Shown piece after piece: positions 1-64,000 of a stretch of DNA of 64,000 bases. Where the stretch lies: IMG/VR virus record IMGVR_UViG_3300035698_014689, positions 30,887-94,886 of that record, one strand, 5' to 3'. Both the position numbers and the translations under genes were made by a program. The notes under the pieces are model-generated. The model made no database searches and was not told the DNA's origin. It saw only the letters and a list, made by a program, of their open reading frames with translations. Numbering within the stretch: position 1 is the first letter of the stretch; every line of letters begins with the position of its first letter. Origin of the DNA: a virus.

Positions 1-235
1 TTGATCGTGCCTCCTGCATTTGCTGTTGAATACCAGCCCACGTGGATAAGCCCTTCTTAGCGATCAGTCCAAAGGTTCCAGCAATTGCGGCTCCCGCCAT
101 TGTGAATTGCATACCAGCGGAACGCATTGCGGCTCCAGCGGAAGCGACCTTTGCGGATAACGCACTAAGCTGTGTAACTGCCATCGTGGTATCAGCACGA
201 ACAGTTAAAATCGCTTCTCCTAGAGACTTAGACAT
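1..235 (-). CDS. Tail tape measure protein, N-terminal part (runs off the left edge)
   Basis: About 78 N-terminal residues are visible, opening with MSKSLGEAILTVRADT and followed by small-residue, Ala/Gly-rich amphipathic sequence typical of the start of siphovirus tape measure proteins, which set tail length and fill the tube. Its ATG overlaps the stop of the frameshifted tail chaperone by eight bases, which is the canonical order chaperone then tape measure. The rest lies outside the window, so length and any embedded lysozyme domain are unknown. Confidence 0.8.
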   Translation of the reverse strand, partial: MSKSLGEAILTVRADTTMAVTQLSALSAKVASAGAAMRSAGMQFTMAGAAIAGTFGLIAKKGLSTWAGIQQQMQEARS

Positions 236-593
236 TTTCCTCTCCTTTTACATCAAAACCGAGTGTACCCATTTGAGAAGCAGTATGGGGCTCAACCTCA
301 GATTCTCCATCCCCGTTCATCATGCCCACGTATCTATCAAACTCATTCTTATCTGCATGATACGCCATCCTGACTGACTGAGACAGAGCTAAAAGAAAAC
401 GTCCTTCCTTCTTCTGAGATTCCCGAATCAAGATTCGAAATTGACCTAATGTAAGTCTCCATACATGCTCCAACCTATAACTGGGACAGTCGTGTAAGAC
501 AGTAAAAATTTGTTCCGAGATAGTGACTTGAACTTGAGCCTCATCCGACAGCTCGTCTAGTTCGTCATCAGCATCTCCTTCAGATCGAAAAAA
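228..593 (-). CDS. Tail assembly chaperone extension (T part of gpG-T), made by -1 frameshift
   Basis: This open frame has no good start of its own; it continues the upstream chaperone gene after a -1 slip at 587-593. The extension adds about 119 residues starting RSEGDADDELDEL, giving a fusion of about 239 residues that ends just inside the tape measure gene. In lambda-like and many other siphophages the G and G-T proteins chaperone the tape measure protein during tail tube assembly at a fixed ratio. Position between the tube protein genes and the tape measure supports the role. Confidence 0.8.
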   Translation of the reverse strand, partial: FFRSEGDADDELDELSDEAQVQVTISEQIFTVLHDCPSYRLEHVWRLTLGQFRILIRESQKKEGRFLLALSQSVRMAYHADKNEFDRYVGMMNGDGESEVEPHTASQMGTLGFDVKGEENV

Positions 594-946
594 ACGTTCT
601 TCAATTCCATGATGTCATTGACCTGTAAAAAGGCTTTGATAACCTTCATAACATCAACGATTGAGAACTGATCATAAAACGTCACTTCCTTATCTGTGAC
701 CTGAGCGAGAATCCTTTTGAAAGTCGGGATCATTACAGGACTCGAAAATAGTGCGATAATCGTCGCTGAATCATTTCCTTTCAAAGACTTGTCATCGACG
801 GCTCCGAAAATCGTTATGAATTCCGAAATCAGAATCTGAATATCCTCAAGAACCAACTCTCTAACAGAAATCTCGCCACGAGCGGTTGTAACCTCTTTTT
901 TACTAGCGAACAGGCTGTCCTGCTTCTTTGCTTTTTTCAGTGTCAT
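557..946 (-). CDS. Tail assembly chaperone (gpG-like), zero-frame product
   Basis: 129 residues, Lys-rich start, mostly helical middle, ending EMLMTN in frame. No enzymatic motif. It sits directly upstream of the frameshifted extension and the tape measure gene, and contains a T TTT TTC slippery heptamer eight codons before its stop. These context features identify it as the first half of the G/G-T tail chaperone pair; the sequence itself is too divergent to recognise otherwise. Confidence 0.75.
   Translation of the reverse strand: MTLKKAKKQDSLFASKKEVTTARGEISVRELVLEDIQILISEFITIFGAVDDKSLKGNDSATIIALFSSPVMIPTFKRILAQVTDKEVTFYDQFSIVDVMKVIKAFLQVNDIMELKNVFFDLKEMLMTN
587..593 (-). other. Programmed -1 ribosomal frameshift slippery site T TTT TTC
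   Basis: On the minus strand the zero frame reads GTT TTT TTC. The heptamer T TTT TTC is a canonical X XXY YYZ slippery sequence; slipping by -1 joins the two chaperone frames. A GGAG-like stretch follows about 8 nt downstream, which is not the usual upstream stimulator position. Confidence 0.75.
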
Positions 947-964
947 AATCTGATATTCCTTTGC

Positions 965-1234
965 TTACTTTTTTTGACGAAGAGCTTCATGCAGAATGTT
1001 CCGAACATCCACGCCTGCTCTTGCGAAATCTTTCGGTTCTACGAGTGAGTTTCGATTGTAATAATCCTTACGGATCAGACTGATCTCCTCAGGCTTCAGC
1101 TTCGAGGAGAAAACAAAGAAAATTGTCACCCCACGAGTTCCTCTTTCCCTTGTCTCCACTTTCTCGAAATCGATCGCTTCCTGAACCCACAGGAAGGATG
1201 CCTCTTCAACGTCTTTCGTTTCTATCCGTACCAT
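965..1234 (-). CDS. Small conserved phage protein, tail module
   Basis: 89 residues, beginning MVRIETKDVEEASFLW, with a central beta-type stretch (GVTIFFVF) and a basic C-terminus. The pattern of an early T-K-D motif, an A-x-F-L segment and a later F-F-x-F strand resembles the DUF5659 family of small phage proteins, but I judge this by eye only. It lies between the tail tube protein and the tail chaperone genes. Confidence 0.55.
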   Translation of the reverse strand: MVRIETKDVEEASFLWVQEAIDFEKVETRERGTRGVTIFFVFSSKLKPEEISLIRKDYYNRNSLVEPKDFARAGVDVRNILHEALRQKK

Positions 1235-1281
1235 ACCTTACTCCTAACTTTTAGGAAATTAAACCATACTCATACCAGCTA

Positions 1282-1749
1282 TTAAGCGGCAGGAGTACTG
1301 ACGAGTGTTCCAAACTGACCAACAGAGTTCTTCAGGCATTCGAATTCGACTTCGAGTGCAACCTCCGCCTCACGACTCCACATGACTTCGGAGTTTCCGA
1401 TAGAGACGGCTCTATCAAAAGCGAAAGTGAGCGTTGCACCAGCAGGGCCCGGCCCCACTACCCCGACAGTGTGCTCATTGACCACATTTCCCCACCCCGC
1501 TCCTAAAGAGCCAAGAGGCAAATCCCACGACATATAAAGGTTCGCAAGCGAGGCCTCCAACAGCGTGGTCTTAACCAACATTTTTTCCATTGTCTTCGAC
1601 TTCTTGATCAAACCCACAAGCTGATCGCAAGCCACGTCCAAATACTCACGTTCACTGCGAACGGAAATTCCATCTTTGGTGAAACCGATGTCTACGCTAT
1701 CAACTGTGATGACAGCAGGCCCAACTACCACATTAGCTGTGTTACCCAT
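1282..1749 (-). CDS. Major tail (tube) protein
   Basis: 155 residues, beta-rich with an N-terminal GPAVITVDSVDIGFTKDG strand pattern and long Thr/Val stretches, followed by conserved-looking EVMWSREAEVALEVEFECL. This composition and size match siphovirus tail tube proteins, which hexamerise around the tape measure. Gene order (terminator-like gene upstream, chaperones downstream) is exactly that of a tube gene. Confidence 0.75.
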   Translation of the reverse strand: MGNTANVVVGPAVITVDSVDIGFTKDGISVRSEREYLDVACDQLVGLIKKSKTMEKMLVKTTLLEASLANLYMSWDLPLGSLGAGWGNVVNEHTVGVVGPGPAGATLTFAFDRAVSIGNSEVMWSREAEVALEVEFECLKNSVGQFGTLVSTPAA

Positions 1750-1760
1750 GATGCTACTCC

Positions 1761-2198
1761 TTATTTATACGACCACTTAACGGTGACGATCATCCTACAT
1801 TCCCACTTGTCTAGCTCATCATTGCGTACTATTTTGCCTACTTCGTCAATCTCTGACCACCTACAATACACCTGTGCGTTTGAAAAGTCAAGGAAAGCTT
1901 TGCTTTCATTTGCATTTTCGAACAAAGACTCAATCTGCCTGACCACATCCGCACAGTCTACTTGTGTACCTGAATGACAGAGAAAAAAGTATAGATCAGT
2001 CTCTCTCAATTTATTTGTATCCGAACCTCCTGTTTTAATAGTATAATTCTCTTCAAAGAATAAGCCCGTTTTATAAGGGGCGGTCTGCGAATCAGAACGT
2101 GTTATATTTATCTTACTTGTCGAATTATAACCAAGGAGAGTCGTCAACGTGGAATCCGCCACGAGCTTATCAGATATTGCTTTCCAAAAGTACTTCAT
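1761..2198 (-). CDS. Tail terminator-like / minor tail protein
   Basis: 145 residues, starting with a helix (MKYFWKAISDKLVADSTLTTLLG) and ending with beta strands (WECRMIVTVKWSYK). The layout and position between an HK97 gp10-like protein and the tube protein fit the tail terminator (gpU-like) fold, where a ring protein stops tube growth and meets the head. Assignment is mostly by synteny. Confidence 0.6.
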   Translation of the reverse strand: MKYFWKAISDKLVADSTLTTLLGYNSTSKINITRSDSQTAPYKTGLFFEENYTIKTGGSDTNKLRETDLYFFLCHSGTQVDCADVVRQIESLFENANESKAFLDFSNAQVYCRWSEIDEVGKIVRNDELDKWECRMIVTVKWSYK

Positions 2199-2200
2199 AA

Positions 2201-2692
2201 TTATGTTCCTAATCTAACCCTCATACGCAAAACAAAGTCATCGGCAAGACGGCCCTCCTCTGTATTAAACGCTTTCATTAAATATGGACGAGCCTCCACA
2301 CCTTTCTTCTCTATTGATTGAAAAATTCTGAAGGCGGTCAACCCTACGTGTTTCGGCTGTAACTTCCGTGCAACCCACGCTCTCAACTTAGCCAAGTCAG
2401 GAGAGTGAGGCCCACGTCCCTGCTCAACATCCAAACCGTAATCAACTCCAATCGAGCCCACATCAATCGCGGCGCTAAACACGGATGCAGAAAAACCAAT
2501 ACGTGTGCGGATATTTCTGAATAAGTTGCCTGAGTCCACAGACTTGTTCTCTCTTATGTTTCGTCTTATCTGAGGAACGAGAACAGCTTGAACAGACGTA
2601 TTGAGAATCGGTGCAACAGCGGGAGCTCCCAAAGCTGTGACTAAGGACTTTATATGAACCTTGGACGTATCAAATTTTACTGACATTATCAT
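2201..2692 (-). CDS. HK97 gp10-like head-tail joining / tail protein
   Basis: 163 residues. The N-terminal helix, central VPQIRRNIRENKSVDSGNLF segment, the D-Y-x-x-D-V-E-Q-G element and the C-terminal RPYLMKAF motif match the HK97 gp10 family of neck or tail-completion proteins. The chosen ATG overlaps the upstream stop (ATGA) and has GGAG five bases upstream; a second in-frame ATG lies two codons in. Confidence 0.7.
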   Translation of the reverse strand: MIMSVKFDTSKVHIKSLVTALGAPAVAPILNTSVQAVLVPQIRRNIRENKSVDSGNLFRNIRTRIGFSASVFSAAIDVGSIGVDYGLDVEQGRGPHSPDLAKLRAWVARKLQPKHVGLTAFRIFQSIEKKGVEARPYLMKAFNTEEGRLADDFVLRMRVRLGT

Positions 2693-3021
2693 ATCTGCTC
2701 CACATGAAGGGTAACGTGATGATACTCACCACTGGCATCCCTCTGCCTCTGTGCAAAGAGAACATCATATTTAAACGTGCCGTCATCCACCTTATACACT
2801 CTACCTCGTACGAACTTATCCGTATTCGTCGTTATAACTTGCCACATCTTCTCCGAATCTTTCCCAGCATAAGTTGTGAGCAGTTCGGCTTTCATTTTCG
2901 TAAAGCGACACAGAAGCGTCTCTTGAACGGTGCTTTCCGTAGGTATGACAGTACCGAAGCTGGAGTCAGCCTTTCCAATCTCAATCACATCTATCGTATC
3001 TGTTAGGCCACTGGTAAACAT
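2689..3021 (-). CDS. Head closure (stopper-like) protein
   Basis: About 110 residues. Beta-rich sequence with segments such as YAGKDSEKMWQVITTN and FVRGRVYKVDDGTFKYDV is typical of SPP1 gp16 / HK97 gp9-type head closure proteins that plug the connector channel. The start at 3021 has GAGGT eight bases upstream; an earlier ATG at 3039 sits directly on its own GGAGG and is less likely. Confidence 0.6.
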   Translation of the reverse strand: MFTSGLTDTIDVIEIGKADSSFGTVIPTESTVQETLLCRFTKMKAELLTTYAGKDSEKMWQVITTNTDKFVRGRVYKVDDGTFKYDVLFAQRQRDASGEYHHVTLHVEQI

Positions 3022-3449
3022 TTTTTGTACCTCGCGCATTCCTCCGATCCTTCAACAAAAGAATCCCACCCGTCATCCGTCTCAGTTCCAATATAATACT
3101 TGTTCGTTCTCAGGTATCTCAACGTCCGCATAAATTCGTTATTGCTTTGATAGCGCACTATCTGATTCATATTAAAAAGCAAGTGCAAATTAGCTATGTG
3201 ATATTCCCTTTTCGTTTTCTCGAAAAAGAAGCTTATATCATGTGGCAAAGAAGCCAGTGTGACATCTACACCGTAAACAGTCTTAGGTATATAATCATTC
3301 CACCAATCCCCCGTGGCTCCGATACCATTCCAAATCTCATACAATTCGTCGTTCGTTACGTGCATGAAGTACTCAGGCAAAAGAAAGTCATACCTCTGAC
3401 AGGCTAATTTCAAATCATACTCATGTCTATTATCATATCTGAAATTCAT
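3003..3449 (-). CDS. Conserved phage protein with phospholipase A2-like pattern
   Basis: 148 residues from an ATG with a strong GGGGGA site. A stretch IWNGIGATG...IPKTVYGVDV...PHDISFFF, then NLHLLFNMNQIV and RYLRTNKYY, resembles a common phage family with N-G-x-G, Y-G-x-D-I, C-x-x-H-D and F-x-x-N-M motifs. The usual Cys before H-D is replaced, so an enzymatic role is doubtful. It overlaps the head closure gene by 19 bases or more. Function unknown. Confidence 0.5.
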   Translation of the reverse strand: MNFRYDNRHEYDLKLACQRYDFLLPEYFMHVTNDELYEIWNGIGATGDWWNDYIPKTVYGVDVTLASLPHDISFFFEKTKREYHIANLHLLFNMNQIVRYQSNNEFMRTLRYLRTNKYYIGTETDDGWDSFVEGSEECARYKKCLPVA

Positions 3450-3497
3450 TGAGTCCCCCTCACCTAAGTAAAAACACCTACGAACGTACGAGCGGAA

Positions 3498-3513
3498 GTG
3501 CAATCATGTGCAC
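3498..3513. promoter_or_regulatory. Dispersed palindrome GTGCA-N6-TGCAC, copy 1
   Basis: Exact 16-bp copy GTGCAATCATGTGCAC in the short gap between the lipoprotein stop and the next gene's ribosome binding site. See the finding on the dispersed palindrome. Confidence 0.65.
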
Positions 3514-3520
3514 GCCACAC

Positions 3521-3931
3521 CTATTCAGGAACGAGCTTTTTCGGAAAAGGTTCACGCATCTTCGAGCCCGCACAGACCATCTTGACAAACTCAGCTATTA
3601 TCTTAACTGATTCTGCTGGTGACTCATTCGATCCTGCAATATATACTATGCAGACATTTCCAGCACTGAGATCACTAGAAAACATTCCCCACATTGACTT
3701 CCTTCTTGAGTAAGCGAACATGGCGGGAAATTTCTCCTCCTCCTTATACGGACGCTGAAACAGCAGAGCATTAGCACCCCCACCAGCGACAACCTCGGGA
3801 ATAAATTTATCTGTGAGCGTCACCTTAAAAGCATCCGATGAACCAGCGGCTCCCCACGATTTCTGACCAATTGAACAGCCAGTCAAAAAAATCAAAGCCA
3901 CACTGAATAGAAGCATGAATAAAAATCTCAT
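3521..3931 (-). CDS. Predicted lipoprotein
   Basis: 136 residues. A charged N-terminus (MRFLF), a hydrophobic core and the lipobox LTGC (Cys19) form a signal peptidase II signal, so the mature protein should be membrane-anchored in the envelope. The rest has no recognised domain. Placed in the head-tail gene block, it may act as a superinfection-exclusion or spanin-like protein, but nothing in the sequence proves either. The ATG at 3931 has GGAG upstream and is preferred to a GTG two codons earlier. Confidence 0.65.
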   Translation of the reverse strand: MRFLFMLLFSVALIFLTGCSIGQKSWGAAGSSDAFKVTLTDKFIPEVVAGGGANALLFQRPYKEEEKFPAMFAYSRRKSMWGMFSSDLSAGNVCIVYIAGSNESPAESVKIIAEFVKMVCAGSKMREPFPKKLVPE

Positions 3932-3959
3932 AAACACTCCTTCTTTATTTACTTACTAT

Positions 3960-4046
3960 TTAGCGAGGGGGAGGACAACCACCACGTCCTCTACCCGTTC
4001 CTCTTCCACCACCGCCTCTTGGCCCCGTCCCATCTCTGTTCGGCAT
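3960..4046 (-). CDS. 28-residue Gly/Arg-rich peptide (MPxRDGTGP-type)
   Basis: Tiny gene with a good AAGGAG site eight bases before ATG. It begins MPNRDGTGPRGGGGRGTGRG and ends with a single Cys followed by Pro-Pro-Pro-Arg. The M-P-x-x-D-G-T-G-P-x-G start and the T-G-R-G motif closely resemble short DUF5320-type peptides seen in anaerobic bacteria and archaea. Function unknown. Confidence 0.55.
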   Translation of the reverse strand: MPNRDGTGPRGGGGRGTGRGRGGCPPPR

Positions 4047-4061
4047 CTCACACACTCCTTT

Positions 4062-4319
4062 TCACGCACAACCGTGATGTCTATCTATCATATCTCTTAT
4101 CAACGGAACACACTGCTCTTTATGCTGGGCGACTTTTAAGTCGAACGTATTATGGAGCTCTTGATCAGTCCTAACGTTCGTCAACTTCGACTTGATTTCC
4201 TCTATATCATCCTTGAGAGGTGTTATCATAAGTTTCACGATGAAAAACGTAGCACCCGAAATCGCTGAGACCAGCATAATTCCAAATGCACCGGCACTGA
4301 AAAACAGACTCCAATCCAT
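4062..4319 (-). CDS. Small membrane protein with C-terminal coiled coil
   Basis: 85 residues. Residues about 4-32 form one long hydrophobic membrane segment, followed by a charged helix (LKDDIEEIKSKLTNVRTDQE) and a His/Cys-rich tail. The layout is like XhlA-type or other phage holin-associated proteins, but no endolysin is adjacent. ATG at 4319 follows AGGAGGG. Confidence 0.55.
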   Translation of the reverse strand: MDWSLFFSAGAFGIMLVSAISGATFFIVKLMITPLKDDIEEIKSKLTNVRTDQELHNTFDLKVAQHKEQCVPLIRDMIDRHHGCA

Positions 4320-4331
4320 CACGCCCTCCTT

Positions 4332-4679
4332 TTACTCAAAGTCACTCATTGACAACTGATTTCTCCAATAACCAACAGAGGTTATCGCTATCTTGACTCC
4401 TGACGCTACGAGAGCATCAAAATACTGAAGCGGATCATCCATTTCAGGTGTGATGGATTTCGCCGCTGTGATTAACGGCGCGAGTTCATCTAAAGTATAC
4501 ACCTTGTCTGAACCATTACCACCAAGCAAATCACATTCTTCTCCAGTAATCGCATAAGCATCAACAACTATCCGCATACCCTCCTGAGAACGGTGATACC
4601 AAAAATGGAATTCAAGTCGATTCTTGTCATCGGTTTGCAGACTTGTTGGAACCTCTTTCGTCGTTCTGAATTTCAACAT
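4332..4679 (-). CDS. Hypothetical virion-module protein
   Basis: 115 residues starting MLKFRTTKEVPTSLQTDD. No recognised motif. It lies two bases from the next upstream gene, within the appendage gene block that also encodes the discoidin-domain protein, so a virion-associated or assembly role is likely by context only. Confidence 0.5.
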   Translation of the reverse strand: MLKFRTTKEVPTSLQTDDKNRLEFHFWYHRSQEGMRIVVDAYAITGEECDLLGGNGSDKVYTLDELAPLITAAKSITPEMDDPLQYFDALVASGVKIAITSVGYWRNQLSMSDFE

Positions 4680-4680
4680 A

Positions 4681-5148
4681 TCAAACTCCTTTTATTTTAC
4701 GTTTCACCGCATCTACATCCATATCTACAGCTTCGACTGCGGCTACGGTAAGCGGATGTTCCATGTCCAAATCTGTAGTAGCTACCCAGCGTTCAGCGAA
4801 TTTAGCATCTTGCATTAAGACGTCAAATTTAGCACGTTCCACAGGAAGCTCATCAAGTGCTTCAAGAATATCTAACTTGGATAACTTGATCATAGCGTCA
4901 AGTTTTTGCTGTATGGTCAAATGTGAGCCAGCTACTTCATCTATGACCCACTGAATAGATTCAGGATTACGAAATCCCTGTCCTTCATATACCACAAATG
5001 GAAAAGCTGTAGGAATAGGCTGATTAGACAATCTATACTGCAATTGTGCATTAGTATCACCATACCAATCAATTACAAGATTACCTTGACTGAACTGCTC
5101 AACAAAATCTCTGCTTACTGCGTCATATTTATTATGTAAAATTATCAT
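4681..5148 (-). CDS. Hypothetical protein, appendage block
   Basis: 155 residues. The N-terminus (MIILHNKYDAVSRDFVEQF ... VIDWYGD ... FPFVVYEG) resembles a small conserved phage family often placed after fibre genes; a thioredoxin-like or fibre-assembly role is conceivable. The C-terminal half is helical. Starts four bases inside the discoidin gene (ATGA-type overlap), so translation is probably coupled. Confidence 0.5.
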   Translation of the reverse strand: MIILHNKYDAVSRDFVEQFSQGNLVIDWYGDTNAQLQYRLSNQPIPTAFPFVVYEGQGFRNPESIQWVIDEVAGSHLTIQQKLDAMIKLSKLDILEALDELPVERAKFDVLMQDAKFAERWVATTDLDMEHPLTVAAVEAVDMDVDAVKRKIKGV

Positions 5149-7631
5149 AATTGTATATCCTGTATTGAACCTGCACCACCATCACCACCATCATGACTAG
5201 AAACAGATATTCCTGCTTCCCCACCATCTACATTCATAGTATTTTCATTCTTACCTTTATGAGCAACAACGACAGAACCACCACCACTTGCTCCACCTGT
5301 GCATTGAACCCAACCTGTAAAACCAGATGAATTACTACCTTTACTTGTTATAGTTCCATCACCTAAAATATCACTAGCACAGCATATAATAAGTAGTCCG
5401 CCAACTCCCCAACCGCCTCTAGTTGTAAGACTCCTGGACGGTGCATAATTACGTGATGGATTACCTACACCAGGAGATGGTCCTGTCTCACTGTTTCCTC
5501 CACCTATACCCCCATATGGTTCAGGTGGCGAAGAAACCCACCCCTGATTACCAGAACTAGAAGGCCCACCTGCAAAACAAGTACCTGCTATACCATCAAA
5601 TAAATAAATGTTATTACCATAACCCCACCCACCGCAACCACCGCCCCCAGTCTGACCAGTCATTCCTGCTACACCATCAACACCAGCCCCAATAGCTATT
5701 TGCTTAGTAGCACCTACGCCACCAATCCTAGGAATTGTCACAAGTTGACCATTACCACGTAAAGCAGGAAACAATCCTTGTATTAATTTCATCGCATTAC
5801 CGCATCCGTCAAATACAGCAGATTCCTGTACGTCAGTACCTACAACATTACGGAATGTAAATTGAATGCCATCTATGTCAACTGAATTTCCATCTGTAGG
5901 AGCTACAGGAGTTTCAATAGTATACAGGGTTGTGCTATTGCCAAAAAGCAAAAGTTGTGAAATAGCAAGTCGAGTCCCGTCATCTGCAACTATCTTCACC
6001 CTATAATACCGATATTCCCAATATGTACTCGCTGTAAATGTTTTTGTCAAACTATTACTAGCATCAACAAAAGTCTGTTCACTTAGGTCATTCATATCAG
6101 TTAAAAAATTATCATCAGAACCTTGAAGCGTTATAGTAATATTATAATACCCAACATATCCATAACCATGACCAGATGGGCCGACAGTCTGTGCTTTATA
6201 TATCTTTTTAGAAACACCGAAATCTACTCCAACATACATAGTAGCGTAGGGTTGTATATAAGTGCAAGAAGAGCCTGTTTTTACCAATGTGCCGTCAAAA
6301 GCGTTAGACAATGCGGATGTTGAAGTACCAATTAATGTATAACCATCAGTAGCAACATCTATCCAGCCACCTTTTTCAGGGCTAACAGGATTAGCATGAC
6401 AACCACGTGAGGTCATAGTAATATCACCATGATTAACCAATCCTGTTTTAGTATTAATGCCAATGGTCAGCCCACGACACCTATCAGACGTTGTGTATAA
6501 ATGACCTTCAGGAATTGTAACAGTAGAGAATTGTTTAACTACCATATCACCATCTTCAACACTGCTCGCAAGTACACCCTCAAAAAACTCGATTTCAGAT
6601 ATAATAAAATAATTAGGATTAACTGTCCCACTCATACGAATTGCATGATAAAGATAAGAATCTGACGAATCAGCACAAATTTCTACAATATCATCAAGAG
6701 TATAATCCGATTTAATAGTCTGACTGCCTAAATCTGTCCAGTCAGTACCATTATTTGAGCTCATTAATGTCAGTGTTAGCACCCCTGTATATAAAGCAGG
6801 ATAGGAAAATCCATAATCAGTAGAAGCATAACAAAGAACTCTCGATACAATCTTGGCATCCTGCCATTGTTTGCCTACATAAAAATCATTAGGACCATAA
6901 CATGATGCTGTTGATGTTGCTGTAGTACTTCCATTAAAAGCATTTAATTCTCTAGCTGTTGCTGTATCTATAACACTACCAACATAAGGAGGTAATTGCT
7001 GAACACCTACAGCATTTTCAACGGGTTCATAAAACTCCATCTCAACAATTTGCATTTGTCCTGCCACATCAACTACAAGCCTGACTCTATGATAAAGATA
7101 AGGTGTAATTGAAGAAGAATTAATTTCACAGCAGGTAATGCGAGCAAACGTGTAATCAGTATACGATTGAGAACCTAAAGAAACTTCTTCTCCTGCCCAT
7201 GCACCAGTATCACTCCCCTCTAAATAAAACGTCATCGAAGAATTTATACTATATTGAAATCCTCGGTCACTTGCGCCAAACAAAATAGCCCTGCTAATGA
7301 CTCTTTTAGTAGCCCACGCTTTCCCTAAATAACAAGTAAGACCTGACGTTGTATAAGATGTCAGCCCTCTAGTAGCGGTTCCAACATACACTCCATTCCA
7401 CGCAAGATAAGCGTCTATCATAGTTGCATTTGATATAACTGTACCATCAGATGCCGAAATAAATTGATTAAGAGTCTGTCTATCTCCATCGTCAGAACCA
7501 TCACCATACCAGTTTCTACCTTCAGGAGGGCGTCTACGCATCTTATATTCCCAAGCATTATTAGACCGTTTCCATTCATCGGAAACAGTCTCCTTCTTAG
7601 GAATAATTATAGCATGTGATTCATTAGACAT
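5145..7631 (-). CDS. Appendage/receptor-binding protein with three discoidin-like domains and Gly-rich tip
   Basis: About 828 residues. Three repeats of a discoidin (F5/8 type C, CBM32-like) fold are visible at roughly residues 50-205, 215-355 and 420-550, each with a jelly-roll pattern ending R-x-x-(V/I)...E-(M/I)-E-F-(Y/F). Residues about 640-830 are Gly/Ser/Asn-rich (GQTGGGGCGGWGYGNN and similar), like collagen-poor sticky fibre tips. Discoidin domains usually bind carbohydrate, so this protein likely contacts host glycans. The ATG at 7631 overlaps the upstream stop region and follows GGAGG. Confidence 0.75.
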   Translation of the reverse strand: MSNESHAIIIPKKETVSDEWKRSNNAWEYKMRRRPPEGRNWYGDGSDDGDRQTLNQFISASDGTVISNATMIDAYLAWNGVYVGTATRGLTSYTTSGLTCYLGKAWATKRVISRAILFGASDRGFQYSINSSMTFYLEGSDTGAWAGEEVSLGSQSYTDYTFARITCCEINSSSITPYLYHRVRLVVDVAGQMQIVEMEFYEPVENAVGVQQLPPYVGSVIDTATARELNAFNGSTTATSTASCYGPNDFYVGKQWQDAKIVSRVLCYASTDYGFSYPALYTGVLTLTLMSSNNGTDWTDLGSQTIKSDYTLDDIVEICADSSDSYLYHAIRMSGTVNPNYFIISEIEFFEGVLASSVEDGDMVVKQFSTVTIPEGHLYTTSDRCRGLTIGINTKTGLVNHGDITMTSRGCHANPVSPEKGGWIDVATDGYTLIGTSTSALSNAFDGTLVKTGSSCTYIQPYATMYVGVDFGVSKKIYKAQTVGPSGHGYGYVGYYNITITLQGSDDNFLTDMNDLSEQTFVDASNSLTKTFTASTYWEYRYYRVKIVADDGTRLAISQLLLFGNSTTLYTIETPVAPTDGNSVDIDGIQFTFRNVVGTDVQESAVFDGCGNAMKLIQGLFPALRGNGQLVTIPRIGGVGATKQIAIGAGVDGVAGMTGQTGGGGCGGWGYGNNIYLFDGIAGTCFAGGPSSSGNQGWVSSPPEPYGGIGGGNSETGPSPGVGNPSRNYAPSRSLTTRGGWGVGGLLIICCASDILGDGTITSKGSNSSGFTGWVQCTGGASGGGSVVVAHKGKNENTMNVDGGEAGISVSSHDGGDGGAGSIQDIQL

Positions 7632-7632
7632 C

Positions 7633-8058
7633 TTAGAGATTTCCTCCAATAGCCGTAAGTGTTACAGTCTTTGCGGCTGTGACGGTTGCGACAGCCCCAA
7701 CTTGTATCTCTTCGCCTACGCCAAGAAGGATCGCACCATCATCACGCTTGTTAAGAAAAGGAAGGTCTACTACATTAAGCAGAGAAACTGCTGGTACAAC
7801 TCCATCAGTCCCTGACAGTGTAGGAACATTTACCGAACCTATCAGCCAAGCTGTCGCTCCATCATAAAAATACACCTGCAGGATAACCGCGGCAGTGTCG
7901 TCGGATACCGCAACGATGTCTTGAATAATTGTACCATCCGTTGCTCCTTCCACTACTGATTTCAAATCGGTAGTGTCAGCGGGTACTATTGTATTTCCTA
8001 CTTGCGTATTGTCCGCGACTGTTAAAGCACTCGTTATAAATTGCGGTGTTGCTGACAT
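7633..8058 (-). CDS. Predicted virion decoration/structural protein
   Basis: 141 residues, small-residue and Thr/Val/Ala-rich beta sequence (TSALTVADNTQVGNTIVPAD) without Cys. The composition is that of phage surface or decoration proteins. It is directly upstream of the discoidin protein and downstream of a fibre-type N-terminal domain gene. No specific family recognised. Confidence 0.5.
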   Translation of the reverse strand: MSATPQFITSALTVADNTQVGNTIVPADTTDLKSVVEGATDGTIIQDIVAVSDDTAAVILQVYFYDGATAWLIGSVNVPTLSGTDGVVPAVSLLNVVDLPFLNKRDDGAILLGVGEEIQVGAVATVTAAKTVTLTAIGGNL

Positions 8059-8060
8059 GA

Positions 8061-8444
8061 TTAAAATCCTCCATAAAGATTTCTTGCTGTTAATAAATTG
8101 GCGGCCATTCCCCCACCACCACTCGATGTGGCTACCTCGTCGATAGCCGCTTGAACCTCATCGGCAGTTAATCCCGAAGTCGAATTATCATAACTTATAG
8201 CAGTGGCTGGATGACTATCTGAGTTCGTACGTCCAGTCAAACTATTATGATCAGGAGTCTCACTCCCACCACTTACTTCTCCCCACGCGCCATTCCCCCA
8301 CGCATACAAAGAGGGCGCTCCAGCGATATTCGCCACGAAAGCGAAATCTCCATCTGTCCCCACAGAAACCAAAGTAGTCAACTCCAGCAAAGTCGGGAAA
8401 GATCCACGATAAAATTTGAATTGAAAACCTTTTTCTGTTATCAC
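8061..8444 (-). CDS. Short fibre-type protein with HNxLTGR...AISYDN motif
   Basis: 127 residues. The middle carries the familiar phage fibre hinge: D-H-N-S-L-T-G-R, then HPATAISYDNSTSGLTADEV and a Gln-Ala-Ala-Ile-Asp-Glu helix, which usually trimerises and joins a base-binding domain to a distal receptor-binding part. Here no long distal part follows in the same gene, so it may be a connector to the neighbouring discoidin protein. Confidence 0.6.
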   Translation of the reverse strand: MITEKGFQFKFYRGSFPTLLELTTLVSVGTDGDFAFVANIAGAPSLYAWGNGAWGEVSGGSETPDHNSLTGRTNSDSHPATAISYDNSTSGLTADEVQAAIDEVATSSGGGGMAANLLTARNLYGGF

Positions 8445-8448
8445 AAGA

Positions 8449-8745
8449 CTACCTCTTATTTATAGAGAAAAATAAACTTACTTCTCTCGAACCCGACACC
8501 GAACGCAACATAAGAAGATTCGAAGCGGTATGAACGTCAAAATCAATCCCCAGTTCCAAACCACCACCAAGATTAACCCAGTCATCACTAGCATTAGCAC
8601 CACGCATCTCAACACTTGAAATAACCTGAGGCATGATCATAACAGCTAGAACATCCTCACCGTGTAAAATCTTCGTGACATCCAGCACTACGGGAGTCGT
8701 GGTAACTGTCTGTACTATCGTCCTCATTCCATTTGCTTGCAACAT
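8449..8745 (-). CDS. Small virion-type protein
   Basis: 98 residues beginning MLQANGMRTIVQTVTTTPVV; beta-rich with two short hydrophobic strands. AGGAGA precedes the ATG. Lies immediately downstream of the head-tail connector gene. Size and composition suit a capsid fibre or decoration subunit, but no family is recognised. Confidence 0.45.
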   Translation of the reverse strand: MLQANGMRTIVQTVTTTPVVLDVTKILHGEDVLAVMIMPQVISSVEMRGANASDDWVNLGGGLELGIDFDVHTASNLLMLRSVSGSREVSLFFSINKR

Positions 8746-8762
8746 GACATTCTCCTATATAA

Positions 8763-9485
8763 TTAAACAGCCATAAATAAATCCGCGTAATTGACAAAAC
8801 CCGAAAGGATGCGGTCAACTTCAACAAAGCCCGTGATCGTGACAACTCCATCATCTCTGCTCACGACACCAGAACCACCCTCTCCCCCAGCACTATAAGA
8901 AACTTGATAATCCGTCCACAATTCCTGAGTCTTATTCCCCTCTACCATATCTGAAAAGGACTTCTCTCCGATACCCGCTTTATCAGGGCCGAGAGAAAGG
9001 CAGATAGTCAAAAGAATCGTGGCTTTTTTGATCAGATCAGGGACGGTCGCTTCGCCGAACGTTCCAACTACTTTAATGTTTCGACGGCCTCTAGGCCAAA
9101 CGCCTGCGCCTGAACGTGAACGTATGTTATACGTGCCCGTGTTGATCAAAATAGAATGAACCTCGGAAACGTAATCAGTGGGTTGCAGATAAGTGTGCTC
9201 AACGGAGCCATCGAAATCAATCTCTTGAACGGAGACAAGGGAAACTATTCTGTAAGGATAACCACCATCTTGGGCGAGGAAAAGACTCTCCCCTCCATTT
9301 CCATTGACGATGACGGTATCTTCTTTCGGATAAAAAATGTCATTACAGCCACTCTCGATCTTAACCTCAGACTCGTCAATCAAGGCTTGCAGTTGCACAT
9401 CCGACCAACCAGTGAAATCGAGAACAGTGGAGCTCTCTGTAGGGCGATAATCCTTCACCTCTTGGACTGTGGCATAGTTACTCAT
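8763..9485 (-). CDS. Head-tail connector (adaptor) protein
   Basis: 240 residues. N-terminal helical bundle pattern (LQALIDESEVKIESGCNDIF), a GPYRIVSL-like strand, Y-L-Q-P-T-D-Y and a late helix VPDLIKKATILLTICLSL match HK97 gp6 / SPP1 gp15-like adaptors that bind the portal ring. It is the first joining gene after the capsid block, separated from it by the large glycosyltransferase gene. Confidence 0.65.
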   Translation of the reverse strand: MSNYATVQEVKDYRPTESSTVLDFTGWSDVQLQALIDESEVKIESGCNDIFYPKEDTVIVNGNGGESLFLAQDGGYPYRIVSLVSVQEIDFDGSVEHTYLQPTDYVSEVHSILINTGTYNIRSRSGAGVWPRGRRNIKVVGTFGEATVPDLIKKATILLTICLSLGPDKAGIGEKSFSDMVEGNKTQELWTDYQVSYSAGGEGGSGVVSRDDGVVTITGFVEVDRILSGFVNYADLFMAV

Positions 9486-9522
9486 TGTGAAACTCCGTTA
9501 ACGATAAGTGAAACGGGAAACA

Positions 9523-12486
9523 TCATCCCGTCAATGTCCTGAATGCTTTCAATACCGTATCCGTACTTAGTTTCTCCATGCACTCTACTTTACAGTCGCT
9601 CTTAACCAAGTCCTTTTTGACTGATCCCCAGCAGTGGCAATCGTGCTCTGACTCAACGTTCACCAGCGTGTCATAAGAGGACAACCACGCCTTACTGCTT
9701 CCCCCGAATAGTGCCACTGTGGGCTTATCCAAAGCGAAAGCCAGATGAATCGCTAAAGTGTCAACGCTAACAACATACTGCATAGACTCGATATTTTCAA
9801 CCAATTCTTTGAAGTTTTTTGATCTTTTATCCTTCAGACCCCGTATCAAAGGCGTTTTGGCTAATCCTAATTGATGACAGGTGAACCCGTCCGCTTTCAG
9901 TCTCCTCGCTAATTCCAGCCATTTGGACTTGGGCCACTCTTTTATTCGTCGATCAGCATCTTGGTTCATTTGCATGAAGAAGCCAACGCTTTTCTCCAAA
10001 GGCGTGGCGGAAATACGTTTTGGCAGATCAGAGATTGAACCACCCATTCCATTGACTATATGAACCTTCTGCTCCCAGCAACCGTTGTAATCCACTGGAA
10101 TCTCCAAAGAGTCCTGAAGCGGATCAACGGACACCGATACATTATCCAAGAACATCTTGACGATCTCAAAACAGCCTTCACGTGTTTGATAATTTATCTT
10201 GGCTAAAGGGAAAAATTCCTGTGTCTTTTTAACGAGGGCGAAGGACATATAAATATCTCCAGCTCCATACTCACGATGGAAGTTCACCCGCCCTTTTCGA
10301 TAAGCCTCGGGATAAGAATCACCAAGTGTTTTCCGTATCAATTGGCGATACTTCGGAATGACAGAATCAATCGTACATTCCGCCATAACTTTTCTTTGCA
10401 GTTTGATGCCGTCAGTCTTCCTTATACGTGTGATTTCACTCCGTAAGGAGTCCAAGACAGGCATCCCAGCTTGCGACTCCACAAACCTCATTTCCTTCTC
10501 GAAAAAGATGGGAAGCGCACCAACTTTTGTGGCGATGACAGGAACGCCAAAATATCCAGCCTCAAGACAGACCATAGGAAAGCCCTCTTCCCTTGACAAA
10601 ACAACGAGTGCGTCAATGCTTTTAAAGAACGTTCCAATATTGCGGCTTCTCGGCAGAAATTTAACTCTATCCGCATAACCTCCATCCTTGGCTATATTCT
10701 CAAGTAAAGTCAGGGAAATTTCATCGGTCTCCATTCCCTGCACGACAAGATTGCAATCAAGTGCACTCATGTTCTCTACAAGCCAACGGACGTTTTTATT
10801 GTAATCAAATCGTCCTAAGAAGCCTATCGTCGTGCCTTTCTCAAACATCTTTTTACTCTCGCCTGAAAAGGCCGTTACTGGCAGAGGATTCGGAATAAAG
10901 ATAGACTCGGGAATCTTCTCACTTATAACAGGGGACACACAGGTCGTGGAGTCGATAACGTCTCTCCACTTCTCAGTGAATTTCACGCCCTCCTCGTCAT
11001 AGTGAGTATGAACTACCCTGATTGATAAGGGTCTGAGATTTCTCATTGTCTTCAATGAGATGGGAATCGCTTCATTCATACCATACCACAGAACAGCATC
11101 CTGCTTCTCGAACTCATCAGTTGCCAGTTCAGAGCCACCTTTGAAGATAACGTTGTCAAAACGACTCAGGAGCTCCTCCTTGATTGACATCTGTTTTCTT
11201 GGTTCGATCGAATCAAAGGCGATCACGGTAACATCAAAGAACTTCTTCAGGCCCTCGGCGATCGTCATCATGCAGGTCTCCCCTCCACCTAGAACCATAT
11301 GAGGGAAAACGACAGCTATCTTCTGAACCCGCTTAATAAAATTCAAATCTCTTTGGCGACTACTCTTCAAAGGCTGGCCCTTACGATCTTGGAACCACTG
11401 AGACTCGTGCTCAATAGGCCCGACCGTTCCCTTAATGGCTTGAACCACATCCTGAGGACTTATCGACAGCATACAGGAGTAACCGTTATTGCAATCGGAA
11501 GGCCTCCTCCTTCGACAACCCACACAATCAAAGCTGGACTTCAGCGGATGAACAGTAGCGTACCTTCCAGCAACAGCATGAGGACTTGAAGGGCCAAACA
11601 AAGCAATCGTCTCCAGTCCGATCATTCCAGCAAGATGCAGAAAACAGCTATCAACGCAGACGAAATAATTGCAGACAAACATTAAACGAACCTGCTCAAG
11701 AACGCTGAAACCAGTGCAGTCCACAACACCCTCTAATCCGAGACTATCCTGACCGAAAACAAGCACTTCGAAATCACTCCTCTTAACAATCTCTATGAAC
11801 GCCCTCCAATTTTCCGCTGACCAGTCTCTGTGCAAAGCGGAGGATTTCGGATGTATTCCAATCACTTTTCTCTTTCCAAAATTGTGAGCTATCTCCAGCG
11901 TCTTGTCCAATGTTCTAGGCATGTTTATAGGAACCTTGGCGACTGGACAGTTATCAAGCCCTACCATCTGATACGCTCGTTCGTAATAATCGTGACCTGT
12001 GATTGTTTTATCCGTCTCAATCATAAAATCGGACAAGTCCAAAATCATATCAAACTGATCTTGGAAACGCACGTCGTTAGTTCGCTGTATGTCAACGAAT
12101 TCATCGACAAAGGGGAATAATGGGGTGAAGGGTATAAAACTCTCACAAACGGCTAATACGACTCTGCATTCGACCTTTTTCAGGTATCGTACAACAGAGG
12201 TCACAATCAGAGTGTCTCCAATCCCACCAGCATTCTTAACGAGGATCGTCATCTTATGCCAATTTTTTGGTAAGGTTCTAAACACGTCCATAGGAGGCTT
12301 CGAGAATCCCTCAAGAAGTGTTTCCCCTTCAGAGGCTGGCTCGATAACTTCAATGAATTTACCTGTGAGTAAAAGCTTTCTTCCCTCGGGGGAACTGACC
12401 TCAGTGGGCTCCGCATCGTCCAAACTGAGAACCTGCTTGGTGAAAGGCGTAGTATATCCTGATGCTCCAACTAGACGAATTAACAT
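9523..12486 (-). CDS. Three-domain glycosyltransferase: GT9-GT4-GT9 with virion-type N-terminal domain
   Basis: 987 residues. Residues 1-50 (MLIRLVGASGYTTPFTKQVL ... GRKLLLTGKFIEV) resemble a short domain found in phage head-tail proteins. Residues about 75-360 are a GT9 heptosyltransferase-like domain (NAGGIGDTLIVTSVVRYL; DSCFLHLAGMIGLETIALFG). Residues about 390-730 are GT4-like (MVLGGGETCMMTIAEGL; LGRFDYNKN; EEGFPMVCLEAGYFGVPVIA). Residues about 745-987 are a second GT9-like domain (GAGDIYMSFALVKK; DTLAIHLAFALDKPTVALFG). The enzyme should transfer sugars from activated donors; its place in the head module suggests virion glycosylation, which is inference. Confidence 0.85.
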   Translation of the reverse strand: MLIRLVGASGYTTPFTKQVLSLDDAEPTEVSSPEGRKLLLTGKFIEVIEPASEGETLLEGFSKPPMDVFRTLPKNWHKMTILVKNAGGIGDTLIVTSVVRYLKKVECRVVLAVCESFIPFTPLFPFVDEFVDIQRTNDVRFQDQFDMILDLSDFMIETDKTITGHDYYERAYQMVGLDNCPVAKVPINMPRTLDKTLEIAHNFGKRKVIGIHPKSSALHRDWSAENWRAFIEIVKRSDFEVLVFGQDSLGLEGVVDCTGFSVLEQVRLMFVCNYFVCVDSCFLHLAGMIGLETIALFGPSSPHAVAGRYATVHPLKSSFDCVGCRRRRPSDCNNGYSCMLSISPQDVVQAIKGTVGPIEHESQWFQDRKGQPLKSSRQRDLNFIKRVQKIAVVFPHMVLGGGETCMMTIAEGLKKFFDVTVIAFDSIEPRKQMSIKEELLSRFDNVIFKGGSELATDEFEKQDAVLWYGMNEAIPISLKTMRNLRPLSIRVVHTHYDEEGVKFTEKWRDVIDSTTCVSPVISEKIPESIFIPNPLPVTAFSGESKKMFEKGTTIGFLGRFDYNKNVRWLVENMSALDCNLVVQGMETDEISLTLLENIAKDGGYADRVKFLPRSRNIGTFFKSIDALVVLSREEGFPMVCLEAGYFGVPVIATKVGALPIFFEKEMRFVESQAGMPVLDSLRSEITRIRKTDGIKLQRKVMAECTIDSVIPKYRQLIRKTLGDSYPEAYRKGRVNFHREYGAGDIYMSFALVKKTQEFFPLAKINYQTREGCFEIVKMFLDNVSVSVDPLQDSLEIPVDYNGCWEQKVHIVNGMGGSISDLPKRISATPLEKSVGFFMQMNQDADRRIKEWPKSKWLELARRLKADGFTCHQLGLAKTPLIRGLKDKRSKNFKELVENIESMQYVVSVDTLAIHLAFALDKPTVALFGGSSKAWLSSYDTLVNVESEHDCHCWGSVKKDLVKSDCKVECMEKLSTDTVLKAFRTLTG

Positions 12487-12527
12487 TTCAGTCTCCTATT
12501 TCATTATCCGTTACTTACCATTCATTA

Positions 12528-12555
12528 AGAATAACACACAACTTTTAAAATACAA
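12528..12555 (-). promoter_or_regulatory. Candidate promoter for tail/joining operon (TTGTAT-N16-TATTCT)
   Basis: Directly after the capsid terminator U-tract. -35 TTGTAT at 12550-12555, 16-bp spacer, -10 TATTCT at 12528-12533, 40 bases before the glycosyltransferase start. It shares the TTG start and 16-bp spacer with the other candidate promoters listed here. Confidence 0.4.
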
Positions 12556-12556
12556 A

Positions 12557-12590
12557 TAAAAAAGCCCCTCTTTCCGAAGAAAGAAGGGCT
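12557..12590 (-). terminator. Rho-independent terminator after the capsid gene
   Basis: Minus strand: 12-bp stem AGCCCTTCTTTC / GAAAGAGGGGCT with one G-U pair, a stable TTCG tetraloop and then TTTTTT. It separates the abundant capsid transcript from downstream genes. Confidence 0.9.
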
Positions 12591-12614
12591 GAACCAAGGT
12601 AGAGAGATTCACAC

Positions 12615-13610
12615 TTATCCAGCGTAGTCCGTTCCAGACTCGGAAACGTTATGCGCTATTACACACATATCTCTGTTCTCGACTTGGAAGTCCGCACGGA
12701 AGTGGATTGTAACTTCCCACATATCTTTACGAGGCTGACGATCCCACTCAATCGTGATGTCACGCTGAATGAAATAAATCAGGTTCTGCAAAGGTGTCAG
12801 GATTATCTTCGTTCCATCGGAGACAGATGTTCCGATCGAAAGGTCTTCAGGCATCAACGGAACGTCCACCATCGGAATTCCAAGAGGACTCCGATTAACG
12901 TTACCCTGAGTAGCTGTATCACCAGCTCCAGTCTCAACTTCCGATATGTCCCACATCCACTTGTCATACACTGACGTAGGAGTCAGGAAACGATAAGCGG
13001 GCTTCGCAACACGATAGCGTGATGGAATCTTGCGCTTCATGTCATAGAAGAGCTTCTTGGAGGAAGCTTTCCCACCAGCATTGATCTGCTGTGCGGCAGG
13101 CGTATTGTCGGTCAGTATCTTGACGATACCATCATTCGGGCCGAGAAGGTTATTCTCTTTCGATTGCAGATCACCAGTGGTGAGAGACTCATCACCTTCG
13201 ATAAACGCCATCTCACTGTCGATGGAGATACGCTTCGAGAACATTGTCAGGAGCGTGTCACGAATGCTACGCCCTTCCAAGTTGTCCTCAGTGAAGTCGG
13301 TGGTCAAATCAAACGCAGAACGGTACTTCTCAGTACTGTAATGAATCTTACTCTCAGACGGCACATTCGTCGTGACGGAAGTAGTGGTATCAGCACCCTC
13401 TGTCACGATGTTACCGAGATCAAGTTTATTTATGTCACCTTTCTGATGATTGATTCTGCGAGTACGAACCTTTTTGATAAGGGTCGAAGTATCGATAACG
13501 AGATCGATGAAACGGTTCGCTTGCTGGGTATTCAGAACGGAGTTGGGAAGGTTTGCTTCGTCAATCTCGCTCTTCGTCATCAACTTGTTCACATCTAGTT
13601 TGTCGCTCAT
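12615..13610 (-). CDS. Major capsid protein (HK97 fold, predicted)
   Basis: 331 residues following the protease/scaffold gene and followed by a strong terminator, the standard arrangement for the capsid gene. The sequence shows a long N-terminal helix (ANRFIDLVIDTSTLIKKVRT), a K-x-D-L-G-N-I-V-T-E-G strand region, an A-domain stretch with Y-R-F-L-T-P-T-S-V-Y and a terminal strand (ITIEWDRQPRKDMWEVTIHF). No separate delta domain is obvious; the scaffold appears fused to the protease instead. Confidence 0.85.
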   Translation of the reverse strand: MSDKLDVNKLMTKSEIDEANLPNSVLNTQQANRFIDLVIDTSTLIKKVRTRRINHQKGDINKLDLGNIVTEGADTTTSVTTNVPSESKIHYSTEKYRSAFDLTTDFTEDNLEGRSIRDTLLTMFSKRISIDSEMAFIEGDESLTTGDLQSKENNLLGPNDGIVKILTDNTPAAQQINAGGKASSKKLFYDMKRKIPSRYRVAKPAYRFLTPTSVYDKWMWDISEVETGAGDTATQGNVNRSPLGIPMVDVPLMPEDLSIGTSVSDGTKIILTPLQNLIYFIQRDITIEWDRQPRKDMWEVTIHFRADFQVENRDMCVIAHNVSESGTDYAG

Positions 13611-13668
13611 TTTTCAGTCCTCTTTTTCAAGTTTAAAATCACACATTCATTCGACGATCAGCCCTCTG

Positions 13669-15645
13669 TTAAAAAGGCCACGTATCCGAGAAGACATCAT
13701 TCTTGGATTTCGAAACGACTGGAGGAGTGTTATCCTCTTCCCGTGCGTCATCACCAACAACGGTTTTCTTCATCTCCTGCATCTCCTCAGTCACATCTTG
13801 CAGACCTTTAGAGAGCGTTGTCAACGCACCCAAGAAAGCCCCATGTTCTTGCCCTGCGGGAGTTCCCAGAGATTTCACCAACTCAGTCGCTGGCACATCC
13901 TCGGTCACTTCTTTCTTGGCATCCACTGATTTCGTCTCGGGCTCAGGGATAGGCTCAGTCTTCGTTTCCGTTTTCAATTTCGTATCTGTTTCCTTACTGA
14001 TGACTTCGGGAGTTTCCCCAGCTTCCTTCATCGCAGTCGTGTTAGAATCCCTTCCACCAGTATTAGCGGGGAGAGTCTGACCTGACGGAGCAGGAGCTGA
14101 CGGTTTCTCTTCTAAAAGGGCATCTTCCTTTTTAAGAGTCAAACTTTCATCCATAAGACCCGCTGAGTTCGCCATTTTAGCAATCTCGGGTTTTATGGCA
14201 TCAAGTACTTGAGCGGCGACTGTCTTACCCATTTCAGTAAGAACGGTTTGATGATCAGCGGCTTTGATCTGCGCCTGCTCTGTCGTTAGAATCACACAAA
14301 GCTCTTTCACGAGATTCTGAAGGTCAGGAACCTCATTTGGTGCATCCCAGACAGCCTCTTCAAAAGCACTGAAAGATTTGAAGATTTCTGCTACACGCGA
14401 CCACTTGGTGCTATTCATTATATCCAACTGCTCAGTCACGCCTTTCGCCACGGGCTCCTTAGCAGGTACGTCATCCGTTTTTTCCGCAGAACCCTCGGCC
14501 TCTTTTTTCTCGGACTCCTCAATGGGCTCTTTTTTTGGTTTTTCCGCATCCTTCGTTTCAGGAGAGGTTTTCGTCTCTTTTTTAGCCGCTGTTTCCTTGG
14601 CGGGAGTTGCCTCAGTTTCAGTCTCAGCGGATTTCGTTTCAGGAGTCGTTACTGCTTCTTTTACCGTCACAGAAGATTCCTGACCGTCCTTCGTCTTTTT
14701 GTTCGCCATTTCTTGACTCCTTTGTTCTAACATTTCCAAATCCTGTAAAAACTTAATCCTTTCGGAGAACTCTCCGTGGGATTTCATCATACCATCCGTG
14801 ATTTCTTTCCCTACTATTAACTGTACTCCCGTCGCCATTTGCATGGATAACAGAGGGCACTCCTCATCAAAACACTCTTTCTTCAAATTAGTGTGAACCA
14901 ATTCCCCGCCAGTTTTATCGACAGCGACGGACGAAGAAAAAGAATGATCAGCCAGCCATGTCTTCGCAGTTGCCTGCTCAAAAATAGTCGGCGAAAATCT
15001 GATCTGATGTATACTCAACAAGTCGATTGACGTTTGCTTCTCATATTTCATTAAGTCCGAACCGAACTGAACGCCCTTGGCAATTTCAAAAGTAGAGGCG
15101 AAATTGTCAGGAATATGAACTAGGGAACACTCCCACAGGTCAATCGTCTTAGTTACGAATTTTTCCACCCCTCCAATAACAACTTTGGCTATTGAAGCGA
15201 GCCCTCTCCATGAGAACGTATTCAGAGTACCATTCTCAACCTCTTTCCATACCTCGGGAATAGTAACTTGGGCTTTGACCCAAAGGCCCCGACTTCCCAC
15301 TACAACGTCAGGACTTATTTCTTTGGAAAAAGTATCAATCGGAGAGCCGTCTTCTAAAGATATTCCCCACACGTCATCGGAGTCAATATCAACTATCTTT
15401 GCGACGGACGCTTGAGTGACAAGGCCTATGTTCACGTCGTTACCATTTTCATCTATCCACTTCTTGTGATTTCTTTGCAGTTGCGGATTGACCATAAAGC
15501 GGTCTAATAGGAAAGATTCAGGAGCAATTAAGTCCTGAGAACGGTCTGCGTTATTCATAGAAGCAAATCCTTTGACGATGTTGTTTCCTTCATCATCAAC
15601 GGCTTTTTGCATGATCGCATGGAACGTGAACGGTTGTCTAATCAT
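13669..15645 (-). CDS. Prohead protease (S78 family) fused to a scaffold-like low-complexity domain
   Basis: 658 residues. N-terminal about 190 residues match HK97-type prohead protease: GFASMNNADRSQDLIAPESF, His60 in NHKKW, Ser145 in FSWRGLA and the ECSLVHIPDN strand give the expected His-Ser-acid set. Residues about 290-400 and 520-600 are Lys/Glu/Thr/Pro repeats, with helical stretches between, like a scaffolding protein. Protease and scaffold are often adjacent or nested; here they are one reading frame. The protease should cleave the scaffold and capsid during maturation. Confidence 0.85.
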   Translation of the reverse strand: MIRQPFTFHAIMQKAVDDEGNNIVKGFASMNNADRSQDLIAPESFLLDRFMVNPQLQRNHKKWIDENGNDVNIGLVTQASVAKIVDIDSDDVWGISLEDGSPIDTFSKEISPDVVVGSRGLWVKAQVTIPEVWKEVENGTLNTFSWRGLASIAKVVIGGVEKFVTKTIDLWECSLVHIPDNFASTFEIAKGVQFGSDLMKYEKQTSIDLLSIHQIRFSPTIFEQATAKTWLADHSFSSSVAVDKTGGELVHTNLKKECFDEECPLLSMQMATGVQLIVGKEITDGMMKSHGEFSERIKFLQDLEMLEQRSQEMANKKTKDGQESSVTVKEAVTTPETKSAETETEATPAKETAAKKETKTSPETKDAEKPKKEPIEESEKKEAEGSAEKTDDVPAKEPVAKGVTEQLDIMNSTKWSRVAEIFKSFSAFEEAVWDAPNEVPDLQNLVKELCVILTTEQAQIKAADHQTVLTEMGKTVAAQVLDAIKPEIAKMANSAGLMDESLTLKKEDALLEEKPSAPAPSGQTLPANTGGRDSNTTAMKEAGETPEVISKETDTKLKTETKTEPIPEPETKSVDAKKEVTEDVPATELVKSLGTPAGQEHGAFLGALTTLSKGLQDVTEEMQEMKKTVVGDDAREEDNTPPVVSKSKNDVFSDTWPF

Positions 15646-15671
15646 AGTCTCCCTCTAATTATAACACTTCA

Positions 15672-15699
15672 ATTATACCACCTCTTTGGAGAAAAACAA
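15672..15699 (-). promoter_or_regulatory. Promoter for protease/capsid genes (TTGTTT-N16-TATAAT)
   Basis: A perfect TATAAT -10 at 15672-15677, 16-bp spacer and -35 TTGTTT at 15694-15699, 27 bases before the start of the protease gene. This is the best sigma70-type match seen in the window and lies in one of its few real intergenic gaps. Confidence 0.65.
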
Positions 15700-15772
15700 G
15701 TCGCCTCAATAAAAATACTGTAATTGCACTTTGAACAAAAACAAGCGGAAAAATGAAAAAACCTTGAAATCA

Positions 15773-15788
15773 GTGCAACCAAGTGCAC
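15773..15788. promoter_or_regulatory. Dispersed palindrome GTGCA-N6-TGCAC, copy 2
   Basis: Exact copy GTGCAACCAAGTGCAC, about 75 bp upstream of the protease promoter, in the 184-bp gap 15646-15829. The rest of that gap is AT-rich and holds nothing else I recognise. Confidence 0.65.
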
Positions 15789-15829
15789 TTCTGGTATCAT
15801 GTCTAAAGTCAAAACAAAACCAAATTCTT

Positions 15830-16045
15830 TCACCTCTTTCCAAATAATGCGTGTCTTTTAGCGGTGACTTCCATATCAAAATCAATATAAGAAGTCAACG
15901 TCCAATAATCAAAAATAGCTCGCAATTCACTGACAATCTCTTTTATACTCAATTCATAATAAACACCTCGATACTCAGGAATCATTCTATGAACAAAAAA
16001 ATCTCTTTCCTCCCCTTTTTCAGGCTTTCTCCAATCATTTAACAT
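15830..16045 (-). CDS. Small hypothetical protein
   Basis: 71 residues, charged, mostly helical (ELSIKEIVSELRAIFDYW). Start ATG preceded by AGGAGG at a good distance; it overlaps the end of the minor head protein gene by 11 bases. No family recognised. Confidence 0.6.
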   Translation of the reverse strand: MLNDWRKPEKGEERDFFVHRMIPEYRGVYYELSIKEIVSELRAIFDYWTLTSYIDFDMEVTAKRHALFGKR

Positions 16046-18740
16046 ATAAAACCTCCTTAACTACCCATTCTTTCTCTGGAAATGGGGTTGGAAATACTCG
16101 ATGGCTAATCAAAACATCATCTAGTTTGACCTCTACATTATATTTAAAAATCTTCTCCCCTTTCTGAGCTACTTTAGCCGCTTGAGTAGAACCACCACTA
16201 AATTCAGAGACTCCTATTCCTCCTACCTTCTTAACTACTAAACCTAAATGGCCCTCCGTATCTGCTCTACCAAGTATTCCAATATCTCCATACATCTGTG
16301 AAAATACTTTCTGCGATGTATCCTGCATCAACGATGCCGCTAATCTGAATTTCTCACCATGCGCACCATCAAGTGCCGCTTCAAAAATCTTCAAAGAACT
16401 ATGACTGGCATCATCACCAAAATAATTCTGCAAATTAAAACTCTTAGCATAATTCGTCGGATGAACCTTATACGCCAATCCTTCAGGAACCCACGAAGCT
16501 GTTACATTATAATCATTCCCATATACAGTCCACTCCCCTTTAAAACCTTCAATATAATCGTCCCATCCTTTCTGTTTCGCATAAGTAGACGCTTCAGCTC
16601 TTGTTGCAAAGGATTTCGATTGCAAATGAGGATATGAAACATTCTCCGCACGTACCATTTTATCTATATCAGCAGTCCCATTAAGCAAATCGAATTCAGT
16701 GCCTACACCCAATTTTGATGCCTCTTCTCTCATCCCTGTTCTAAGGGCCTGAGCCGCACTATAAGATTGCTCCTCTGTTTCAGCCAAAGCCGTCTTATCA
16801 ATCAATCCATCCAATGGCGAAACCACAGGAATCATAATTCCACCTGCTGGCCCACCAGTCCACGGCTGTAAAACAAGAGCCGGATCACTTAAATCAGGCT
16901 CTTCCACACATCTGCAATTATGACTTATTACACCATTAGCAATATAACTAAAATTATCTTCAACATGAAAGTTATAGAGGGACTGAACCCTAGATGTTTT
17001 CTTATATTCAATACTTTTAATAGGAACCTCAATAAACTCATAAGCTCCTTCATGGTTCAAAGATAATAAAGACTGCTCATCTGATTCAATAAATTCATTT
17101 TTCCTCCCATATAACCTATGTACAATCACATGGTCGGGGAATGCACTTAAAATCTCCACATCTCTTTTATGTTGCTTCTCTTTATCCTGATGCCAATACC
17201 ATCCATCTATCTCTATAAACCTCTTTTCGGATGGAACATAAAAATCTACAAATCTATTCCCTACAGAAAACTGTTCCTGAAAAACAACACCGCTCTTAAC
17301 CAAGGAGTCACGAAACAAAACCTCAATTTTCGTGGGGCCTTTCTTATTCCAACATGCGGGCTTACCTATTTTCCATAAATCAGAGGCTTTCATATAACCC
17401 CCTTCTCCATACTTCTCAACCAAACATTTGCGAGCACGTAAAGTTATACCATCAGCGTCTCTTACTCCTGAAGCATATTCACTCTTTAATTGCTCAGTCG
17501 TTTTCTTAGATGTATTCTTTCGATGCTCAGGGTCCTTCCATTGATTAGAAGATGAGACATGACTTGAACAACTACGAGAACAATACTTGCGATAGTAGGG
17601 CATTTTCTTTCCACATAAAGGGCATCTACTTGCTCTCACATAAAGGACATCCTCAAGAGTCAGATTCTCAGCATTAACCCATCCCCCAGAAGTCAAGAAT
17701 GGATGCTCCTCAGTAACAACTAAACTATTAGAAGCATACTTATTCTTCTCTCCAAATTTAATCCTCACAATTGGACGACCACTAGGAATCTTATACTTTC
17801 CTAAATAAGTCTCAAGAACCCTCTTATATTCTCCTGAATGAGTTAATACCAAATTTCCTACTTGAATATCCTTAATCTGCTTCTTCCCTTCTGAAGTCCA
17901 AATACCTACCTGAGGGTCAATGAAGCAATTTATTGCATCCGGTCCGTCTCCTACGTGCATCGCACCACTAGGATAAGATTCGGCAATTGGAATAAAACCC
18001 ACGCTCTCATTGGCCTCGTGAGCGGGTCTGACACGCAAATCTCCCACAGTGAACCAACGTTTTCTCTCCACTCCAGAACGTTTGAACATCTCATAACGAG
18101 CCGTTCCAATAGCTGTCTGCACCTCTGTCTGCACAATCTTATACGCCCTTGCTGGATCAATACCCATCACCTCGATGACTTTCATCGTATCATAAACAGT
18201 ATCACCGTTCTTAAAAATACCAGTGGCAATCTTCGCCTGAGCATTGTGAACCATTGTGTCAGTTGTGATCTTTGCCATCTCCAAAGCTCGTTGATCTAAT
18301 TGCAGAATCAGCTCCTCGTCGGTCAGATCGAAAACGTAGGTGACTGGATCAGCCTTGCGTAGAACCCTCAAAGACTCAAAGGAGGAATCAATGCCAAATT
18401 CGAAGGCTTCCTCGTTCATTTCTCTCAAGAACTCTTTTACAGGCGTTGTGTCGGGATAATCAAAGGTCTTAAAGATGTCCTCGGCAAATTTCAGCCCTGC
18501 CTGCCTACGACTGGTTGGATTACGTATAACAGTGGACTCTTTATACGCCTCAAAGAACGCACGCTGTATTTTCAGCTGAAGTAATTGATCTGTGATAGGT
18601 TTCCACCACGAGGCGTATGTCTTCATAGTGGGAGGAATATAAGACCGTTCAAGCGTCATCCTCTCACCGCCAGTAGCAACCTTACTCAGCAAATAAAAAT
18701 GAATCTGCCGACGTATCTCATATTTCTCGGTACTATTCAT
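16035..18740 (-). CDS. MuF/SPP1 gp7-like minor head protein, intein-containing
   Basis: 901 residues; removing the intein leaves about 564. N-extein residues 1-271 show the MuF head-morphogenesis pattern: helical region, IVQTEVQTAIGTARYEMFKRSG, RKRWFTVGDLRVRPAHEANE and MHVGDGPDAIN. Splicing would restore the family motif N-C-R-C at the junction. The C-terminal about 290 residues include a domain ending NVEVKLDDVLISHRVFPTPF, which may be a degenerate ADP-ribosyltransferase-like fold as in other MuF fusions; this part is uncertain. The protein acts inside the prohead next to the portal. Confidence 0.8.
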   Translation of the reverse strand: MNSTEKYEIRRQIHFYLLSKVATGGERMTLERSYIPPTMKTYASWWKPITDQLLQLKIQRAFFEAYKESTVIRNPTSRRQAGLKFAEDIFKTFDYPDTTPVKEFLREMNEEAFEFGIDSSFESLRVLRKADPVTYVFDLTDEELILQLDQRALEMAKITTDTMVHNAQAKIATGIFKNGDTVYDTMKVIEVMGIDPARAYKIVQTEVQTAIGTARYEMFKRSGVERKRWFTVGDLRVRPAHEANESVGFIPIAESYPSGAMHVGDGPDAINCFIDPQVGIWTSEGKKQIKDIQVGNLVLTHSGEYKRVLETYLGKYKIPSGRPIVRIKFGEKNKYASNSLVVTEEHPFLTSGGWVNAENLTLEDVLYVRASRCPLCGKKMPYYRKYCSRSCSSHVSSSNQWKDPEHRKNTSKKTTEQLKSEYASGVRDADGITLRARKCLVEKYGEGGYMKASDLWKIGKPACWNKKGPTKIEVLFRDSLVKSGVVFQEQFSVGNRFVDFYVPSEKRFIEIDGWYWHQDKEKQHKRDVEILSAFPDHVIVHRLYGRKNEFIESDEQSLLSLNHEGAYEFIEVPIKSIEYKKTSRVQSLYNFHVEDNFSYIANGVISHNCRCVEEPDLSDPALVLQPWTGGPAGGIMIPVVSPLDGLIDKTALAETEEQSYSAAQALRTGMREEASKLGVGTEFDLLNGTADIDKMVRAENVSYPHLQSKSFATRAEASTYAKQKGWDDYIEGFKGEWTVYGNDYNVTASWVPEGLAYKVHPTNYAKSFNLQNYFGDDASHSSLKIFEAALDGAHGEKFRLAASLMQDTSQKVFSQMYGDIGILGRADTEGHLGLVVKKVGGIGVSEFSGGSTQAAKVAQKGEKIFKYNVEVKLDDVLISHRVFPTPFPEKEWVVKEVLYVK
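16917..17927 (-). other. Intein in MuF protein, 337 aa, with Vsr-like endonuclease domain
   Basis: Begins Cys272 (CFIDPQVGIW), has the block B-like VTEEHPFLTSGGW and ends YIANGVISHN before Cys609. Inside are a zinc-finger-like part (CPLCGKK ... YCSRSCSSH), and an endonuclease with IEVLFRDSLVKSG ... RFVDFYVPSEKRFIEIDGWY and H-Q-D-K ... KRD, the pattern of very-short-patch-repair-like (EDxHD, PD-(D/E)XK fold) nucleases rather than LAGLIDADG or HNH. Confidence 0.85.
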
Positions 18741-18741
18741 T

Positions 18742-21528
18742 CTATCCTTCAGCCATCTTCTCGGCGATTTTATTCAATTTATCCCCAGCCAATTTCATCT
18801 CCGCTTCTGTTGGCATCGCTTGAATCTCATCAACGAATAAAGGAATACCGCCAGTGAGAATAAAAGGCTTGTCCCCACCTTTAACTGGAGGCCCTAATTG
18901 AGCTATGTCACGGATGTCATTTATACTGATCACACCCTTCTCCATGAACGCCAGCAGGTTCTCCCGCTGATTCGCTTTATCTGTGACATCCAAAGATTCG
19001 AAAACGATCTTAACTGAAGTCGTTCCAAGTCCGTAATGGAAAAGCCTAGAAAGCATCTTCTCCCATCTACGTTGAAGAGGATCGACAATACGGTTCTTAT
19101 AGTTGCTGGACTGTGCATCACCTTTACCAGAGCCAAGACTGGCTGAATCGGTCATCCCGACAATCGCGGCAGACATACCATGAGCAACCAAAATTGCTTC
19201 TTGATTATTCTTGCGTGTATCCTGAAAAGAACCCTCCTGCGTATCATCGGTCAACTTCTTAAATTCAACCTTGACATCCCCTCCAGCGGCTGGGATAGGA
19301 ATGACGAGTGTTTTATGCGCCTGCCCTTTTATATCCTGAGCGAAGTAACGCTGGATGACTTCCTTGACTTCGTTGGAAAGTTTCGCCCCAGTGATAATGA
19401 CTGCATACTGCGGAACTGCGTTATGATCGAAAAACTGCAAGAAAAAATCACGTATGTTGATATTCCCCATAATACTACCTATCGCAGGAATCACGTCGGG
19501 GACGCCATAATACATCGACTTCGGATGTGGCTTTGTCAGCATCATTACTTCCGTCGCTGAATCTTGAAGTCTCGATACATCACTATTCAAATCATCCTTA
19601 CCTTTCATGTTCCATTTTCCAGCACTGAATTTGCCGTCCTTAGCGGGGTCGAAAGGCAGAGGATTATTATTTATGTCGGTTCTGTTCGGACTCAAAAGTT
19701 TTCTTCCAAAAGGCAGGTAGTAACGATAAGTGCCACTCTTGCCCGAATTTGCTCCCCCCAGTTCCGCGAAACCCGTCCAACCTTTAAGGACGCGCATCCG
19801 AGCCACAGGAATATGATAGAGCCTTCGGATTTTCTTGTCCAGTGCTCGAACAACCTCTATAAAGCAATAACCCACAGACTCATAGTCAGTGGCGGCTTTT
19901 TCGAGCACACCCTCGAAGCGGTCGTTCTCATTGCAGTTCTCAATGAAATCCTCGACCTCAACACTCTGAGACGAGGATTCTGTGTCCTTCTCATCCTTAT
20001 TCTTTTTAGCGATGACATATTCACGACCAACGGCATCCATAACTTTCGTCTTCACGCAATTGTGAGTGACCAAGCCATTCGCTACAAAAGTGTGTGAACC
20101 CTCGACCTCAAGATTGTAAACAGAGCCAGAAAAAGATTTCTGTTCAGAACTGATGACTTTTCTCAAAAGAACCTCACCAATACCTAATAGTGAAGTAAAA
20201 CAATTTCTTTTCCGAGAATTAGTACATGACCCCACAGAATTGGAAAGGAAATCCTTAGCATCCTGACCTCTCAAATCAAGTCTATACACTCTTCTTTTTG
20301 AAATGGGCTGTTGCTCATAGACAGAAACATCATATCTCAAATAAGATAAAAGTGTGAATAACTGTTTAGATAATTCTTTGGAGGTAGTAACGAAAATACA
20401 ATCACCATTCTTATTGATATGGCCATCACCATCAAAATAAGAACGCAGAAGAATTAAAATCTGTCTCAACTCCAAACGAGCTAAGAAGTCTTTCTGAATT
20501 CTTTTTCCATAGCAAAACTTTCCACCCAAAAAGGTCATTAACTTATGAACATACGGTTTCGAACAAACAATCTTGCCTGTATTTTTCTCCTCATCAAAGT
20601 AAACCTTCGAAGTGGAGTCGAAACAATTACTTAATCCATTCATCACTCTTTGATGATAATCCTTCTCATCTTTGTGAAAAGTGAATACAGTCGAATAATT
20701 ACATTGATATAAATTACGTTTATTTATGAACTCATAATCAGAGCAACTTCCTTCCGCCAAATAAAACCCCAGTAATTCACAGAGCTCATCCGAGGCGACA
20801 ATCTTCTGTCCCTGAAAAACGAGTGCTGTTTCATCAACCATTTTCCATAAAGGCAGGGAACCAACGATAAAATCCCCCACAGCAATCTCGGATGCGTTTT
20901 TCCAAGAAAGTAATTCATTCGCCTTATCACTTAAAAGTACACCCTCTCCCGATAAGCCACTGACTCTTTTTTCTCTTGTTATCTTCGCTCTAAAATCAGC
21001 AAATGAACTGTCAACTACTAAATAAGGATGCTCTGATGTAGAACTTATTGTTCTCAATCCATGAACATCTAAAAGAACAAGCTCCTCCTCCACATCAAAT
21101 TTCATTACATCTGTTACTTCATAAAAATCATTGTTATGTGAAAGAACTCTTTCCCCCTTCTTAATAGAAGCAATAGAACGACTCTCTAAATCTTTCGTTA
21201 AAACAGTGACATCATCGGTAAAGCAACGATAATGAACCTCGTCAACATCCAAAAACTTCGCCATCGTCTCAGGATCAAAGGGAGGGTAAACAATATCTTG
21301 TGACGTGACCTCGTCATCCTCGTCCTTGGTGTCGGGCTGATTAGAACCTTCCATCTCCTTCTCGATCAACGTCTTGGCTTGCTGACCCTTCTTCATCAAA
21401 TCCTGTGCCGATATGACCTCTCCATCCGACATAATAAAAGCAGAGTCCACAATCGGCTCATCACTTACAGAACTTTTCGTCATTACCTTATCTCTTTTCC
21501 GACCTACGCGTCTGTGTAACTTTCTCAT
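18742..21528 (-). CDS. Portal protein, intein-containing
   Basis: 928 residues, about 539 after splicing. Order (TerS, TerL, portal, MuF) and sequence features (DYESVGYCFIEVVRALDKKI; HIPVARMRVLKG; NIRDFFLQFFDHNAVPQYAV; ANQRENLLAFMEKGVISIND) match SPP1/HK97-type portals, which form the dodecameric DNA gate. A long acidic N-terminal stretch precedes the portal fold. The intein interrupts after residue 101, before the core wing domain. Confidence 0.85.
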   Translation of the reverse strand: MRKLHRRVGRKRDKVMTKSSVSDEPIVDSAFIMSDGEVISAQDLMKKGQQAKTLIEKEMEGSNQPDTKDEDDEVTSQDIVYPPFDPETMAKFLDVDEVHYRCFTDDVTVLTKDLESRSIASIKKGERVLSHNNDFYEVTDVMKFDVEEELVLLDVHGLRTISSTSEHPYLVVDSSFADFRAKITREKRVSGLSGEGVLLSDKANELLSWKNASEIAVGDFIVGSLPLWKMVDETALVFQGQKIVASDELCELLGFYLAEGSCSDYEFINKRNLYQCNYSTVFTFHKDEKDYHQRVMNGLSNCFDSTSKVYFDEEKNTGKIVCSKPYVHKLMTFLGGKFCYGKRIQKDFLARLELRQILILLRSYFDGDGHINKNGDCIFVTTSKELSKQLFTLLSYLRYDVSVYEQQPISKRRVYRLDLRGQDAKDFLSNSVGSCTNSRKRNCFTSLLGIGEVLLRKVISSEQKSFSGSVYNLEVEGSHTFVANGLVTHNCVKTKVMDAVGREYVIAKKNKDEKDTESSSQSVEVEDFIENCNENDRFEGVLEKAATDYESVGYCFIEVVRALDKKIRRLYHIPVARMRVLKGWTGFAELGGANSGKSGTYRYYLPFGRKLLSPNRTDINNNPLPFDPAKDGKFSAGKWNMKGKDDLNSDVSRLQDSATEVMMLTKPHPKSMYYGVPDVIPAIGSIMGNINIRDFFLQFFDHNAVPQYAVIITGAKLSNEVKEVIQRYFAQDIKGQAHKTLVIPIPAAGGDVKVEFKKLTDDTQEGSFQDTRKNNQEAILVAHGMSAAIVGMTDSASLGSGKGDAQSSNYKNRIVDPLQRRWEKMLSRLFHYGLGTTSVKIVFESLDVTDKANQRENLLAFMEKGVISINDIRDIAQLGPPVKGGDKPFILTGGIPLFVDEIQAMPTEAEMKLAGDKLNKIAEKMAEG
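20059..21225 (-). other. Intein in portal protein, 389 aa, LAGLIDADG type
   Basis: Starts Cys102 (CFTDDVTVLTKD), block B TSEHPYLVV, ends FVANGLVTHN followed by Cys491. Two dodecapeptide-type motifs, LLGFYLAEGS and LLRSYFDGDGHI, show a monomeric LAGLIDADG homing endonuclease. All splicing residues (first Cys, terminal His-Asn, next Cys) are present. Confidence 0.92.
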
Positions 21529-21541
21529 AACTGACTCCCAT

Positions 21542-23224
21542 TTATCCTACTGAAATATCCGCTAAAGTGTCGATAGAATTTACCATCATTTGAGATGCAA
21601 TCAGATCATAATTGTCGGCATGACGTTGATGATCTTTCCGCTCCTTGCTCCAAATATACCGCACGTTACCACTTTTATCAACCTCTGATTGTCTTTTAGC
21701 AACCAACATCTCTTCAGTGTAATCCCCTCCCATGATAGCAGAGTAGTTCTCAGGCAGTACAACCTTCTGTTTTTTCATGGCAGAAAAAGAGCGGTCAAGA
21801 GAGGACGTTCGATCCACGGTAACAACACGAGCTTTCTTATCTTTCTTCAGTCTTGCGTCTTTACCCTCGCTTCCATATCGACACAACCACACAAAACAAG
21901 TAAACTCCTCCTGAATCTCCTGAACCAATTTTGCTTCGGGCATACTGTCGATAACCATGCACCCCACATTGTACATATTTGAGAGCTCAAACAGCTCGGA
22001 CTTATCTGTGACCTCACCAATGAAAGCGGCTATACGTGTTCCGTCATCCAAAACCCTTGATATTTTAACATCGAAATTCTTACCTACATCAACACCCATT
22101 GAACACGGCCCGATACTGCGGTTTCCTTCGACGTGAGCGCAACGACCATCCATCACGAATCGATACCCGTCCTCCTTTAAAGAATCAAGCAGTAAGGCCG
22201 AAAGGCACATCCCCGCTGGGCTGTAAGGAATACCTAAATCGGAATTGTGAAAATGCTGGTAAGCGGCATCATCCCCAAAAGAGTCCTCAAAGCGTTCAAA
22301 CATCTCCGAGATGGAGTTGAGACGAGAGTTCATCATCGTCATAAGCCAACCCTCAATTTTACTATCGGGATTCTGCTCCAACCACTCACCTCCCCCATAT
22401 CTGCTAAATGGATTGCCACAGTGACGACATACTGGACGAATCTCTTTCCCTGCTCTCCATGAATCATCCATAAGATCATAACCAGTTGGGAGACCTTCAA
22501 TATCGTATTTTATATCGACAATAGTACTGAACCAGTCCAACGAAACAAGTTCGTGGCAGGTGTCGCAAGCGACATGCCATTCCTGACGTGTTGACCGCAG
22601 GTAGTGCTTATTGATCCCGTAGCCTTCTGTAGAGGGGTTTCCTATCCATCTTTTAAACTGAAAACGTGATCCCCTGAGTCTGTCCTCACCGTACTCAAGA
22701 TTCAACTGGTCACACTGGTCAACCTCCTCCACGTAAATAGCATCTGCAGGGAACTCTTTAAAATCTGAAATAACATTAGAACCCACATACTTGATTGTTC
22801 CTTTCCCGAACGATTTCATAACCACGTTATCAACTGAGATCACCTCTGTCTTACGCTTCTGATATTCCTTGACCATTTGAAAACATTTATCAATACGATT
22901 CTGCACATAAGCACCACGGGACTCAAACTTAGGTAGAACGAAAAAAACTGACATGCCCGTAGCGGCGCACGCAAAATGGTCGATAACTACGAACTCGGAT
23001 TTCATGGATTGAACAGAGCCTTGAAGAACCATCTGCGGAGCCGTCGATTCATACAGGGGGAGCAAGTGAGGATTATCTTTAAAATTCATGCGCTGACCAT
23101 GCGTATTCAAGTGGTGATTTTTCGCAAAGTCAATACGCAACTCCTTCATCTTTAAAAGACGATCAACACGCTCAAGTGCCAACTCATCATCCATCTCATC
23201 GATAAAAGAGAATTCTTTAGACAT
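21542..23224 (-). CDS. Terminase large subunit
   Basis: 560 residues. ATPase: atypical Walker A GSVQSMKSE (69-77) and Walker B AIYVEEVD (162-168). Two Cys pairs (C220/C223 and C266/C269) form a zinc site as in GpA-type terminases. Nuclease: GVDVGKNFD (Asp379), VIDSMPEAK (Asp426) and a late HADNYDL acidic motif, the RNase H-like triad. It pumps and cuts concatemeric DNA at the portal. No intein here. Confidence 0.9.
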   Translation of the reverse strand: MSKEFSFIDEMDDELALERVDRLLKMKELRIDFAKNHHLNTHGQRMNFKDNPHLLPLYESTAPQMVLQGSVQSMKSEFVVIDHFACAATGMSVFFVLPKFESRGAYVQNRIDKCFQMVKEYQKRKTEVISVDNVVMKSFGKGTIKYVGSNVISDFKEFPADAIYVEEVDQCDQLNLEYGEDRLRGSRFQFKRWIGNPSTEGYGINKHYLRSTRQEWHVACDTCHELVSLDWFSTIVDIKYDIEGLPTGYDLMDDSWRAGKEIRPVCRHCGNPFSRYGGGEWLEQNPDSKIEGWLMTMMNSRLNSISEMFERFEDSFGDDAAYQHFHNSDLGIPYSPAGMCLSALLLDSLKEDGYRFVMDGRCAHVEGNRSIGPCSMGVDVGKNFDVKISRVLDDGTRIAAFIGEVTDKSELFELSNMYNVGCMVIDSMPEAKLVQEIQEEFTCFVWLCRYGSEGKDARLKKDKKARVVTVDRTSSLDRSFSAMKKQKVVLPENYSAIMGGDYTEEMLVAKRQSEVDKSGNVRYIWSKERKDHQRHADNYDLIASQMMVNSIDTLADISVG

Positions 23225-23225
23225 A

Positions 23226-23798
23226 TTACATCCTTCTTCCGTGTTTCAGGAGGCGTTTAATCGAGGCCCTGATTTCGTCGGGTGTTCGCTGTTCATCAAG
23301 TAACTGTTGCTCGGTATCCTGATTCTGCTCAAGTGAGTCAAACAATTTCTCGGGAACATTCTTAGGTATTATACCAGTGTCCATCATAAGTTTGATCTTC
23401 ATATCACGAGCTTTCAACGCGGCTGAATGAAATTTACTTTTATTCGGATCAACAACCTCAACCTCAGTGACTACCCCAGTAGAAGGATCAACAACTTTTT
23501 GTATCTTCTTATTTGACGTTGCAATCTCATGTAAAGCGACAGTTTCCATTTCATCAAGCCAGTGCAAGTGATCCGCGATTAACGTGACAGGATCGGTTTT
23601 AATGATCTCCTCACGATACCTACGACCCAGTTCCTTGATGTCACGATAAATAGTGGCTGTGGAAACGCCTAACGATTTCGCTATTGCAGGAACGGACGCA
23701 CCGCGCATTCTAAGACTGGAAATCGTGTCCATCCTTTTCTCGCGTTCATCCTCCAGCAACTCCGTCTGAAGTGCAGGCATATTATTCGTCTCTTCCAT
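23226..23798 (-). CDS. Terminase small subunit (HTH)
   Basis: 190 residues. An N-terminal helix-turn-helix (RGASVPAIAKSLGVSTATIY) would recognise the packaging site; a central helical part and a C-terminal region rich in Glu/Gln follow. It sits one base upstream of the large subunit gene, as expected, and overlaps the ParB-like gene by 17 bases. Confidence 0.75.
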   Translation of the reverse strand: MEETNNMPALQTELLEDEREKRMDTISSLRMRGASVPAIAKSLGVSTATIYRDIKELGRRYREEIIKTDPVTLIADHLHWLDEMETVALHEIATSNKKIQKVVDPSTGVVTEVEVVDPNKSKFHSAALKARDMKIKLMMDTGIIPKNVPEKLFDSLEQNQDTEQQLLDEQRTPDEIRASIKRLLKHGRRM

Positions 23799-24558
23799 TT
23801 TTCAGCACCTCTAACAAGTAGTCATTTATGTTCAGATCATTCTCTTTGATTACTTTGACCATCCCCTCTACCTCAAGCTTCAGCTCCTCCTGCATCATAA
23901 CAAGCAGATGCGTTCTTCCCTTATAAGCGAAAAAGAGAAAATCACTTGGGACGGTCTCACCGTAATCCGCAAAGATATTATTCAGAACATCAGAAACCGC
24001 ATCAACGGCCTCGACCTCCTTCTTGCTATCCTTCATCAAAGTATCCATCCAGCTCTTATCTTTCTCCTCTTTATCCTGCAAGAGGTGCTTAGTGAATTCC
24101 TCCTCCGTATCAAAACCCATCAAAGAGGGCATATCCTCTATGTCAACGGAATCACTTAACGAATTAACGAGCTCGGTGAACTTACGGTCGTTCAAATCAC
24201 CTGTGAGCAGGTTTTTTCGGACTGTTTTCAGCTTCTGCTTTTCAACGTCATCCCACGGCTTGACAATAACAGGAATCTCCAACCAACCGAGAACACCAAG
24301 AACCTTCCATCTGTGCTCGCCTCCGATGATCATATAATGAGGGCCTTTTATTTCCGAACAGTTGCAGTTGACAACCTCAATCGCTCCGTCGAAGCCCTCC
24401 TCCTCGATCTCCTTGACGAGCTCGTTGAACTTTATGGCAGTCTGCTCATTCGGATTCCAAGGGTTCGGGTGAAGCTTGTCAACCGATACCATGATACTCT
24501 CATTGATTTTTCCGACTGCTGGGACAACGTCCGCCTTCTTCTTTTTTTCCTTATCCAT
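23782..24558 (-). CDS. ParB/sulfiredoxin-fold nuclease-like protein
   Basis: 258 residues. N-terminal ParB-type pattern: VSVDKLHPNPWNPNEQ, then FDGAIEVV, IIGGEHRWKVLGVLGWLEIP and V-R-K-N-L, close to the usual P-N-x-R-x-H ... G-x-H-R-x-x-A motifs. The C-terminal half is acidic and helical. Such proteins often sit beside terminase small subunits in phages; role in packaging, DNA nicking or modification is not settled. Confidence 0.75.
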   Translation of the reverse strand: MDKEKKKKADVVPAVGKINESIMVSVDKLHPNPWNPNEQTAIKFNELVKEIEEEGFDGAIEVVNCNCSEIKGPHYMIIGGEHRWKVLGVLGWLEIPVIVKPWDDVEKQKLKTVRKNLLTGDLNDRKFTELVNSLSDSVDIEDMPSLMGFDTEEEFTKHLLQDKEEKDKSWMDTLMKDSKKEVEAVDAVSDVLNNIFADYGETVPSDFLFFAYKGRTHLLVMMQEELKLEVEGMVKVIKENDLNINDYLLEVLKNGRDE

Positions 24559-24588
24559 CGCCTATCTCCTTTTTCTTACATGTATATA

Positions 24589-24837
24589 CTATAGCCTGCT
24601 TTTGATCATTTGCATCTGATTCTTTACAAAAATGTCCGCACTCTCACACATCTCCGACACTAACTGGGGAAAAGAGCATTCAGGCTCCCACCCCAACTCC
24701 TCCCGAACACCACTGCTATCACCGCATAAAACATCAATCTCAGCCTCACGAAAAAACTTGGCATTGATTGAAACAACGGAGCCATCTAAATCGAAGAAAG
24801 CCAGCCAATAAATGAATCTGATGAACATCCGCACTGC
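24589..24837 (-). pseudogene. GDP-mannose 4,6-dehydratase, C-terminal fragment only
   Basis: About 80 residues in one frame match the last part of GDP-mannose dehydratase: INAKFFREAEIDVLCGD, SSGVREELGWEPECSF and LVSEMCESADIF. The Rossmann-fold N-terminal about 250 residues, with the NAD and catalytic motifs, are missing. It abuts the truncated cupin gene in another frame, so it is a deletion remnant, not a functional enzyme. Confidence 0.7.
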
Positions 24838-25105
24838 CAAAATTCTTCCACAGAAGAAGTGCCTCTCCTTCGACACAAAGAAAATACTCTTTGAATTCAG
24901 GGTGAGAATGAAATCCTCTTTTCTTCCCTTTCGTAATATGAACAAGACTGAACTCTAAAACAGGCTCGTCGGGGAGCCATGTGAAAATACCTCCTCTGCC
25001 ATCAATAACGGTATTCTTATTACACGTAGAATAAATTATTTTAGTAGACAAGTCACGCCCTCCTACATTCTGAAGCAAGTTCGAAGCAAGCACACCTGAC
25101 ATCAT
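24746..25105 (-). pseudogene. Truncated cupin sugar isomerase/epimerase (FdtA/WxcM-like)
   Basis: The first about 92 residues match the sugar cupin family (TWLPDEPVLEFSLVHITKGK, GFHSHPEFKEYFLCVEGEAL), which isomerise or epimerise dTDP- or GDP-keto sugars. After LLWKNFGS the frame runs into out-of-frame sequence of the dehydratase remnant and stops, so the second half of the cupin barrel is gone. Its start overlaps the aminotransferase gene by 53 bases. Confidence 0.65.
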
Positions 25106-26210
25106 CTTCAGTCAATGATGGACTGCTTGGCAAGCAGACTATGTTTCTCCACAGAAAATCAGCCTCCCCAGTACACAAAACATGTCTCGCCTCTGTTGGA
25201 GCGAGTGTTTCAATCGGATAAAATCCGGGCCTACACTCTATTCCCTTCTCTATTAAAGCGAGTCCAATACTCTCAGCGGAACGTCCACCATCCTTCAAAA
25301 CAAAGCAGTTCAACCAAGCAACAGCATAAACGGAGTCATCACTTAAATAATCAGAGGGGGACTGGAAGTAACCAAACTCGGTTAACCCAATACTCTCAGC
25401 CTCTCTACGATAAAGCTCAGCAATACACCTACGTCTATGCAAATGCTTTTGAACATCCTCAACGGCGGCAAGAGCCACAGCTGACACTAAATTTGACAGC
25501 AACCAGTTGTTTCCCTCGACATTCGTGAAATACTTGTCCCACAGTCCCTTCGCCACACGTCCCCTGTCAGCGATAATATCAGCTTGTTTAATCAGCTCCT
25601 CATCAAAAGAGACAATCACCCCAGCTTCACAGCTTCCAACCAATTTTTCCGCCCTGCAAGAAAACGTGGCAACACCCCCTATACGTGCAATTGAGTGCAT
25701 CTCTCCCGATTTCCTTATTTTCGCCCCGTGAGCCTCCGAACAGTCATTCACTAAAAAGATGCTATTCCGATCACATAAGGAATCTATTGCAAGCGTGTCC
25801 TTTGCTGGCGTGCCATACAGGTGAACAAGGATCACAGCCGATATATCATATTCGAGGATTGCACGTTTCAAAAGACGCACATCCATACCAAACGTATCCC
25901 TCTCCACATCCACAACTACTGGTACGAGACCTGCACCCTTAACAGCCTGCCCTATTGCAGAGCACGTATAACTGGGAATAACCACCAACGATCCCTTTGG
26001 CAAGCCCCGAGTCATAAGAGCAATCTGCAAGGCGGCAGTCCCAGTATTCACGGCCTTGGCGAAGGGAACATCCACAAACTCAGCAAACGCCTTTTCAAAT
26101 CTCTTAGAGAAATCTCCTCGACAAGCTAACCAAGTGGTATCAAAAACCTCCGATACGTACGCACGCATTTTCAGCGTGACGGAGGGCTCATTCAGACGTA
26201 ACTTTTTCAT
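25053..26210 (-). CDS. DegT/DnrJ/EryC1/StrS-type sugar aminotransferase
   Basis: 385 residues, full length for the family. PLP features: NTGTAALQIAL phosphate-binding region, VIPSYTCSAIG, FLVNDCSEAHGAKI (Asp156 contacts the pyridine nitrogen) and Lys189 in SCRAEKLVG as Schiff-base lysine. The enzyme aminates a keto-sugar nucleotide, normally with Glu as donor. Downstream cupin and dehydratase remnants and upstream glycosyltransferases make a sugar cassette. Confidence 0.85.
   Translation of the reverse strand: MKKLRLNEPSVTLKMRAYVSEVFDTTWLACRGDFSKRFEKAFAEFVDVPFAKAVNTGTAALQIALMTRGLPKGSLVVIPSYTCSAIGQAVKGAGLVPVVVDVERDTFGMDVRLLKRAILEYDISAVILVHLYGTPAKDTLAIDSLCDRNSIFLVNDCSEAHGAKIRKSGEMHSIARIGGVATFSCRAEKLVGSCEAGVIVSFDEELIKQADIIADRGRVAKGLWDKYFTNVEGNNWLLSNLVSAVALAAVEDVQKHLHRRRCIAELYRREAESIGLTEFGYFQSPSDYLSDDSVYAVAWLNCFVLKDGGRSAESIGLALIEKGIECRPGFYPIETLAPTEARHVLCTGEADFLWRNIVCLPSSPSLTEDDVRCACFELASECRRA
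25685..25700. promoter_or_regulatory. Dispersed palindrome, one mismatch (GTGCAATTGAGTGCAT)
   Basis: Inside the aminotransferase gene. 15 of 16 positions fit GTGCA-N6-TGCAC. Confidence 0.45.
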
Positions 26211-26373
26211 CCTTCACTCCTTTTGCATCCAGCGCCTCTAAATCAAAAACGGGATACTCTTTTAAACATGTGTCTTTTGCGAATGCACAAAACTGCCTAT
26301 AGCAATTATTCCAAGACTCTTTCTTCATAGAGCCCGCTCCCATTTGATCAACATTCTTATACATCTCTTTCAT
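26188..26373 (-). CDS. Small hypothetical protein
   Basis: About 61 residues, Cys-containing middle (NNCYRQFCAFAKDTC) and acidic tail. ATG at 26373 has AGGAGG 11 bases upstream. It overlaps the aminotransferase start by about 23 bases. The Cys spacing vaguely recalls the C-terminal end of Cas4/RecB-like nucleases, but nothing can be claimed. Confidence 0.45.
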   Translation of the reverse strand: MKEMYKNVDQMGAGSMKKESWNNCYRQFCAFAKDTCLKEYPVFDLEALDAKGVKDEKVTSE

Positions 26374-27679
26374 CTCCCGCACAACCTCCTGAAGCTCAGG
26401 CCATTCGTTTGCACCTCTTTTTTCGCCTCTTTCAGTATTTTAGTGCACAGGTGAGTCACAAAGGGTTTCGACCTAAAATGACTCATATCCGCTTCGTAAT
26501 CCTCGTAAATCTTGTCGAACAGTGTTTTAATGCTGGCATCCAACGAATTATTCTCTTTTACCCACTGACCAAAGCCCTGAACCTTTTTGACTGCATCATC
26601 GTAGTTCATAATAGCGAAACGAAGCATCGCCCTCGCCTCATCCTCCGTGTCATAAAAGAATGGATATTCTGGAGGGAGCAACCCAGCATTATTCTTCCGA
26701 TTAACTATAACGATGAGACCAGCATAAATCTGCTCAAAAACGGCGCTAGGAAGCATACGCAGGGTCTGAGGAAAAATACTTATGTGAGACTGCACCATCA
26801 CATCCCACGCTTCCTCCTGAGACAGGTCTGTGAAAAACTCGACCTCCTTCGCCTTTTCCTTCACAGAGGCAACCTTCCCACTTTTTGAGGGAGTCGTAAC
26901 TTTGATCTCAACATCCTTGCCAGTTTTATATGCCAAGTCGTAACACTCCGTAGCGAAATCACCTCCCTTCGTAGCGGTGAAACGACCACCAAAATAAAGA
27001 GTCGTTTTTTCAAAGCGTTTTCCTTTCGTTCTTTTCACGGCCTCATCGATGCTTTGAGTATTCAGAGCACCATTGAGAATTATTATCTTTTCCTGCATGG
27101 CTTTGACTCTGTCTGGTGCAACAAAGAATTTTGCTGAGTCCACAGCCTGCTTCTTTGAATATGCAGTCGCCAAAACAGGGTAGTCTATAAGCGAGTACGA
27201 TAGGGAGTGCCATGCCATATTCGCATAATTCGCATTCGAGCATTCCGAGTCGTACATACTCTTCGTATTATAATCCCACAGAGCAACTCTAGGTGTGTGC
27301 CCCCACTGAGCTTGCCGAGCAACTCACACATCTTGCCAGCCTTCCCAGCGTTATTACTCAGAACCAAATCAAATGTCCCGTACTTGCCAACCCACGGATC
27401 AATCTGCTGAAAAAGCTCCTCCGAGAACATCCATTCATTTATATCTCTGTTGGAATAAAGCGGCACGAAGATTTTCTTTAAACGAGGCGCATCCCACTCG
27501 TCCTCAAATTTCCAATAGTGCAGAGGGGAAACTCCCTCAACTTGCGGAAGTACCCAGTAAAAAAAGATGTCGTCTCGATACCGTGAAATTGACTGAATCA
27601 AAGACCTCGTTAAAGTGAAGCTGGAGTCAGCGTTCAGATTAGGCGGATACTCATAAGTGTTCAAAATAAGAATTCTCAT
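26370..27679 (-). pseudogene. Glycosyltransferase interrupted by a 2-base indel
   Basis: Two frames together make one about 435-residue protein. The first frame starts MRILILNTYEYPPNLNADSS, a GT4-type N-terminal strand, and continues to GGTH; the second takes over as TPRVALWDYNTKSMYDSECS and includes KTTLYFGGRFTATKGGDFAT, MVQSHISIFPQTLRMLPSAV and FEQIYAGLIVIVNRKN, the donor-binding half. The junction is a CACACA run at 27294-27299: one CA fewer restores one frame. As written the product is cut short. Confidence 0.7.
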
Positions 27680-27680
27680 A

Positions 27681-29141
27681 TTACTCCTTGATAAAGATAC
27701 TCTCGTCCTTACGTACCAGACAACCAGTGGCAAATAATGCTCTCTCAATTGAAATTCTATTCGATTTCAGGAATGCAGACATGAACTCCTCTTTCAGAGC
27801 CTTCTTACACGCCATGTCATAAAAAACAGGGAGAGTTACCTCCTTACCCGCATTCTCTTTCATAACCTCGCCAAAGACAACGTCAAGACGGGCCACAGCA
27901 CCCGACGCTCTGAATCTGTCTCCCTGTCGCACATAACACTCCTCTAAAACATCAGACCAAAAGTGACCTATGTTCTCTAACGAGAAACGCTCACGATACC
28001 CCTCCAACCACGTCTTAACCTGATCCTTAACTTTCTTCGGATTACGTGCACATAAATGCACTAACAAATCAAAGTCCTTATCAGATTGAGCGATCAACGG
28101 GTAATCAGGAAAACGACCCTTATTCCAAGGCTTCTCACGAATAACAGGAACCGCCCCAGAAAAAATAGCTTCAAACAGTGCGATGCCCGTTCCTTCGTAT
28201 TCAGTCCACATAAGATAGAAATCTATGTTCTTTAAATTCTCAATATAATCCGCTCTCTTCACATTTGTCAGGAAAGTCAGACGTTCCCCTAAGTTCTCCC
28301 TCATGCCACAAATAACGTCATGCGTTTCAGTGTCCAAATCTTGCTGAGTCATGCAATAAAAACCCACGTTCTTTTTCCCTACACAAGCGGACTTCACGGA
28401 CTTTGCTAAATCAGACCAGTGACGCTTCGACTCCATCGAACCAGCATGACCGAAAGTAGCTCTCTCCTCGGGTCTCTTATGGACTGGAACCTCATCCGAG
28501 GGCATACTAGGAATAAATGAACGTGCGTTCAACTGTTGCTGTTTAACTGGTGACAGATATTGCTTTGCCAGTTTCGTGAGCCAGCCTTGATCCGCTTCAG
28601 TAAAATTCAAAGTCAGGTCAGAGGCTAACGCACTCGTTATGGATTGTAACTCCCCTTCAGGTGAGCCAAGTTTCGGAAGGTTCTTATCCGCTCCAGACTC
28701 GCTCAGAAAATTCAAAATACTTGGCGAGATATGAGGAAATACGTATTTATTCCCCCCGAAATCGTGGGGCATCATCTGAGCGGCTAACTGCTGATTTGCA
28801 GTGTAATACCACGACACGAATAAATCCACCCTGCGGGAGTCCTTACTCGCAAGCCACTGTAACATCTCGGGATGAAATAACGGAGGTGCAACACCATTAA
28901 ATCCGTCCTGTCCTTTACGAGCCTCAGCACCGTGACAGGTGAAGGGAAGAAACTCTATATCCAGTCCATCGAAGAAGCCATCCACCTGAATCTCACTCTC
29001 CTCGTCGGGATGGAAAAATATCCAGTGGACATCAGACCTGACTTTATTGACGGACTGAATTATCGAGCGTGAAAAAACGCATTGACTTATTCCGTCCATT
29101 CGCTTCGCAGTATATCCCCACCATAAAAAACATACATTCAT
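27681..29141 (-). CDS. GT4-like glycosyltransferase
   Basis: 486 residues from an ATG preceded by GAGGTG. N-terminal strand MNVCFLWWGYTAKRMDGISQ, then in the C-terminal half NVGFYCMTQQDL, RLTFLTNVKRADYIENLKNI and the donor-site block EYEGTGIALFEAIFSGAVPV. This is the GT-B fold pattern of family 4. Donor and acceptor cannot be read from the sequence. It overlaps the next glycosyltransferase by the spacing TAA-ATG. Confidence 0.75.
   Translation of the reverse strand: MNVCFLWWGYTAKRMDGISQCVFSRSIIQSVNKVRSDVHWIFFHPDEESEIQVDGFFDGLDIEFLPFTCHGAEARKGQDGFNGVAPPLFHPEMLQWLASKDSRRVDLFVSWYYTANQQLAAQMMPHDFGGNKYVFPHISPSILNFLSESGADKNLPKLGSPEGELQSITSALASDLTLNFTEADQGWLTKLAKQYLSPVKQQQLNARSFIPSMPSDEVPVHKRPEERATFGHAGSMESKRHWSDLAKSVKSACVGKKNVGFYCMTQQDLDTETHDVICGMRENLGERLTFLTNVKRADYIENLKNIDFYLMWTEYEGTGIALFEAIFSGAVPVIREKPWNKGRFPDYPLIAQSDKDFDLLVHLCARNPKKVKDQVKTWLEGYRERFSLENIGHFWSDVLEECYVRQGDRFRASGAVARLDVVFGEVMKENAGKEVTLPVFYDMACKKALKEEFMSAFLKSNRISIERALFATGCLVRKDESIFIKE
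28046..28061. promoter_or_regulatory. Dispersed palindrome, exact copy (GTGCACATAAATGCAC)
   Basis: Inside the GT4 gene. Exact GTGCA-N6-TGCAC. Confidence 0.55.
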
Positions 29142-29151
29142 TTGAATCACC

Positions 29152-30114
29152 TCAGATAGATTGAATTTCCTTGATGACTTTACCAAGGCGCTTGTCAATA
29201 AACCACTCGACTAAAGAGCAGAAATCATCAGCAAAGGATAAGGTCTCGGCCTTCTTTTCGTCATACAGAAGAGGGCCACACTTTTCAACTACTTCAGGAT
29301 TGCATATATCGCTCAAAATCATAGGATATACGTTTGTCAAGTGTGAACAGATAACCATCCACCAACTATGACCGAATTCCTCCGCTGACTTGAAACCTGC
29401 TGACATCAATTTATCAGCCCTGTTTCTCCAGAAAATTTTCAGGATTTCTTTTCCCGCGAAAGTATGCTGATCGAGTGCTGTTATCATCATCCCGTCCTTC
29501 TTCTTATCACACACCTCAAATTGAATGGCATCCACTGGAGCCAGACATCCCTGACGTTCCGAGCACTCCAAGATGTAGGGAAGGAAAAGGGACTGCTTCT
29601 CATAATCCCACTTATTAAAACAACGTTCGCAAAAATCAACTAAATCAGCATCATACCCCAGCTCCCTATAAATACTGAAACTTCCCTCAAGCAAACCACG
29701 CTTCATAAGGTATTGCAACTCCTCGGGAAATTTCTTGGATAAAGCCGTTTCATTATTTGCATTATAAGCGAGGGAAGAGAGCTCACGGGACTTTGGAGCG
29801 CCACAGAGTGAAACGATCCACTGCTCTAATTCAGACCAGTTTTCTGAGTTGGGGTTCTTCTCCCATATTGGAGCGAATGTGGAGCAGACTCCAGCGCACT
29901 CCTCGAACATAATTGTCAACAGTCTGCGCCAAAGTGTGAAAGGATCATACAACCACACCATACGACCATATCGAACAGCGTCCTCAACGTTACCACGTCT
30001 AATCGCTTTTTGAACGGCGCTTTTGCAGGTATAAAGGGCGGACTTACTGGGTTTCTCAACATCCTTCCATTCAGGGAAGAGATAGGGCTGTACTTTTGTT
30101 TCTATCTTACTCAT
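29152..30114 (-). CDS. Conserved phage protein, RarA/MgsA C-terminal-like helical domain
   Basis: 320 residues, all helical. KSALYTCKSAVQKAIRRGNV followed by AVRYGRMVWLYDPFTLWRRL and FEECAGVC resembles the helical C-terminal part of RarA/MgsA clamp-loader-like ATPases (A-x-Q-K-A-I-R-R-G ... R-R-L ... E-D-x-G). The ATPase domain itself is absent. First gene after a well-supported promoter. Role unknown; perhaps a replication-fork accessory. Confidence 0.5.
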   Translation of the reverse strand: MSKIETKVQPYLFPEWKDVEKPSKSALYTCKSAVQKAIRRGNVEDAVRYGRMVWLYDPFTLWRRLLTIMFEECAGVCSTFAPIWEKNPNSENWSELEQWIVSLCGAPKSRELSSLAYNANNETALSKKFPEELQYLMKRGLLEGSFSIYRELGYDADLVDFCERCFNKWDYEKQSLFLPYILECSERQGCLAPVDAIQFEVCDKKKDGMMITALDQHTFAGKEILKIFWRNRADKLMSAGFKSAEEFGHSWWMVICSHLTNVYPMILSDICNPEVVEKCGPLLYDEKKAETLSFADDFCSLVEWFIDKRLGKVIKEIQSI

Positions 30115-30145
30115 TTCATTCCTTACTTTATATGACGATCACACC

Positions 30146-30178
30146 AAATAGGATAAACTCTGTACACTGAAATACAAG
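30146..30178 (-). promoter_or_regulatory. Candidate promoter of the repeated phage class (TTGTAT-N16-TATCCT)
   Basis: 33-bp element that matches the one at 42720-42752 at 26 of 33 positions. It starts exactly at the stop of the upstream gene and reads toward 29152-30114 and the sugar genes. Confidence 0.6.
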
Positions 30179-30937
30179 TCAGTCATCCGTTTTTGTTCTT
30201 GATATTGCGATGCTCTCTATTTTGCGTAATAGAAAGAACTGCTTGTCCGTGAGATAGCCTCTTTGCTCGAAGAAGTTAAGAAAATCAACAATGATTTTTC
30301 GTTCCTTCGTGTCCAACGCTTTACTCATAGAGTTAACAGCATCCAGCTTCTCCTTCACATCACTGCCAGCTTTTCGTAATGTGACAGGATCAATCAGCTC
30401 ATCACCCTCACGTTTCATCATAAGATATTTTCCGCACTTGTTATTAAATGCGGCGACTTGTTTGGTGGTTGGAGTCTGCCCCTCTTTAGCAATCTTTCTG
30501 TGGAGGTCGGACAAGAATGAATCCTCACTGCCGTTATCCAAAGTATATGAGCCATCGTTGAACTCACAGAGGTTCTTGAAAAACTCAGGTTCGGCCATTG
30601 ACAAGTCCTCAAGGAAAAACGCCAAGTCCTCCTCGGTGTCACCGTCTAATTTCGGTCTTCTTAATTTCTCATCCATCTCCTGACGAGCCTCCTCGGAGGA
30701 TAAGAACATAACATCCTTCAAAATCTGCTTGTATTGATCATCGGAAACAGTTTTCTCTAAACACTCCAAACAGAGCGTGACTGGAATCGCATCGTGGTCT
30801 GATTCATCTGAAACAAAATAGCAGGCGGCTGACAAGACAACTAGATCAAAACATGCCTCACATTTCAGTGACTTCTGTTTCACATTCATTTCAAGGACTT
30901 CGAGGCCCGTCAGAGCCTCAATCAATTCATTGCTCAT
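30179..30937 (-). CDS. Hypothetical protein with zinc finger and C-terminal conserved motif
   Basis: 252 residues. Near the N-terminus CEACFD ... CLECLEK forms a CxxC-CxxC zinc site. The C-terminus (RKIIVDFLNFFEQRGYLTDKQFFLLRKI) resembles the end of a phage/plasmid family also represented at 59401-59739. No enzyme motif. Confidence 0.6.
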   Translation of the reverse strand: MSNELIEALTGLEVLEMNVKQKSLKCEACFDLVVLSAACYFVSDESDHDAIPVTLCLECLEKTVSDDQYKQILKDVMFLSSEEARQEMDEKLRRPKLDGDTEEDLAFFLEDLSMAEPEFFKNLCEFNDGSYTLDNGSEDSFLSDLHRKIAKEGQTPTTKQVAAFNNKCGKYLMMKREGDELIDPVTLRKAGSDVKEKLDAVNSMSKALDTKERKIIVDFLNFFEQRGYLTDKQFFLLRKIESIAISRTKTDD

Positions 30938-30954
30938 TTTCCAATTTCCTCCAA

Positions 30955-31335
30955 TTAAATAAAGTTTCTCCTGACTAACTGATCAGTCATCCAGATGATC
31001 TTCACTGGCTTATTCAACATAAAAACATGATCAATCATACCATCACGGGTAAGACGAATCTGCGTATAAAAACCATCAGTAGGAGCTTTTATCTCCGTGT
31101 GTAGAGCACCTATGGAATGATCCTCATCACGAAAGAATAAAAAACCCAGTCCGTGCAATCGAGTGCACTCGATCTTAGCCCTTTCCGCAAACTTCGGCCA
31201 CATCGCAATCTGTGACTCTGTTTTCGGAACGACTTTTTTTGGATAGGGATCAGCCAAAACTGCGAAATTCTCATCAACGGGTTTCGACGAATAAATCTGC
31301 ACACACTGACCATCTTTGTTCTTATATATTTTCAT
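30955..31335 (-). CDS. Hypothetical protein
   Basis: 126 residues, start MKIYKNKDGQCVQIYSSKPV; alternating strands and short helices. Part of a tight run of small genes (30.2-33.8 kb). Contains an exact copy of the dispersed palindrome. Confidence 0.55.
   Translation of the reverse strand: MKIYKNKDGQCVQIYSSKPVDENFAVLADPYPKKVVPKTESQIAMWPKFAERAKIECTRLHGLGFLFFRDEDHSIGALHTEIKAPTDGFYTQIRLTRDGMIDHVFMLNKPVKIIWMTDQLVRRNFI
31153..31168. promoter_or_regulatory. Dispersed palindrome, exact copy (GTGCAATCGAGTGCAC)
   Basis: Inside the gene 30955-31335. Confidence 0.55.
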
Positions 31336-31338
31336 TTT

Positions 31339-31794
31339 CTACTCCTCATACAAAACCTCACAAACCAAGCCCCTATTCGAAGAACTCGGACGTAAAACAC
31401 GAATATCTTTGACGAAACGTTCGCCATCAATCACCGTGACCTTTTCAAACGTTCTCAAAGTCAAAAGACAGATCAAACCAAAAGGGCGACTGTGCAGATA
31501 CCAGCCAGTTGCTCTATCATCTATTTTAGCATAACAGAACAGAGACTGGAATGGAGCACCATCACGTGTCTTCCAATCCTCGTAAACTTTAACGAGCTTC
31601 CCACCCTCGGAAAACAGTCTATCACCTTCAACTGGAAGGCGCTTACTCAGCTCCTCAAAAGAGACACCTGACTTTTTCAAACTCTCTCTGTCATTCGAAG
31701 AGGATATTCGATCAGTCTGTGACTCCACGAGCTTCGATTTCAACTCCTTTTCCGAAGTGATGCCAAGCTCCTCCATTACCTCTTCTTTTTTCAT
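31339..31794 (-). CDS. Hypothetical protein
   Basis: 151 residues. N-terminal helical, charged half, then a beta half (GDRLFSEGGKLVKVYEDWKT ... RFVKDIRVLRPSSSNRG). Overlaps the next upstream gene by four bases (ATGA). No family recognised. Confidence 0.55.
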   Translation of the reverse strand: MKKEEVMEELGITSEKELKSKLVESQTDRISSSNDRESLKKSGVSFEELSKRLPVEGDRLFSEGGKLVKVYEDWKTRDGAPFQSLFCYAKIDDRATGWYLHSRPFGLICLLTLRTFEKVTVIDGERFVKDIRVLRPSSSNRGLVCEVLYEE

Positions 31795-32171
31795 CTTACC
31801 TCCAAATTCACAAATTTCAGATTCGGATCAAACCTAATGAACAAATCCTTAATATCCATGAGCAACAAATCCCTCCCCTTCAAGTCCCTGCCGTCATTCA
31901 CACTAGCGATCAGGAAAGTGATGCAGACATTATCTTCCTTGATGTCGGAGATAACTCCCAAGGGAGCCTGAGCCATATTCTCAATCCTCCAGCGGATTTT
32001 ATTTCCATTCGTCACTGTGAGCGGGAGAGGTAATTTGCATCTGCCGAAAAGATGTACCACGGATGGTATGTGCCTCGTATCAACAATGAAGACGTGAGTG
32101 TGAATTTCCCTCAACGCTGTGAACTCCTTCATCGATTTTATCTTGTCATCAATTGGTTTGAAATCATTCAT
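31791..32171 (-). CDS. Hypothetical protein
   Basis: 126 residues, beta-rich in the middle (THVFIVDTRHIPSVVHLFGR). Overlaps both neighbours by a few bases, so the run 31339-32391 is probably translationally coupled. No family recognised. Confidence 0.55.
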   Translation of the reverse strand: MNDFKPIDDKIKSMKEFTALREIHTHVFIVDTRHIPSVVHLFGRCKLPLPLTVTNGNKIRWRIENMAQAPLGVISDIKEDNVCITFLIASVNDGRDLKGRDLLLMDIKDLFIRFDPNLKFVNLEVR

Positions 32172-32391
32172 GGATACTTACCTTTATGTTGCGTTCCTCA
32201 TACTTTCTGAACTCCCACTGATAGCGTTTAAATAGTTCACACCCGCACCAAATAATAGTAACCCCATCTTTCGGCTTGGAAACAAAAGAGGAGTCGGGTT
32301 TTAACCCCTTCCTCTGACGTATCTGAATTTCGACATCTTTAATATCGAAATCCACGTCTTGCAACCAAAATGATGGAATCTCTTTTTTCAT
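32164..32391 (-). CDS. Small hypothetical protein
   Basis: 75 residues (MKKEIPSFWLQDVDFDIKDV). Overlaps the upstream SWIM-type gene by four bases. No family recognised. Confidence 0.55.
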   Translation of the reverse strand: MKKEIPSFWLQDVDFDIKDVEIQIRQRKGLKPDSSFVSKPKDGVTIIWCGCELFKRYQWEFRKYEERNIKVSIHE

Positions 32392-32771
32392 TTGATGTAC
32401 ACCACGAAATCTTTCCGTACACCAACGATCAGCATATCAGTGACAACCTTGGACTCGATTGTAACGGCTTCAACCCCTTCGGGGGGATCAGGAATCACAT
32501 CCTGCTCTAAAATCGCTGTCAGCTCTTTCATAACCTCAGATGCTACATCTTTAGAAGCACCAGTGCCCACGAAAGTTCCTGCAATCATTTTTTGATGCCT
32601 GCAATCATTACCTCTTGAAGAGTCGAACGGACAAGAGCAGTAGAGGTCGGAGCAGATGTACTTACGAGTTACTTTCTCGGCTTCCATCCTTGTCACGTCG
32701 CCTTTTTCAAAGATGTAGATTTCATCGAAGATTTCATACAGTTTTGAAATGTCAACCACTAACTTGCCCAT
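32388..32771 (-). CDS. SWIM-type zinc-finger protein
   Basis: 127 residues from an ATG with AGGAG. YICSDLYCSCPFDSSRGNDC then RHQKMI gives C-x-C ... C-x-H, the SWIM zinc motif used for nucleic-acid or protein binding. The C-terminal half is helical and acidic. A second, smaller SWIM protein is at 59145-59366. Confidence 0.65.
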   Translation of the reverse strand: MGKLVVDISKLYEIFDEIYIFEKGDVTRMEAEKVTRKYICSDLYCSCPFDSSRGNDCRHQKMIAGTFVGTGASKDVASEVMKELTAILEQDVIPDPPEGVEAVTIESKVVTDMLIVGVRKDFVVYIK

Positions 32772-32805
32772 CTCGTTCTCCTTTGTTTGATTTGCCGTTA
32801 ATTGA

Positions 32806-33834
32806 TTACTTCTTCTCTTCAGCGAAGGCGGGGATGGTCTCAGCATCCGTTTTTTCGATCTTCAGCGTGATGCCAAAGGCCCGTTCGATGTTTTTAATAT
32901 GAAGGTCAGCCCTGTCAAGAAGCGCGTCCACAGGCTCTGCACCCTCTTTAACCAACGCCCCAGCAATGAAGTCAGTGGCAACGAGGTCTAACAAGTGGCA
33001 TGGCTTCTCACTCCCTGAAATCTTGGAAGCAAGTGCAAGAGCTGTTTCGATGTTCTTGTGTTGATCTTCGGTCAAGCTGAAAGTCATACGCTTGGTGAAA
33101 TCTGTGACAGGTGCTTTTCCCTGAGCGGCTTTTACCATCGCATTGATTTCTACAACAGTCTTGTCCTCAATCTTTTTGAGCCATGCTTCCCAGTTGTCGA
33201 TAGTCAGGACAGGCAGAAGCTCCTTGGCTTTCGACCATTCCAAATCCTTCAACACTTCAATCGGAAGTCCGAGCTCAACAACGAATTTTTCGTAAATCTG
33301 AATCAGATAATACGCCTTCCGTCTTTTGAACTCAAGCTCTTTTTCAATGTAATCGTTGAAGCAATCAAAGCCCCAGTCACGCCAGTAATTTCTTTTGGCG
33401 ATTTCATAGAGAAGCTCACCCTGAACCAATCCTAGTCGGTCGGTCATTACTTTTGATGTTATTGCGGCTTCCCTGACAGCTTGAGAGCGTTCGACCAAGC
33501 TCAGACCTTTATTCGGAATACCTGTGAGAGTCAAGGCATCGTTGTCCCACAGCTTACGAGCGACCACCGGAATCATAATATCGTCGAGGGCCTCCTCAGT
33601 TTTCGGAGGGGGAGTGTCAGCAGGGGGATTCTCTTTGGGAATCTCAGTGTCAACAGGATCAACGATTTCAGGCTCTATGGCCTTGGTTTCTTTTTTCGGA
33701 GCTGATTTTTTTGGAGCAACCTTTTTCACAACCTCTTTTTTCGCAGGTGCTTTTTTGGGAGCATCTTTTTTGACTGTCTCTTTTTTTGCGGTGGACTTCT
33801 TTGGAGTCACTTTCTTTTCTGTCTTGGTAGTCAT
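32806..33834 (-). CDS. Lys/Pro/Ala-tailed, probably DNA-binding conserved phage protein
   Basis: 342 residues. The first about 55 residues are PKK/AKK repeats (TPKKSTAKKETVKKDAPKKA), similar to histone H1 tails. The core (LVQGELLYEIAKRNYWRDWG ... YIEKELEFKRRKAYYLIQIY) belongs to a phage family predicted to bind DNA, with a helix-turn-helix-like region. It is the first gene after two candidate promoters and a copy of the palindrome, so it could be a transcription or nucleoid protein. Confidence 0.6.
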   Translation of the reverse strand: MTTKTEKKVTPKKSTAKKETVKKDAPKKAPAKKEVVKKVAPKKSAPKKETKAIEPEIVDPVDTEIPKENPPADTPPPKTEEALDDIMIPVVARKLWDNDALTLTGIPNKGLSLVERSQAVREAAITSKVMTDRLGLVQGELLYEIAKRNYWRDWGFDCFNDYIEKELEFKRRKAYYLIQIYEKFVVELGLPIEVLKDLEWSKAKELLPVLTIDNWEAWLKKIEDKTVVEINAMVKAAQGKAPVTDFTKRMTFSLTEDQHKNIETALALASKISGSEKPCHLLDLVATDFIAGALVKEGAEPVDALLDRADLHIKNIERAFGITLKIEKTDAETIPAFAEEKK

Positions 33835-33884
33835 TCTGATTTCCTTCTCTTTGCTTTTAAATTACATACTTCCTAAAACGATAA

Positions 33885-33912
33885 ACCATACTACATAATC
33901 ACATTTTTTCAA
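33885..33912 (-). promoter_or_regulatory. Candidate promoter (TTGAAA-N16-TATGGT)
   Basis: -35 at 33907-33912, -10 at 33885-33890, preceded by C as in the other members of the class. About 50 bases upstream of the Lys-rich protein gene. Confidence 0.45.
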
Positions 33913-33966
33913 GGCTCTTTTTATCTTTCCTCCTATTTATTCGAGAAACTGTTTCCATCTAAAATT

Positions 33967-34119
33967 TCACATGCAGTTAATCGAGACCATATTCCTGAGC
34001 TTCAGATCAGAAAAAGAAATGAGCTTTTTGACTTCAGCCTTTTTCACTTCCTTCGAAGCCTCGGGATTCATCATGCAGAAATTACCAAACAACAAATTCA
34101 ACATTTCCTTCCTATTCAT
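33967..34119 (-). CDS. Small hypothetical protein (50 aa)
   Basis: Starts MNRKEMLNLLFGNFCMMNPE with GGAGG ten bases upstream; charged helical second half. Lies in the otherwise non-coding stretch 33835-34237 between two candidate promoters. No family recognised. Confidence 0.55.
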   Translation of the reverse strand: MNRKEMLNLLFGNFCMMNPEASKEVKKAEVKKLISFSDLKLRNMVSINCM

Positions 34120-34178
34120 TTTCTATTTCCTCCAATTTAAAAAACATTTGAAAAGGAACCATTCCCCTTCACATCAAT

Positions 34179-34206
34179 AAAATAGACTTAATGGGGCGTA
34201 AGTCAA
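34179..34206 (-). promoter_or_regulatory. Candidate promoter (TTGACT-N16-TATTTT) abutting a palindrome
   Basis: -35 at 34201-34206 directly adjoins the palindrome at 34207-34222; -10 at 34179-34184. A protein bound to the palindrome would touch the -35 box. Confidence 0.5.
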
Positions 34207-34222
34207 GTGCAATTGAGTGCAA
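34207..34222. promoter_or_regulatory. Dispersed palindrome, one mismatch (GTGCAATTGAGTGCAA)
   Basis: Intergenic, abutting the -35 of the promoter at 34179-34206; the clearest operator-like placement among the copies. Confidence 0.6.
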
Positions 34223-34237
34223 TTATTCTTTTATTTT

Positions 34238-34780
34238 TCAAATCAAACTTAATTTGAGTGTGTGCTTCGTGTCAAAATTTGCGTATTTAGAACGAATTCT
34301 TCCTTTTTTACCGCAAAGACAGACTTGCGGAACGAAGGATTTCGAAAACAATTGATCAGGAACAACTTTATTTATATACAGTGAATAACGGTAATACATC
34401 ACCTTCTGAATATAAGCGAAGGAACGATCCCCGCCAAAGCGATTAAACGTCCCCTTGACATCCACAAAGATAAACTCATCAAAACGCAGGCCGTGGAATA
34501 GGCGGGAGAGTTTTTCTGTCGGGCAGAGAACAAAGTCAACCGTATAACGCCACGGCTGGAGAAGTGTTTTCTCAACTATTTTCACCTTGGTTTTCAACTG
34601 CTTCTCTTCAGTGAAAGTGGCACGGGGCGTAAGCTCAAACGGCTCAGGGTGATACTCAAACCACGCTAGTAGTTCAAGCTCCTGAGCCTCCTTACACCAG
34701 TGATAAAATTCAAGCTCCAAGTCGGAATCGAATTCAATATCATCAGCTATTACTTTGGGCTTCGACTGCTTCCCACTCAT
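34238..34780 (-). CDS. PD-(D/E)XK nuclease-like protein (DUF1064-like)
   Basis: 180 residues from an ATG with GGAGG. FDSDLELEFYHWCKEAQELE (catalytic-type Glu), then WRYTVDFVLCP and FIFVDVKGTF: the acidic ... D ... (D)xK pattern of small phage endonucleases/resolvases in the DUF1064 group. A C-terminal CLCGKKGRIRSK may bind zinc. Probably processes recombination or replication intermediates. Confidence 0.6.
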   Translation of the reverse strand: MSGKQSKPKVIADDIEFDSDLELEFYHWCKEAQELELLAWFEYHPEPFELTPRATFTEEKQLKTKVKIVEKTLLQPWRYTVDFVLCPTEKLSRLFHGLRFDEFIFVDVKGTFNRFGGDRSFAYIQKVMYYRYSLYINKVVPDQLFSKSFVPQVCLCGKKGRIRSKYANFDTKHTLKLSLI

Positions 34781-35333
34781 ATTTATATACCTCCACGTAA
34801 GTCGATGGCACTCCGTTCTCCAACACACCACTGATCTTATCTTTTTTGATCTCGTCCAGCTGAGTGAAATAATTCGAACAGCCCGCTCTACGAATATAGA
34901 GGCTGTTATCTAGGCAACCCTCAATCCAATTAACAAAACCCGCTCCATCTACTGGGAAAGATGCCATAACCTCCATTCTCGTATCGTGCAATTGTGCGTG
35001 CAATTGTTTGCACATCTCAACATTACCTATTCCCACTTCAACAGGATCTAATATATCCTGAAAACGTAACGCCACACGCTTCAAAACCAGATAACCAATT
35101 ATATCAAATTCAGTGTCTTCATTGCCGTAATCTCCCCCCTTTAAGATACGATTGAACTTATCATCCAGTCGCACATTGATCTGCTCCAACGCATCTGATT
35201 TAGCGAACATCCGCAACGGCTGAAGGGCGGAATTGCCATAACTCTTATTCTTCTCCAACAACATCTCTTTCACCCCGTCACATTCCTCAGCTATCAACGT
35301 CTGGGCGAGCTTCTGTTCATCTGGCTTATCCAT
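34743..35333 (-). CDS. Nmad1-like protein (DUF1599 family)
   Basis: 196 residues. KNKSYGNSALQPLRMFAKSD, LEQINVRLDDKFNRILKGGD and EDTEFDIIGYLVL are the signature stretch of nucleotide modification associated domain 1. The family is found beside modified-base enzymes in phages, but its reaction is not established. The second half is specific to this phage. Overlaps the nuclease gene by 38 bases. Confidence 0.7.
   Translation of the reverse strand: MDKPDEQKLAQTLIAEECDGVKEMLLEKNKSYGNSALQPLRMFAKSDALEQINVRLDDKFNRILKGGDYGNEDTEFDIIGYLVLKRVALRFQDILDPVEVGIGNVEMCKQLHAQLHDTRMEVMASFPVDGAGFVNWIEGCLDNSLYIRRAGCSNYFTQLDEIKKDKISGVLENGVPSTYVEVYKYEWEAVEAQSNS
34998..35013. promoter_or_regulatory. Dispersed palindrome, exact copy (GTGCAATTGTTTGCAC)
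   Basis: Inside the Nmad1-like gene, with an extra GTGCA half-site 12 bases away at 34986. Confidence 0.55.
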
Positions 35334-35611
35334 TTTTTGGACTCCTTATATTTGATTTCTCCATCCTCAATATACTCAAGAAAACAACGACTGTTTCTCC
35401 AACCAACTATCACTATTGAATCTTCAAAAACACCCGAATGCAATCCATTAGTACCCTCGATGAAAATCCTACTGTGGCAATTAGGACAAAGTTGTACACG
35501 ATTAAAACGTCTATTTGAGCCTCCGAATTCCACAGGAATAATGTGATGATTATGAATACTCTTCCTTACATCAGTCTCGTGAGAACACAGATAACAGTTA
35601 TACCTTTTCAT
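35294..35611 (-). CDS. HNH endonuclease (small)
   Basis: 105 residues. CYLCSHE ... NHHIIPVEFGG ... LCPNCHSRIF is a zinc-bound HNH domain. Probably a free-standing homing-type or packaging-type nuclease; the N-terminal part is closely similar to the broken copy at 36318-36497. Overlaps both neighbours. Confidence 0.7.
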   Translation of the reverse strand: MKRYNCYLCSHETDVRKSIHNHHIIPVEFGGSNRRFNRVQLCPNCHSRIFIEGTNGLHSGVFEDSIVIVGWRNSRCFLEYIEDGEIKYKESKKWISQMNRSSPRR

Positions 35612-36317
35612 GTTTTTTCTTCAGTGTGTTTGAAATTTTGAGTCTGTGTTCTGATATCTTCAATAACCTAGATCTACGTGGTTCATTCGCCTCTTTCAAT
35701 AATCTATTTATCACAGGCTGAGTAACACCGAAAACAGAACCTATCTCACCGATGGTCTTCTCCCCTTTCCTATATAAACAAAGGATTTTAAATGTGTCAA
35801 AATGAGTGAATTTAATCTTCCGTGCATCACCGTTCTTCTTTATGGCTTCCTCTGTATGAAGTGCTTTATATGCATCACGTTCAATACTTGCTTTGCCTAT
35901 CTTCTCTTTTGCTGCATTACTTACTGCGTGACCTAATGCAGAAAAACGCATTCTCTCTTTGGTAGTCTCGGAACAAGGTCTACCAATCAAAGAAGCAACT
36001 ACCTTCCTTCTCATATTAGATTGCTCTGATTTACTCAAAGAAGAAAACACATCGCCCCCCTCTCCACCCTCTGCTAAATTGTAATTACCGTATTTGCGTG
36101 AGGCCCTTAACTTCTTTATCCAAAATTTCTCTCTCTCATTCAAAGTCTCTACTGAAGAACAGCGCTCTAAAATAACCTTAACAAAAGAGGCTCTTCCGTA
36201 TTTTTTAAGGGCGCACAAAAAGATACGGCCTGAACCTAAATAATTCGGATTATCGTTCGTATCTTTTCCGACATAAAACTTTCCATTAAATGTATTGACT
36301 GTCTTATATATAACCAT
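35598..36317 (-). CDS. GIY-YIG homing endonuclease
   Basis: 239 residues from an ATG with GAGGTG. GIY-YIG core: MVIYKTVNTFNGKFYVGKDT, then a Gly-Ser-Gly loop, ALKKYGRASFVKVILERC and a conserved Glu in EREKFWI. The C-terminal half carries NUMOD3-like repeats (SETTKERMRFSALGH, SNAAKEKIGKAS) and a helix-turn-helix (EIGSVFGVTQPVINRLLKEA) for DNA recognition, the usual layout of the SegA/I-TevI group. Confidence 0.85.
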   Translation of the reverse strand: MVIYKTVNTFNGKFYVGKDTNDNPNYLGSGRIFLCALKKYGRASFVKVILERCSSVETLNEREKFWIKKLRASRKYGNYNLAEGGEGGDVFSSLSKSEQSNMRRKVVASLIGRPCSETTKERMRFSALGHAVSNAAKEKIGKASIERDAYKALHTEEAIKKNGDARKIKFTHFDTFKILCLYRKGEKTIGEIGSVFGVTQPVINRLLKEANEPRRSRLLKISEHRLKISNTLKKKHEKV

Positions 36318-36497
36318 CTGATTCACCTCTTTACATATAATACACTTGAAAACACTGGAAACAAACGGACAGCAGAATAATCTGTTCCATGACTTATCAG
36401 AACCTCCCAGCTCAACTGGAATGATGTGATGATTTGCGACATACGATCTATGATCCGTCTCATAATCACAGTCTGGTATTTCACACTTAAATCTCAT
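36318..36497 (-). pseudogene. HNH endonuclease fragment cut off by the GIY-YIG gene
   Basis: 60 residues (CEIPDCDYETDH ... NHHIIPVELGG ... NRLFCCPF) match the first half of the intact HNH gene at 35294-35611 and then lose the second Cys-His pair where the GIY-YIG element begins. Confidence 0.6.
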
Positions 36498-37398
36498 CGA
36501 ATTCCTTCCCCTCCATCAAGAAGCAACGATCACGAAAGAGGCAACCCTTGGCTCTCTCACACTCGATTGTTTCGCACTTGCGTTTCCCATAAAGTTTCGT
36601 TTCAGCAATGCCCTTCCATACATGACCAGCCTTCTCAGCAATCTCTAAAAGAATGTCCGATTCCATCTCGTAAAAGAATGATCCAATAGCGAAATACTGA
36701 CGATCAAGGTAAAGGAACCATGTCTTTGCATCCTTCTTGACAAGTCCCATTGCTTTCGCCATTTCCTGATACTTGGTAGCCTGCCAGCGATAATAAACAG
36801 GGAGCGATTTCGTCTTGACTACCTCGCTATATCCAGTCGTTCCTGTAGACTTCAATTCAAAAATAACAAGGTCTTCATCAAGTCCCTCAAGTGGCTCATC
36901 CTTCAGGAAAGCGGCAAGACGATTCAAACAGATAAGCCCGTCAATATGCCCTTTGATCCCCAGCTCTAGGTCTGTCACTATATACTCTATATAGTGAAAG
37001 TATTCAGTCTCCCCGCAACTGCATTTTTCGGGGAAATAACAGTCTTTGTGCATCTTCAAACAATTTAGACAGGCCCACGTTCCCTTGAGAATACGCATCG
37101 GCCCGAGAATCTTATCCTGCAAACACGTGTGCAAATCCGTGCCGTTATCCATGAACATAGTGGATTGAAAAGACCCCTTCACATCTATCGTCGTTTCCTC
37201 TTTATGCAGAACGTGCATGAATATCTGTTCACGTGGACACATATCACATAGTTGAGAAACCCTCAAGACCTTGGGAGCGACTATTACCTTCTTCTCAATC
37301 TTGTAGAATTTTTTGATTGCTTTCGCCAGTGTGCCCTCAACACCATCCGACTTTTTCCCACCAGCAGTGCTCCTCTTCAATAGCTTACTCATTTTCAT
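36487..37398 (-). CDS. RecB/Cas4-family exonuclease-like protein
   Basis: 303 residues. LRVSQLCDMCPREQIFMHVL near the N-terminus, a middle zinc-type cluster (CLNCLKMHKDC ... CSCGET), the nuclease core GIKGHIDGLI ... IFELKSTG (D...ExK), and C-terminal CETIECERAKGCLFRDRC. The first and last Cys groups can hold the iron-sulfur cluster of Cas4-like nucleases. Likely works with RecA in recombination. Overlaps the sulfotransferase by four bases. Confidence 0.75.
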   Translation of the reverse strand: MKMSKLLKRSTAGGKKSDGVEGTLAKAIKKFYKIEKKVIVAPKVLRVSQLCDMCPREQIFMHVLHKEETTIDVKGSFQSTMFMDNGTDLHTCLQDKILGPMRILKGTWACLNCLKMHKDCYFPEKCSCGETEYFHYIEYIVTDLELGIKGHIDGLICLNRLAAFLKDEPLEGLDEDLVIFELKSTGTTGYSEVVKTKSLPVYYRWQATKYQEMAKAMGLVKKDAKTWFLYLDRQYFAIGSFFYEMESDILLEIAEKAGHVWKGIAETKLYGKRKCETIECERAKGCLFRDRCFLMEGKEFDEI

Positions 37399-38054
37399 AA
37401 TTGTTCACTCATCCCTTTTGCTTCTTCATACAAAATAATATCGAAGTTATTCAATCTCTCAGTTCGCATAAAACAACGAGCACCCTTAGAAGATAAGTCA
37501 TCATCATACCCGCCACAATTCTCATTGATAGTGACGGGAGTAACGACACTGAGCTCCTTTGCCCAACTCGAAAGGTACGTCTCAAGATTCTCACATATTC
37601 CAACACGATTAAATGTTTTTAATCTCTTGATAGCAAGCCTCAAATCAGAGAGATCAAGAGGCTCCTCGTCCAACTTCCCACAAATCCTACGAGTCTGTAT
37701 ATTGCCAAAACGCTCACCATACTTATCAAGGAATGCTGAGTAGTCCATATTGCCAAATTGCTTGAAGATAGGTGAACCCGCCCTTGAAGTGACATGTTTA
37801 TACTGGCTATAGAATCTATCAAGAGGGTTTCTCAGAACAGTCTCATACAAAGGCTCACAACCCAACTCACTGTGAACGCCATAAAAAACGTGTCCATGTG
37901 CGATCAAGTACTTATTCTGATAACGTTTCAACTCCAGCATACTACGATTCAGATCATGGCTTAATACCCTGAAATACATCCGTCCCAACGCCTTCTCAAA
38001 GAACCTCCGAACGGATGTTCCTCCAGCCTTTTCCATATGTAAGTTAATTATCAT
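37395..38054 (-). CDS. Sulfotransferase (carbohydrate 2-O type, Sulfotransfer_2-like)
   Basis: 219 residues. The PAPS 5'-phosphosulfate loop HMEKAGGTS (6-14) and the 3'-phosphate motif RNPLDRFYSQY (75-85) are clear; spacing fits the family of membrane-type carbohydrate sulfotransferases, here soluble and without a membrane anchor. It should move sulfate from PAPS to a sugar or similar acceptor. It lies between recombination genes, away from the sugar cassette. Confidence 0.8.
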   Translation of the reverse strand: MIINLHMEKAGGTSVRRFFEKALGRMYFRVLSHDLNRSMLELKRYQNKYLIAHGHVFYGVHSELGCEPLYETVLRNPLDRFYSQYKHVTSRAGSPIFKQFGNMDYSAFLDKYGERFGNIQTRRICGKLDEEPLDLSDLRLAIKRLKTFNRVGICENLETYLSSWAKELSVVTPVTINENCGGYDDDLSSKGARCFMRTERLNNFDIILYEEAKGMSEQL

Positions 38055-38394
38055 AATGCTCCTTCATTTCCTCAAATAAATTCAGGGGGATCACCGCGTA
38101 CTCTTTCTCAATGTTTTTGACCTCATTAAACCTGAGAACAATGACAGGCTCTTTCCCCGCACCATTCGCTTCATTGAGGAGCTTCCGCAACATCGCCACG
38201 TCGATCTTAATAGAACAGGCATCGGTTGACTTGAGATCGTAGAGAAAATCTTTCGTTTTGAAATCCCCCTTATGACCTGCAATCGCACCCGAACACGGGG
38301 TCTGAATAGCAGAGCAAAGCTTCGCCACCCTCTTCTCATTCCTGTTCGCCTTACGCTTGATACTTGGTCTGTTGCTGAAGTCATAGTGATTCAC
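38044..38394 (-). CDS. Holliday-junction-resolvase-like PD-(D/E)XK nuclease
   Basis: 116 residues from a GTG that overlaps the RecA... stop as GTGA and has AGGAG upstream. NEKRVAKLCSAIQTPCSGAI (Glu), KGDFKTKDFLYDLKSTDACS (D...DxK) and AGKEPVIVLRF match archaeal Hjc-like nuclease folds used by phages as resolvases. Directly follows recA, consistent with branch processing. Confidence 0.65.
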   Translation of the reverse strand: MNHYDFSNRPSIKRKANRNEKRVAKLCSAIQTPCSGAIAGHKGDFKTKDFLYDLKSTDACSIKIDVAMLRKLLNEANGAGKEPVIVLRFNEVKNIEKEYAVIPLNLFEEMKEHYDN

Positions 38395-41300
38395 AATTTC
38401 TCCTCTAGGACGTACTCCCACAGAGTATCGTGAATATCCTGATTCTCCATCAAGATTTTAACCAGCTCGTCCTTCCCTTTGGCTCTTATCTCATCGTCCC
38501 CATAAGAGAAAAACCACTCACCTTTTCCACACTTGATAAGGCCAAGCTGACGGCAGTATTTTATAATTGATTCAGCGTTATTCACATCGCCTTGCTCATA
38601 CCCGTCATATTCGCCCACGGACAGATGGAAGAGAAACTCCTCTTTGGCGGGGTACGTTTTATTCTTGGCGGTCGTTCCTGAAATCTCCACATATGCGTTC
38701 TTGCAAATCTTCGGAACATCGTGGTATTTGCCAGTTTTCATACGAAGTTCTATACTATTGGCAAAACGCTGTCCTTTCCCAGCGGGAAGAGTCATTGTAT
38801 CACCAAACATAACGCCTATCTTTTCTCTAGGCTGATTCAGACAAAATAAACTCGGGCCACGTCCTTTCAAGCCATTCAGAGCTGACTGCCATTTTCTGAA
38901 GGCACGATTCATCATCAACGCTTGCCGTCCTATCACGCCCTCTTCAGCCGATTTTTCTAGCTCCACAGTAGGAACAGCCATAGCAATTGAATCGAAAACA
39001 ATTGCGTCGAAAATGCCCTCGTTGATCGCAGTAGTGGTGACATCCACAGCCTGCTCCCCACACTCGGGCTTAAATACCATATTCAGAGTGGTGTCAAAAC
39101 CGAGCTTCTGCGCCCACTCCACATCAAATGTATTATGAGCAACAAAATCATTGACTACAAAATTATGAGTCTCGTTAATAGTTAAATCAAAAGTCTCTAC
39201 CAATCCTCCATCTTCTATTGAAACTATCCGATCAAAAACAAAATCTGTATCATTCTCGACTTTCTTTCTAACATCTTCGTCTGTAGGGAAAAAATGAACA
39301 CCCTGCGTTTGTTTAGGCAACCTCTTCTTAGCACCATCAAAATACTTACTATACCAACTCTCCAACAATCGTTGTTTCCTACCTAATAACCGAAATGTTT
39401 CATAAAACTTCAACAGTTCTATTCCATTGATAGAGATCAAACCCGTTTTATCATATCTCTCCAAATCAGGACGCTTCAAAGTACTATGAATACCAAAACG
39501 TCTTAAAAGCATCCGTAACTGCATTAATAATTCTAAGCTATTATTACTAAAGGAAAGGGACGCTCTACTCTTATTAACAGTACCATCAGTCATAAAAAGA
39601 GCTACTACCAATCCTTTTAAATTCTCTGTCTTTTGTTGCCAAACATCTATAGGAATATGCTTTCTTTCTTTTGTTACTCCTATTAAACCCTGCTCCTTTA
39701 CAAACGTTCGTAAAGCTAAAGGATGCCATCTATTAGCCTTCTCAATGCCTGAAATCCTATAATGTCTATCATCATTCAGAGTTAGTTTTGCACCAAATCT
39801 TCTGCAAATACGGGTCATCTCATCTAATACTTCTTTATCGATATTTGTAAAAGACATACAGGCTGAAGGGTCAAAATAACCATCACCTAACATATAACCA
39901 AGAAAAGAGATCAAATCTCTATCAATATCCGAACGTTCGAAATCAAGAAACAAATTTCGTGGACGAGTTAACCAATCTGAAGAAGACAATTCATCTGATC
40001 TTTTCCAAATAAGACACTTCGACTCCTTATCATAGATGAGCATTCTGTGATTCTCTGTCACACTAACAGATTCACCATTAGCAGTACTAATCTTCAAAAC
40101 TCTCTTTTCTCCATTCTCATACCAATTCTCAATTTTACTACAAAGAGCTTTCCCATCAAACTCTGATAAAACATCACTTTGGATTTTATTCTTAATCATC
40201 TCCTCAATCGGAACAAAAGTACCATACTCAGGAAGAAATATATGTTCTCCTTTCGCAACACACCCCTCTACGTCAATCACGCAGGCGACACCACGTTCAG
40301 CGTCACCAGTGCATTTGCAATACTCCATCTTCTGGTGGCAGTTTCTGCAATAACTATTGACGGAAGCACACGCCTTTGTCGCTATCATTGTTTTCCCGCA
40401 ATTATGAACGATAAAATTCGAGGCCACGTAATTGTTATATGGAGCAATACATTTTATGTCAAATAACTGTCTTCTTCCAATCGGTTCAATCTTATCTATG
40501 ACATCCTCAACTGCCACATAACGATAATACTGGTGGTTCTCAATCATGTGACCACTCAGATGTTCCCCTGCTTCCATCAGCTCCAAATTCTCAATAGAAT
40601 CATTCTTACTATTCCCATCTTTATGATGAATCGTATATCCTTTCGGCACATAAAAGAAGCCAAAACGTTCCTTAATATCATCACGATTCAGTATCTCTTT
40701 GTACTCTTCATAAGACAACCCGTTTTTATCTGCTTCAAAAACTAAGAAGGACTTGCGTATTCTATGATAATCACAGCCATTAACACGTTTCTTATACCCT
40801 CTAGGATGTGCAAATTTAACCGTTGTTTCTGTATAGCTGATTGCCTCATGCTTCTTTTTGAAGTGTGTATTATTATGGACATAAAGAATACTCCCTGCTT
40901 CCATCTCACTTAACTTTAAATACCTCCCTTCTCCCACATAAAACTTATGTTCAGCAGTGCATTCAATTGCATGTCCTCCAATAGTGGACACTCTAAAACA
41001 ATCGTTCCTTCCACAGTCAACGACATCAACCACAGGGGTTCTAAAGATTCTATCATCCTCATCAATCGAGGGAACAACAAAAGAAGAGCCCATTGTTTCA
41101 GGCCTTTGGTAAGAACCTTTTCCCTTTCTTTGTAAACCATGAAAACGATTATACAGATTCTCGATTGTTCCTCCCTTATGGTTCTGAACCTTCCCTTCTT
41201 TATCAATAACAGAATAAGGAATAAACGTGTCCTTTGATAAACAGGATTCGGGGCCGTATAACAGAAAAATTCTACTGCGAGGCCAGCCTCCACCAAGAGC

Positions 41301-41429
41301 TAAATCCAGCTCTAAACTTCCTGAAGAAAATCGTGTACTTGTTTTGAAAAGTGGATCGCAGGCAAAACTGGCGGATTCAGGTATGACCTTGTTGACCTTG
41401 TCGATAAATGCTTTGACTTTCAAACTCAT
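38391..41429 (-). CDS. recA: RecA recombinase with two inteins
   Basis: 1012 residues, 354 after removal of two inteins, the normal RecA size. Exteins: MSLKVKAFID start, RFSSGSLELDLALGGGWPRS, Walker A GPES/CGKT interrupted by intein 1, Walker B VIDVEG/TFDVEWA interrupted by intein 2, then GIFDAIVFDSIAMAVP, RQALMMNRAFRKW and the L2-like CLNQPREKIGV. A CHQKMEYCKC zinc-like insertion lies between the two inteins. It should drive strand exchange and phage recombination. Confidence 0.92.
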   Translation of the reverse strand: MSLKVKAFIDKVNKVIPESASFACDPLFKTSTRFSSGSLELDLALGGGWPRSRIFLLYGPESCLSKDTFIPYSVIDKEGKVQNHKGGTIENLYNRFHGLQRKGKGSYQRPETMGSSFVVPSIDEDDRIFRTPVVDVVDCGRNDCFRVSTIGGHAIECTAEHKFYVGEGRYLKLSEMEAGSILYVHNNTHFKKKHEAISYTETTVKFAHPRGYKKRVNGCDYHRIRKSFLVFEADKNGLSYEEYKEILNRDDIKERFGFFYVPKGYTIHHKDGNSKNDSIENLELMEAGEHLSGHMIENHQYYRYVAVEDVIDKIEPIGRRQLFDIKCIAPYNNYVASNFIVHNCGKTMIATKACASVNSYCRNCHQKMEYCKCTGDAERGVACVIDVEGCVAKGEHIFLPEYGTFVPIEEMIKNKIQSDVLSEFDGKALCSKIENWYENGEKRVLKISTANGESVSVTENHRMLIYDKESKCLIWKRSDELSSSDWLTRPRNLFLDFERSDIDRDLISFLGYMLGDGYFDPSACMSFTNIDKEVLDEMTRICRRFGAKLTLNDDRHYRISGIEKANRWHPLALRTFVKEQGLIGVTKERKHIPIDVWQQKTENLKGLVVALFMTDGTVNKSRASLSFSNNSLELLMQLRMLLRRFGIHSTLKRPDLERYDKTGLISINGIELLKFYETFRLLGRKQRLLESWYSKYFDGAKKRLPKQTQGVHFFPTDEDVRKKVENDTDFVFDRIVSIEDGGLVETFDLTINETHNFVVNDFVAHNTFDVEWAQKLGFDTTLNMVFKPECGEQAVDVTTTAINEGIFDAIVFDSIAMAVPTVELEKSAEEGVIGRQALMMNRAFRKWQSALNGLKGRGPSLFCLNQPREKIGVMFGDTMTLPAGKGQRFANSIELRMKTGKYHDVPKICKNAYVEISGTTAKNKTYPAKEEFLFHLSVGEYDGYEQGDVNNAESIIKYCRQLGLIKCGKGEWFFSYGDDEIRAKGKDELVKILMENQDIHDTLWEYVLEEKL
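39132..40262 (-). other. RecA intein 2, 377 aa, LAGLIDADG type
   Basis: Residues 390-766: starts CVAKGEHIFL, block B VTENHRMLI, LAGLIDADG-type motifs FLGYMLGDGYF and LVVALFMTDGTV, ends FVVNDFVAHN followed by Thr. Inserted in the Walker B region of RecA. Confidence 0.92.
40401..41243 (-). other. RecA intein 1, 281 aa, HNH type
   Basis: Residues 63-343: starts CLSKDTFIPY, block B CTAEHKFYVGEG, an HNH domain (GYTIHHKDGNSKNDSIENLE) and ends YVASNFIVHN before Cys344. Inserted inside the Walker A loop between Ser and Cys. Confidence 0.9.
40957..40972. promoter_or_regulatory. Dispersed palindrome, one mismatch (GTGCATTCAATTGCAT)
   Basis: Inside the RecA intein 1 coding region. Confidence 0.4.
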
Positions 41430-41523
41430 TTTACACCTCTAAAAAGAGAGGACAGGCCAACCATCGACACCCATCGCCAAAAGACGAGAAAGTGGAGAAT
41501 GACCTGCCCTCCCAACACCCTAT
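41430..41523 (-). promoter_or_regulatory. Structured leader before recA (long-loop hairpin plus U-tract)
   Basis: Minus strand: arm GAGGGCAGG (41503-41511) pairs with CCTGTCCTC (41448-41456), a 9-bp stem with one G-U, closing a loop of about 46 bases, followed by TCTTTTT and then the GAGGTG ribosome site of recA. Could be an attenuator, terminator or RNA binding site. Related in layout to the leader at 47816-47907. Confidence 0.5.
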
Positions 41524-42597
41524 TTACTCTTTGACCGAACGAATGTCCTCGACCTCTTTGTTCAACCTTTCAGTGATGAAAGTTTTCGCAAATTGGAATG
41601 CCTCGGGCATTTCCTCCACATAACAAGGAACAGTGCAATGGACATCAACCTTACAGGACTCGTAATTTCCCATATTCACAGTCATGCCCAGCATCACTGA
41701 AACAGACGCTGTGTCCGTCTCAAAAGCCTTCACATCAATGGACTCCTCCTCCGTTTCAGTATCAAGGATTTCCCCCGACTTCGAGAACTGCTTACTAACG
41801 TGAATTTTACCATTCTTCAAGCAACATCCAGCATCCTTTGTGGATGACCCGACTGAAGCGGTTGGAGAGACTTTATACCAGTGACGACCCTCGTGGCCTT
41901 TTGGCTTGGTGCACTGCCTTCCAGCACGATCCTTGTAATCACACTGATTTGGATCAATTACAGGAGCATCACCAGCCGATGCCTCCTCCTCAGCCTTAGC
42001 GACCAACTCCTCGGCAATGACAGCCTTCTCATGCTCCTCGGTCAGCTCGGCGATTTCCTTCTTCAATGTTGAAGCCATTTCGAATTCAGTGTCCTCAACA
42101 GCTTTCGCCATTTCGAGTCTCTTCTCTTCAATCGCCTGTGCAATGATTGCACTCTCAGGAGCTTCAGGAGCATCCTCGGGCTCCGTTGGAGAAGGCTTCT
42201 CGGGAGCATTCCCTTCCTCACCCTCAGCCAAAGTGGCCTTTTTCTCGGGAGCAGGCGTGCCTTTATCAGAGACAAAGGAAATATCATCATCGGAACTTCC
42301 CTTTTTCTCCGTCTTCTCCGTCTTCCCCGTTCCCTCTGTCTTTTCAGACTTCTCCAACTCGGCCAGTTTTTTGGCCTTTTCAGCAGGTTCAGATTTTCCA
42401 GCGTCCTTCTTAAAAGAAATATCATCACCAGCATCAACGGCCTCTTTTTTAGGGGCATCTTTTGCGGGGGCTTCTTTCTTCGTGGAAACCACAGTCTCCG
42501 CAGTTACTTTTTTCTCTTCAACAGGCGTGGCAGTTTCTCCAGCACCTCCAGCTTTATCAGCCAATTTCTTGGCGCGTAGTCGTTCTAATACACTCAT
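41524..42597 (-). CDS. RecA-associated phage protein with low-complexity N-terminus and UVR-like motif
   Basis: 357 residues. Residues 1-150 are Lys/Glu/Ala/Pro-rich and probably disordered. About residues 150-185 (AIEEKRLEMAKAVEDTEFEM) resemble a UvrB/UvrC interaction (UVR) helix. CDYKDRAGRQCTKPKGHEGRH is a zinc-type motif. The C-terminal SVMLGMTVNMGNYESCKVDV ... CYVEEMPEAFQFAKTF is a domain common in phages near recA genes. Likely a recombination or ssDNA accessory protein. Confidence 0.55.
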   Translation of the reverse strand: MSVLERLRAKKLADKAGGAGETATPVEEKKVTAETVVSTKKEAPAKDAPKKEAVDAGDDISFKKDAGKSEPAEKAKKLAELEKSEKTEGTGKTEKTEKKGSSDDDISFVSDKGTPAPEKKATLAEGEEGNAPEKPSPTEPEDAPEAPESAIIAQAIEEKRLEMAKAVEDTEFEMASTLKKEIAELTEEHEKAVIAEELVAKAEEEASAGDAPVIDPNQCDYKDRAGRQCTKPKGHEGRHWYKVSPTASVGSSTKDAGCCLKNGKIHVSKQFSKSGEILDTETEEESIDVKAFETDTASVSVMLGMTVNMGNYESCKVDVHCTVPCYVEEMPEAFQFAKTFITERLNKEVEDIRSVKE

Positions 42598-42719
42598 GTA
42601 TCTCTCCTTTGATTCGGTTCCTTACTAACTATTTGAGAATTCTTTGTGGGACACTTTTTCATTTCATAATAATTTCCTCCTATTCCTTTTCCATCTGATC
42701 TTTACAATTTCATGTCAAA

Positions 42720-42752
42720 AAATAACATAAACTCTTGAGCCTAAAATACAAG
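42720..42752 (-). promoter_or_regulatory. Candidate promoter of the repeated phage class (TTGTAT-N16-TATGTT)
   Basis: 33-bp element shared (26/33) with 30146-30178, in the 165-bp gap before the recA operon. The rest of the gap holds a possible 22-codon ORF (MKKCPTKNSQIVSKEPNQRR) with a GGAGG site, overlapping the next start by ATGA, not called as a gene. Confidence 0.6.
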
Positions 42753-42762
42753 GTCTTGTAAC

Positions 42763-43125
42763 TTATTTCCGATCAATTTTTTGTGCAATCAAAGTCACCT
42801 CACGGATCAGAGTATTGAACTGAATCTGATGACTGAAATCATCCTGTAGTTTTAAACGCTCCTCCCGTATCTTTTCAGCCAATTCCTTACTCTTTTCCAG
42901 TATCTCATCCTCCGCCTCGGAGATTTGTGCCAGTGCCTCAAAGTAAAGATCATGTGCAGACCAAACGCATTCCTCCGCTTCCTCCATATTTATCTCAGCA
43001 AAATAAGCATGTTTCGGATAGCCTAGATCAGCCTCCACTAAAAGGATTTGCGCTTTCCCCATTTTAATCTGTGCCTTTCCTAAGTGCTTCCTCGTACAAT
43101 CAAAACATCCATCTCTATCAAACAT
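42763..43125 (-). CDS. Conserved phage protein (CxxC, helical)
   Basis: 120 residues. CFDCTRKHLGKAQIKMGKAQ, then ADLGYPKHAYFAEINMEEAE belongs to a conserved phage family (C-x-x-C-x-x-K-H-L ... G-Y-P-x-H). All helical afterwards. Function not known; placed between the helicase and recA operons. Confidence 0.6.
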   Translation of the reverse strand: MFDRDGCFDCTRKHLGKAQIKMGKAQILLVEADLGYPKHAYFAEINMEEAEECVWSAHDLYFEALAQISEAEDEILEKSKELAEKIREERLKLQDDFSHQIQFNTLIREVTLIAQKIDRK

Positions 43126-43128
43126 AAT

Positions 43129-45705
43129 CTACGCCTTTATTGTGAAGCCTAATTCGGCTACTTGAAATTTACGCTTCTTAGCCATGTTACGACAGTGTGT
43201 CACATTATCCACATAGTCCACGACCACGGGTTCCTTCTTACCTTTATGTACTCTCTGAATTCGTCCTATAGGTTGCTCCACATCCGCTCTAGGTGTTGCG
43301 AGAAAACATGTGTCCATATCAGGAATATCAGTTCCCTCCGAATTGTGAACCACTACATCAGAAATACTATAACAATGGAAATCAGGAATTGAAATATCCC
43401 CTACTTCTTGTTCTCCTAATTCTTCAAAATCAAGTATTGGAATCCAACGTATATTTGGAAGCAACTGATTATCTAAATTAAAATGCGAAATCAACTCGGA
43501 TAACGCCAAATAACCACCATCTTTATTGCAATGTAAAAACTTGCTGGTATAACCACTCTTTTTAAGATGACCACATGCTTCAACGAATGAAATCGTCTTT
43601 TCTTTTAACGCCTCTTTAATTCTAATCACGTATTTTACTGGAACAATGTCTAATTTAGTGACACCATAATCCGTCAATCGTAAATTCTTTCTCTTTTTCT
43701 CTAAAACTAAAGGTATCTCATTTAGAAAGCGTTTTCCATAACAACGAGGGAGACGAAAATGCCAAACAGAGGAGCTAAAATAAACCTTGGAAGAAACAAA
43801 ACCAAGACGTGAGAAAAGCGTGACGCATTGATTAACCAATGCTTTATTTTTGCCACAAAACCCAACTAAGCCCTCTTTATCCACATGACCGTCTGTATCA
43901 ATCAAACCAGCTAATATAAAACGTATCTTCTCTTTAGGTAAAAACATGAATTCTTCAGGGATCGTCTTATTTTCACACTTATTCTTCATCCTATATTTTC
44001 GTAACACTGATTGAAGCCAAGAAAGATTCTTCTTAGAGTATTTCCCTCTATCCAAACAGCGGGATCGAAAATGCTGAGAACGGTTTTCTTTCAAATACAT
44101 ACCGTGGGTTCTCAAAATAAAATCACATCTTTCTACCAACTCCTTATCATCTGAAGTGAATTCTATGAAGCCTTTTTGAACCATACAACCGTCTCCAATC
44201 AAAGCTCCTAAAAGATACAAATCATACTTAGACAGTTCTTTAATATCCTTAGTTTCTACATCTATAACCCTAGGTGAAATCAAGAAATCGTGTGCAGTTA
44301 ATCGCACTGCTTCTTTCCATCCATCATCAGTTAATACTCGATGATCCTTAGAAGTGTCCAAATTACCCAACAAATGCTTAATTCTTATACAATCTTTTTT
44401 GCCTGCTTCCATAAATGAAGTGCCTTTATCTGTGAATTGATGTCTGTGACTACTAACATCATAAGATAATACACATTCTTCTGATTTCAAGTACTGAATC
44501 TGTTTTTCTTCGCCAGAAATATAATCCTTAAATAAGGTGGTTGACGGGATACACATCATCTGATAAGAAGCAATGATAATAGACATCTGACTTGACCTTT
44601 TCAACTCATCCTTTTTCATTCCTCCAAGATACAATCCAACGGATGCAAAACCACCCGCCTTCAATAAACGATCCCTTAACTCCTTTTGCAGAAAAAACGC
44701 ATGTTCACGACGGTCGGTCAACACCAAAACCTTCCTGTCAGCATTCAACGCTTTCAGAACCTCTCCCATCAAATGATTGTTTCGATTAGGCTCCTGAGTG
44801 ATCAGAGTGATCAACTTGGCGGAGTTCACACTTCTTCCCCTTTTCGGGACGGTGAACAAAGGATTATACGGCACTTGGAAATACGTGCCAGTGACACGCT
44901 CCCCCTTCATACGTGTGAGTAGAGGGCCTATATGCCAGTGAAACAGAAACTCAAGGCCGTCATTCCGTCGAAATGTTGCAGATAACCCGAGACGTACTCT
45001 CGCTTCAAATTGCCTAACCACGGCCTCAAAAGTGCTGGCTGGTGTATGATGTGCCTCATCAATGATCACCAGCCCAAAATGACCAAATGCTCCTGCCTCC
45101 CTCAAACTCTCAATTTGACTTGTGATAGTGGCGAACATTCCGATAGTGATATGCTTCCCCTCAAAGTCACGTCTCTTCTGCTGAATCCGTCCAACCCTGC
45201 AATGAGGAAGAAACTCATGGATACGCTCTTCCCACTGCTCCAACAAATCGTTTTTATGAACAAGCACCAATGTGGGAACTTTCAGAATAGAAGCTATGTA
45301 GAGGGCGGCCACAGTCTTACCAACGCCACACTCAGCTTCAATCAAACCCCCGTATCTGCCACGCATGGTTTTCAGACTCTCAAAAATATCATTCACGGCA
45401 CTCGTCTGACCTACTCGAAGATCACCCGAGAAGTCAGGAAAGTCAAGGGAGGCTGGAAACTTCGTCCCGTCATATATTCGAAAAGCATGACCGTCCTTCT
45501 CATAGAATCTTTTGAGAAAGTATTGCCGTGGTATTCCAATAATCTGACCCTCCCCCTCAAACACTTTCATACTAATATGTCTGCCGTACTTTTCATCCTT
45601 GACAAAGATGGAAAGATCACGACTCAACATATTCTGAAGCGTTGGCAGTGGAAATATCTTTTTATCAAACCACACTAATCTATCTAATATGACATGATGA
45701 CTCAT
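43129..45705 (-). CDS. SF2 helicase (UvsW/SSL2-like), intein-containing
   Basis: 858 residues, 454 after splicing. N-terminal DNA-binding part, Walker A ECGVGKT (125-131), DEAH box 216-219, motif III LSATFRRND, RecA2 domain with VLVLTDRREHA, and motif V/VI region IIIASYQMM / SEGTDIPDMDTCFLATPRAD and GRIQRV. It should be an ATP-driven branch-migration or repair helicase in replication and recombination. Confidence 0.9.
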   Translation of the reverse strand: MSHHVILDRLVWFDKKIFPLPTLQNMLSRDLSIFVKDEKYGRHISMKVFEGEGQIIGIPRQYFLKRFYEKDGHAFRIYDGTKFPASLDFPDFSGDLRVGQTSAVNDIFESLKTMRGRYGGLIEAECGVGKTVAALYIASILKVPTLVLVHKNDLLEQWEERIHEFLPHCRVGRIQQKRRDFEGKHITIGMFATITSQIESLREAGAFGHFGLVIIDEAHHTPASTFEAVVRQFEARVRLGLSATFRRNDGLEFLFHWHIGPLLTRMKGERVTGTYFQVPYNPLFTVPKRGRSVNSAKLITLITQEPNRNNHLMGEVLKALNADRKVLVLTDRREHAFFLQKELRDRLLKAGGFASVGLYLGGMKKDELKRSSQMSIIIASYQMMCIPSTTLFKDYISGEEKQIQYLKSEECVLSYDVSSHRHQFTDKGTSFMEAGKKDCIRIKHLLGNLDTSKDHRVLTDDGWKEAVRLTAHDFLISPRVIDVETKDIKELSKYDLYLLGALIGDGCMVQKGFIEFTSDDKELVERCDFILRTHGMYLKENRSQHFRSRCLDRGKYSKKNLSWLQSVLRKYRMKNKCENKTIPEEFMFLPKEKIRFILAGLIDTDGHVDKEGLVGFCGKNKALVNQCVTLFSRLGFVSSKVYFSSSVWHFRLPRCYGKRFLNEIPLVLEKKRKNLRLTDYGVTKLDIVPVKYVIRIKEALKEKTISFVEACGHLKKSGYTSKFLHCNKDGGYLALSELISHFNLDNQLLPNIRWIPILDFEELGEQEVGDISIPDFHCYSISDVVVHNSEGTDIPDMDTCFLATPRADVEQPIGRIQRVHKGKKEPVVVDYVDNVTHCRNMAKKRKFQVAELGFTIKA
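43342..44553 (-). other. Helicase intein, 404 aa, LAGLIDADG type
   Basis: Residues 385-788: starts CIPSTTLFKDY, block B TSKDHRVLTDDGW, dodecapeptides LLGALIGDGCM and ILAGLIDTDGHV, ends CYSISDVVVHN followed by Ser. Sits in motif V of the helicase. Confidence 0.92.
44292..44307. promoter_or_regulatory. Dispersed palindrome, weaker copy (GTGCAGTTAATCGCAC)
   Basis: Inside the helicase intein; one mismatch in the right half-site. May be chance. Confidence 0.3.
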
Positions 45706-45920
45706 TATTTGGGCTCCCCTGTTATCATATCCTCAATCCAATTCTTCCTACAGTCTAAATCTATTTGAATTTTCCCCATAGTCAGGGTAAACATCCTACC
45801 ACTCCAATACGTCCCAAAAGTCCAAGGATCAGTCCATTTAAAACAAGCGAACTTGCCATACCCGCCCCAATACTTAAAACTCAACTTTTCTCCTAAAATC
45901 CTTTTGATGCCTATTTGCAT
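45705..45920 (-). CDS. Small hypothetical protein
   Basis: 71 residues, unusually rich in Trp/Tyr/Phe/Gly (SFKYWGGYGKFACFKWTDPW). Overlaps the helicase start by one base. No family recognised. Confidence 0.6.
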   Translation of the reverse strand: MQIGIKRILGEKLSFKYWGGYGKFACFKWTDPWTFGTYWSGRMFTLTMGKIQIDLDCRKNWIEDMITGEPK

Positions 45921-45943
45921 AACTTCTCCTTTATCTTACTTGA

Positions 45944-47815
45944 CTACTTAGCTCCTCCCCAGTTATCGCAGACCGTCAAATCGGCATTTATCGGAACCGA
46001 TAAGTCTGGAGTTGTATAACGCATCTTCTCCAACAGAATCTCGGACACTTCGGGAGTGAACTCCTTCCTACATTCTATGATGACCTCATCGTGTACTTCA
46101 TTGCTAGGCCAAACACCATCAAGCCAAACACCCGCTGAAACCATGTCATCTCTAAATGCCTTTTCAGCAAGCATCAAATAGTGTGAACCAGCCGACTGAA
46201 TCGGAAAGTTCACGAACATATTCAGAGAATGCTTTTTACTCATCCTGATCGACTTGCTTGGGATACGTCTGATCCTTCCAAAAATATCAGAGACTTGACC
46301 AGCTGAATACATCAAATCCTCCATCTTAATATGCCAGCGTTTCACGCCTTGATATTTTCTGAAAAATTTATTGAGAATATCCTCCCACTCGTCCTCCGTA
46401 TACGTCCCGAACTGTTGCTTCATTTTCCAAGCGGTAGCGAGATATATAGCGGCAAAGTTCACATTCTTGGCGGCGGCATCCACACCAGCAGAAGGACTAC
46501 GGGGCATTCCCGTAACATCTGCTGTCATTTGGTGAATATCCTTACCATGCCAAAACCCCTTGAATTCGGGGTCTTTAATTACCTGTTCATTTCCCTCCTC
46601 CCCGCAATTAGGACAGTGTGTGAGGTAAACAGTATTATCGCCTTTAGAATCGCATACATGGCATTCCCAACTGGTGTACGCTGATCTCATCTCCGCATCC
46701 TGAGAGACGTGAGCCATCAACCGCAACTCCATCTGTGAAAGGTCAACAACTATCAAATCCATTCCTTTCGGTGCTTCCACACAACTTCTGATATTCAATT
46801 CAGGGTCTTTGATCACAGGCTGATTCTGAAAATTTGGTTCTCTCTGACGTTTCCTTCCAGTAACACTTGTCAAATAAACAGAGGGATGAATACGACTTTC
46901 CATACTTTCACGAGCCCTCAAAGTATTCGGCTCCAAATAAGTGCCAATCATCTTCGCGGCATTTCGATAATTGATCAAATTACCTATCTCGGGGTATTTG
47001 ACGGCAAGCACCTCGACCACTTCTTTATTCAATTGAAATTGTTTTGTCTTTTCAGTGCGTGGAACTCCTGACGAATCCCAACGCATATCCTCGAACATAC
47101 GTTTTCCTAATTGCTTATTAGAATTGAGATTTATATCATCTCCTAAAATCAACTGGAGTTTTGTCTTAGCATCCTCCCTGAAAACCTTGTACTTTTCAAT
47201 CAATTCCTCAGACCTTGGAACAGACCACAGGCAACCACGCTCTTCCTGTTCGCAAGCATATCTCAAACCGTGCATGTAAATCTTATAAAAGATTTCTTCC
47301 AAGTTGTCCTTGATCATACGTGGCTGAAGCCAGTCCAGCCAGTAACGAAGAGTCCAAAAACAGTCCTCTTTTCCATAGTCAAAAAACTCTTTGCTGTGAC
47401 GACCAAAGGCTGACGTTTCTTTGTATGTAGCCATTTGATGATTAAAAACGTCTTTTATACGAGCCTTCAAACCAATACGACTTTCAATTATATTCTCATC
47501 AACGAGATTAGTGGCAACCATCGTATCGGCTAAGTTGACGGGATATTTATCAATCAGTTTTTCCTTCCGCAATCCACGTAAATCAAACTTGATGTTATGG
47601 CCGACAATTCTACGATCATCTATCAGAATGCAATCAAGTGCACAACGTATCTCATCTCGATCCTCAGTGTAGGAGGAAAGAATCTTGGAGTCTTTTGGGT
47701 TTTTCGCGGCAAATCCACATCCCCAAAACTCCCAGTCATCTTGATGAATATGCGGATGATTGCTTTCTATATCTAAAACAATGTCGCCCTGTATATTGAG
47801 TATCTTTTCCAGCAT
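45944..47815 (-). CDS. polA: Family A DNA polymerase with 3'-5' exonuclease
   Basis: 623 residues from an ATG preceded by GGAG. Exonuclease: VLDIES (Asp15, Glu17), HNIKFDLRGL and YGKEDCFWTLRYW. Polymerase: motif A IVVDLSQMELRLMAH, motif B RSPSAGVDAAAKNVNFAAIY and motif C EVHDEVII. An inserted zinc ribbon (CHVCDSKG ... CPNCGEEG, about 46595-46670) lies between motifs A and B. This is the replicative polymerase. No intein here. Confidence 0.92.
   Translation of the reverse strand: MLEKILNIQGDIVLDIESNHPHIHQDDWEFWGCGFAAKNPKDSKILSSYTEDRDEIRCALDCILIDDRRIVGHNIKFDLRGLRKEKLIDKYPVNLADTMVATNLVDENIIESRIGLKARIKDVFNHQMATYKETSAFGRHSKEFFDYGKEDCFWTLRYWLDWLQPRMIKDNLEEIFYKIYMHGLRYACEQEERGCLWSVPRSEELIEKYKVFREDAKTKLQLILGDDINLNSNKQLGKRMFEDMRWDSSGVPRTEKTKQFQLNKEVVEVLAVKYPEIGNLINYRNAAKMIGTYLEPNTLRARESMESRIHPSVYLTSVTGRKRQREPNFQNQPVIKDPELNIRSCVEAPKGMDLIVVDLSQMELRLMAHVSQDAEMRSAYTSWECHVCDSKGDNTVYLTHCPNCGEEGNEQVIKDPEFKGFWHGKDIHQMTADVTGMPRSPSAGVDAAAKNVNFAAIYLATAWKMKQQFGTYTEDEWEDILNKFFRKYQGVKRWHIKMEDLMYSAGQVSDIFGRIRRIPSKSIRMSKKHSLNMFVNFPIQSAGSHYLMLAEKAFRDDMVSAGVWLDGVWPSNEVHDEVIIECRKEFTPEVSEILLEKMRYTTPDLSVPINADLTVCDNWGGAK
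47628..47643. promoter_or_regulatory. Dispersed palindrome, one mismatch (ATGCAATCAAGTGCAC)
   Basis: Inside the DNA polymerase gene. Confidence 0.4.
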
Positions 47816-47907
47816 CGTATTTTCTCCAATTAAAAAGAGGAGAGGCTCAAGGCACATCCACCTAATAAAAGATGATTTATACCCTGCCCCTCTCCCAAAA
47901 TCAAAAC
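47816..47907 (-). promoter_or_regulatory. Structured leader before DNA polymerase gene
   Basis: Minus strand: GGAGAGG pairs with CCTCTCC across about 45 bases, followed by TCTTTTT and then the GGAG ribosome site. Layout, U-tract and a shared loop pattern (TCRTCTTTT then GATG) resemble the recA leader at 41430-41523. Confidence 0.45.
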
Positions 47908-48567
47908 CTAGTAACGGGGTTTCTCGGCCTCGCCACCAATAGTGCCCTGAGCTTTCAATTTCCGCACATACTGCTCAACCAAATCAGGGTTTGGCTTCAA
48001 GAGCTCCGCGTAATCAAACTCATCAAGGCAAGGGAATTTACTCATCGTCCCCTCATCAACCATTCCCTCGAATTCAAACGTGTCGCCAACAGAGGGTGAC
48101 TTGGAGTCCGCACCACGAAAAACAGAGTAGCAAGCACCCTTCAGGCTCTCACCTTTATCAACACGTTTCTTGTGTTGACGTACCAGTTTTTCCCACGTGG
48201 CGTTCTTGGCTATGAGAAGTCGCCTCTCATTCTTGTGCTCTTTCCCCGCTTTGTCGGTGTACTTGTTCGTATCAATCACCGTGAAAACAGCGGCCTGATA
48301 ACGTCCTACACCCAGATCACAGAGAGGGCAGGGCTTTCCAAGATGTGAGAGACAAGTCGCGTAGTTTCGATATGAACTGCCGATTTTCATCGAGTGCTCA
48401 AACATAATAACTTCGGGCTCACCTGTCAGGAAAATAATTCTGCGTTCTGTCTCTTTAGGCATCCAGTAGCGGATACCCGCGGACTCGTTTCTTACGGGCT
48501 TGTCAAATTCGGTGTCAAAACCTTTGCCACCTGCATACCAATCGCCTTTCTTGCTTTCTTCACTCAT
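47908..48567 (-). CDS. Single-stranded DNA-binding protein (phage type)
   Basis: 219 residues. RYWMPKETERRIIFLTGEPE, F-E-H, then CLSHLGKPCPLCDLG zinc motif, AVFTVIDTNKYTD and a C-terminal acidic-to-basic tail fit the phage SSB family that pairs an OB fold with a Cys-rich zinc site (gp32-like logic). It lies between polymerase and primase genes. Confidence 0.75.
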   Translation of the reverse strand: MSEESKKGDWYAGGKGFDTEFDKPVRNESAGIRYWMPKETERRIIFLTGEPEVIMFEHSMKIGSSYRNYATCLSHLGKPCPLCDLGVGRYQAAVFTVIDTNKYTDKAGKEHKNERRLLIAKNATWEKLVRQHKKRVDKGESLKGACYSVFRGADSKSPSVGDTFEFEGMVDEGTMSKFPCLDEFDYAELLKPNPDLVEQYVRKLKAQGTIGGEAEKPRY

Positions 48568-49556
48568 TTGAGTTCTCCTAGCTTTTGTTTTAAGTTTCTC
48601 TCGCTTGTGTCACCTGCGTCTGTTCCTTCTGTGGGACGCATTCTTGTGATCCGTGGTATCTTTCCTTTTAACTTCTTTTGCACCTCCTTCCATTCGGAAT
48701 TTCCAGCTATGTCAATGTCATAAAAACAGACAACCGTTTTGCCTATCTCCTCCAACATGTCACATTGCTGTTTTGATAGATTCGCTGTGAACGTACAGAC
48801 GACTTCATATACTCCAAGCAAATCCAGTGATACTAAATTGCAGAAAGTTCGAAATAAATCAAACGGGCCCTCAACTAATATCACCCTTAAACAATCATGG
48901 TTAAAATTCTTACGCATTCCTAATGTTCGAGTGAATCGAGAACTCCAATAATTCTTGTAGGGCTTCTCAGACATTCCAGTGATGTCACGTCCGACCAAAC
49001 CTATGAAATTCTCAAAATCGTAAACTCGCCAACAGATTCTCTTCTCAATTTCATCCCATTTTAGATCAAAATTCTCACTCAATAATATAGGGTCTAGTTG
49101 CCTATTTTTCAAGTAGTCAATCGCATTTTTCGGCAAGTTTTTTTCTAGTTCAGCAGACCAAAAGTCAAGGGCGCTCATATCAATCTCGATAGGGTCTCCC
49201 CCAGTCCAGTCATCATAAGACTCAACAGCCCTCTTCAGGCGGGTTCCAACGTCTCCATTGTCCTCCTCCAGTATTTCCCAGCCAACCTTCGTCATCTCTT
49301 TATTCCCAGTGAGCCCTCCGATCTTCATCGGCAACATCCAAAATTCTCCGTACTCTTTGCAGGAGAAACAGCGGTAATTACTGACTCCATGATCATTGAC
49401 CCATATTCCGAAAGAAGGATGTCTATCCGTACCGTGTTCATGCGTCCAAGGGGCGAAGGGACAACAGGTCATAACCGACCTCTGTGAAATCGCATCATAT
49501 TCAGCGTCCCACAAACCCGCTTTGTTCAAATAATGGAATATCGCTTTTCTATTCAT
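48564..49556 (-). CDS. DNA primase (CHC2 zinc finger, TOPRIM)
   Basis: 330 residues. Zinc domain: TCCPFAPWTHEHG with C63/C66 in RCFSC. TOPRIM: VILVEGPFDL (Glu229) and CFYDIDIAGNSE (Asp280, Asp282), the metal-binding acidic set. A DnaG-type short primase that should make primers for the polymerase; its helicase partner is encoded separately at 50017-51312. The start overlaps an upstream small ORF stop. Confidence 0.88.
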   Translation of the reverse strand: MNRKAIFHYLNKAGLWDAEYDAISQRSVMTCCPFAPWTHEHGTDRHPSFGIWVNDHGVSNYRCFSCKEYGEFWMLPMKIGGLTGNKEMTKVGWEILEEDNGDVGTRLKRAVESYDDWTGGDPIEIDMSALDFWSAELEKNLPKNAIDYLKNRQLDPILLSENFDLKWDEIEKRICWRVYDFENFIGLVGRDITGMSEKPYKNYWSSRFTRTLGMRKNFNHDCLRVILVEGPFDLFRTFCNLVSLDLLGVYEVVCTFTANLSKQQCDMLEEIGKTVVCFYDIDIAGNSEWKEVQKKLKGKIPRITRMRPTEGTDAGDTSERNLKQKLGELK

Positions 49557-49701
49557 GTCTCCTCGCCTTTTCTATGTCTTCCTTTGTAAATGGTAAACGA
49601 ATCGATAAATCAACATACTCTTTATCTCGTGGAGTCTTCAATGTTTCTCCAGTCGGAAGAGTCTCTTCCTCATAGTCCCCGTCTACAGCCCATTTCTTCA
49701 A
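49549..49701 (-). CDS. Small ORF between primase and its neighbour (possible C-terminus of it)
   Basis: 50 codons from a TTG, reading KKWAVDGDYEEETLPTGETL and ending KARRHE; the stop overlaps the primase ATG (ATGAATAG), which supports translation. The start is weak, and the upstream gene ends in the other frame 32 bases into it, so a frameshift joining the two is possible. Confidence 0.4.
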   Translation of the reverse strand: MKKWAVDGDYEEETLPTGETLKTPRDKEYVDLSIRLPFTKEDIEKARRHE

Positions 49702-50020
49702 TGAAAAGTTTCTTCAAAGACAAAGGCTTTTTCACCGAAGAAGCTGTGGTTTCCTCGTTCAACCTCATTCTCAATGTCCTATTTTTAGCTTCTAATGTTA
49801 AATTTCTCTCTCTCAACCACTCTTGCTTAGTTTCTGACTGCGTATTCTTATCCAGCAACAAAAGAAGAACTTCCTTAGTGAGCACGCTGACCTGATTTGA
49901 TTTCTTGTCAGTAGTAGTGAGTGGGATCACCTCATCTAATCCTTCAATTAAAAGTGACAACTCCTTGCCTGAGATATACTGCTCGGCAATCTCTTTTATT
50001 TTTTTCTTCCCTTTACTCAT
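49670..50020 (-). CDS. Hypothetical protein
   Basis: 116 residues, helical and charged (MSKGKKKIKEIAEQYISGKE; LTLEAKNRTLRMRLNEE). Overlaps the DnaB-like gene by four bases. No family recognised. Confidence 0.5.
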   Translation of the reverse strand: MSKGKKKIKEIAEQYISGKELSLLIEGLDEVIPLTTTDKKSNQVSVLTKEVLLLLLDKNTQSETKQEWLRERNLTLEAKNRTLRMRLNEETTASSVKKPLSLKKLFIEEMGCRRGL

Positions 50021-51312
50021 GCGTAACTCACCTTTGTTTCCTCGGCCTTGCCAGTGGCAGGGTCTTCAGTAACCGCTTCCGTATAATCCATGATGTCTTT
50101 ATTCCAGTTGATCAAGATATTCTTTTTCGGCCCGTCACCGTCACGAAACTTCAACATATCCAAACCCATAACATCTATCAGAGCCATATCGTCGTCCTGT
50201 TGCATTCCTATGACTATGTCAGGAGAGATAATCCACTCCTTCGCATATCTGACATTCCATCTATTTATCTTCTTTTTATCCAGCCCCTTTCCAGTCTCAG
50301 ACGCATCCCCCAATTGCGAAGTCACAATCCAAGGTATATTAGTGAAAGCCGTGGCCTCCTGCAAATCCTCAATTACTTTCACCTGTCCTCCCCAGTCCCC
50401 TCCCATCCCCGACTCTAAACGATAACCACCATCAATAATCACCATTCTAGGATTCAACTCCTCAACTAATATCAAAATGTCCTGCACCGTTCTCGCTTGA
50501 GCTTTTCCTACTAGAATGATGTCACCGTAATCAACTTTGTCATCTAGCGCCTTCTCAGTATCCTCATACCATTTTTCCTCACTGACGGAATCTAAATCAC
50601 CATCCCGCACACCTGACAATTTCAACTTGTATTTCACGCAGTCAATTCTTCGACCAATTCTCACTGGACTCATCTCAGTGGAGACAACCAAGATGCACTC
50701 ATCCTTACCAATTTGCATTGAAGCGTAATCCGCAATAATAGACAACAACCAACTTTTTCCGATTGACGTGAAACCTACTATCGTATGCAGAATACCTCCA
50801 ACCCACCCGCCTATCAAATCATTCAGACTGGGCCAAGGTGTAGCAATTCCCACCAGCCCTCCCATCGCCTTTGCTTTTTCATATGCCTCAATCCTTTCAA
50901 GCCCATCCTTCTTGTAACTATGTGGTTTCTCGACCACACGCTCCAAAAGATTCTTGTAGGTCAAAGCAAGTTTCAACTCGGTCAAAGCCGTCAGAGGCTC
51001 TTTAGACTCCAAGTATTTCAACGAGGACTCAATCAGAGGTGAGACTTTATGTGTTACGTACCTTTCCTTCATCAATGATGACAGATATTCCGTGTCTTCT
51101 GGATCGGTGTCATCTTTCAACGTGATCCCAAACCTCTCCTCTAATTCCTTTTGACTTGGATACCTCCCAGCACTCACCTCCTTTTTCAAATGATTATATG
51201 CTTTTCTTGCATCACCGAGAAAACAGTACTCATCCACACCGCAACGCTTAAAATCATTCAGACATTTGTTTCTAAGAGTATGCCCGATAACTCTCGCACC
51301 AAGTAGACTCAT
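50017..51312 (-). CDS. DnaB-like replicative helicase
   Basis: 431 residues. N-terminal helical domain, then the RecA-like core: TPWPSLNDLIGGWVGGILHT, Walker A GFTSIGKS (180-187), Walker B MVIIDGGYRLE, IPWIVTSQLGDAS and a C-terminal strand region. Pairs with the DnaC-like loader encoded immediately upstream (four-base overlap). Moves 5'-3' on the lagging strand ahead of the fork. Confidence 0.88.
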   Translation of the reverse strand: MSLLGARVIGHTLRNKCLNDFKRCGVDEYCFLGDARKAYNHLKKEVSAGRYPSQKELEERFGITLKDDTDPEDTEYLSSLMKERYVTHKVSPLIESSLKYLESKEPLTALTELKLALTYKNLLERVVEKPHSYKKDGLERIEAYEKAKAMGGLVGIATPWPSLNDLIGGWVGGILHTIVGFTSIGKSWLLSIIADYASMQIGKDECILVVSTEMSPVRIGRRIDCVKYKLKLSGVRDGDLDSVSEEKWYEDTEKALDDKVDYGDIILVGKAQARTVQDILILVEELNPRMVIIDGGYRLESGMGGDWGGQVKVIEDLQEATAFTNIPWIVTSQLGDASETGKGLDKKKINRWNVRYAKEWIISPDIVIGMQQDDDMALIDVMGLDMLKFRDGDGPKKNILINWNKDIMDYTEAVTEDPATGKAEETKVSYA

Positions 51313-51896
51313 AAAAACCTCTTTTTATTTGCTTCTTTAATATCAGAGCGAAAATTGTGACCAATACACTTAACGGGTAAGATCGACTCCTGCACCAACT
51401 CGAATAAATTTGGGCTCTCCAACTTCATATCCTTCGTGGATATATTTGAAGTCAGGATAGTAGCCTTTCGATCATATCCGCGTTTCCGTATAACAGTCTC
51501 AACTATCATTTCCCTCTGTGAATCTTTTCCAGTGAATATGACTTCATCAATCACCAACAAATCAACAGATAACAAACGACTGTAATACGTGGTATTCAAG
51601 TCGAATAGTTTCTTATCAAAAATCATGTCAGGAATATCAGAACCCATAACGAATAAACCGAATTTCTTCAGTGGAATCAAGTCTCTTAATAAAAGAGTTG
51701 AAAGAGCCGTTTTTCCTGTGGAACGATCACCCCAAAGATACAACCCAACGCCATCCTCAACAGCCTCTTCAATCTTGTTCCGATATGCCGTGATATGCTC
51801 CATGTGGCAACACGTTTTCGGGATTATGTCATAAGAGCACTCCCAGTATAACTCAGGAATCTCCATCCTTTGTAGATACGTTTTTTCTTTTCTCAT
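51309..51896 (-). CDS. DnaC/IstB-like helicase loader
   Basis: 195 residues. AAA+ core with Walker A GDRSTGKT (56-63), Walker B LLVIDEVIF, sensor-type ATILTSNISTK. It should load the DnaB-like helicase onto melted origin DNA. Confidence 0.85.
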   Translation of the reverse strand: MRKEKTYLQRMEIPELYWECSYDIIPKTCCHMEHITAYRNKIEEAVEDGVGLYLWGDRSTGKTALSTLLLRDLIPLKKFGLFVMGSDIPDMIFDKKLFDLNTTYYSRLLSVDLLVIDEVIFTGKDSQREMIVETVIRKRGYDRKATILTSNISTKDMKLESPNLFELVQESILPVKCIGHNFRSDIKEANKKRFL

Positions 51897-52002
51897 CTTT
51901 ATTCCTTTCTATGGCGGGGAACAGCGTTAAGCCATGCACCCGCAAAAACTTCCTCAGGTCTTCTTTCCTGACCTTATATTTTATTTTGGGAATCTTCGAC
52001 AT
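51853..52002 (-). CDS. Small basic protein overlapping the helicase loader
   Basis: 49 residues, MSKIPKIKYKVRKEDLRKFL start, strongly basic first half. It overlaps the loader start by 44 bases and the next gene by 29, with no stop in between. Confidence 0.5.
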   Translation of the reverse strand: MSKIPKIKYKVRKEDLRKFLRVHGLTLFPAIERNKDEKRKNVSTKDGDS

Positions 52003-52198
52003 TTCTTGGCCTTTTCATTTTCTCGTCAAAGGGCTCTAAACTTATCATCAAATCATCCTCGTATCTCCCAGCATGTTTCTTGACACGAGCGAACATTTTT
52101 TTCGTGTCAATTTTCAGGACATGTTTCAAGTAAAGCTTGTCACGTGTGTCCTCGGCGATGATTTGAATTTCCGTCTCTTCGAAGAATGTCACGATCAT
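51974..52198 (-). CDS. Small hypothetical protein
   Basis: 74 residues from an ATG with AGGAG (MIVTFFEETEIQIIAEDTRD). No family recognised. Confidence 0.5.
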   Translation of the reverse strand: MIVTFFEETEIQIIAEDTRDKLYLKHVLKIDTKKMFARVKKHAGRYEDDLMISLEPFDEKMKRPRNVEDSQNKI

Positions 52199-52308
52199 AA
52201 TAGCTCCTGAAAATTTGTACCCCATTCACACGTCTTGCAACCGTTCCCTTCCCCCGTTCCTGAAACACAACCATTACAGGCTAAACCTCCGACCCGCAAA
52301 TTGGACAT
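52195..52308 (-). CDS. Tiny Cys-rich (zinc-type) protein, 37 aa
   Basis: CNGCVSGTGEGNGCKTCE gives two Cys pairs. Stop overlaps the next start (ATGA); the start lies inside the upstream zinc-ribbon gene with GGAGAG upstream. Confidence 0.5.
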   Translation of the reverse strand: MSNLRVGGLACNGCVSGTGEGNGCKTCEWGTNFQELL

Positions 52309-52421
52309 TTTTCAAGACTCTCCCTCATCTCAAAATTGTGACCGCATTCAGCACAATCATTTTCAGAGGGAAACGTTAATCCCACCCTCAGCGATTTCCT
52401 ACCCTTTCTCTTGTCAGGCAT
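52281..52421 (-). CDS. Tiny zinc-ribbon protein, 46 aa
   Basis: MPDKRKGRKSLRVGLTFPSE start; CAECGH ... CPICG is a classic zinc ribbon. AGGAGG upstream. Common in small phage genes that modulate host or phage complexes. Confidence 0.65.
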   Translation of the reverse strand: MPDKRKGRKSLRVGLTFPSENDCAECGHNFEMRESLEKCPICGSEV

Positions 52422-52434
52422 TTTTCCTCCTATC

Positions 52435-52975
52435 TTATCTGTTATCACCACTCCCTTTCAGAACTCCTCGTTCCTTTCGGGAGAACAACTTCTCAATATT
52501 CAACTCGGCTACGGTTATCAAAGCATAATTGCGATATTCCGCATATCTCTTCATAATCATAGCAATGTAACAAAGATGGACTTGGAGAACAACCTGCTTC
52601 GGATATTCAATTTCTCCTCCACTGTCACGCATGATTTTCTTAGTCGTTTCAGCGATCATGGCCACACTATGGAAAAGCCTCGCTGAAAGTTCCGTATACT
52701 TATAATTCAAAATTTCCTGCTCAATCACGAAAATTCCAAAAAGCTCACTCATATCCAATGATATTTCAGAGCAGACATTCGAGACATACCAAAGAACGTC
52801 GCCTATCTCTTTGGCTACTTCCTCCCTGTCCACTTCTCCGTTAATCTTTTCCACCACTTCTCCCGATTCTCCCACCAAACCCGGCACCGGATAGTACAAA
52901 GTTCTCTCCTATGTCAGGGTACATGGCAGTACTTCTCGCCTTCACTTGATAATCATGCCAGTCGATCAACTTCAT
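52435..52975 (-). pseudogene. MazG-like nucleotide pyrophosphohydrolase, frameshifted
   Basis: N-terminal helix MKLIDWHDYQVKARSTAMYP (AGGAGG upstream) is in one frame and the catalytic part, TLYYPVPGLVGESGEVVEKI with EEVAKEIGDVLWYVSNV, is in another. A +1 change near 52897-52912 is needed to join them, and the second frame has a stop right before. Intact MazG proteins hydrolyse NTPs to NMP plus pyrophosphate. A TTG start giving only the second part is possible but would lose a core helix. Confidence 0.6.
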
Positions 52976-52983
52976 AAATCCTC

Positions 52984-53328
52984 CTATGTTGTCAATTTTA
53001 TATTATACCTGCCTTCCCCGTCTACGTCAACAACCATGTGAGACAAATCAGCGCAAACACCTGTCAAGTCACCTCCACTCTCTGCAACATCATAAATATA
53101 ACGCAGGCAAAGAAGCAACGCAGAGCTAATAAGCTCCTTAGAGAGGTCAGATGTCAATTGAGTGGTTATTGTGCCATCAGCTTGCTTTAACCACCGTTTC
53201 CCTTTCTTTTTATGAACAGTCAGTTCAAGCAATTTATCATCACACTCATCTTTCGGATCATACTTCCCCTCATAACCATTCCCAGCAAAAGCAAGCTTGA
53301 TCTTCACATTGTCTTGAATAACGTCCAT
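52984..53328 (-). CDS. Hypothetical protein
   Basis: 114 residues from an ATG that overlaps the previous stop (TAATG). Beta-rich start (VIQDNVKIKLAFAGNGYEGK), helical end. No family recognised. Confidence 0.55.
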   Translation of the reverse strand: MDVIQDNVKIKLAFAGNGYEGKYDPKDECDDKLLELTVHKKKGKRWLKQADGTITTQLTSDLSKELISSALLLCLRYIYDVAESGGDLTGVCADLSHMVVDVDGEGRYNIKLTT

Positions 53329-53642
53329 TATTTTATCTCCGTTTCCCACGTGAGAATATCCATTTTCATTTTCAAACGAAGCTTGCCACTACTGGCCAAA
53401 ACCTCGGAATTCAGAGCCTCCAAAATAACTTCATCCTGCCCCTTCCTGAATTTAGCAAAAACAACAAGCAAATCAGCCTTATCCTTTGGTGCGTTCGGAT
53501 GATCAATGAACCAGTTTTTCTGAAACTGATTCAGAGCGGCTATACTCGGAGGAGCCATCATCTTAGCCACTTTCTCCATCCAGCCGTTTCGTTTCTTCTC
53601 AGACATGCCATTCAGTTTTTCTTTGAACTCTCCTAACGTCAT
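53328..53642 (-). CDS. Hypothetical protein
   Basis: 104 residues, basic helical (MTLGEFKEKLNGMSEKKRNG). No family recognised. Confidence 0.55.
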   Translation of the reverse strand: MTLGEFKEKLNGMSEKKRNGWMEKVAKMMAPPSIAALNQFQKNWFIDHPNAPKDKADLLVVFAKFRKGQDEVILEALNSEVLASSGKLRLKMKMDILTWETEIK

Positions 53643-53645
53643 CTT

Positions 53646-54149
53646 TCAACCCTCCTTATTTTCAACGGGAATTTTCCCGCCCATACTAACGATATCTCCC
53701 TTCACTTCCAAAAAGTATCTGTTATCCAAAAGATTATCAACATCCTTGATTTCATACGTATGACCTTTTTGCTTATCCCACGCCTCCTTGTAACCATCCA
53801 AACGGGGAATGCCCTCGTGGAACTGTCTGCTCAGATCACCAAGCATCACAGGACTCCCCTGCTTTTCCTCCATCAACCAAAGCGTATACGCCCACATAAC
53901 AGCATGAGAGGGGTTCTTACATAATAGAGCCGTGAAAATAGCGGTATGTCTCTTAATTGTGACAGAGTGATTTTCGAGCCTTTTCAGGAGCACCTGATAA
54001 AGAAATCCATCTGTTCCTCCCATAAGCTCGTCATGGACTTTGACAATCTTCTCATCATCCAGTGACCACAGCAAATCAAAAAGTCTTTTCTCCTCTCCTG
54101 TGAGAAGCCTGCATTCCACATCCAATAAACCTTGATACTGCATAATCAT
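53646..54149 (-). CDS. Hypothetical protein
   Basis: 167 residues, helical, with WAYTLWLMEEKQGSPVMLGD; Cys-poor. AGGAG precedes the ATG. No family recognised. Confidence 0.55.
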   Translation of the reverse strand: MIMQYQGLLDVECRLLTGEEKRLFDLLWSLDDEKIVKVHDELMGGTDGFLYQVLLKRLENHSVTIKRHTAIFTALLCKNPSHAVMWAYTLWLMEEKQGSPVMLGDLSRQFHEGIPRLDGYKEAWDKQKGHTYEIKDVDNLLDNRYFLEVKGDIVSMGGKIPVENKEG

Positions 54150-54158
54150 TTACTCCTT

Positions 54159-54404
54159 TTATATCCATTCCTCCGTACAGGGACAGTTCATTTTATCCCC
54201 GTCTCGAATATCAATTTCTCCCGAACCCTCACAATCAGGACACTCATCCCACGGATCACATTCTCTACAAATATATTCAACGGGAGACTTCATCGTTGAC
54301 ATAGCAATCGCACTTATTATCATACCAAAGGTTAAAACCAACGCTCCAACTATCAAAAGAGCCAACGCAATCAACTCTAAATCTATCCCACTTAAATCAG
54401 TCAT
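54159..54404 (-). CDS. Small membrane protein with DnaJ-type zinc motif
   Basis: 81 residues. Residues about 10-32 form a membrane segment (LELIALALLIVGALVLTFGM), then CRECDPWDECPDCEGSGEI and CPCTEEW resemble the DnaJ zinc-finger repeat C-x-x-C-x-G-x-G. ATG at 54404 has AGGAG. Confidence 0.6.
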   Translation of the reverse strand: MTDLSGIDLELIALALLIVGALVLTFGMIISAIAMSTMKSPVEYICRECDPWDECPDCEGSGEIDIRDGDKMNCPCTEEWI

Positions 54405-54597
54405 TCTTCTCCTCATATAATGTTATGAACCATTCCTTGAACTCCTCAACATTTCGTGAGTCAAAAAGACAATTCTTGCAACCCTTCTCTATCTTCATAC
54501 AATTTTCCGATTGCGCCCCACCGCAGAAGTGCAAATTCATCAACTCAATCTCCACTTCATTCAACTCAGGTATTTTCTTTCCTTTATATTTGATCAT
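54397..54597 (-). CDS. Small Cys-rich protein
   Basis: 66 residues from an ATG with AGGAGG. CGGAQSENCMKIEKGCKNCL gives a likely zinc site. The palindrome at 54615-54630 sits directly upstream of its ribosome site. Confidence 0.6.
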   Translation of the reverse strand: MIKYKGKKIPELNEVEIELMNLHFCGGAQSENCMKIEKGCKNCLFDSRNVEEFKEWFITLYEEKND

Positions 54598-54598
54598 T

Positions 54599-56666
54599 CT
54601 ATACCTCCTGAAACGTGCATTCATGTGCACTCTTATCAGTGCGGAATTCTATGAAATCAGGAAACCTGAATTTCTTCCCATCCCACCCGTAATGCTTGAA
54701 CTCCACGACTCTTCCAAGCAACGCATCTTTTCTCACCTCATCGTCCATCTTACAACGAAAACCTTCAGGAAGCCCCACCCAGCAGACAGTGACGCTTCTT
54801 TTCTCTTGGAGTTGAACCAGTTTCACAGTGCCAACCCTCCCTGTTTTCGTGACTTTTCCCAGCTTGTGCTTCTTCTCCTCGTGAAAATCAGCAATGAAAG
54901 CATCACCTGTGTCCTCTAGTTTGATCTTCCAACCGAGCATACCACTATATTTCGTATCACCCAGTTTCAGAACATAGCCCTCCTTCGTAACGCCCTCCAA
55001 GCTCTTTAAAATCGCATTCAAGTCCTCAAGTGTGAACACCTCCACAGTGTCATAACTTTCAACGCACTCCAATTTCAGCATTCCCTCGTCCCTGAATTCA
55101 CGGATCATGTCAGTATATAACGCCTTTCTGTCCAATAGGTCAAAGTAACGAATATCCTCCCCGTTGAACATGAGCACATCATACACCACGAATTTCTTCG
55201 GAGTGTCCGACCTTGTGACATCTGAAGACGTGGAGTCGTCACAGTCAGCGCAAAGCTCCCCATCGTAAACGATTGACTCATCAGGATATAAATTGAGATA
55301 CCACTGCTGGTATTCTACCATCCAAGGCTCGGGAGTTCGTACCACGAATTGCTTATCTTTACTGGCTTCAACCCCTTTGGTTTTTCCCTCCTTGGAACGG
55401 GAAACCAACATCAAGCCATAGACTCCTAATTGCAGGGAGTAACGACAATTATGAACCAGTGCATTATTGGCGAAAAAGCACTCTGTTTTCTTCACAGAAA
55501 TATTCCACCTTCTTTCTATCCTAGTTAATCTTTCTATCTTTACAACTTCACCGTATTTAATACTTGAGGCTTTAAAAATCACAAGTGCTTTTCGTTTCTT
55601 TAACCAATAGTGAATAGCAGACTTACTCACACCATATTTTCTGCCCAATTCCGACATTACCATCCATTTCCCTTCGGATAAAAGTCTCTCATAATCTAAA
55701 ATCATTTGATTAACATCAAAATCAATTTTTCTGTGACTTGTCGCTAACCTTTTAAGATACGCCTCTCTTCCCTCAATCTGTGCACTTCTTAAATACTCCT
55801 GAACCAAAGTCTCCTTCTTTCTATGACAACTTGGACAAAGAGATTCCAAATTCTCAAGACTATTATCTTGAGATATACCAAAAGGCGTTTTATGATGCAC
55901 CACTAATAAACAATCCGAAGCAAAAACAATCAACACACTTGTTTCCATCTCTGTCCAAAGCTCTTCCACGTTGAACAAGCCAATCCACACCTCTATAATC
56001 TAAACGCCCACCCCTCCACATCGAGTTCTTTTTTCCTGAAAATTTTGCACGTCTTACTCTCGTATTATGCCCCTCTTTAACTGTTCTAGTGCGGATTTTG
56101 TATCTGCTTAGGGCATTAACAACAGCCTGACGACTGCAACCAATTAACGTTGCCACATCATCTAAAGACTCTTGCTTTCTGATGTAATGAGCAACCAAAA
56201 ATGCCTCGTTTAAACGAGGATATTTTTTCCTTCTTGTTGACTCTTTAATCGGGTCTAATAAAACAGGTCTATTCAACATTTCCTCAGCCTCAATCCATTT
56301 TCCTTCACTATAAAAGGGGTGTTGAGGTGTGCAAATTATTTTTGACACCTCTCCCTCCGACTCAATTGTCAACTCGATCCATTCAGAAGAAAGGCCGTTG
56401 TCAAACACCTTTGCTACTTGAGCATTTACTAATCTCCTCCTTTTCTTGTCAAATGATTTGATCCAGTCACCCTCCTGAATATCACGTATACTTTTATGTG
56501 TACAATTAGACATTAAGATAGGCGTATCCTCTACAAAACAACCATCCTCTTTCCTCTCCCTGACTACTTCCCCTTTGATAGGGCCTTTCTCCAACAGAGC
56601 GATCAAGTGGTCAGTGGGACGTAATCTACCCAGTGTTATTTGATTTTTATTCCTCCAGTCCATCAT
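54599..56666 (-). CDS. ATP-dependent DNA ligase with an intein; reading frame broken in the intein
   Basis: Exteins total about 324 residues. Motif I KEDG/CR is split by the intein right after KEDG (Lys39 is the catalytic lysine); motif III IVYDGELC, motif IV KEGYVLKLGD and motif V WKIKL follow in the C-extein. The two halves are in different frames because of one extra T in a T5 run at 55922-55926 inside the intein HNH domain. As sequenced, no complete ligase is made unless the ribosome slips or the base is an error. Confidence 0.85.
54615..54630. promoter_or_regulatory. Dispersed palindrome, exact copy (GTGCATTCATGTGCAC)
   Basis: At the end of the ligase gene and directly upstream of the ribosome binding site of the small Cys-rich gene. 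Confidence 0.6.
55448..56540 (-). other. DNA ligase intein, HNH type, frameshifted
   Basis: Starts CFVEDTPILMSNC (residue 43), block B CTPQHPFYSEGKW, HTH-like repeats (TLIGCSRQAVVNALSRYKI; KYGVSKSAIHYWLKKRKA) and an HNH part split by the frameshift (KCVDCF / ASDCLLVVHHKTPFG ... SLCPSCHRKKE). Ends CFFANNALVHN before Cys. HN and Cys splicing residues are present. Confidence 0.85.
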
Positions 56667-56878
56667 GCTTCCTCCTCAGTCTTCTCGCCCCAGTCTGACA
56701 TAAATTTCGAACGCATCTTAAAGAGCTCCTCCATGACCGATCTCAAAGAGAAAGTCAAAAAGCCTAGAACCACCGTCACAGCAGAGAACGCTGTAAAAAG
56801 AGGAAAAAACAACATCCACAAAATAAACGTGATCAAAATGCCTATCACGTACCCAAAAAATGAATCTCTTATTTTCAT
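56663..56878 (-). CDS. Small membrane protein
   Basis: 71 residues: one or two hydrophobic segments (FGYVIGILITFILWMLFFPL ... FSAVTVVLGFLTF) then a charged helix. Overlaps the ligase start (ATGA). Confidence 0.55.
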   Translation of the reverse strand: MKIRDSFFGYVIGILITFILWMLFFPLFTAFSAVTVVLGFLTFSLRSVMEELFKMRSKFMSDWGEKTEEEA

Positions 56879-56879
56879 C

Positions 56880-57377
56880 CTACTCCTTCTTTGTTTCAGG
56901 AACCAACAACAAACCAGCGACTCTTCTCAGAGTATCAGCCAACGAATCGGGAACATGACTGATCATACAGAGAACCCCATCATCGGAAATCATAGGAACA
57001 AACGGCTCACTCTTCCCGAAAGGCACATTTCCCAAAATAGGAACAAAGCACTCGTTTACGAAGTGCACGTATTTATCAGAAGCATACGCCCTGAACGCAT
57101 CATTTGAAGAGTCGTCCATAATACTGAATGGCGTGACCTTGAATTGCACATCATTATCCAATGCGTCCTCTATCACCTTCTTCTCATGTCCAATCAAAGG
57201 GGTCTCAGGCAAAAACTCTGAGTCAGAACTTCCCCTTCGGCGAATCCATTCGATTGTGTCCCCATCCAAAATCTCCTTTGGAATCTGAAACAAGCGAGTG
57301 CCAATAAAATCGGAGAACTCCTTCACCATCACCTTTTTTGGCAATGCTTGTCTAACTAAATTTAATCCTAATGTCAT
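56880..57377 (-). CDS. Hypothetical protein
   Basis: 165 residues from an ATG with AGGAGGTG. Two parts: FIGTRLFQIPKEILDGDTIE and FAYASDKY-like VHFVNECFVPILGNVPFGKS. No family recognised. Confidence 0.5.
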   Translation of the reverse strand: MTLGLNLVRQALPKKVMVKEFSDFIGTRLFQIPKEILDGDTIEWIRRRGSSDSEFLPETPLIGHEKKVIEDALDNDVQFKVTPFSIMDDSSNDAFRAYASDKYVHFVNECFVPILGNVPFGKSEPFVPMISDDGVLCMISHVPDSLADTLRRVAGLLLVPETKKE

Positions 57378-57387
57378 TTTCACCTCC

Positions 57388-57837
57388 TCAGAAGTATTTG
57401 GAGAGTATTTGATATTCGAGCTCGGTCAATTCCACAGAGGACTCCAAAACATATGTTCGATCCTCAATATCAACTATAACAGTTTCAAAAGACCTGTTCA
57501 CAACACCACCACCCCACTTCTCCATCCAAATATCCTCAACCCTCTTCCTGTCAGGTGCAGTGATCAATTGAGTATCACCATACTCAAACCCATTATTATT
57601 GATCGTCTCACGAACAAGCCAGCGTTTCAGTTCACCTTCAGCGACCACGACCTGCTTCTGTGGCCTACGTTTTTCCAGCAGGGAAATCAGGGACATTTCC
57701 AGTAGCCCTGTCTTCTGCTGTGCGGGATTGAGGTTTTTTCCGAAAGCCAGCGCCTTATCAGAGACCTCCTTCGGAACACGAACATTCCAAAATTCAAACT
57801 CACCTTCAGCCTTCTTCCTTCCTAATTTCTTCGTCAT
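57388..57837 (-). CDS. Hypothetical protein, possible ribbon-helix-helix N-terminus
   Basis: 149 residues. FWNVRVPKEVSDKALAFGKN near the start has the strand-then-helix pattern of ribbon-helix-helix DNA-binding proteins, suggesting a repressor-like role; the second half is beta-rich. One candidate for a regulator of the dispersed palindrome, untested. Confidence 0.45.
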   Translation of the reverse strand: MTKKLGRKKAEGEFEFWNVRVPKEVSDKALAFGKNLNPAQQKTGLLEMSLISLLEKRRPQKQVVVAEGELKRWLVRETINNNGFEYGDTQLITAPDRKRVEDIWMEKWGGGVVNRSFETVIVDIEDRTYVLESSVELTELEYQILSKYF

Positions 57838-57859
57838 TTCACGCTCCTTTTTTTAGTTG

Positions 57860-57979
57860 TTAAACCGCAATCTCTTCTCTTTCTTCATCAACTACTTTAT
57901 AACAATCATAACCATACGTCTGATCCCAACCGTTAAACACGTCTCCAATCTTCGGGGGAGTCGTCACAACCACAGGCAT
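57860..57979 (-). CDS. Small ORF overlapping the radical SAM gene end (39 aa)
   Basis: MPVVVTTPPKIGDVFNGWDQ start with GGAGATG upstream; ends acidic. It lies in another frame over the last 47 bases of the radical SAM gene and fills the gap before 57837. Confidence 0.45.
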   Translation of the reverse strand: MPVVVTTPPKIGDVFNGWDQTYGYDCYKVVDEEREEIAV

Positions 57980-58487
57980 AAACATCTCCGTTCGGATGAA
58001 CCATCATCATATCACAGGCGCAACCCTCTTTCCCTATATCACATCTGCCTGAATTTATCAAATCTTCCCCAACATTTCGTATCTCTCTAAGATCACCCTC
58101 AGCAACAGGGGAAAAACCACGATGATTTTCTATCTTGCCTTGGGTGAAAGCCTCTATCACTTCAGGATCAATTGGATCGTGAAAATCATCCTGCGACAAC
58201 ACCACTCCTAAAATGCCCGACCTCGCCATATTCGCCAAAACAATACTGGTCTCAGTCATCGAACCATTAGTGGCAAGCCAAACAAACTCACAGAAGCTCT
58301 GGCCAAGCGATAGAAACAACATTTTCTCGAAGTTGGGGTTCAAGGTTGGTTCTCCTCCTCCGAGACTTATACTCTCAGGTTCGTGTGATAGACACGCCTT
58401 AAAGGTTTCCAAGGACATATCCTCACCCTCTTCCGTGGCACTCATACAGCAGTGAGCACACGACATATTACATCTTTCCGTAAGCAT
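57933..58487 (-). CDS. Radical SAM enzyme (short, phage-encoded)
   Basis: 184 residues. The cluster motif CNMSCAHC (Cys6, Cys10, Cys13) sits at the very N-terminus, followed by the SAM-binding GGGEPTLNP (43-51), LATNGS strand end, VLSQDDFHDP and a C-terminal Cys group CDIGKEGCACDMM ... CGC, which may bind a second cluster (SPASM/twitch-like). It should generate a 5'-deoxyadenosyl radical; substrate unknown, perhaps nucleotide or peptide modification. Confidence 0.8.
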   Translation of the reverse strand: MLTERCNMSCAHCCMSATEEGEDMSLETFKACLSHEPESISLGGGEPTLNPNFEKMLFLSLGQSFCEFVWLATNGSMTETSIVLANMARSGILGVVLSQDDFHDPIDPEVIEAFTQGKIENHRGFSPVAEGDLREIRNVGEDLINSGRCDIGKEGCACDMMMVHPNGDVYACGCDDSPEDWRRV

Positions 58488-58497
58488 GATATAGATA

Positions 58498-58902
58498 CTA
58501 CACCTCCAACTTTTTGATTTTCGATTTTATCTCCTCTGCCTCAACTATCTCACTATGAAAAGCAGAGTGGCAATTTCTACAAAGAATCAGACACTTTCTC
58601 AACTCCTTTTCAATATCCTCAAATTTCCAGTTATTACTTATCATATTTCCAATCGAATGATCTTTCTTACTTGGGTCTTTGTGATGAAAGTCAAACTGGG
58701 AAGGTATCTCACTAGAAAATCCACAGCAAGGACAAAGAGGGCCACCTAAAAAATAAAGGCATTTTCTTTTTAACTTACTCCTTCTGACGGTCATCAATTC
58801 ATTAGTTCTTGCTCTATTCCTTTCTCTATAATCACGTTCATATTCAAGAGAAGAATCAAGATTATTCTCCCTTCTTTCCTTCCGTTTGCTGGCCAGTTTC
58901 AC
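58498..58902 (-). CDS. HNH homing-type endonuclease
   Basis: 134 residues. Basic N-terminus, then CCPCCGFSSEIPSQFDFHHK, a Lys/Asp linker and LILCRNCHSAFHSE give an HNH nuclease with zinc Cys pairs. Free-standing; another sign of heavy homing activity. Confidence 0.75.
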   Translation of the reverse strand: MKLASKRKERRENNLDSSLEYERDYRERNRARTNELMTVRRSKLKRKCLYFLGGPLCPCCGFSSEIPSQFDFHHKDPSKKDHSIGNMISNNWKFEDIEKELRKCLILCRNCHSAFHSEIVEAEEIKSKIKKLEV

Positions 58903-58937
58903 TTTATTCTCCTCTACATACTCACGAGCCTTTTCAT

Positions 58938-59117
58938 TTAATTTTTTCCTGTTTGCACCCCTATATTTTTTGTGCTGTTCATATCTAGTCTGTTTTTCAG
59001 GCCTTCTAAAAGTGACATTTGAACCTCCTGTGTATAATGAAACATACCACGTTCAACTTTTTCAGTCAAATACCCAAAACTGAATAGACTTATACCAATT
59101 GTCAACACTATATACAT
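58938..59117 (-). CDS. Small membrane protein (59 aa)
   Basis: Starts MYIVLTIGISLFSFGYLTEK, a short membrane helix, then a charged helix. GGAG precedes the start; the palindrome copy at 59127 is directly upstream. Confidence 0.5.
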   Translation of the reverse strand: MYIVLTIGISLFSFGYLTEKVERGMFHYTQEVQMSLLEGLKNRLDMNSTKNIGVQTGKN

Positions 59118-59126
59118 ACTTTCTCC

Positions 59127-59142
59127 GTGCAATTATGTGCAC
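59127..59142. promoter_or_regulatory. Dispersed palindrome, exact copy (GTGCAATTATGTGCAC)
   Basis: In the 27-bp gap between 59145 and 59117, immediately upstream of a ribosome binding site. Confidence 0.6.
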
Positions 59143-59144
59143 TT

Positions 59145-59366
59145 TTATGCTAAAATCATTCCCTCTTCAACAACAAAGTCATCTGGCATTGCCTCAAGTG
59201 CTTTAAGGTGTTTGCAACGTCTGTCTTCAGGCTTCACATTCTTCTGAAATCTCCATGCAGGGCAAGAGCAGTAAACAGGCTTTCTATCGTTCTTGGGAAC
59301 CACCAGTTCATAATCCCTTCCACTACTACTCACGAATCCAATCCTTCTTTGACTATCCCTTTCCAT
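59145..59366 (-). CDS. SWIM-type zinc-finger protein (73 aa)
   Basis: YCSCPAWRFQ ... RRCKHLKAL gives C-x-C ... C-x-H. Smaller relative of the protein at 32388-32771. Likely a nucleic-acid or protein adaptor. Confidence 0.65.
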   Translation of the reverse strand: MERDSQRRIGFVSSSGRDYELVVPKNDRKPVYCSCPAWRFQKNVKPEDRRCKHLKALEAMPDDFVVEEGMILA

Positions 59367-59400
59367 GCCAGTTTCCTCCTATTTAAAAACACTATTTTTC

Positions 59401-59739
59401 TCAGACATTGCAGGATTGCAGGTATGCCCTTTCTAATTTTCCCCTGTCGGAGACTGCTAGAATCTGTGACCAGTATTTCGTGATTTTCTTTTTCAAAAAC
59501 AGAATCTGCTTGGAAGAGAGATAACCACGATCCAAATACTGGGAAGCCAACGAAGATAAAAATTCAGCGTCGAAAGCTGTGAAACCCATTTCATTATGTT
59601 CAACAGTTGTCTCGGAGGTTTTCTCAACATCCGTCTGAAAAGAATATATCACCAGCAGAGCCCTCAGAGCCCACTTCTCATTTTCAGCCAGCATGTTCCT
59701 AACAAATCCCTTCAAAGCCTTTTTTGTGATCTTAGCCAT
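59401..59739 (-). CDS. Conserved phage/plasmid protein
   Basis: 112 residues. WALRALLVIYSFQT ... EHNEMGFTAFDAEFLSSLAS ... DRGYLSSKQILFLKKKITKY is a family seen in many phages and plasmids (G-x-G-F-x-x-x-D-x-x-x-L-x-S ... L-S-x-K-Q). Function unknown. Confidence 0.65.
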   Translation of the reverse strand: MAKITKKALKGFVRNMLAENEKWALRALLVIYSFQTDVEKTSETTVEHNEMGFTAFDAEFLSSLASQYLDRGYLSSKQILFLKKKITKYWSQILAVSDRGKLERAYLQSCNV

Positions 59740-59752
59740 AACCTATTTTCTC

Positions 59753-59902
59753 CTATTTAGTGACAACAACAAAAAGCCTGCCAGTCTCATGGGAAACAAC
59801 CATCAATGTACCTGTTCTTTCACTCAAAGTTTCAGTGACCTCAAGTCTTCCGTCTTTGAGTGCCTTTTCAAAATCTTCTTGGTTTTCAATTCTAATCCCC
59901 AT
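59753..59902 (-). CDS. Small hypothetical protein (49 aa)
   Basis: MGIRIENQEDFEKALKDGRL start with GGAGG upstream; beta-rich end. First gene of the large leftward early operon. Confidence 0.55.
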   Translation of the reverse strand: MGIRIENQEDFEKALKDGRLEVTETLSERTGTLMVVSHETGRLFVVVTK

Positions 59903-59949
59903 TTCAATTTCCTCCTATTTAAAACACATTTCACATTCAACATGGATAG

Positions 59950-59977
59950 AACATACAGGCATGGACGTATATTACAA
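59950..59977 (-). promoter_or_regulatory. Candidate leftward promoter (TTGTAA-N16-TATGTT)
   Basis: -35 at 59972-59977, -10 at 59950-59955, in the 186-bp divergent gap 59903-60088. It would drive the leftward early genes. Confidence 0.45.
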
Positions 59978-60015
59978 GTACTTAAACAAAGAAAAATCGG
60001 AGTTTTTTTCAAGAC

Positions 60016-60043
60016 TTGCTAAAACGGGTTGCAATGCTATCTT
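60016..60043 (+). promoter_or_regulatory. Candidate rightward promoter (TTGCTA-N16-TATCTT, extended -10)
   Basis: -35 at 60016-60021, -10 at 60038-60043 with a TGC extension, 45 bases before the methyltransferase start. Divergent from the promoter at 59950. Confidence 0.5.
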
Positions 60044-60088
60044 ATTACTCGTTCGTGTATTAGAGAGAAGGGAAACAACAACGGAGGC

Positions 60089-60670
60089 ATGATGATGGAC
60101 TACTATCACAGCATCGGCAAAAACATCGGAGAAGGTTGGAATCTCGTGATTCTCGGGCTTCTAAAACAGTCGGCAGTATTGAAATTCAAAGGAGCGAGCA
60201 TACTCGACCTCGGCTGTGCGGAAGGGGGCTATTGCAAAGAGGCCCTTGAGAAAGGTGCGAAAACCGTCATCGGCTACGAGCAAAATCCAGTTATGATTGA
60301 TCGAATGAATGACTGGCTCCTCCGCAAAAGCAAAAGCAATAAGAGAAAAATGGACTTGCGACAAGAGAATCTCAATGATTCGAAGGTCAGAGAGTCTCTT
60401 CCTGATGCGGACATTGTTTTCTTTCTGAATCTGCATCACCATTTGGAAGCACCAATCGAGATGCTTGAGATTCTCTGCGACAAGTGCGAAGGTGTTCTCG
60501 TGACGAATGGTTATCAGATTGAATCACAAACCGCACCCGCTCCCACCAAAGGCCGTCAAAAGCTGGGAACGAATTACGTGATTGAGATTCTACATAACAA
60601 GGGACTTGATGTGATCAACCTTGGACAATACCGTGAAGGTCGTGACTTAATCGTCGGGTACAAGAAATAA
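60089..60670 (+). CDS. Class I SAM-dependent methyltransferase
   Basis: 193 residues from the first of three tandem ATGs with CGGAGG. Motif I ILDLGCAEGG (38-47), acidic end of strand 2 in IGYEQN (Glu64), IVFFLNLHHHLEAP in the strand 4 region. The fold is typical of small-molecule, tRNA or O-methyltransferases; substrate unknown. First gene of the only rightward operon. Confidence 0.78.
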   Translation: MMMDYYHSIGKNIGEGWNLVILGLLKQSAVLKFKGASILDLGCAEGGYCKEALEKGAKTVIGYEQNPVMIDRMNDWLLRKSKSNKRKMDLRQENLNDSKVRESLPDADIVFFLNLHHHLEAPIEMLEILCDKCEGVLVTNGYQIESQTAPAPTKGRQKLGTNYVIEILHNKGLDVINLGQYREGRDLIVGYKK

Positions 60671-61299
60671 TGAGCTACTTCGTACTAGGTCTAACAAGTA
60701 CTGGTAAAAGCACCTTGGCAGAAAACATGTCGGGGTGCTTTTATTTTCCCTCCGAAATTTTATATCTGCTGACAACCAAACAAACAGAACTCTTTCCGCG
60801 CATCCTCCAGATCGTCACAGAAAAGCCCGAGAATTTTCGACCCTTGGCGTACTTCTGCAAAAGACCACTGAGGAAATACTTCAAAGAGCTCAGGAAACTG
60901 CCTGACCGCTCGGTGATCGAATGGGATAGGTTTCAGGAAATGCTGGACGAAATAAACAGTATGCTCTCCCCAGTGATACTAGAGGGCGAGATTCTATCAC
61001 ATGGGAAAATCTTCGCTACCATACAAAAGAGCGTCGAAAATAAATGCTTCCTGCTTGAGTTGCCTTTAGAAGTGATTTGGCAGAGATACCAAGAGCGCTA
61101 TCCTGCAATGGAAAAATATCCCAACTCCCACGAAATGACGTTGGCTAAAAACCACCTTGCGAATATCTGTCAGGAAAAGAACATTCCCAGCGGTGACTAT
61201 AAAAGAATCAAGTATCTGATCCAGTCATCCATAAACAAATTCACGAAACTGGAAACGGCCGCCACGAAGCTCCTTCAGGAATTACAAGAGTGCAATTGA
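60670..61299 (+). CDS. P-loop kinase-like protein
   Basis: 209 residues. Walker A GLTSTGKST (7-15), a D-type VIEWDRFQE and VILEGEILSHG in the Walker B region, then a lid-like basic stretch. Looks like a nucleoside, polynucleotide or small-molecule kinase. Its ATG overlaps the methyltransferase stop (TAATG). Confidence 0.65.
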   Translation: MSYFVLGLTSTGKSTLAENMSGCFYFPSEILYLLTTKQTELFPRILQIVTEKPENFRPLAYFCKRPLRKYFKELRKLPDRSVIEWDRFQEMLDEINSMLSPVILEGEILSHGKIFATIQKSVENKCFLLELPLEVIWQRYQERYPAMEKYPNSHEMTLAKNHLANICQEKNIPSGDYKRIKYLIQSSINKFTKLETAATKLLQELQECN

Positions 61300-61305
61300 A
61301 TGCAC
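61290..61305. promoter_or_regulatory. Dispersed palindrome, exact copy (GTGCAATTGAATGCAC)
   Basis: Spans the stop codon of the P-loop gene, at the edge of the repeat region. Confidence 0.6.
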
Positions 61306-61341
61306 GCTCTCTTCACACCCCCTCCACTAATATCGAAGCCC

Positions 61342-61734
61342 TTTTGTATATTAACAATTTTTTAAAAGACAAAGTACCAAAAAGAAAACATAAGTTTATT
61401 TCATAAACTTAACATTATATATATCTTTTCTTTCTTTAATATAATACTTATATATAATTAAGATACGCAGTTGTATGTTAATATACAAAACGGATTTTAC
61501 GTTTTTTAAGTCATAAGTCTTTGGTTTTTAAAGAATAAAAATGTTAACATACAAAATCAAAAGGTATGTTAATATACAAAATCGAAAATATGTTAATATA
61601 CAAAATGAAAAGTGCTGTTTTTCGGGTCATAAGTCTTTGGTAGTCAACAAAAATAGTATGTTAATATACAAAATGGCTGTTTTTTCCAAAACATACTAAT
61701 AAACACACTAATAAAGTATGTTAATATACAAAAT
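61342..61734. repeat. Iteron-like repeat region, candidate origin or control locus
   Basis: Non-coding, AT-rich. Direct copies of TATGTTAATATACAAAAT or near versions at 61474, 61541, 61565, 61589, 61657 and 61717, plus one inverted copy at 61342-61357. A second repeat, GTCATAAGTCTTTGGT, occurs twice (about 61510 and 61626). The region lies between two convergent gene ends. No ORF fits the stretch 61306-61744. Confidence 0.8.
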
Positions 61735-61744
61735 GAAAACGGCA

Positions 61745-61777
61745 TAAAAAAGGGCTCCCATATTTCAGGAAGCCCTA
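61745..61777 (-). terminator. Rho-independent terminator, possibly two-way
   Basis: Stem AGGGCTTCC / GGGAGCCCT (one mismatch), 8-base loop, then TTTTTT on the minus strand. It ends the leftward transcript from 62036 and protects the repeat region; the plus strand has a further T run at 61791. Confidence 0.8.
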
Positions 61778-61796
61778 TATAACACTAGGTCTTTTT

Positions 61797-62036
61797 TTAT
61801 TCTGCGATCTTACCATCTTGCAGGTCTTTGAAATACTGATCGGCTTGTTCCTCAGTGTGATATTCCCCAGCATTCCAGCCTGCTTTCTCAGTGCAACAAA
61901 GAAACGAGAGTATGAGAAAAAGTAGAGCTGTGAGAAAAGCGATCCAACTGAGGATCAGTTTTATTTTTATCATCCTCTTCAAACGATTTAGTGCTACCTC
62001 GAATTCAGCACTGTGATTTGGCTTCTTGTCTGTCAT
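61797..62036 (-). CDS. Small membrane protein
   Basis: 79 residues: membrane segment LILSWIAFLTALLFLILSFL, then a charged amphipathic helix. GGAGG precedes the ATG. No family recognised. Confidence 0.6.
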   Translation of the reverse strand: MTDKKPNHSAEFEVALNRLKRMIKIKLILSWIAFLTALLFLILSFLCCTEKAGWNAGEYHTEEQADQYFKDLQDGKIAE

Positions 62037-62101
62037 ATTCCCTCCTATTTGAGATTTGACTACACTTTACAATTGCACTCGAACAGCTATTTGTCAAGTT
62101 T

Positions 62102-62548
62102 TTATTTAAAAAATTTGGGGGAGACGTGCATTGCTTTGGCTTTGGTTCGTATGGAAACATCAAAAAACTCACTCACGAGTATCTGTTTTATTGCGAGAAA
62201 ATTGCCAATGTGATCAAATCCCAATCTGTCGGATTCCTTCTTAATAGATAACAGAAAACGAAAGAGCATTTTCTTGTCGTTGTAAAACATTTCACTCTGA
62301 TACTTCTCGGTGTTAAAATTGATCAGGTAACTCAGGAACTCGTCTGCGAGCTTCTTTTTCCCCGAAACAATGATTTTATATTTGAACTTAATATAATCAG
62401 ACTTGGAATAATCATCATGGATGCGTCCTTTGACGATGTTTTGCGGAAAACAATTTTGCATAGCACAGACGAAATCGTACAGGCAATACGATTGATCCAA
62501 CCTGTACGACCACTTGAAATCAAACTCCGTTTGTAATTCACCTTTCAT
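62102..62548 (-). CDS. Hypothetical protein
   Basis: 148 residues, mixed (MKGELQTEFDFKWSYRLDQS; KIIVSGKKKLADEFLSYLIN). Overlaps the next gene by four bases. No family recognised. Confidence 0.55.
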   Translation of the reverse strand: MKGELQTEFDFKWSYRLDQSYCLYDFVCAMQNCFPQNIVKGRIHDDYSKSDYIKFKYKIIVSGKKKLADEFLSYLINFNTEKYQSEMFYNDKKMLFRFLLSIKKESDRLGFDHIGNFLAIKQILVSEFFDVSIRTKAKAMHVSPKFFK

Positions 62549-63012
62549 CTGAATTTCCCCCCATCTTTATTGCAGGTTGGACAGGCGCGCATGTGCATGA
62601 CCGCACACCAGCGATGACCGTCAGGACAGTCTATTGGAATAAACCCCCTCCTGTGGCTCCCAGCACATTCAGGACAGTCCTCTAAACGATAACCTCCGTC
62701 AAGGCAGGGGTATTTCTGTTCAACCTCACCTAAGACCACGGGACAATCAAGGTCTCCATACTTACACCCGTGCTCTTTAGAACAGTGGGCTATATGAACT
62801 CCTTGCTTGTCTGGGTGATCCACACACTTCGTCAAAGTCGCTTCCTTGATGACAGGCAAGTCAACATATTTCACATTCTCTTTGGCGAAGCACGAGGTGT
62901 ATCCCTTACTAAGCCTTTTGACTGGAACCCCGTCACTTCTGGCACTTCCCTTATAATCATGGTCGATCAACCCCAACTCATCTCCTCCGACAATTACTAG
63001 ATCACATTTCAT
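62545..63012 (-). CDS. Cys-rich zinc-binding protein
   Basis: 155 residues with about 17 Cys: CVDHPDKQGVHIAHC, CKYGDLDCP, CPECAGSH and CPTCNKDGG. The second half alone carries several likely zinc sites. Overlaps neighbours (ATGA). Function unknown. Confidence 0.6.
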   Translation of the reverse strand: MKCDLVIVGGDELGLIDHDYKGSARSDGVPVKRLSKGYTSCFAKENVKYVDLPVIKEATLTKCVDHPDKQGVHIAHCSKEHGCKYGDLDCPVVLGEVEQKYPCLDGGYRLEDCPECAGSHRRGFIPIDCPDGHRWCAVMHMRACPTCNKDGGKFR

Positions 63013-63377
63013 CTTTTCCTTCCCTTCTTTGTGAATGGATGCAGAATATCATTCCCGAAATTATACATGACCGCCCATATATCCATATATGCGTCATGCC
63101 TTACGTTGTCCTTGATAGAACTCTTAAAGTTGTCATATTGTAGGTCTTCAATCTTTCGTGCCATGACAACTTTGAAAACCTCCTCAGGGATCAATACACG
63201 ATACTTGTAATCAGACTTTTTCATTTCAGTCAGGTGAAAATTCAAAACACTCAGCTCTTCAGCCAATTTAATGACTTCAACAACATCCTCTTTGACTCTT
63301 CCTCTAATCAACAGCAAAGACTTCTTCTCACGATGCCTCACAACAGAGACAAATCCTTTTTCACTAAAAATCCACAT
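63009..63377 (-). CDS. Conserved hypothetical protein (MWIF...HR family)
   Basis: 122 residues. The start MWIFSEKGFVSVVRHREKKS followed by LLIRGRVKED resembles a conserved family in phages and actinobacteria (M-W-I-F-T ... G-F-x-S-x-V-x-H-R). Function unknown. Confidence 0.6.
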   Translation of the reverse strand: MWIFSEKGFVSVVRHREKKSLLLIRGRVKEDVVEVIKLAEELSVLNFHLTEMKKSDYKYRVLIPEEVFKVVMARKIEDLQYDNFKSSIKDNVRHDAYMDIWAVMYNFGNDILHPFTKKGRKR

Positions 63378-63389
63378 TTCTCTTTTTCC

Positions 63390-63518
63390 TTATTCTATCA
63401 CTTCAAGAATCTCACTGCTTATCATTGCGTCGGAACTATTAAATTCATAATCCATCTCAGCAATAATCTCATCAATATCCATAGTTGAATTCTCATTGAT
63501 TTCAATTGCCAACTCCAC
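63390..63518 (-). CDS. Tiny acidic protein (42 aa) behind a GA microsatellite
   Basis: Starts at GTG with the (AG)19 tract ending seven bases upstream; ends MISSEILEVIE. Highly acidic. The repeat provides the only purine-rich ribosome-binding sequence. A later in-frame ATG (12 codons on) is an alternative. Confidence 0.5.
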   Translation of the reverse strand: MELAIEINENSTMDIDEIIAEMDYEFNSSDAMISSEILEVIE

Positions 63519-63522
63519 TCCC

Positions 63523-64000
<478 letters not shown>

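Follow-up and report, generated by a model that had tools for sequence, protein, structure and literature searches.

Likely replication origin of the iteron type in a gap between convergent genes of an uncultured phage

The phage SPP1 has two replication origins, oriR and oriL, each composed of direct repeats and an AT-rich unwinding element, and oriR is intergenic, lying beside moron genes (PMC6316719). Origins of lambda and lambdoid phages also combine direct repeats with an AT-rich unwinding element, and their iterons contain A tracts (PMC7466680). In RepA_N-type systems, the iterons are direct repeats that are semi-palindromic and carry an A tract (PMC7145576). A repeat cluster with elements of all these systems is found near the right end of the DNA described here, for which a candidate iteron origin had been proposed in an earlier note.

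The window, i.e. the whole stretch of DNA analysed, is 64 kb long and corresponds to bases 30887-94886 of a 94,886-bp IMG/VR viral contig (G000); coordinates on the full record are marked "contig". The minus strand carries about 94% of the coding sequence. The nearest sequences come from uncultured phages whose major capsid proteins are 55-66%, and whose DNA polymerases are 33-36%, identical to those of this phage, and the right-hand 7.9 kb has no similar DNA in the phage collection. Relatives were gathered by alignment of DNA polymerase and of the capsid protein; a search for relatives with a single DNA polymerase sequence gave no match. As to circular closure of the contig, neither an end repeat nor a gene clearly joined across the ends was found. 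Several proteins, the portal-region, RecA-like and helicase proteins among them (window 16035-21528, 38391-41429 and 43129-45705), seem from inspection of their translations by eye to have intein or homing-endonuclease insertions.

The repeat array and the gap that contains it

The array lies in a non-coding gap of 497 bp (61300-61796; 26% GC) between convergent genes, a plus-strand gene ending at 61299 and a minus-strand gene ending at 61797. This AT-rich gap, the repeat cluster, the duplicated box and the neighbouring terminator, all of them claimed in the earlier note, are borne out. From left to right, the features are as follows.

61341-61358, minus strand: inverted iteron copy (ATTGTTAATATACAAAAG), left of the AT-rich segment
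61361-61490, no strand: AT-rich segment, proposed DNA unwinding element, the contig's least stable 60-, 100- and 150-bp stretches
61474-61491, plus strand: iteron 1, semi-palindrome GTAT-G-TTAA-T-ATAC followed by AAAAC
61510-61525, plus strand: second motif, box 1, GTCATAAGTCTTTGGT, exact
61540-61557, plus strand: iteron 2 (AATGTTAACATACAAAAT)
61565-61582, plus strand: iteron 3, exact consensus
61589-61606, plus strand: iteron 4, exact consensus
61626-61641, plus strand: second motif, box 2, GTCATAAGTCTTTGGT, exact
61657-61674, plus strand: iteron 5, exact consensus
61717-61734, plus strand: iteron 6, exact consensus
61751-61776, minus strand: intrinsic terminator-like hairpin with a 9-bp stem and a T tract, which would halt leftward transcription before the repeats

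The six direct copies and the inverted copy of (G)TATGTTAATATACAAAAT (window 61341-61734) are 18-19 bp long, so that several direct repeats of about 15-22 bp, as in iteron origins, stand within one short region. A search of the 64-kb window for TATGTTAATATACAAAAT with up to three mismatches gave seven matches, all in this one gap, where 0.10 were expected, and none of 100 shuffles reached seven. Each iteron contains a 14-bp near-palindrome, GTATGTTAATATAC (GTAT-G-TTAA-T-ATAC), in which six of the seven pairs match (chance about 2.6%), with AAAAT on one side. The spacing of the direct copies is irregular (66, 25, 24, 68 and 60 bp); the regular, helically phased spacing that is common, not universal, in iteron origins is absent from this array, a property that is regarded as typical and not as defining. 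Within the array, a unit of about 116 bp, iteron, 18/19 bp, box, 14/15 bp, iteron, is duplicated. The repeats and boxes of the two units are 89-100% identical while the spacers have diverged to 43-50%, which suggests that selection acted on the motifs. No further copy of GTCATAAGTCTTTGGT with up to three mismatches occurs in the whole contig.

A de novo scan of the 94,886-bp contig for 10-mers that occur at least four times within 500 bp picked out this array and no other place. In ten first-order Markov simulations, no 12-mer occurred more than twice in 400 bp; in the array region, one occurs five times. Outside the window there is an eighth iteron, exact and alone (contig 2380-2398). It belongs to another long non-coding region (contig 830-2434), where short degenerate repeats, two GTGCA palindromes and one of the contig's least stable stretches are also found. 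The phage therefore has one full array and one lone iteron. Beyond the contig, a search of IMG/VR and GTDB genomes for the iteron pair pattern gave no match, and blastn of the gap sequence against phages and plasmids gave weak AT-rich matches only.

By computed stability, the most easily melted DNA of the contig is the stretch that separates the inverted copy from the direct ones, a property that an unwinding element should have. The 100-bp minimum is at 61361-61460 (85% AT) and the 150-bp minimum at 61341-61490, and the AT-rich segment has a z value of -5.0, about five standard deviations below the contig mean. The second least stable locus of the 100-bp list (contig 1007-1106) is in the region of the lone iteron, about 1.3 kb away from it. 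No DnaA boxes were found.

The earlier note had also allowed for operators. A regulator dimer bound to the semi-palindromes would control transcription near the two plus-strand genes, or from a hidden promoter in the AT-rich stretch. The near-palindrome in every repeat is of the kind seen in a dimer site, although RepA_N-type iterons are semi-palindromic too, and two weak promoter-like matches face left (61509-61480 and 61481-61454), although such matches in the region are no more frequent than in shuffles (5 versus 5.0). The gap is bounded by gene ends, not starts, seven of the eight copies sit at a single place and not at several promoters, and no repressor-like HTH family was matched by the non-structural proteins scanned. 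Promoter sites together with a cognate repressor gene, the hallmark of an operator array, were not found here. Weakened by the convergent gap, by the lack of copies at other promoters and by the unmatched repressor families, transcriptional control by these repeats seems unlikely.

Replication proteins and the proposed mode of initiation

Three proteins bear on the reading of the array as an iteron origin.

50017-51312, minus strand: DnaB-like replicative helicase (PHROG 19, E 4e-35)
51309-51896, minus strand: DnaC-like helicase loader (PHROG 50, E 2e-15)
contig 15322-16104, outside the window: winged-helix initiator-like protein of 260 aa, weak profile matches

A helicase-loading route, consisting of a DnaC-like loader and a DnaB-like helicase, is thus encoded, and the window also encodes a primase and a DNA polymerase. 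The initiator assignment is based on weak profile scores, on synteny and on a modest model. The profile matches are to PHROG 428 "replication initiation protein" (E 0.006) and to HTH_36 (E 0.01). In relatives, the gene of the homologue is directly upstream of the loader gene, and the family profile detects the protein in 10 relatives. In the AlphaFold2 model (pLDDT 65, pTM 0.40), the N-terminal helices and a hairpin fit a winged helix; the PDB matches are winged-helix regulators, and among the best viral matches of the fold are several proteins that bear the name replication initiator (E 6e-5 to 2e-4). The replication module (window 43129-51896) adjoins the initiator gene in relatives; here it is separated from that gene and lies across the structural genes. 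No repressor, partition or integrase genes were recognised.

Phage origins are often within or beside the initiator gene. Neither this phage nor any of three relatives has iterons within or beside the initiator-like gene, and therefore the array, as the only candidate iteron array, is the best candidate target of the initiator-like protein. The two are 76 kb apart along the contig, or 17.6 kb if the contig closes.

We consider it likely that the locus is the phage's replication origin, an iteron origin of the SPP1/lambda type. At such a theta-type origin, the initiator-like protein would bind the 18-19 bp semi-palindromic iterons, and binding on both sides, to the six direct copies on the right and the inverted one on the left, would open the AT-rich segment at about 61361-61490. 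Together with the DnaC-like loader, the initiator would then set the DnaB helicase onto the exposed strand. The GTCATAAGTCTTTGGT boxes are probably sites for an accessory factor, and the placement between convergent genes behind the right-hand terminator would exclude leftward transcription. Replication would presumably start at this locus, and the forks would then probably run mainly leftward since the skew does not switch.

The switch in cumulative GC skew that was to be looked for according to the earlier note is absent, the cumulative skew falling monotonically through the whole contig. This argues against symmetric bidirectional replication from the locus, but the test is weak, being confounded by the location of about 94% of the coding sequence on one strand. 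At third codon positions, the skew on the coding strand is -0.08 for the two plus-strand genes and +0.25 for the minus-strand genes, a hint from just 217 sites that some of the bias may be tied to the DNA strand. Besides the skew, the distance to the initiator-like gene, the irregular spacing and the lack of a DnaA-like box count against an origin. The origin claim of the earlier note has gained the stability minimum and the initiator-like protein, loader and helicase; it lacks the skew switch and stands as the best explanation, not as a proven one.

Comparative support for the function is lacking, because neither the iteron nor the adjoining plus-strand gene was found in 24 related records. 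The flanking proteins were not found in relatives either, and most relatives do not show an equivalent repeat cluster. Absence of the repeat from related phages with an origin elsewhere would have spoken against the origin claim; the repeat is indeed absent from the relatives, but as no origin is known for any of these phages, the claim is not refuted by this. Two relatives, G005 and G006, have tandem arrays near their contig ends, which were not accepted as homologues, since sequence and build differ. The G006 array (L150:16700-17350) is made of 10-bp CATTACGTGG and 15-bp TCGGGGCCGCGTCCG units and the G005 array (L140:440-670) of 9-bp AACTGTGCA units, both in DNA that looks non-coding or is doubtfully coding, and they may serve those phages as origins or as end elements. 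In G005, the stability minimum was rejected as an equivalent origin, being a hairpin region without iterons.

Dispersed palindromes and other functions of the repeats

A second type of repeat is scattered over the contig. The palindrome GTGCA-N6-TGCAC, with a centre that is mostly nTYRAn, has 12 exact copies, where 0.05 would be expected, and 21 when one mismatch is allowed, in genic and intergenic DNA.

window 3498, 15773, 28046, 31153, 34998, 54615, 59127 and 61290: exact sites
contig 1947, 2419, 6566 and 9875: exact sites
61290-61305, no strand: the copy beside the array, 35 bp from the inverted iteron

Another copy is separated by 20 bp from the lone iteron and is oriented to it as the copy beside the array is to the inverted iteron; the chance of a palindrome within 40 bp of both iteron loci is 0.0007-0.002. 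Most of the larger relatives carry a dispersed palindrome of their own, with similar geometry and a different sequence. A TGCAAACGTTTGCA-like palindrome has 49 copies in G005 (L140-L145) and a TCCAATYRATTGGA-like one has 63 in G006 (L146-L151), and in both the spacing is more regular than at random (CV 0.52 and 0.63 versus 0.97-0.98). Own palindromes with 7-12 copies are present in G001 (L095-L100), G003 (L101-L104), G007 (L152-L155), G008 (L156-L159) and G009 (L160-L162).

ParB and Noc bind palindromes of 14-16 bp, which makes a conserved protein of this phage (window 32806-33834) a candidate binder of the dispersed palindromes such as GTGCAATTGAGTGCAC. This protein has a histone-H1-like, lysine-rich N-terminal tail, and the best PDB matches of its predicted fold are ParB and Noc, with weak E-values (0.09 to 0.7) and high probability. 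In G005, no homologue of it was found despite the 49 sites, and G004 has the protein with no enriched palindrome, so that the link between protein and palindrome is only a lead. Dispersed palindromic 17-bp repeats resembling those of the present phages occur in Cluster O mycobacteriophages, where their function is reported to be unknown (PMC4351075), and for this reason the family-wide palindromes may be a more interesting lead than the array. One could go further and regard the array and the lone iteron as two parts of one origin system, each with a parS- or Noc-site-like palindrome (an iteron and, at 20-35 bp, GTGCATTYAATTGCAC), in which the ParB/Noc-like protein would link origin firing, through the genome-wide palindrome network, with genome organisation or with control of the host chromosome, and this in a phage without recognised partition or lysogeny genes; such coupling is decidedly unlikely.

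The same protein bears on whether the repeats themselves might be a partition or centromere-like site, or another site of DNA architecture that tethers or organises the phage genome. Arrays of direct repeats act as centromeres in plasmids, and the dispersed palindromes adjoin both iteron loci. However, no ParA, ParM or TubZ family is among the family matches listed, the ParB/Noc-like protein is kept in relatives that have no iteron and is thus not matched to it, and the contig-wide stability minimum between the repeats would be left unexplained. A partition site is therefore quite improbable. It is very improbable that the repeats are a packaging signal (pac or cos) or mark a genome end. Both iteron loci are close to contig ends, the array 2.3-2.7 kb from the right one and the lone copy 2.4 kb from the left one, and the contigs of the longest relatives, measured from the capsid gene, break off at roughly comparable positions; the terminase genes, however, are about 38 kb away, neither a terminal repeat nor a cleavage-site feature was recognised, and relatives with a 44-48% identical terminase do not have the repeat. 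That the repeats act as RNA, for example as a type III toxin-antitoxin repeat RNA or as a structured 3' untranslated region belonging to the plus-strand genes, is suggested by the shared orientation of the direct copies and the two plus-strand genes ending just upstream, and is very improbable in view of the irregular spacing, the inverted copy, the lack of a co-directional toxin gene downstream and the lack of any Rfam match up to E 0.5.

Comparison with described origins

As an iteron origin, the locus finds its closest parallel in oriR/oriL of SPP1 with gp38, gp39 and gp40. In both phages, direct repeats stand with an AT-rich element, nearly all genes are on one strand, and a phage-encoded origin-binding protein (here the initiator-like candidate), a helicase loader and a DnaB helicase are available; oriR is likewise intergenic and away from the initiator gene. 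SPP1 differs in having two full origins about 13 kb apart, in place of one array and a lone copy, and in having an origin inside the initiator gene, where none was found here, and the likeness is one of layout.

The ori of lambda and of Stx phages, with the O protein, similarly has iterons beside an AT-rich tract and an A tract in each iteron, and there the initiator passes to DnaB as is proposed for this phage. The lambda iterons are inside the O gene, whereas those described here are intergenic, irregularly spaced and on both sides of the AT-rich tract, with a distant initiator gene that, like its surroundings in this phage and three relatives, is free of iterons; the contig has no other cluster. 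RepA_N-type origins, including that of the PLE of Vibrio cholerae, share semi-palindromic direct repeats and a poly-A tract in a non-coding region. The initiator-like protein of this phage, in contrast, is not assigned to RepA_N, and its family accompanies a DnaC-like loader and a DnaB helicase.

A family of uncultured phages of about 100 kb, without a close relative in the phage collection that was searched, thereby gains a concrete and testable candidate for its origin and initiator. The locus suggests an origin sited far from its own initiator gene, and it is probably a further example of the kind of origin known from SPP1 and lambda.
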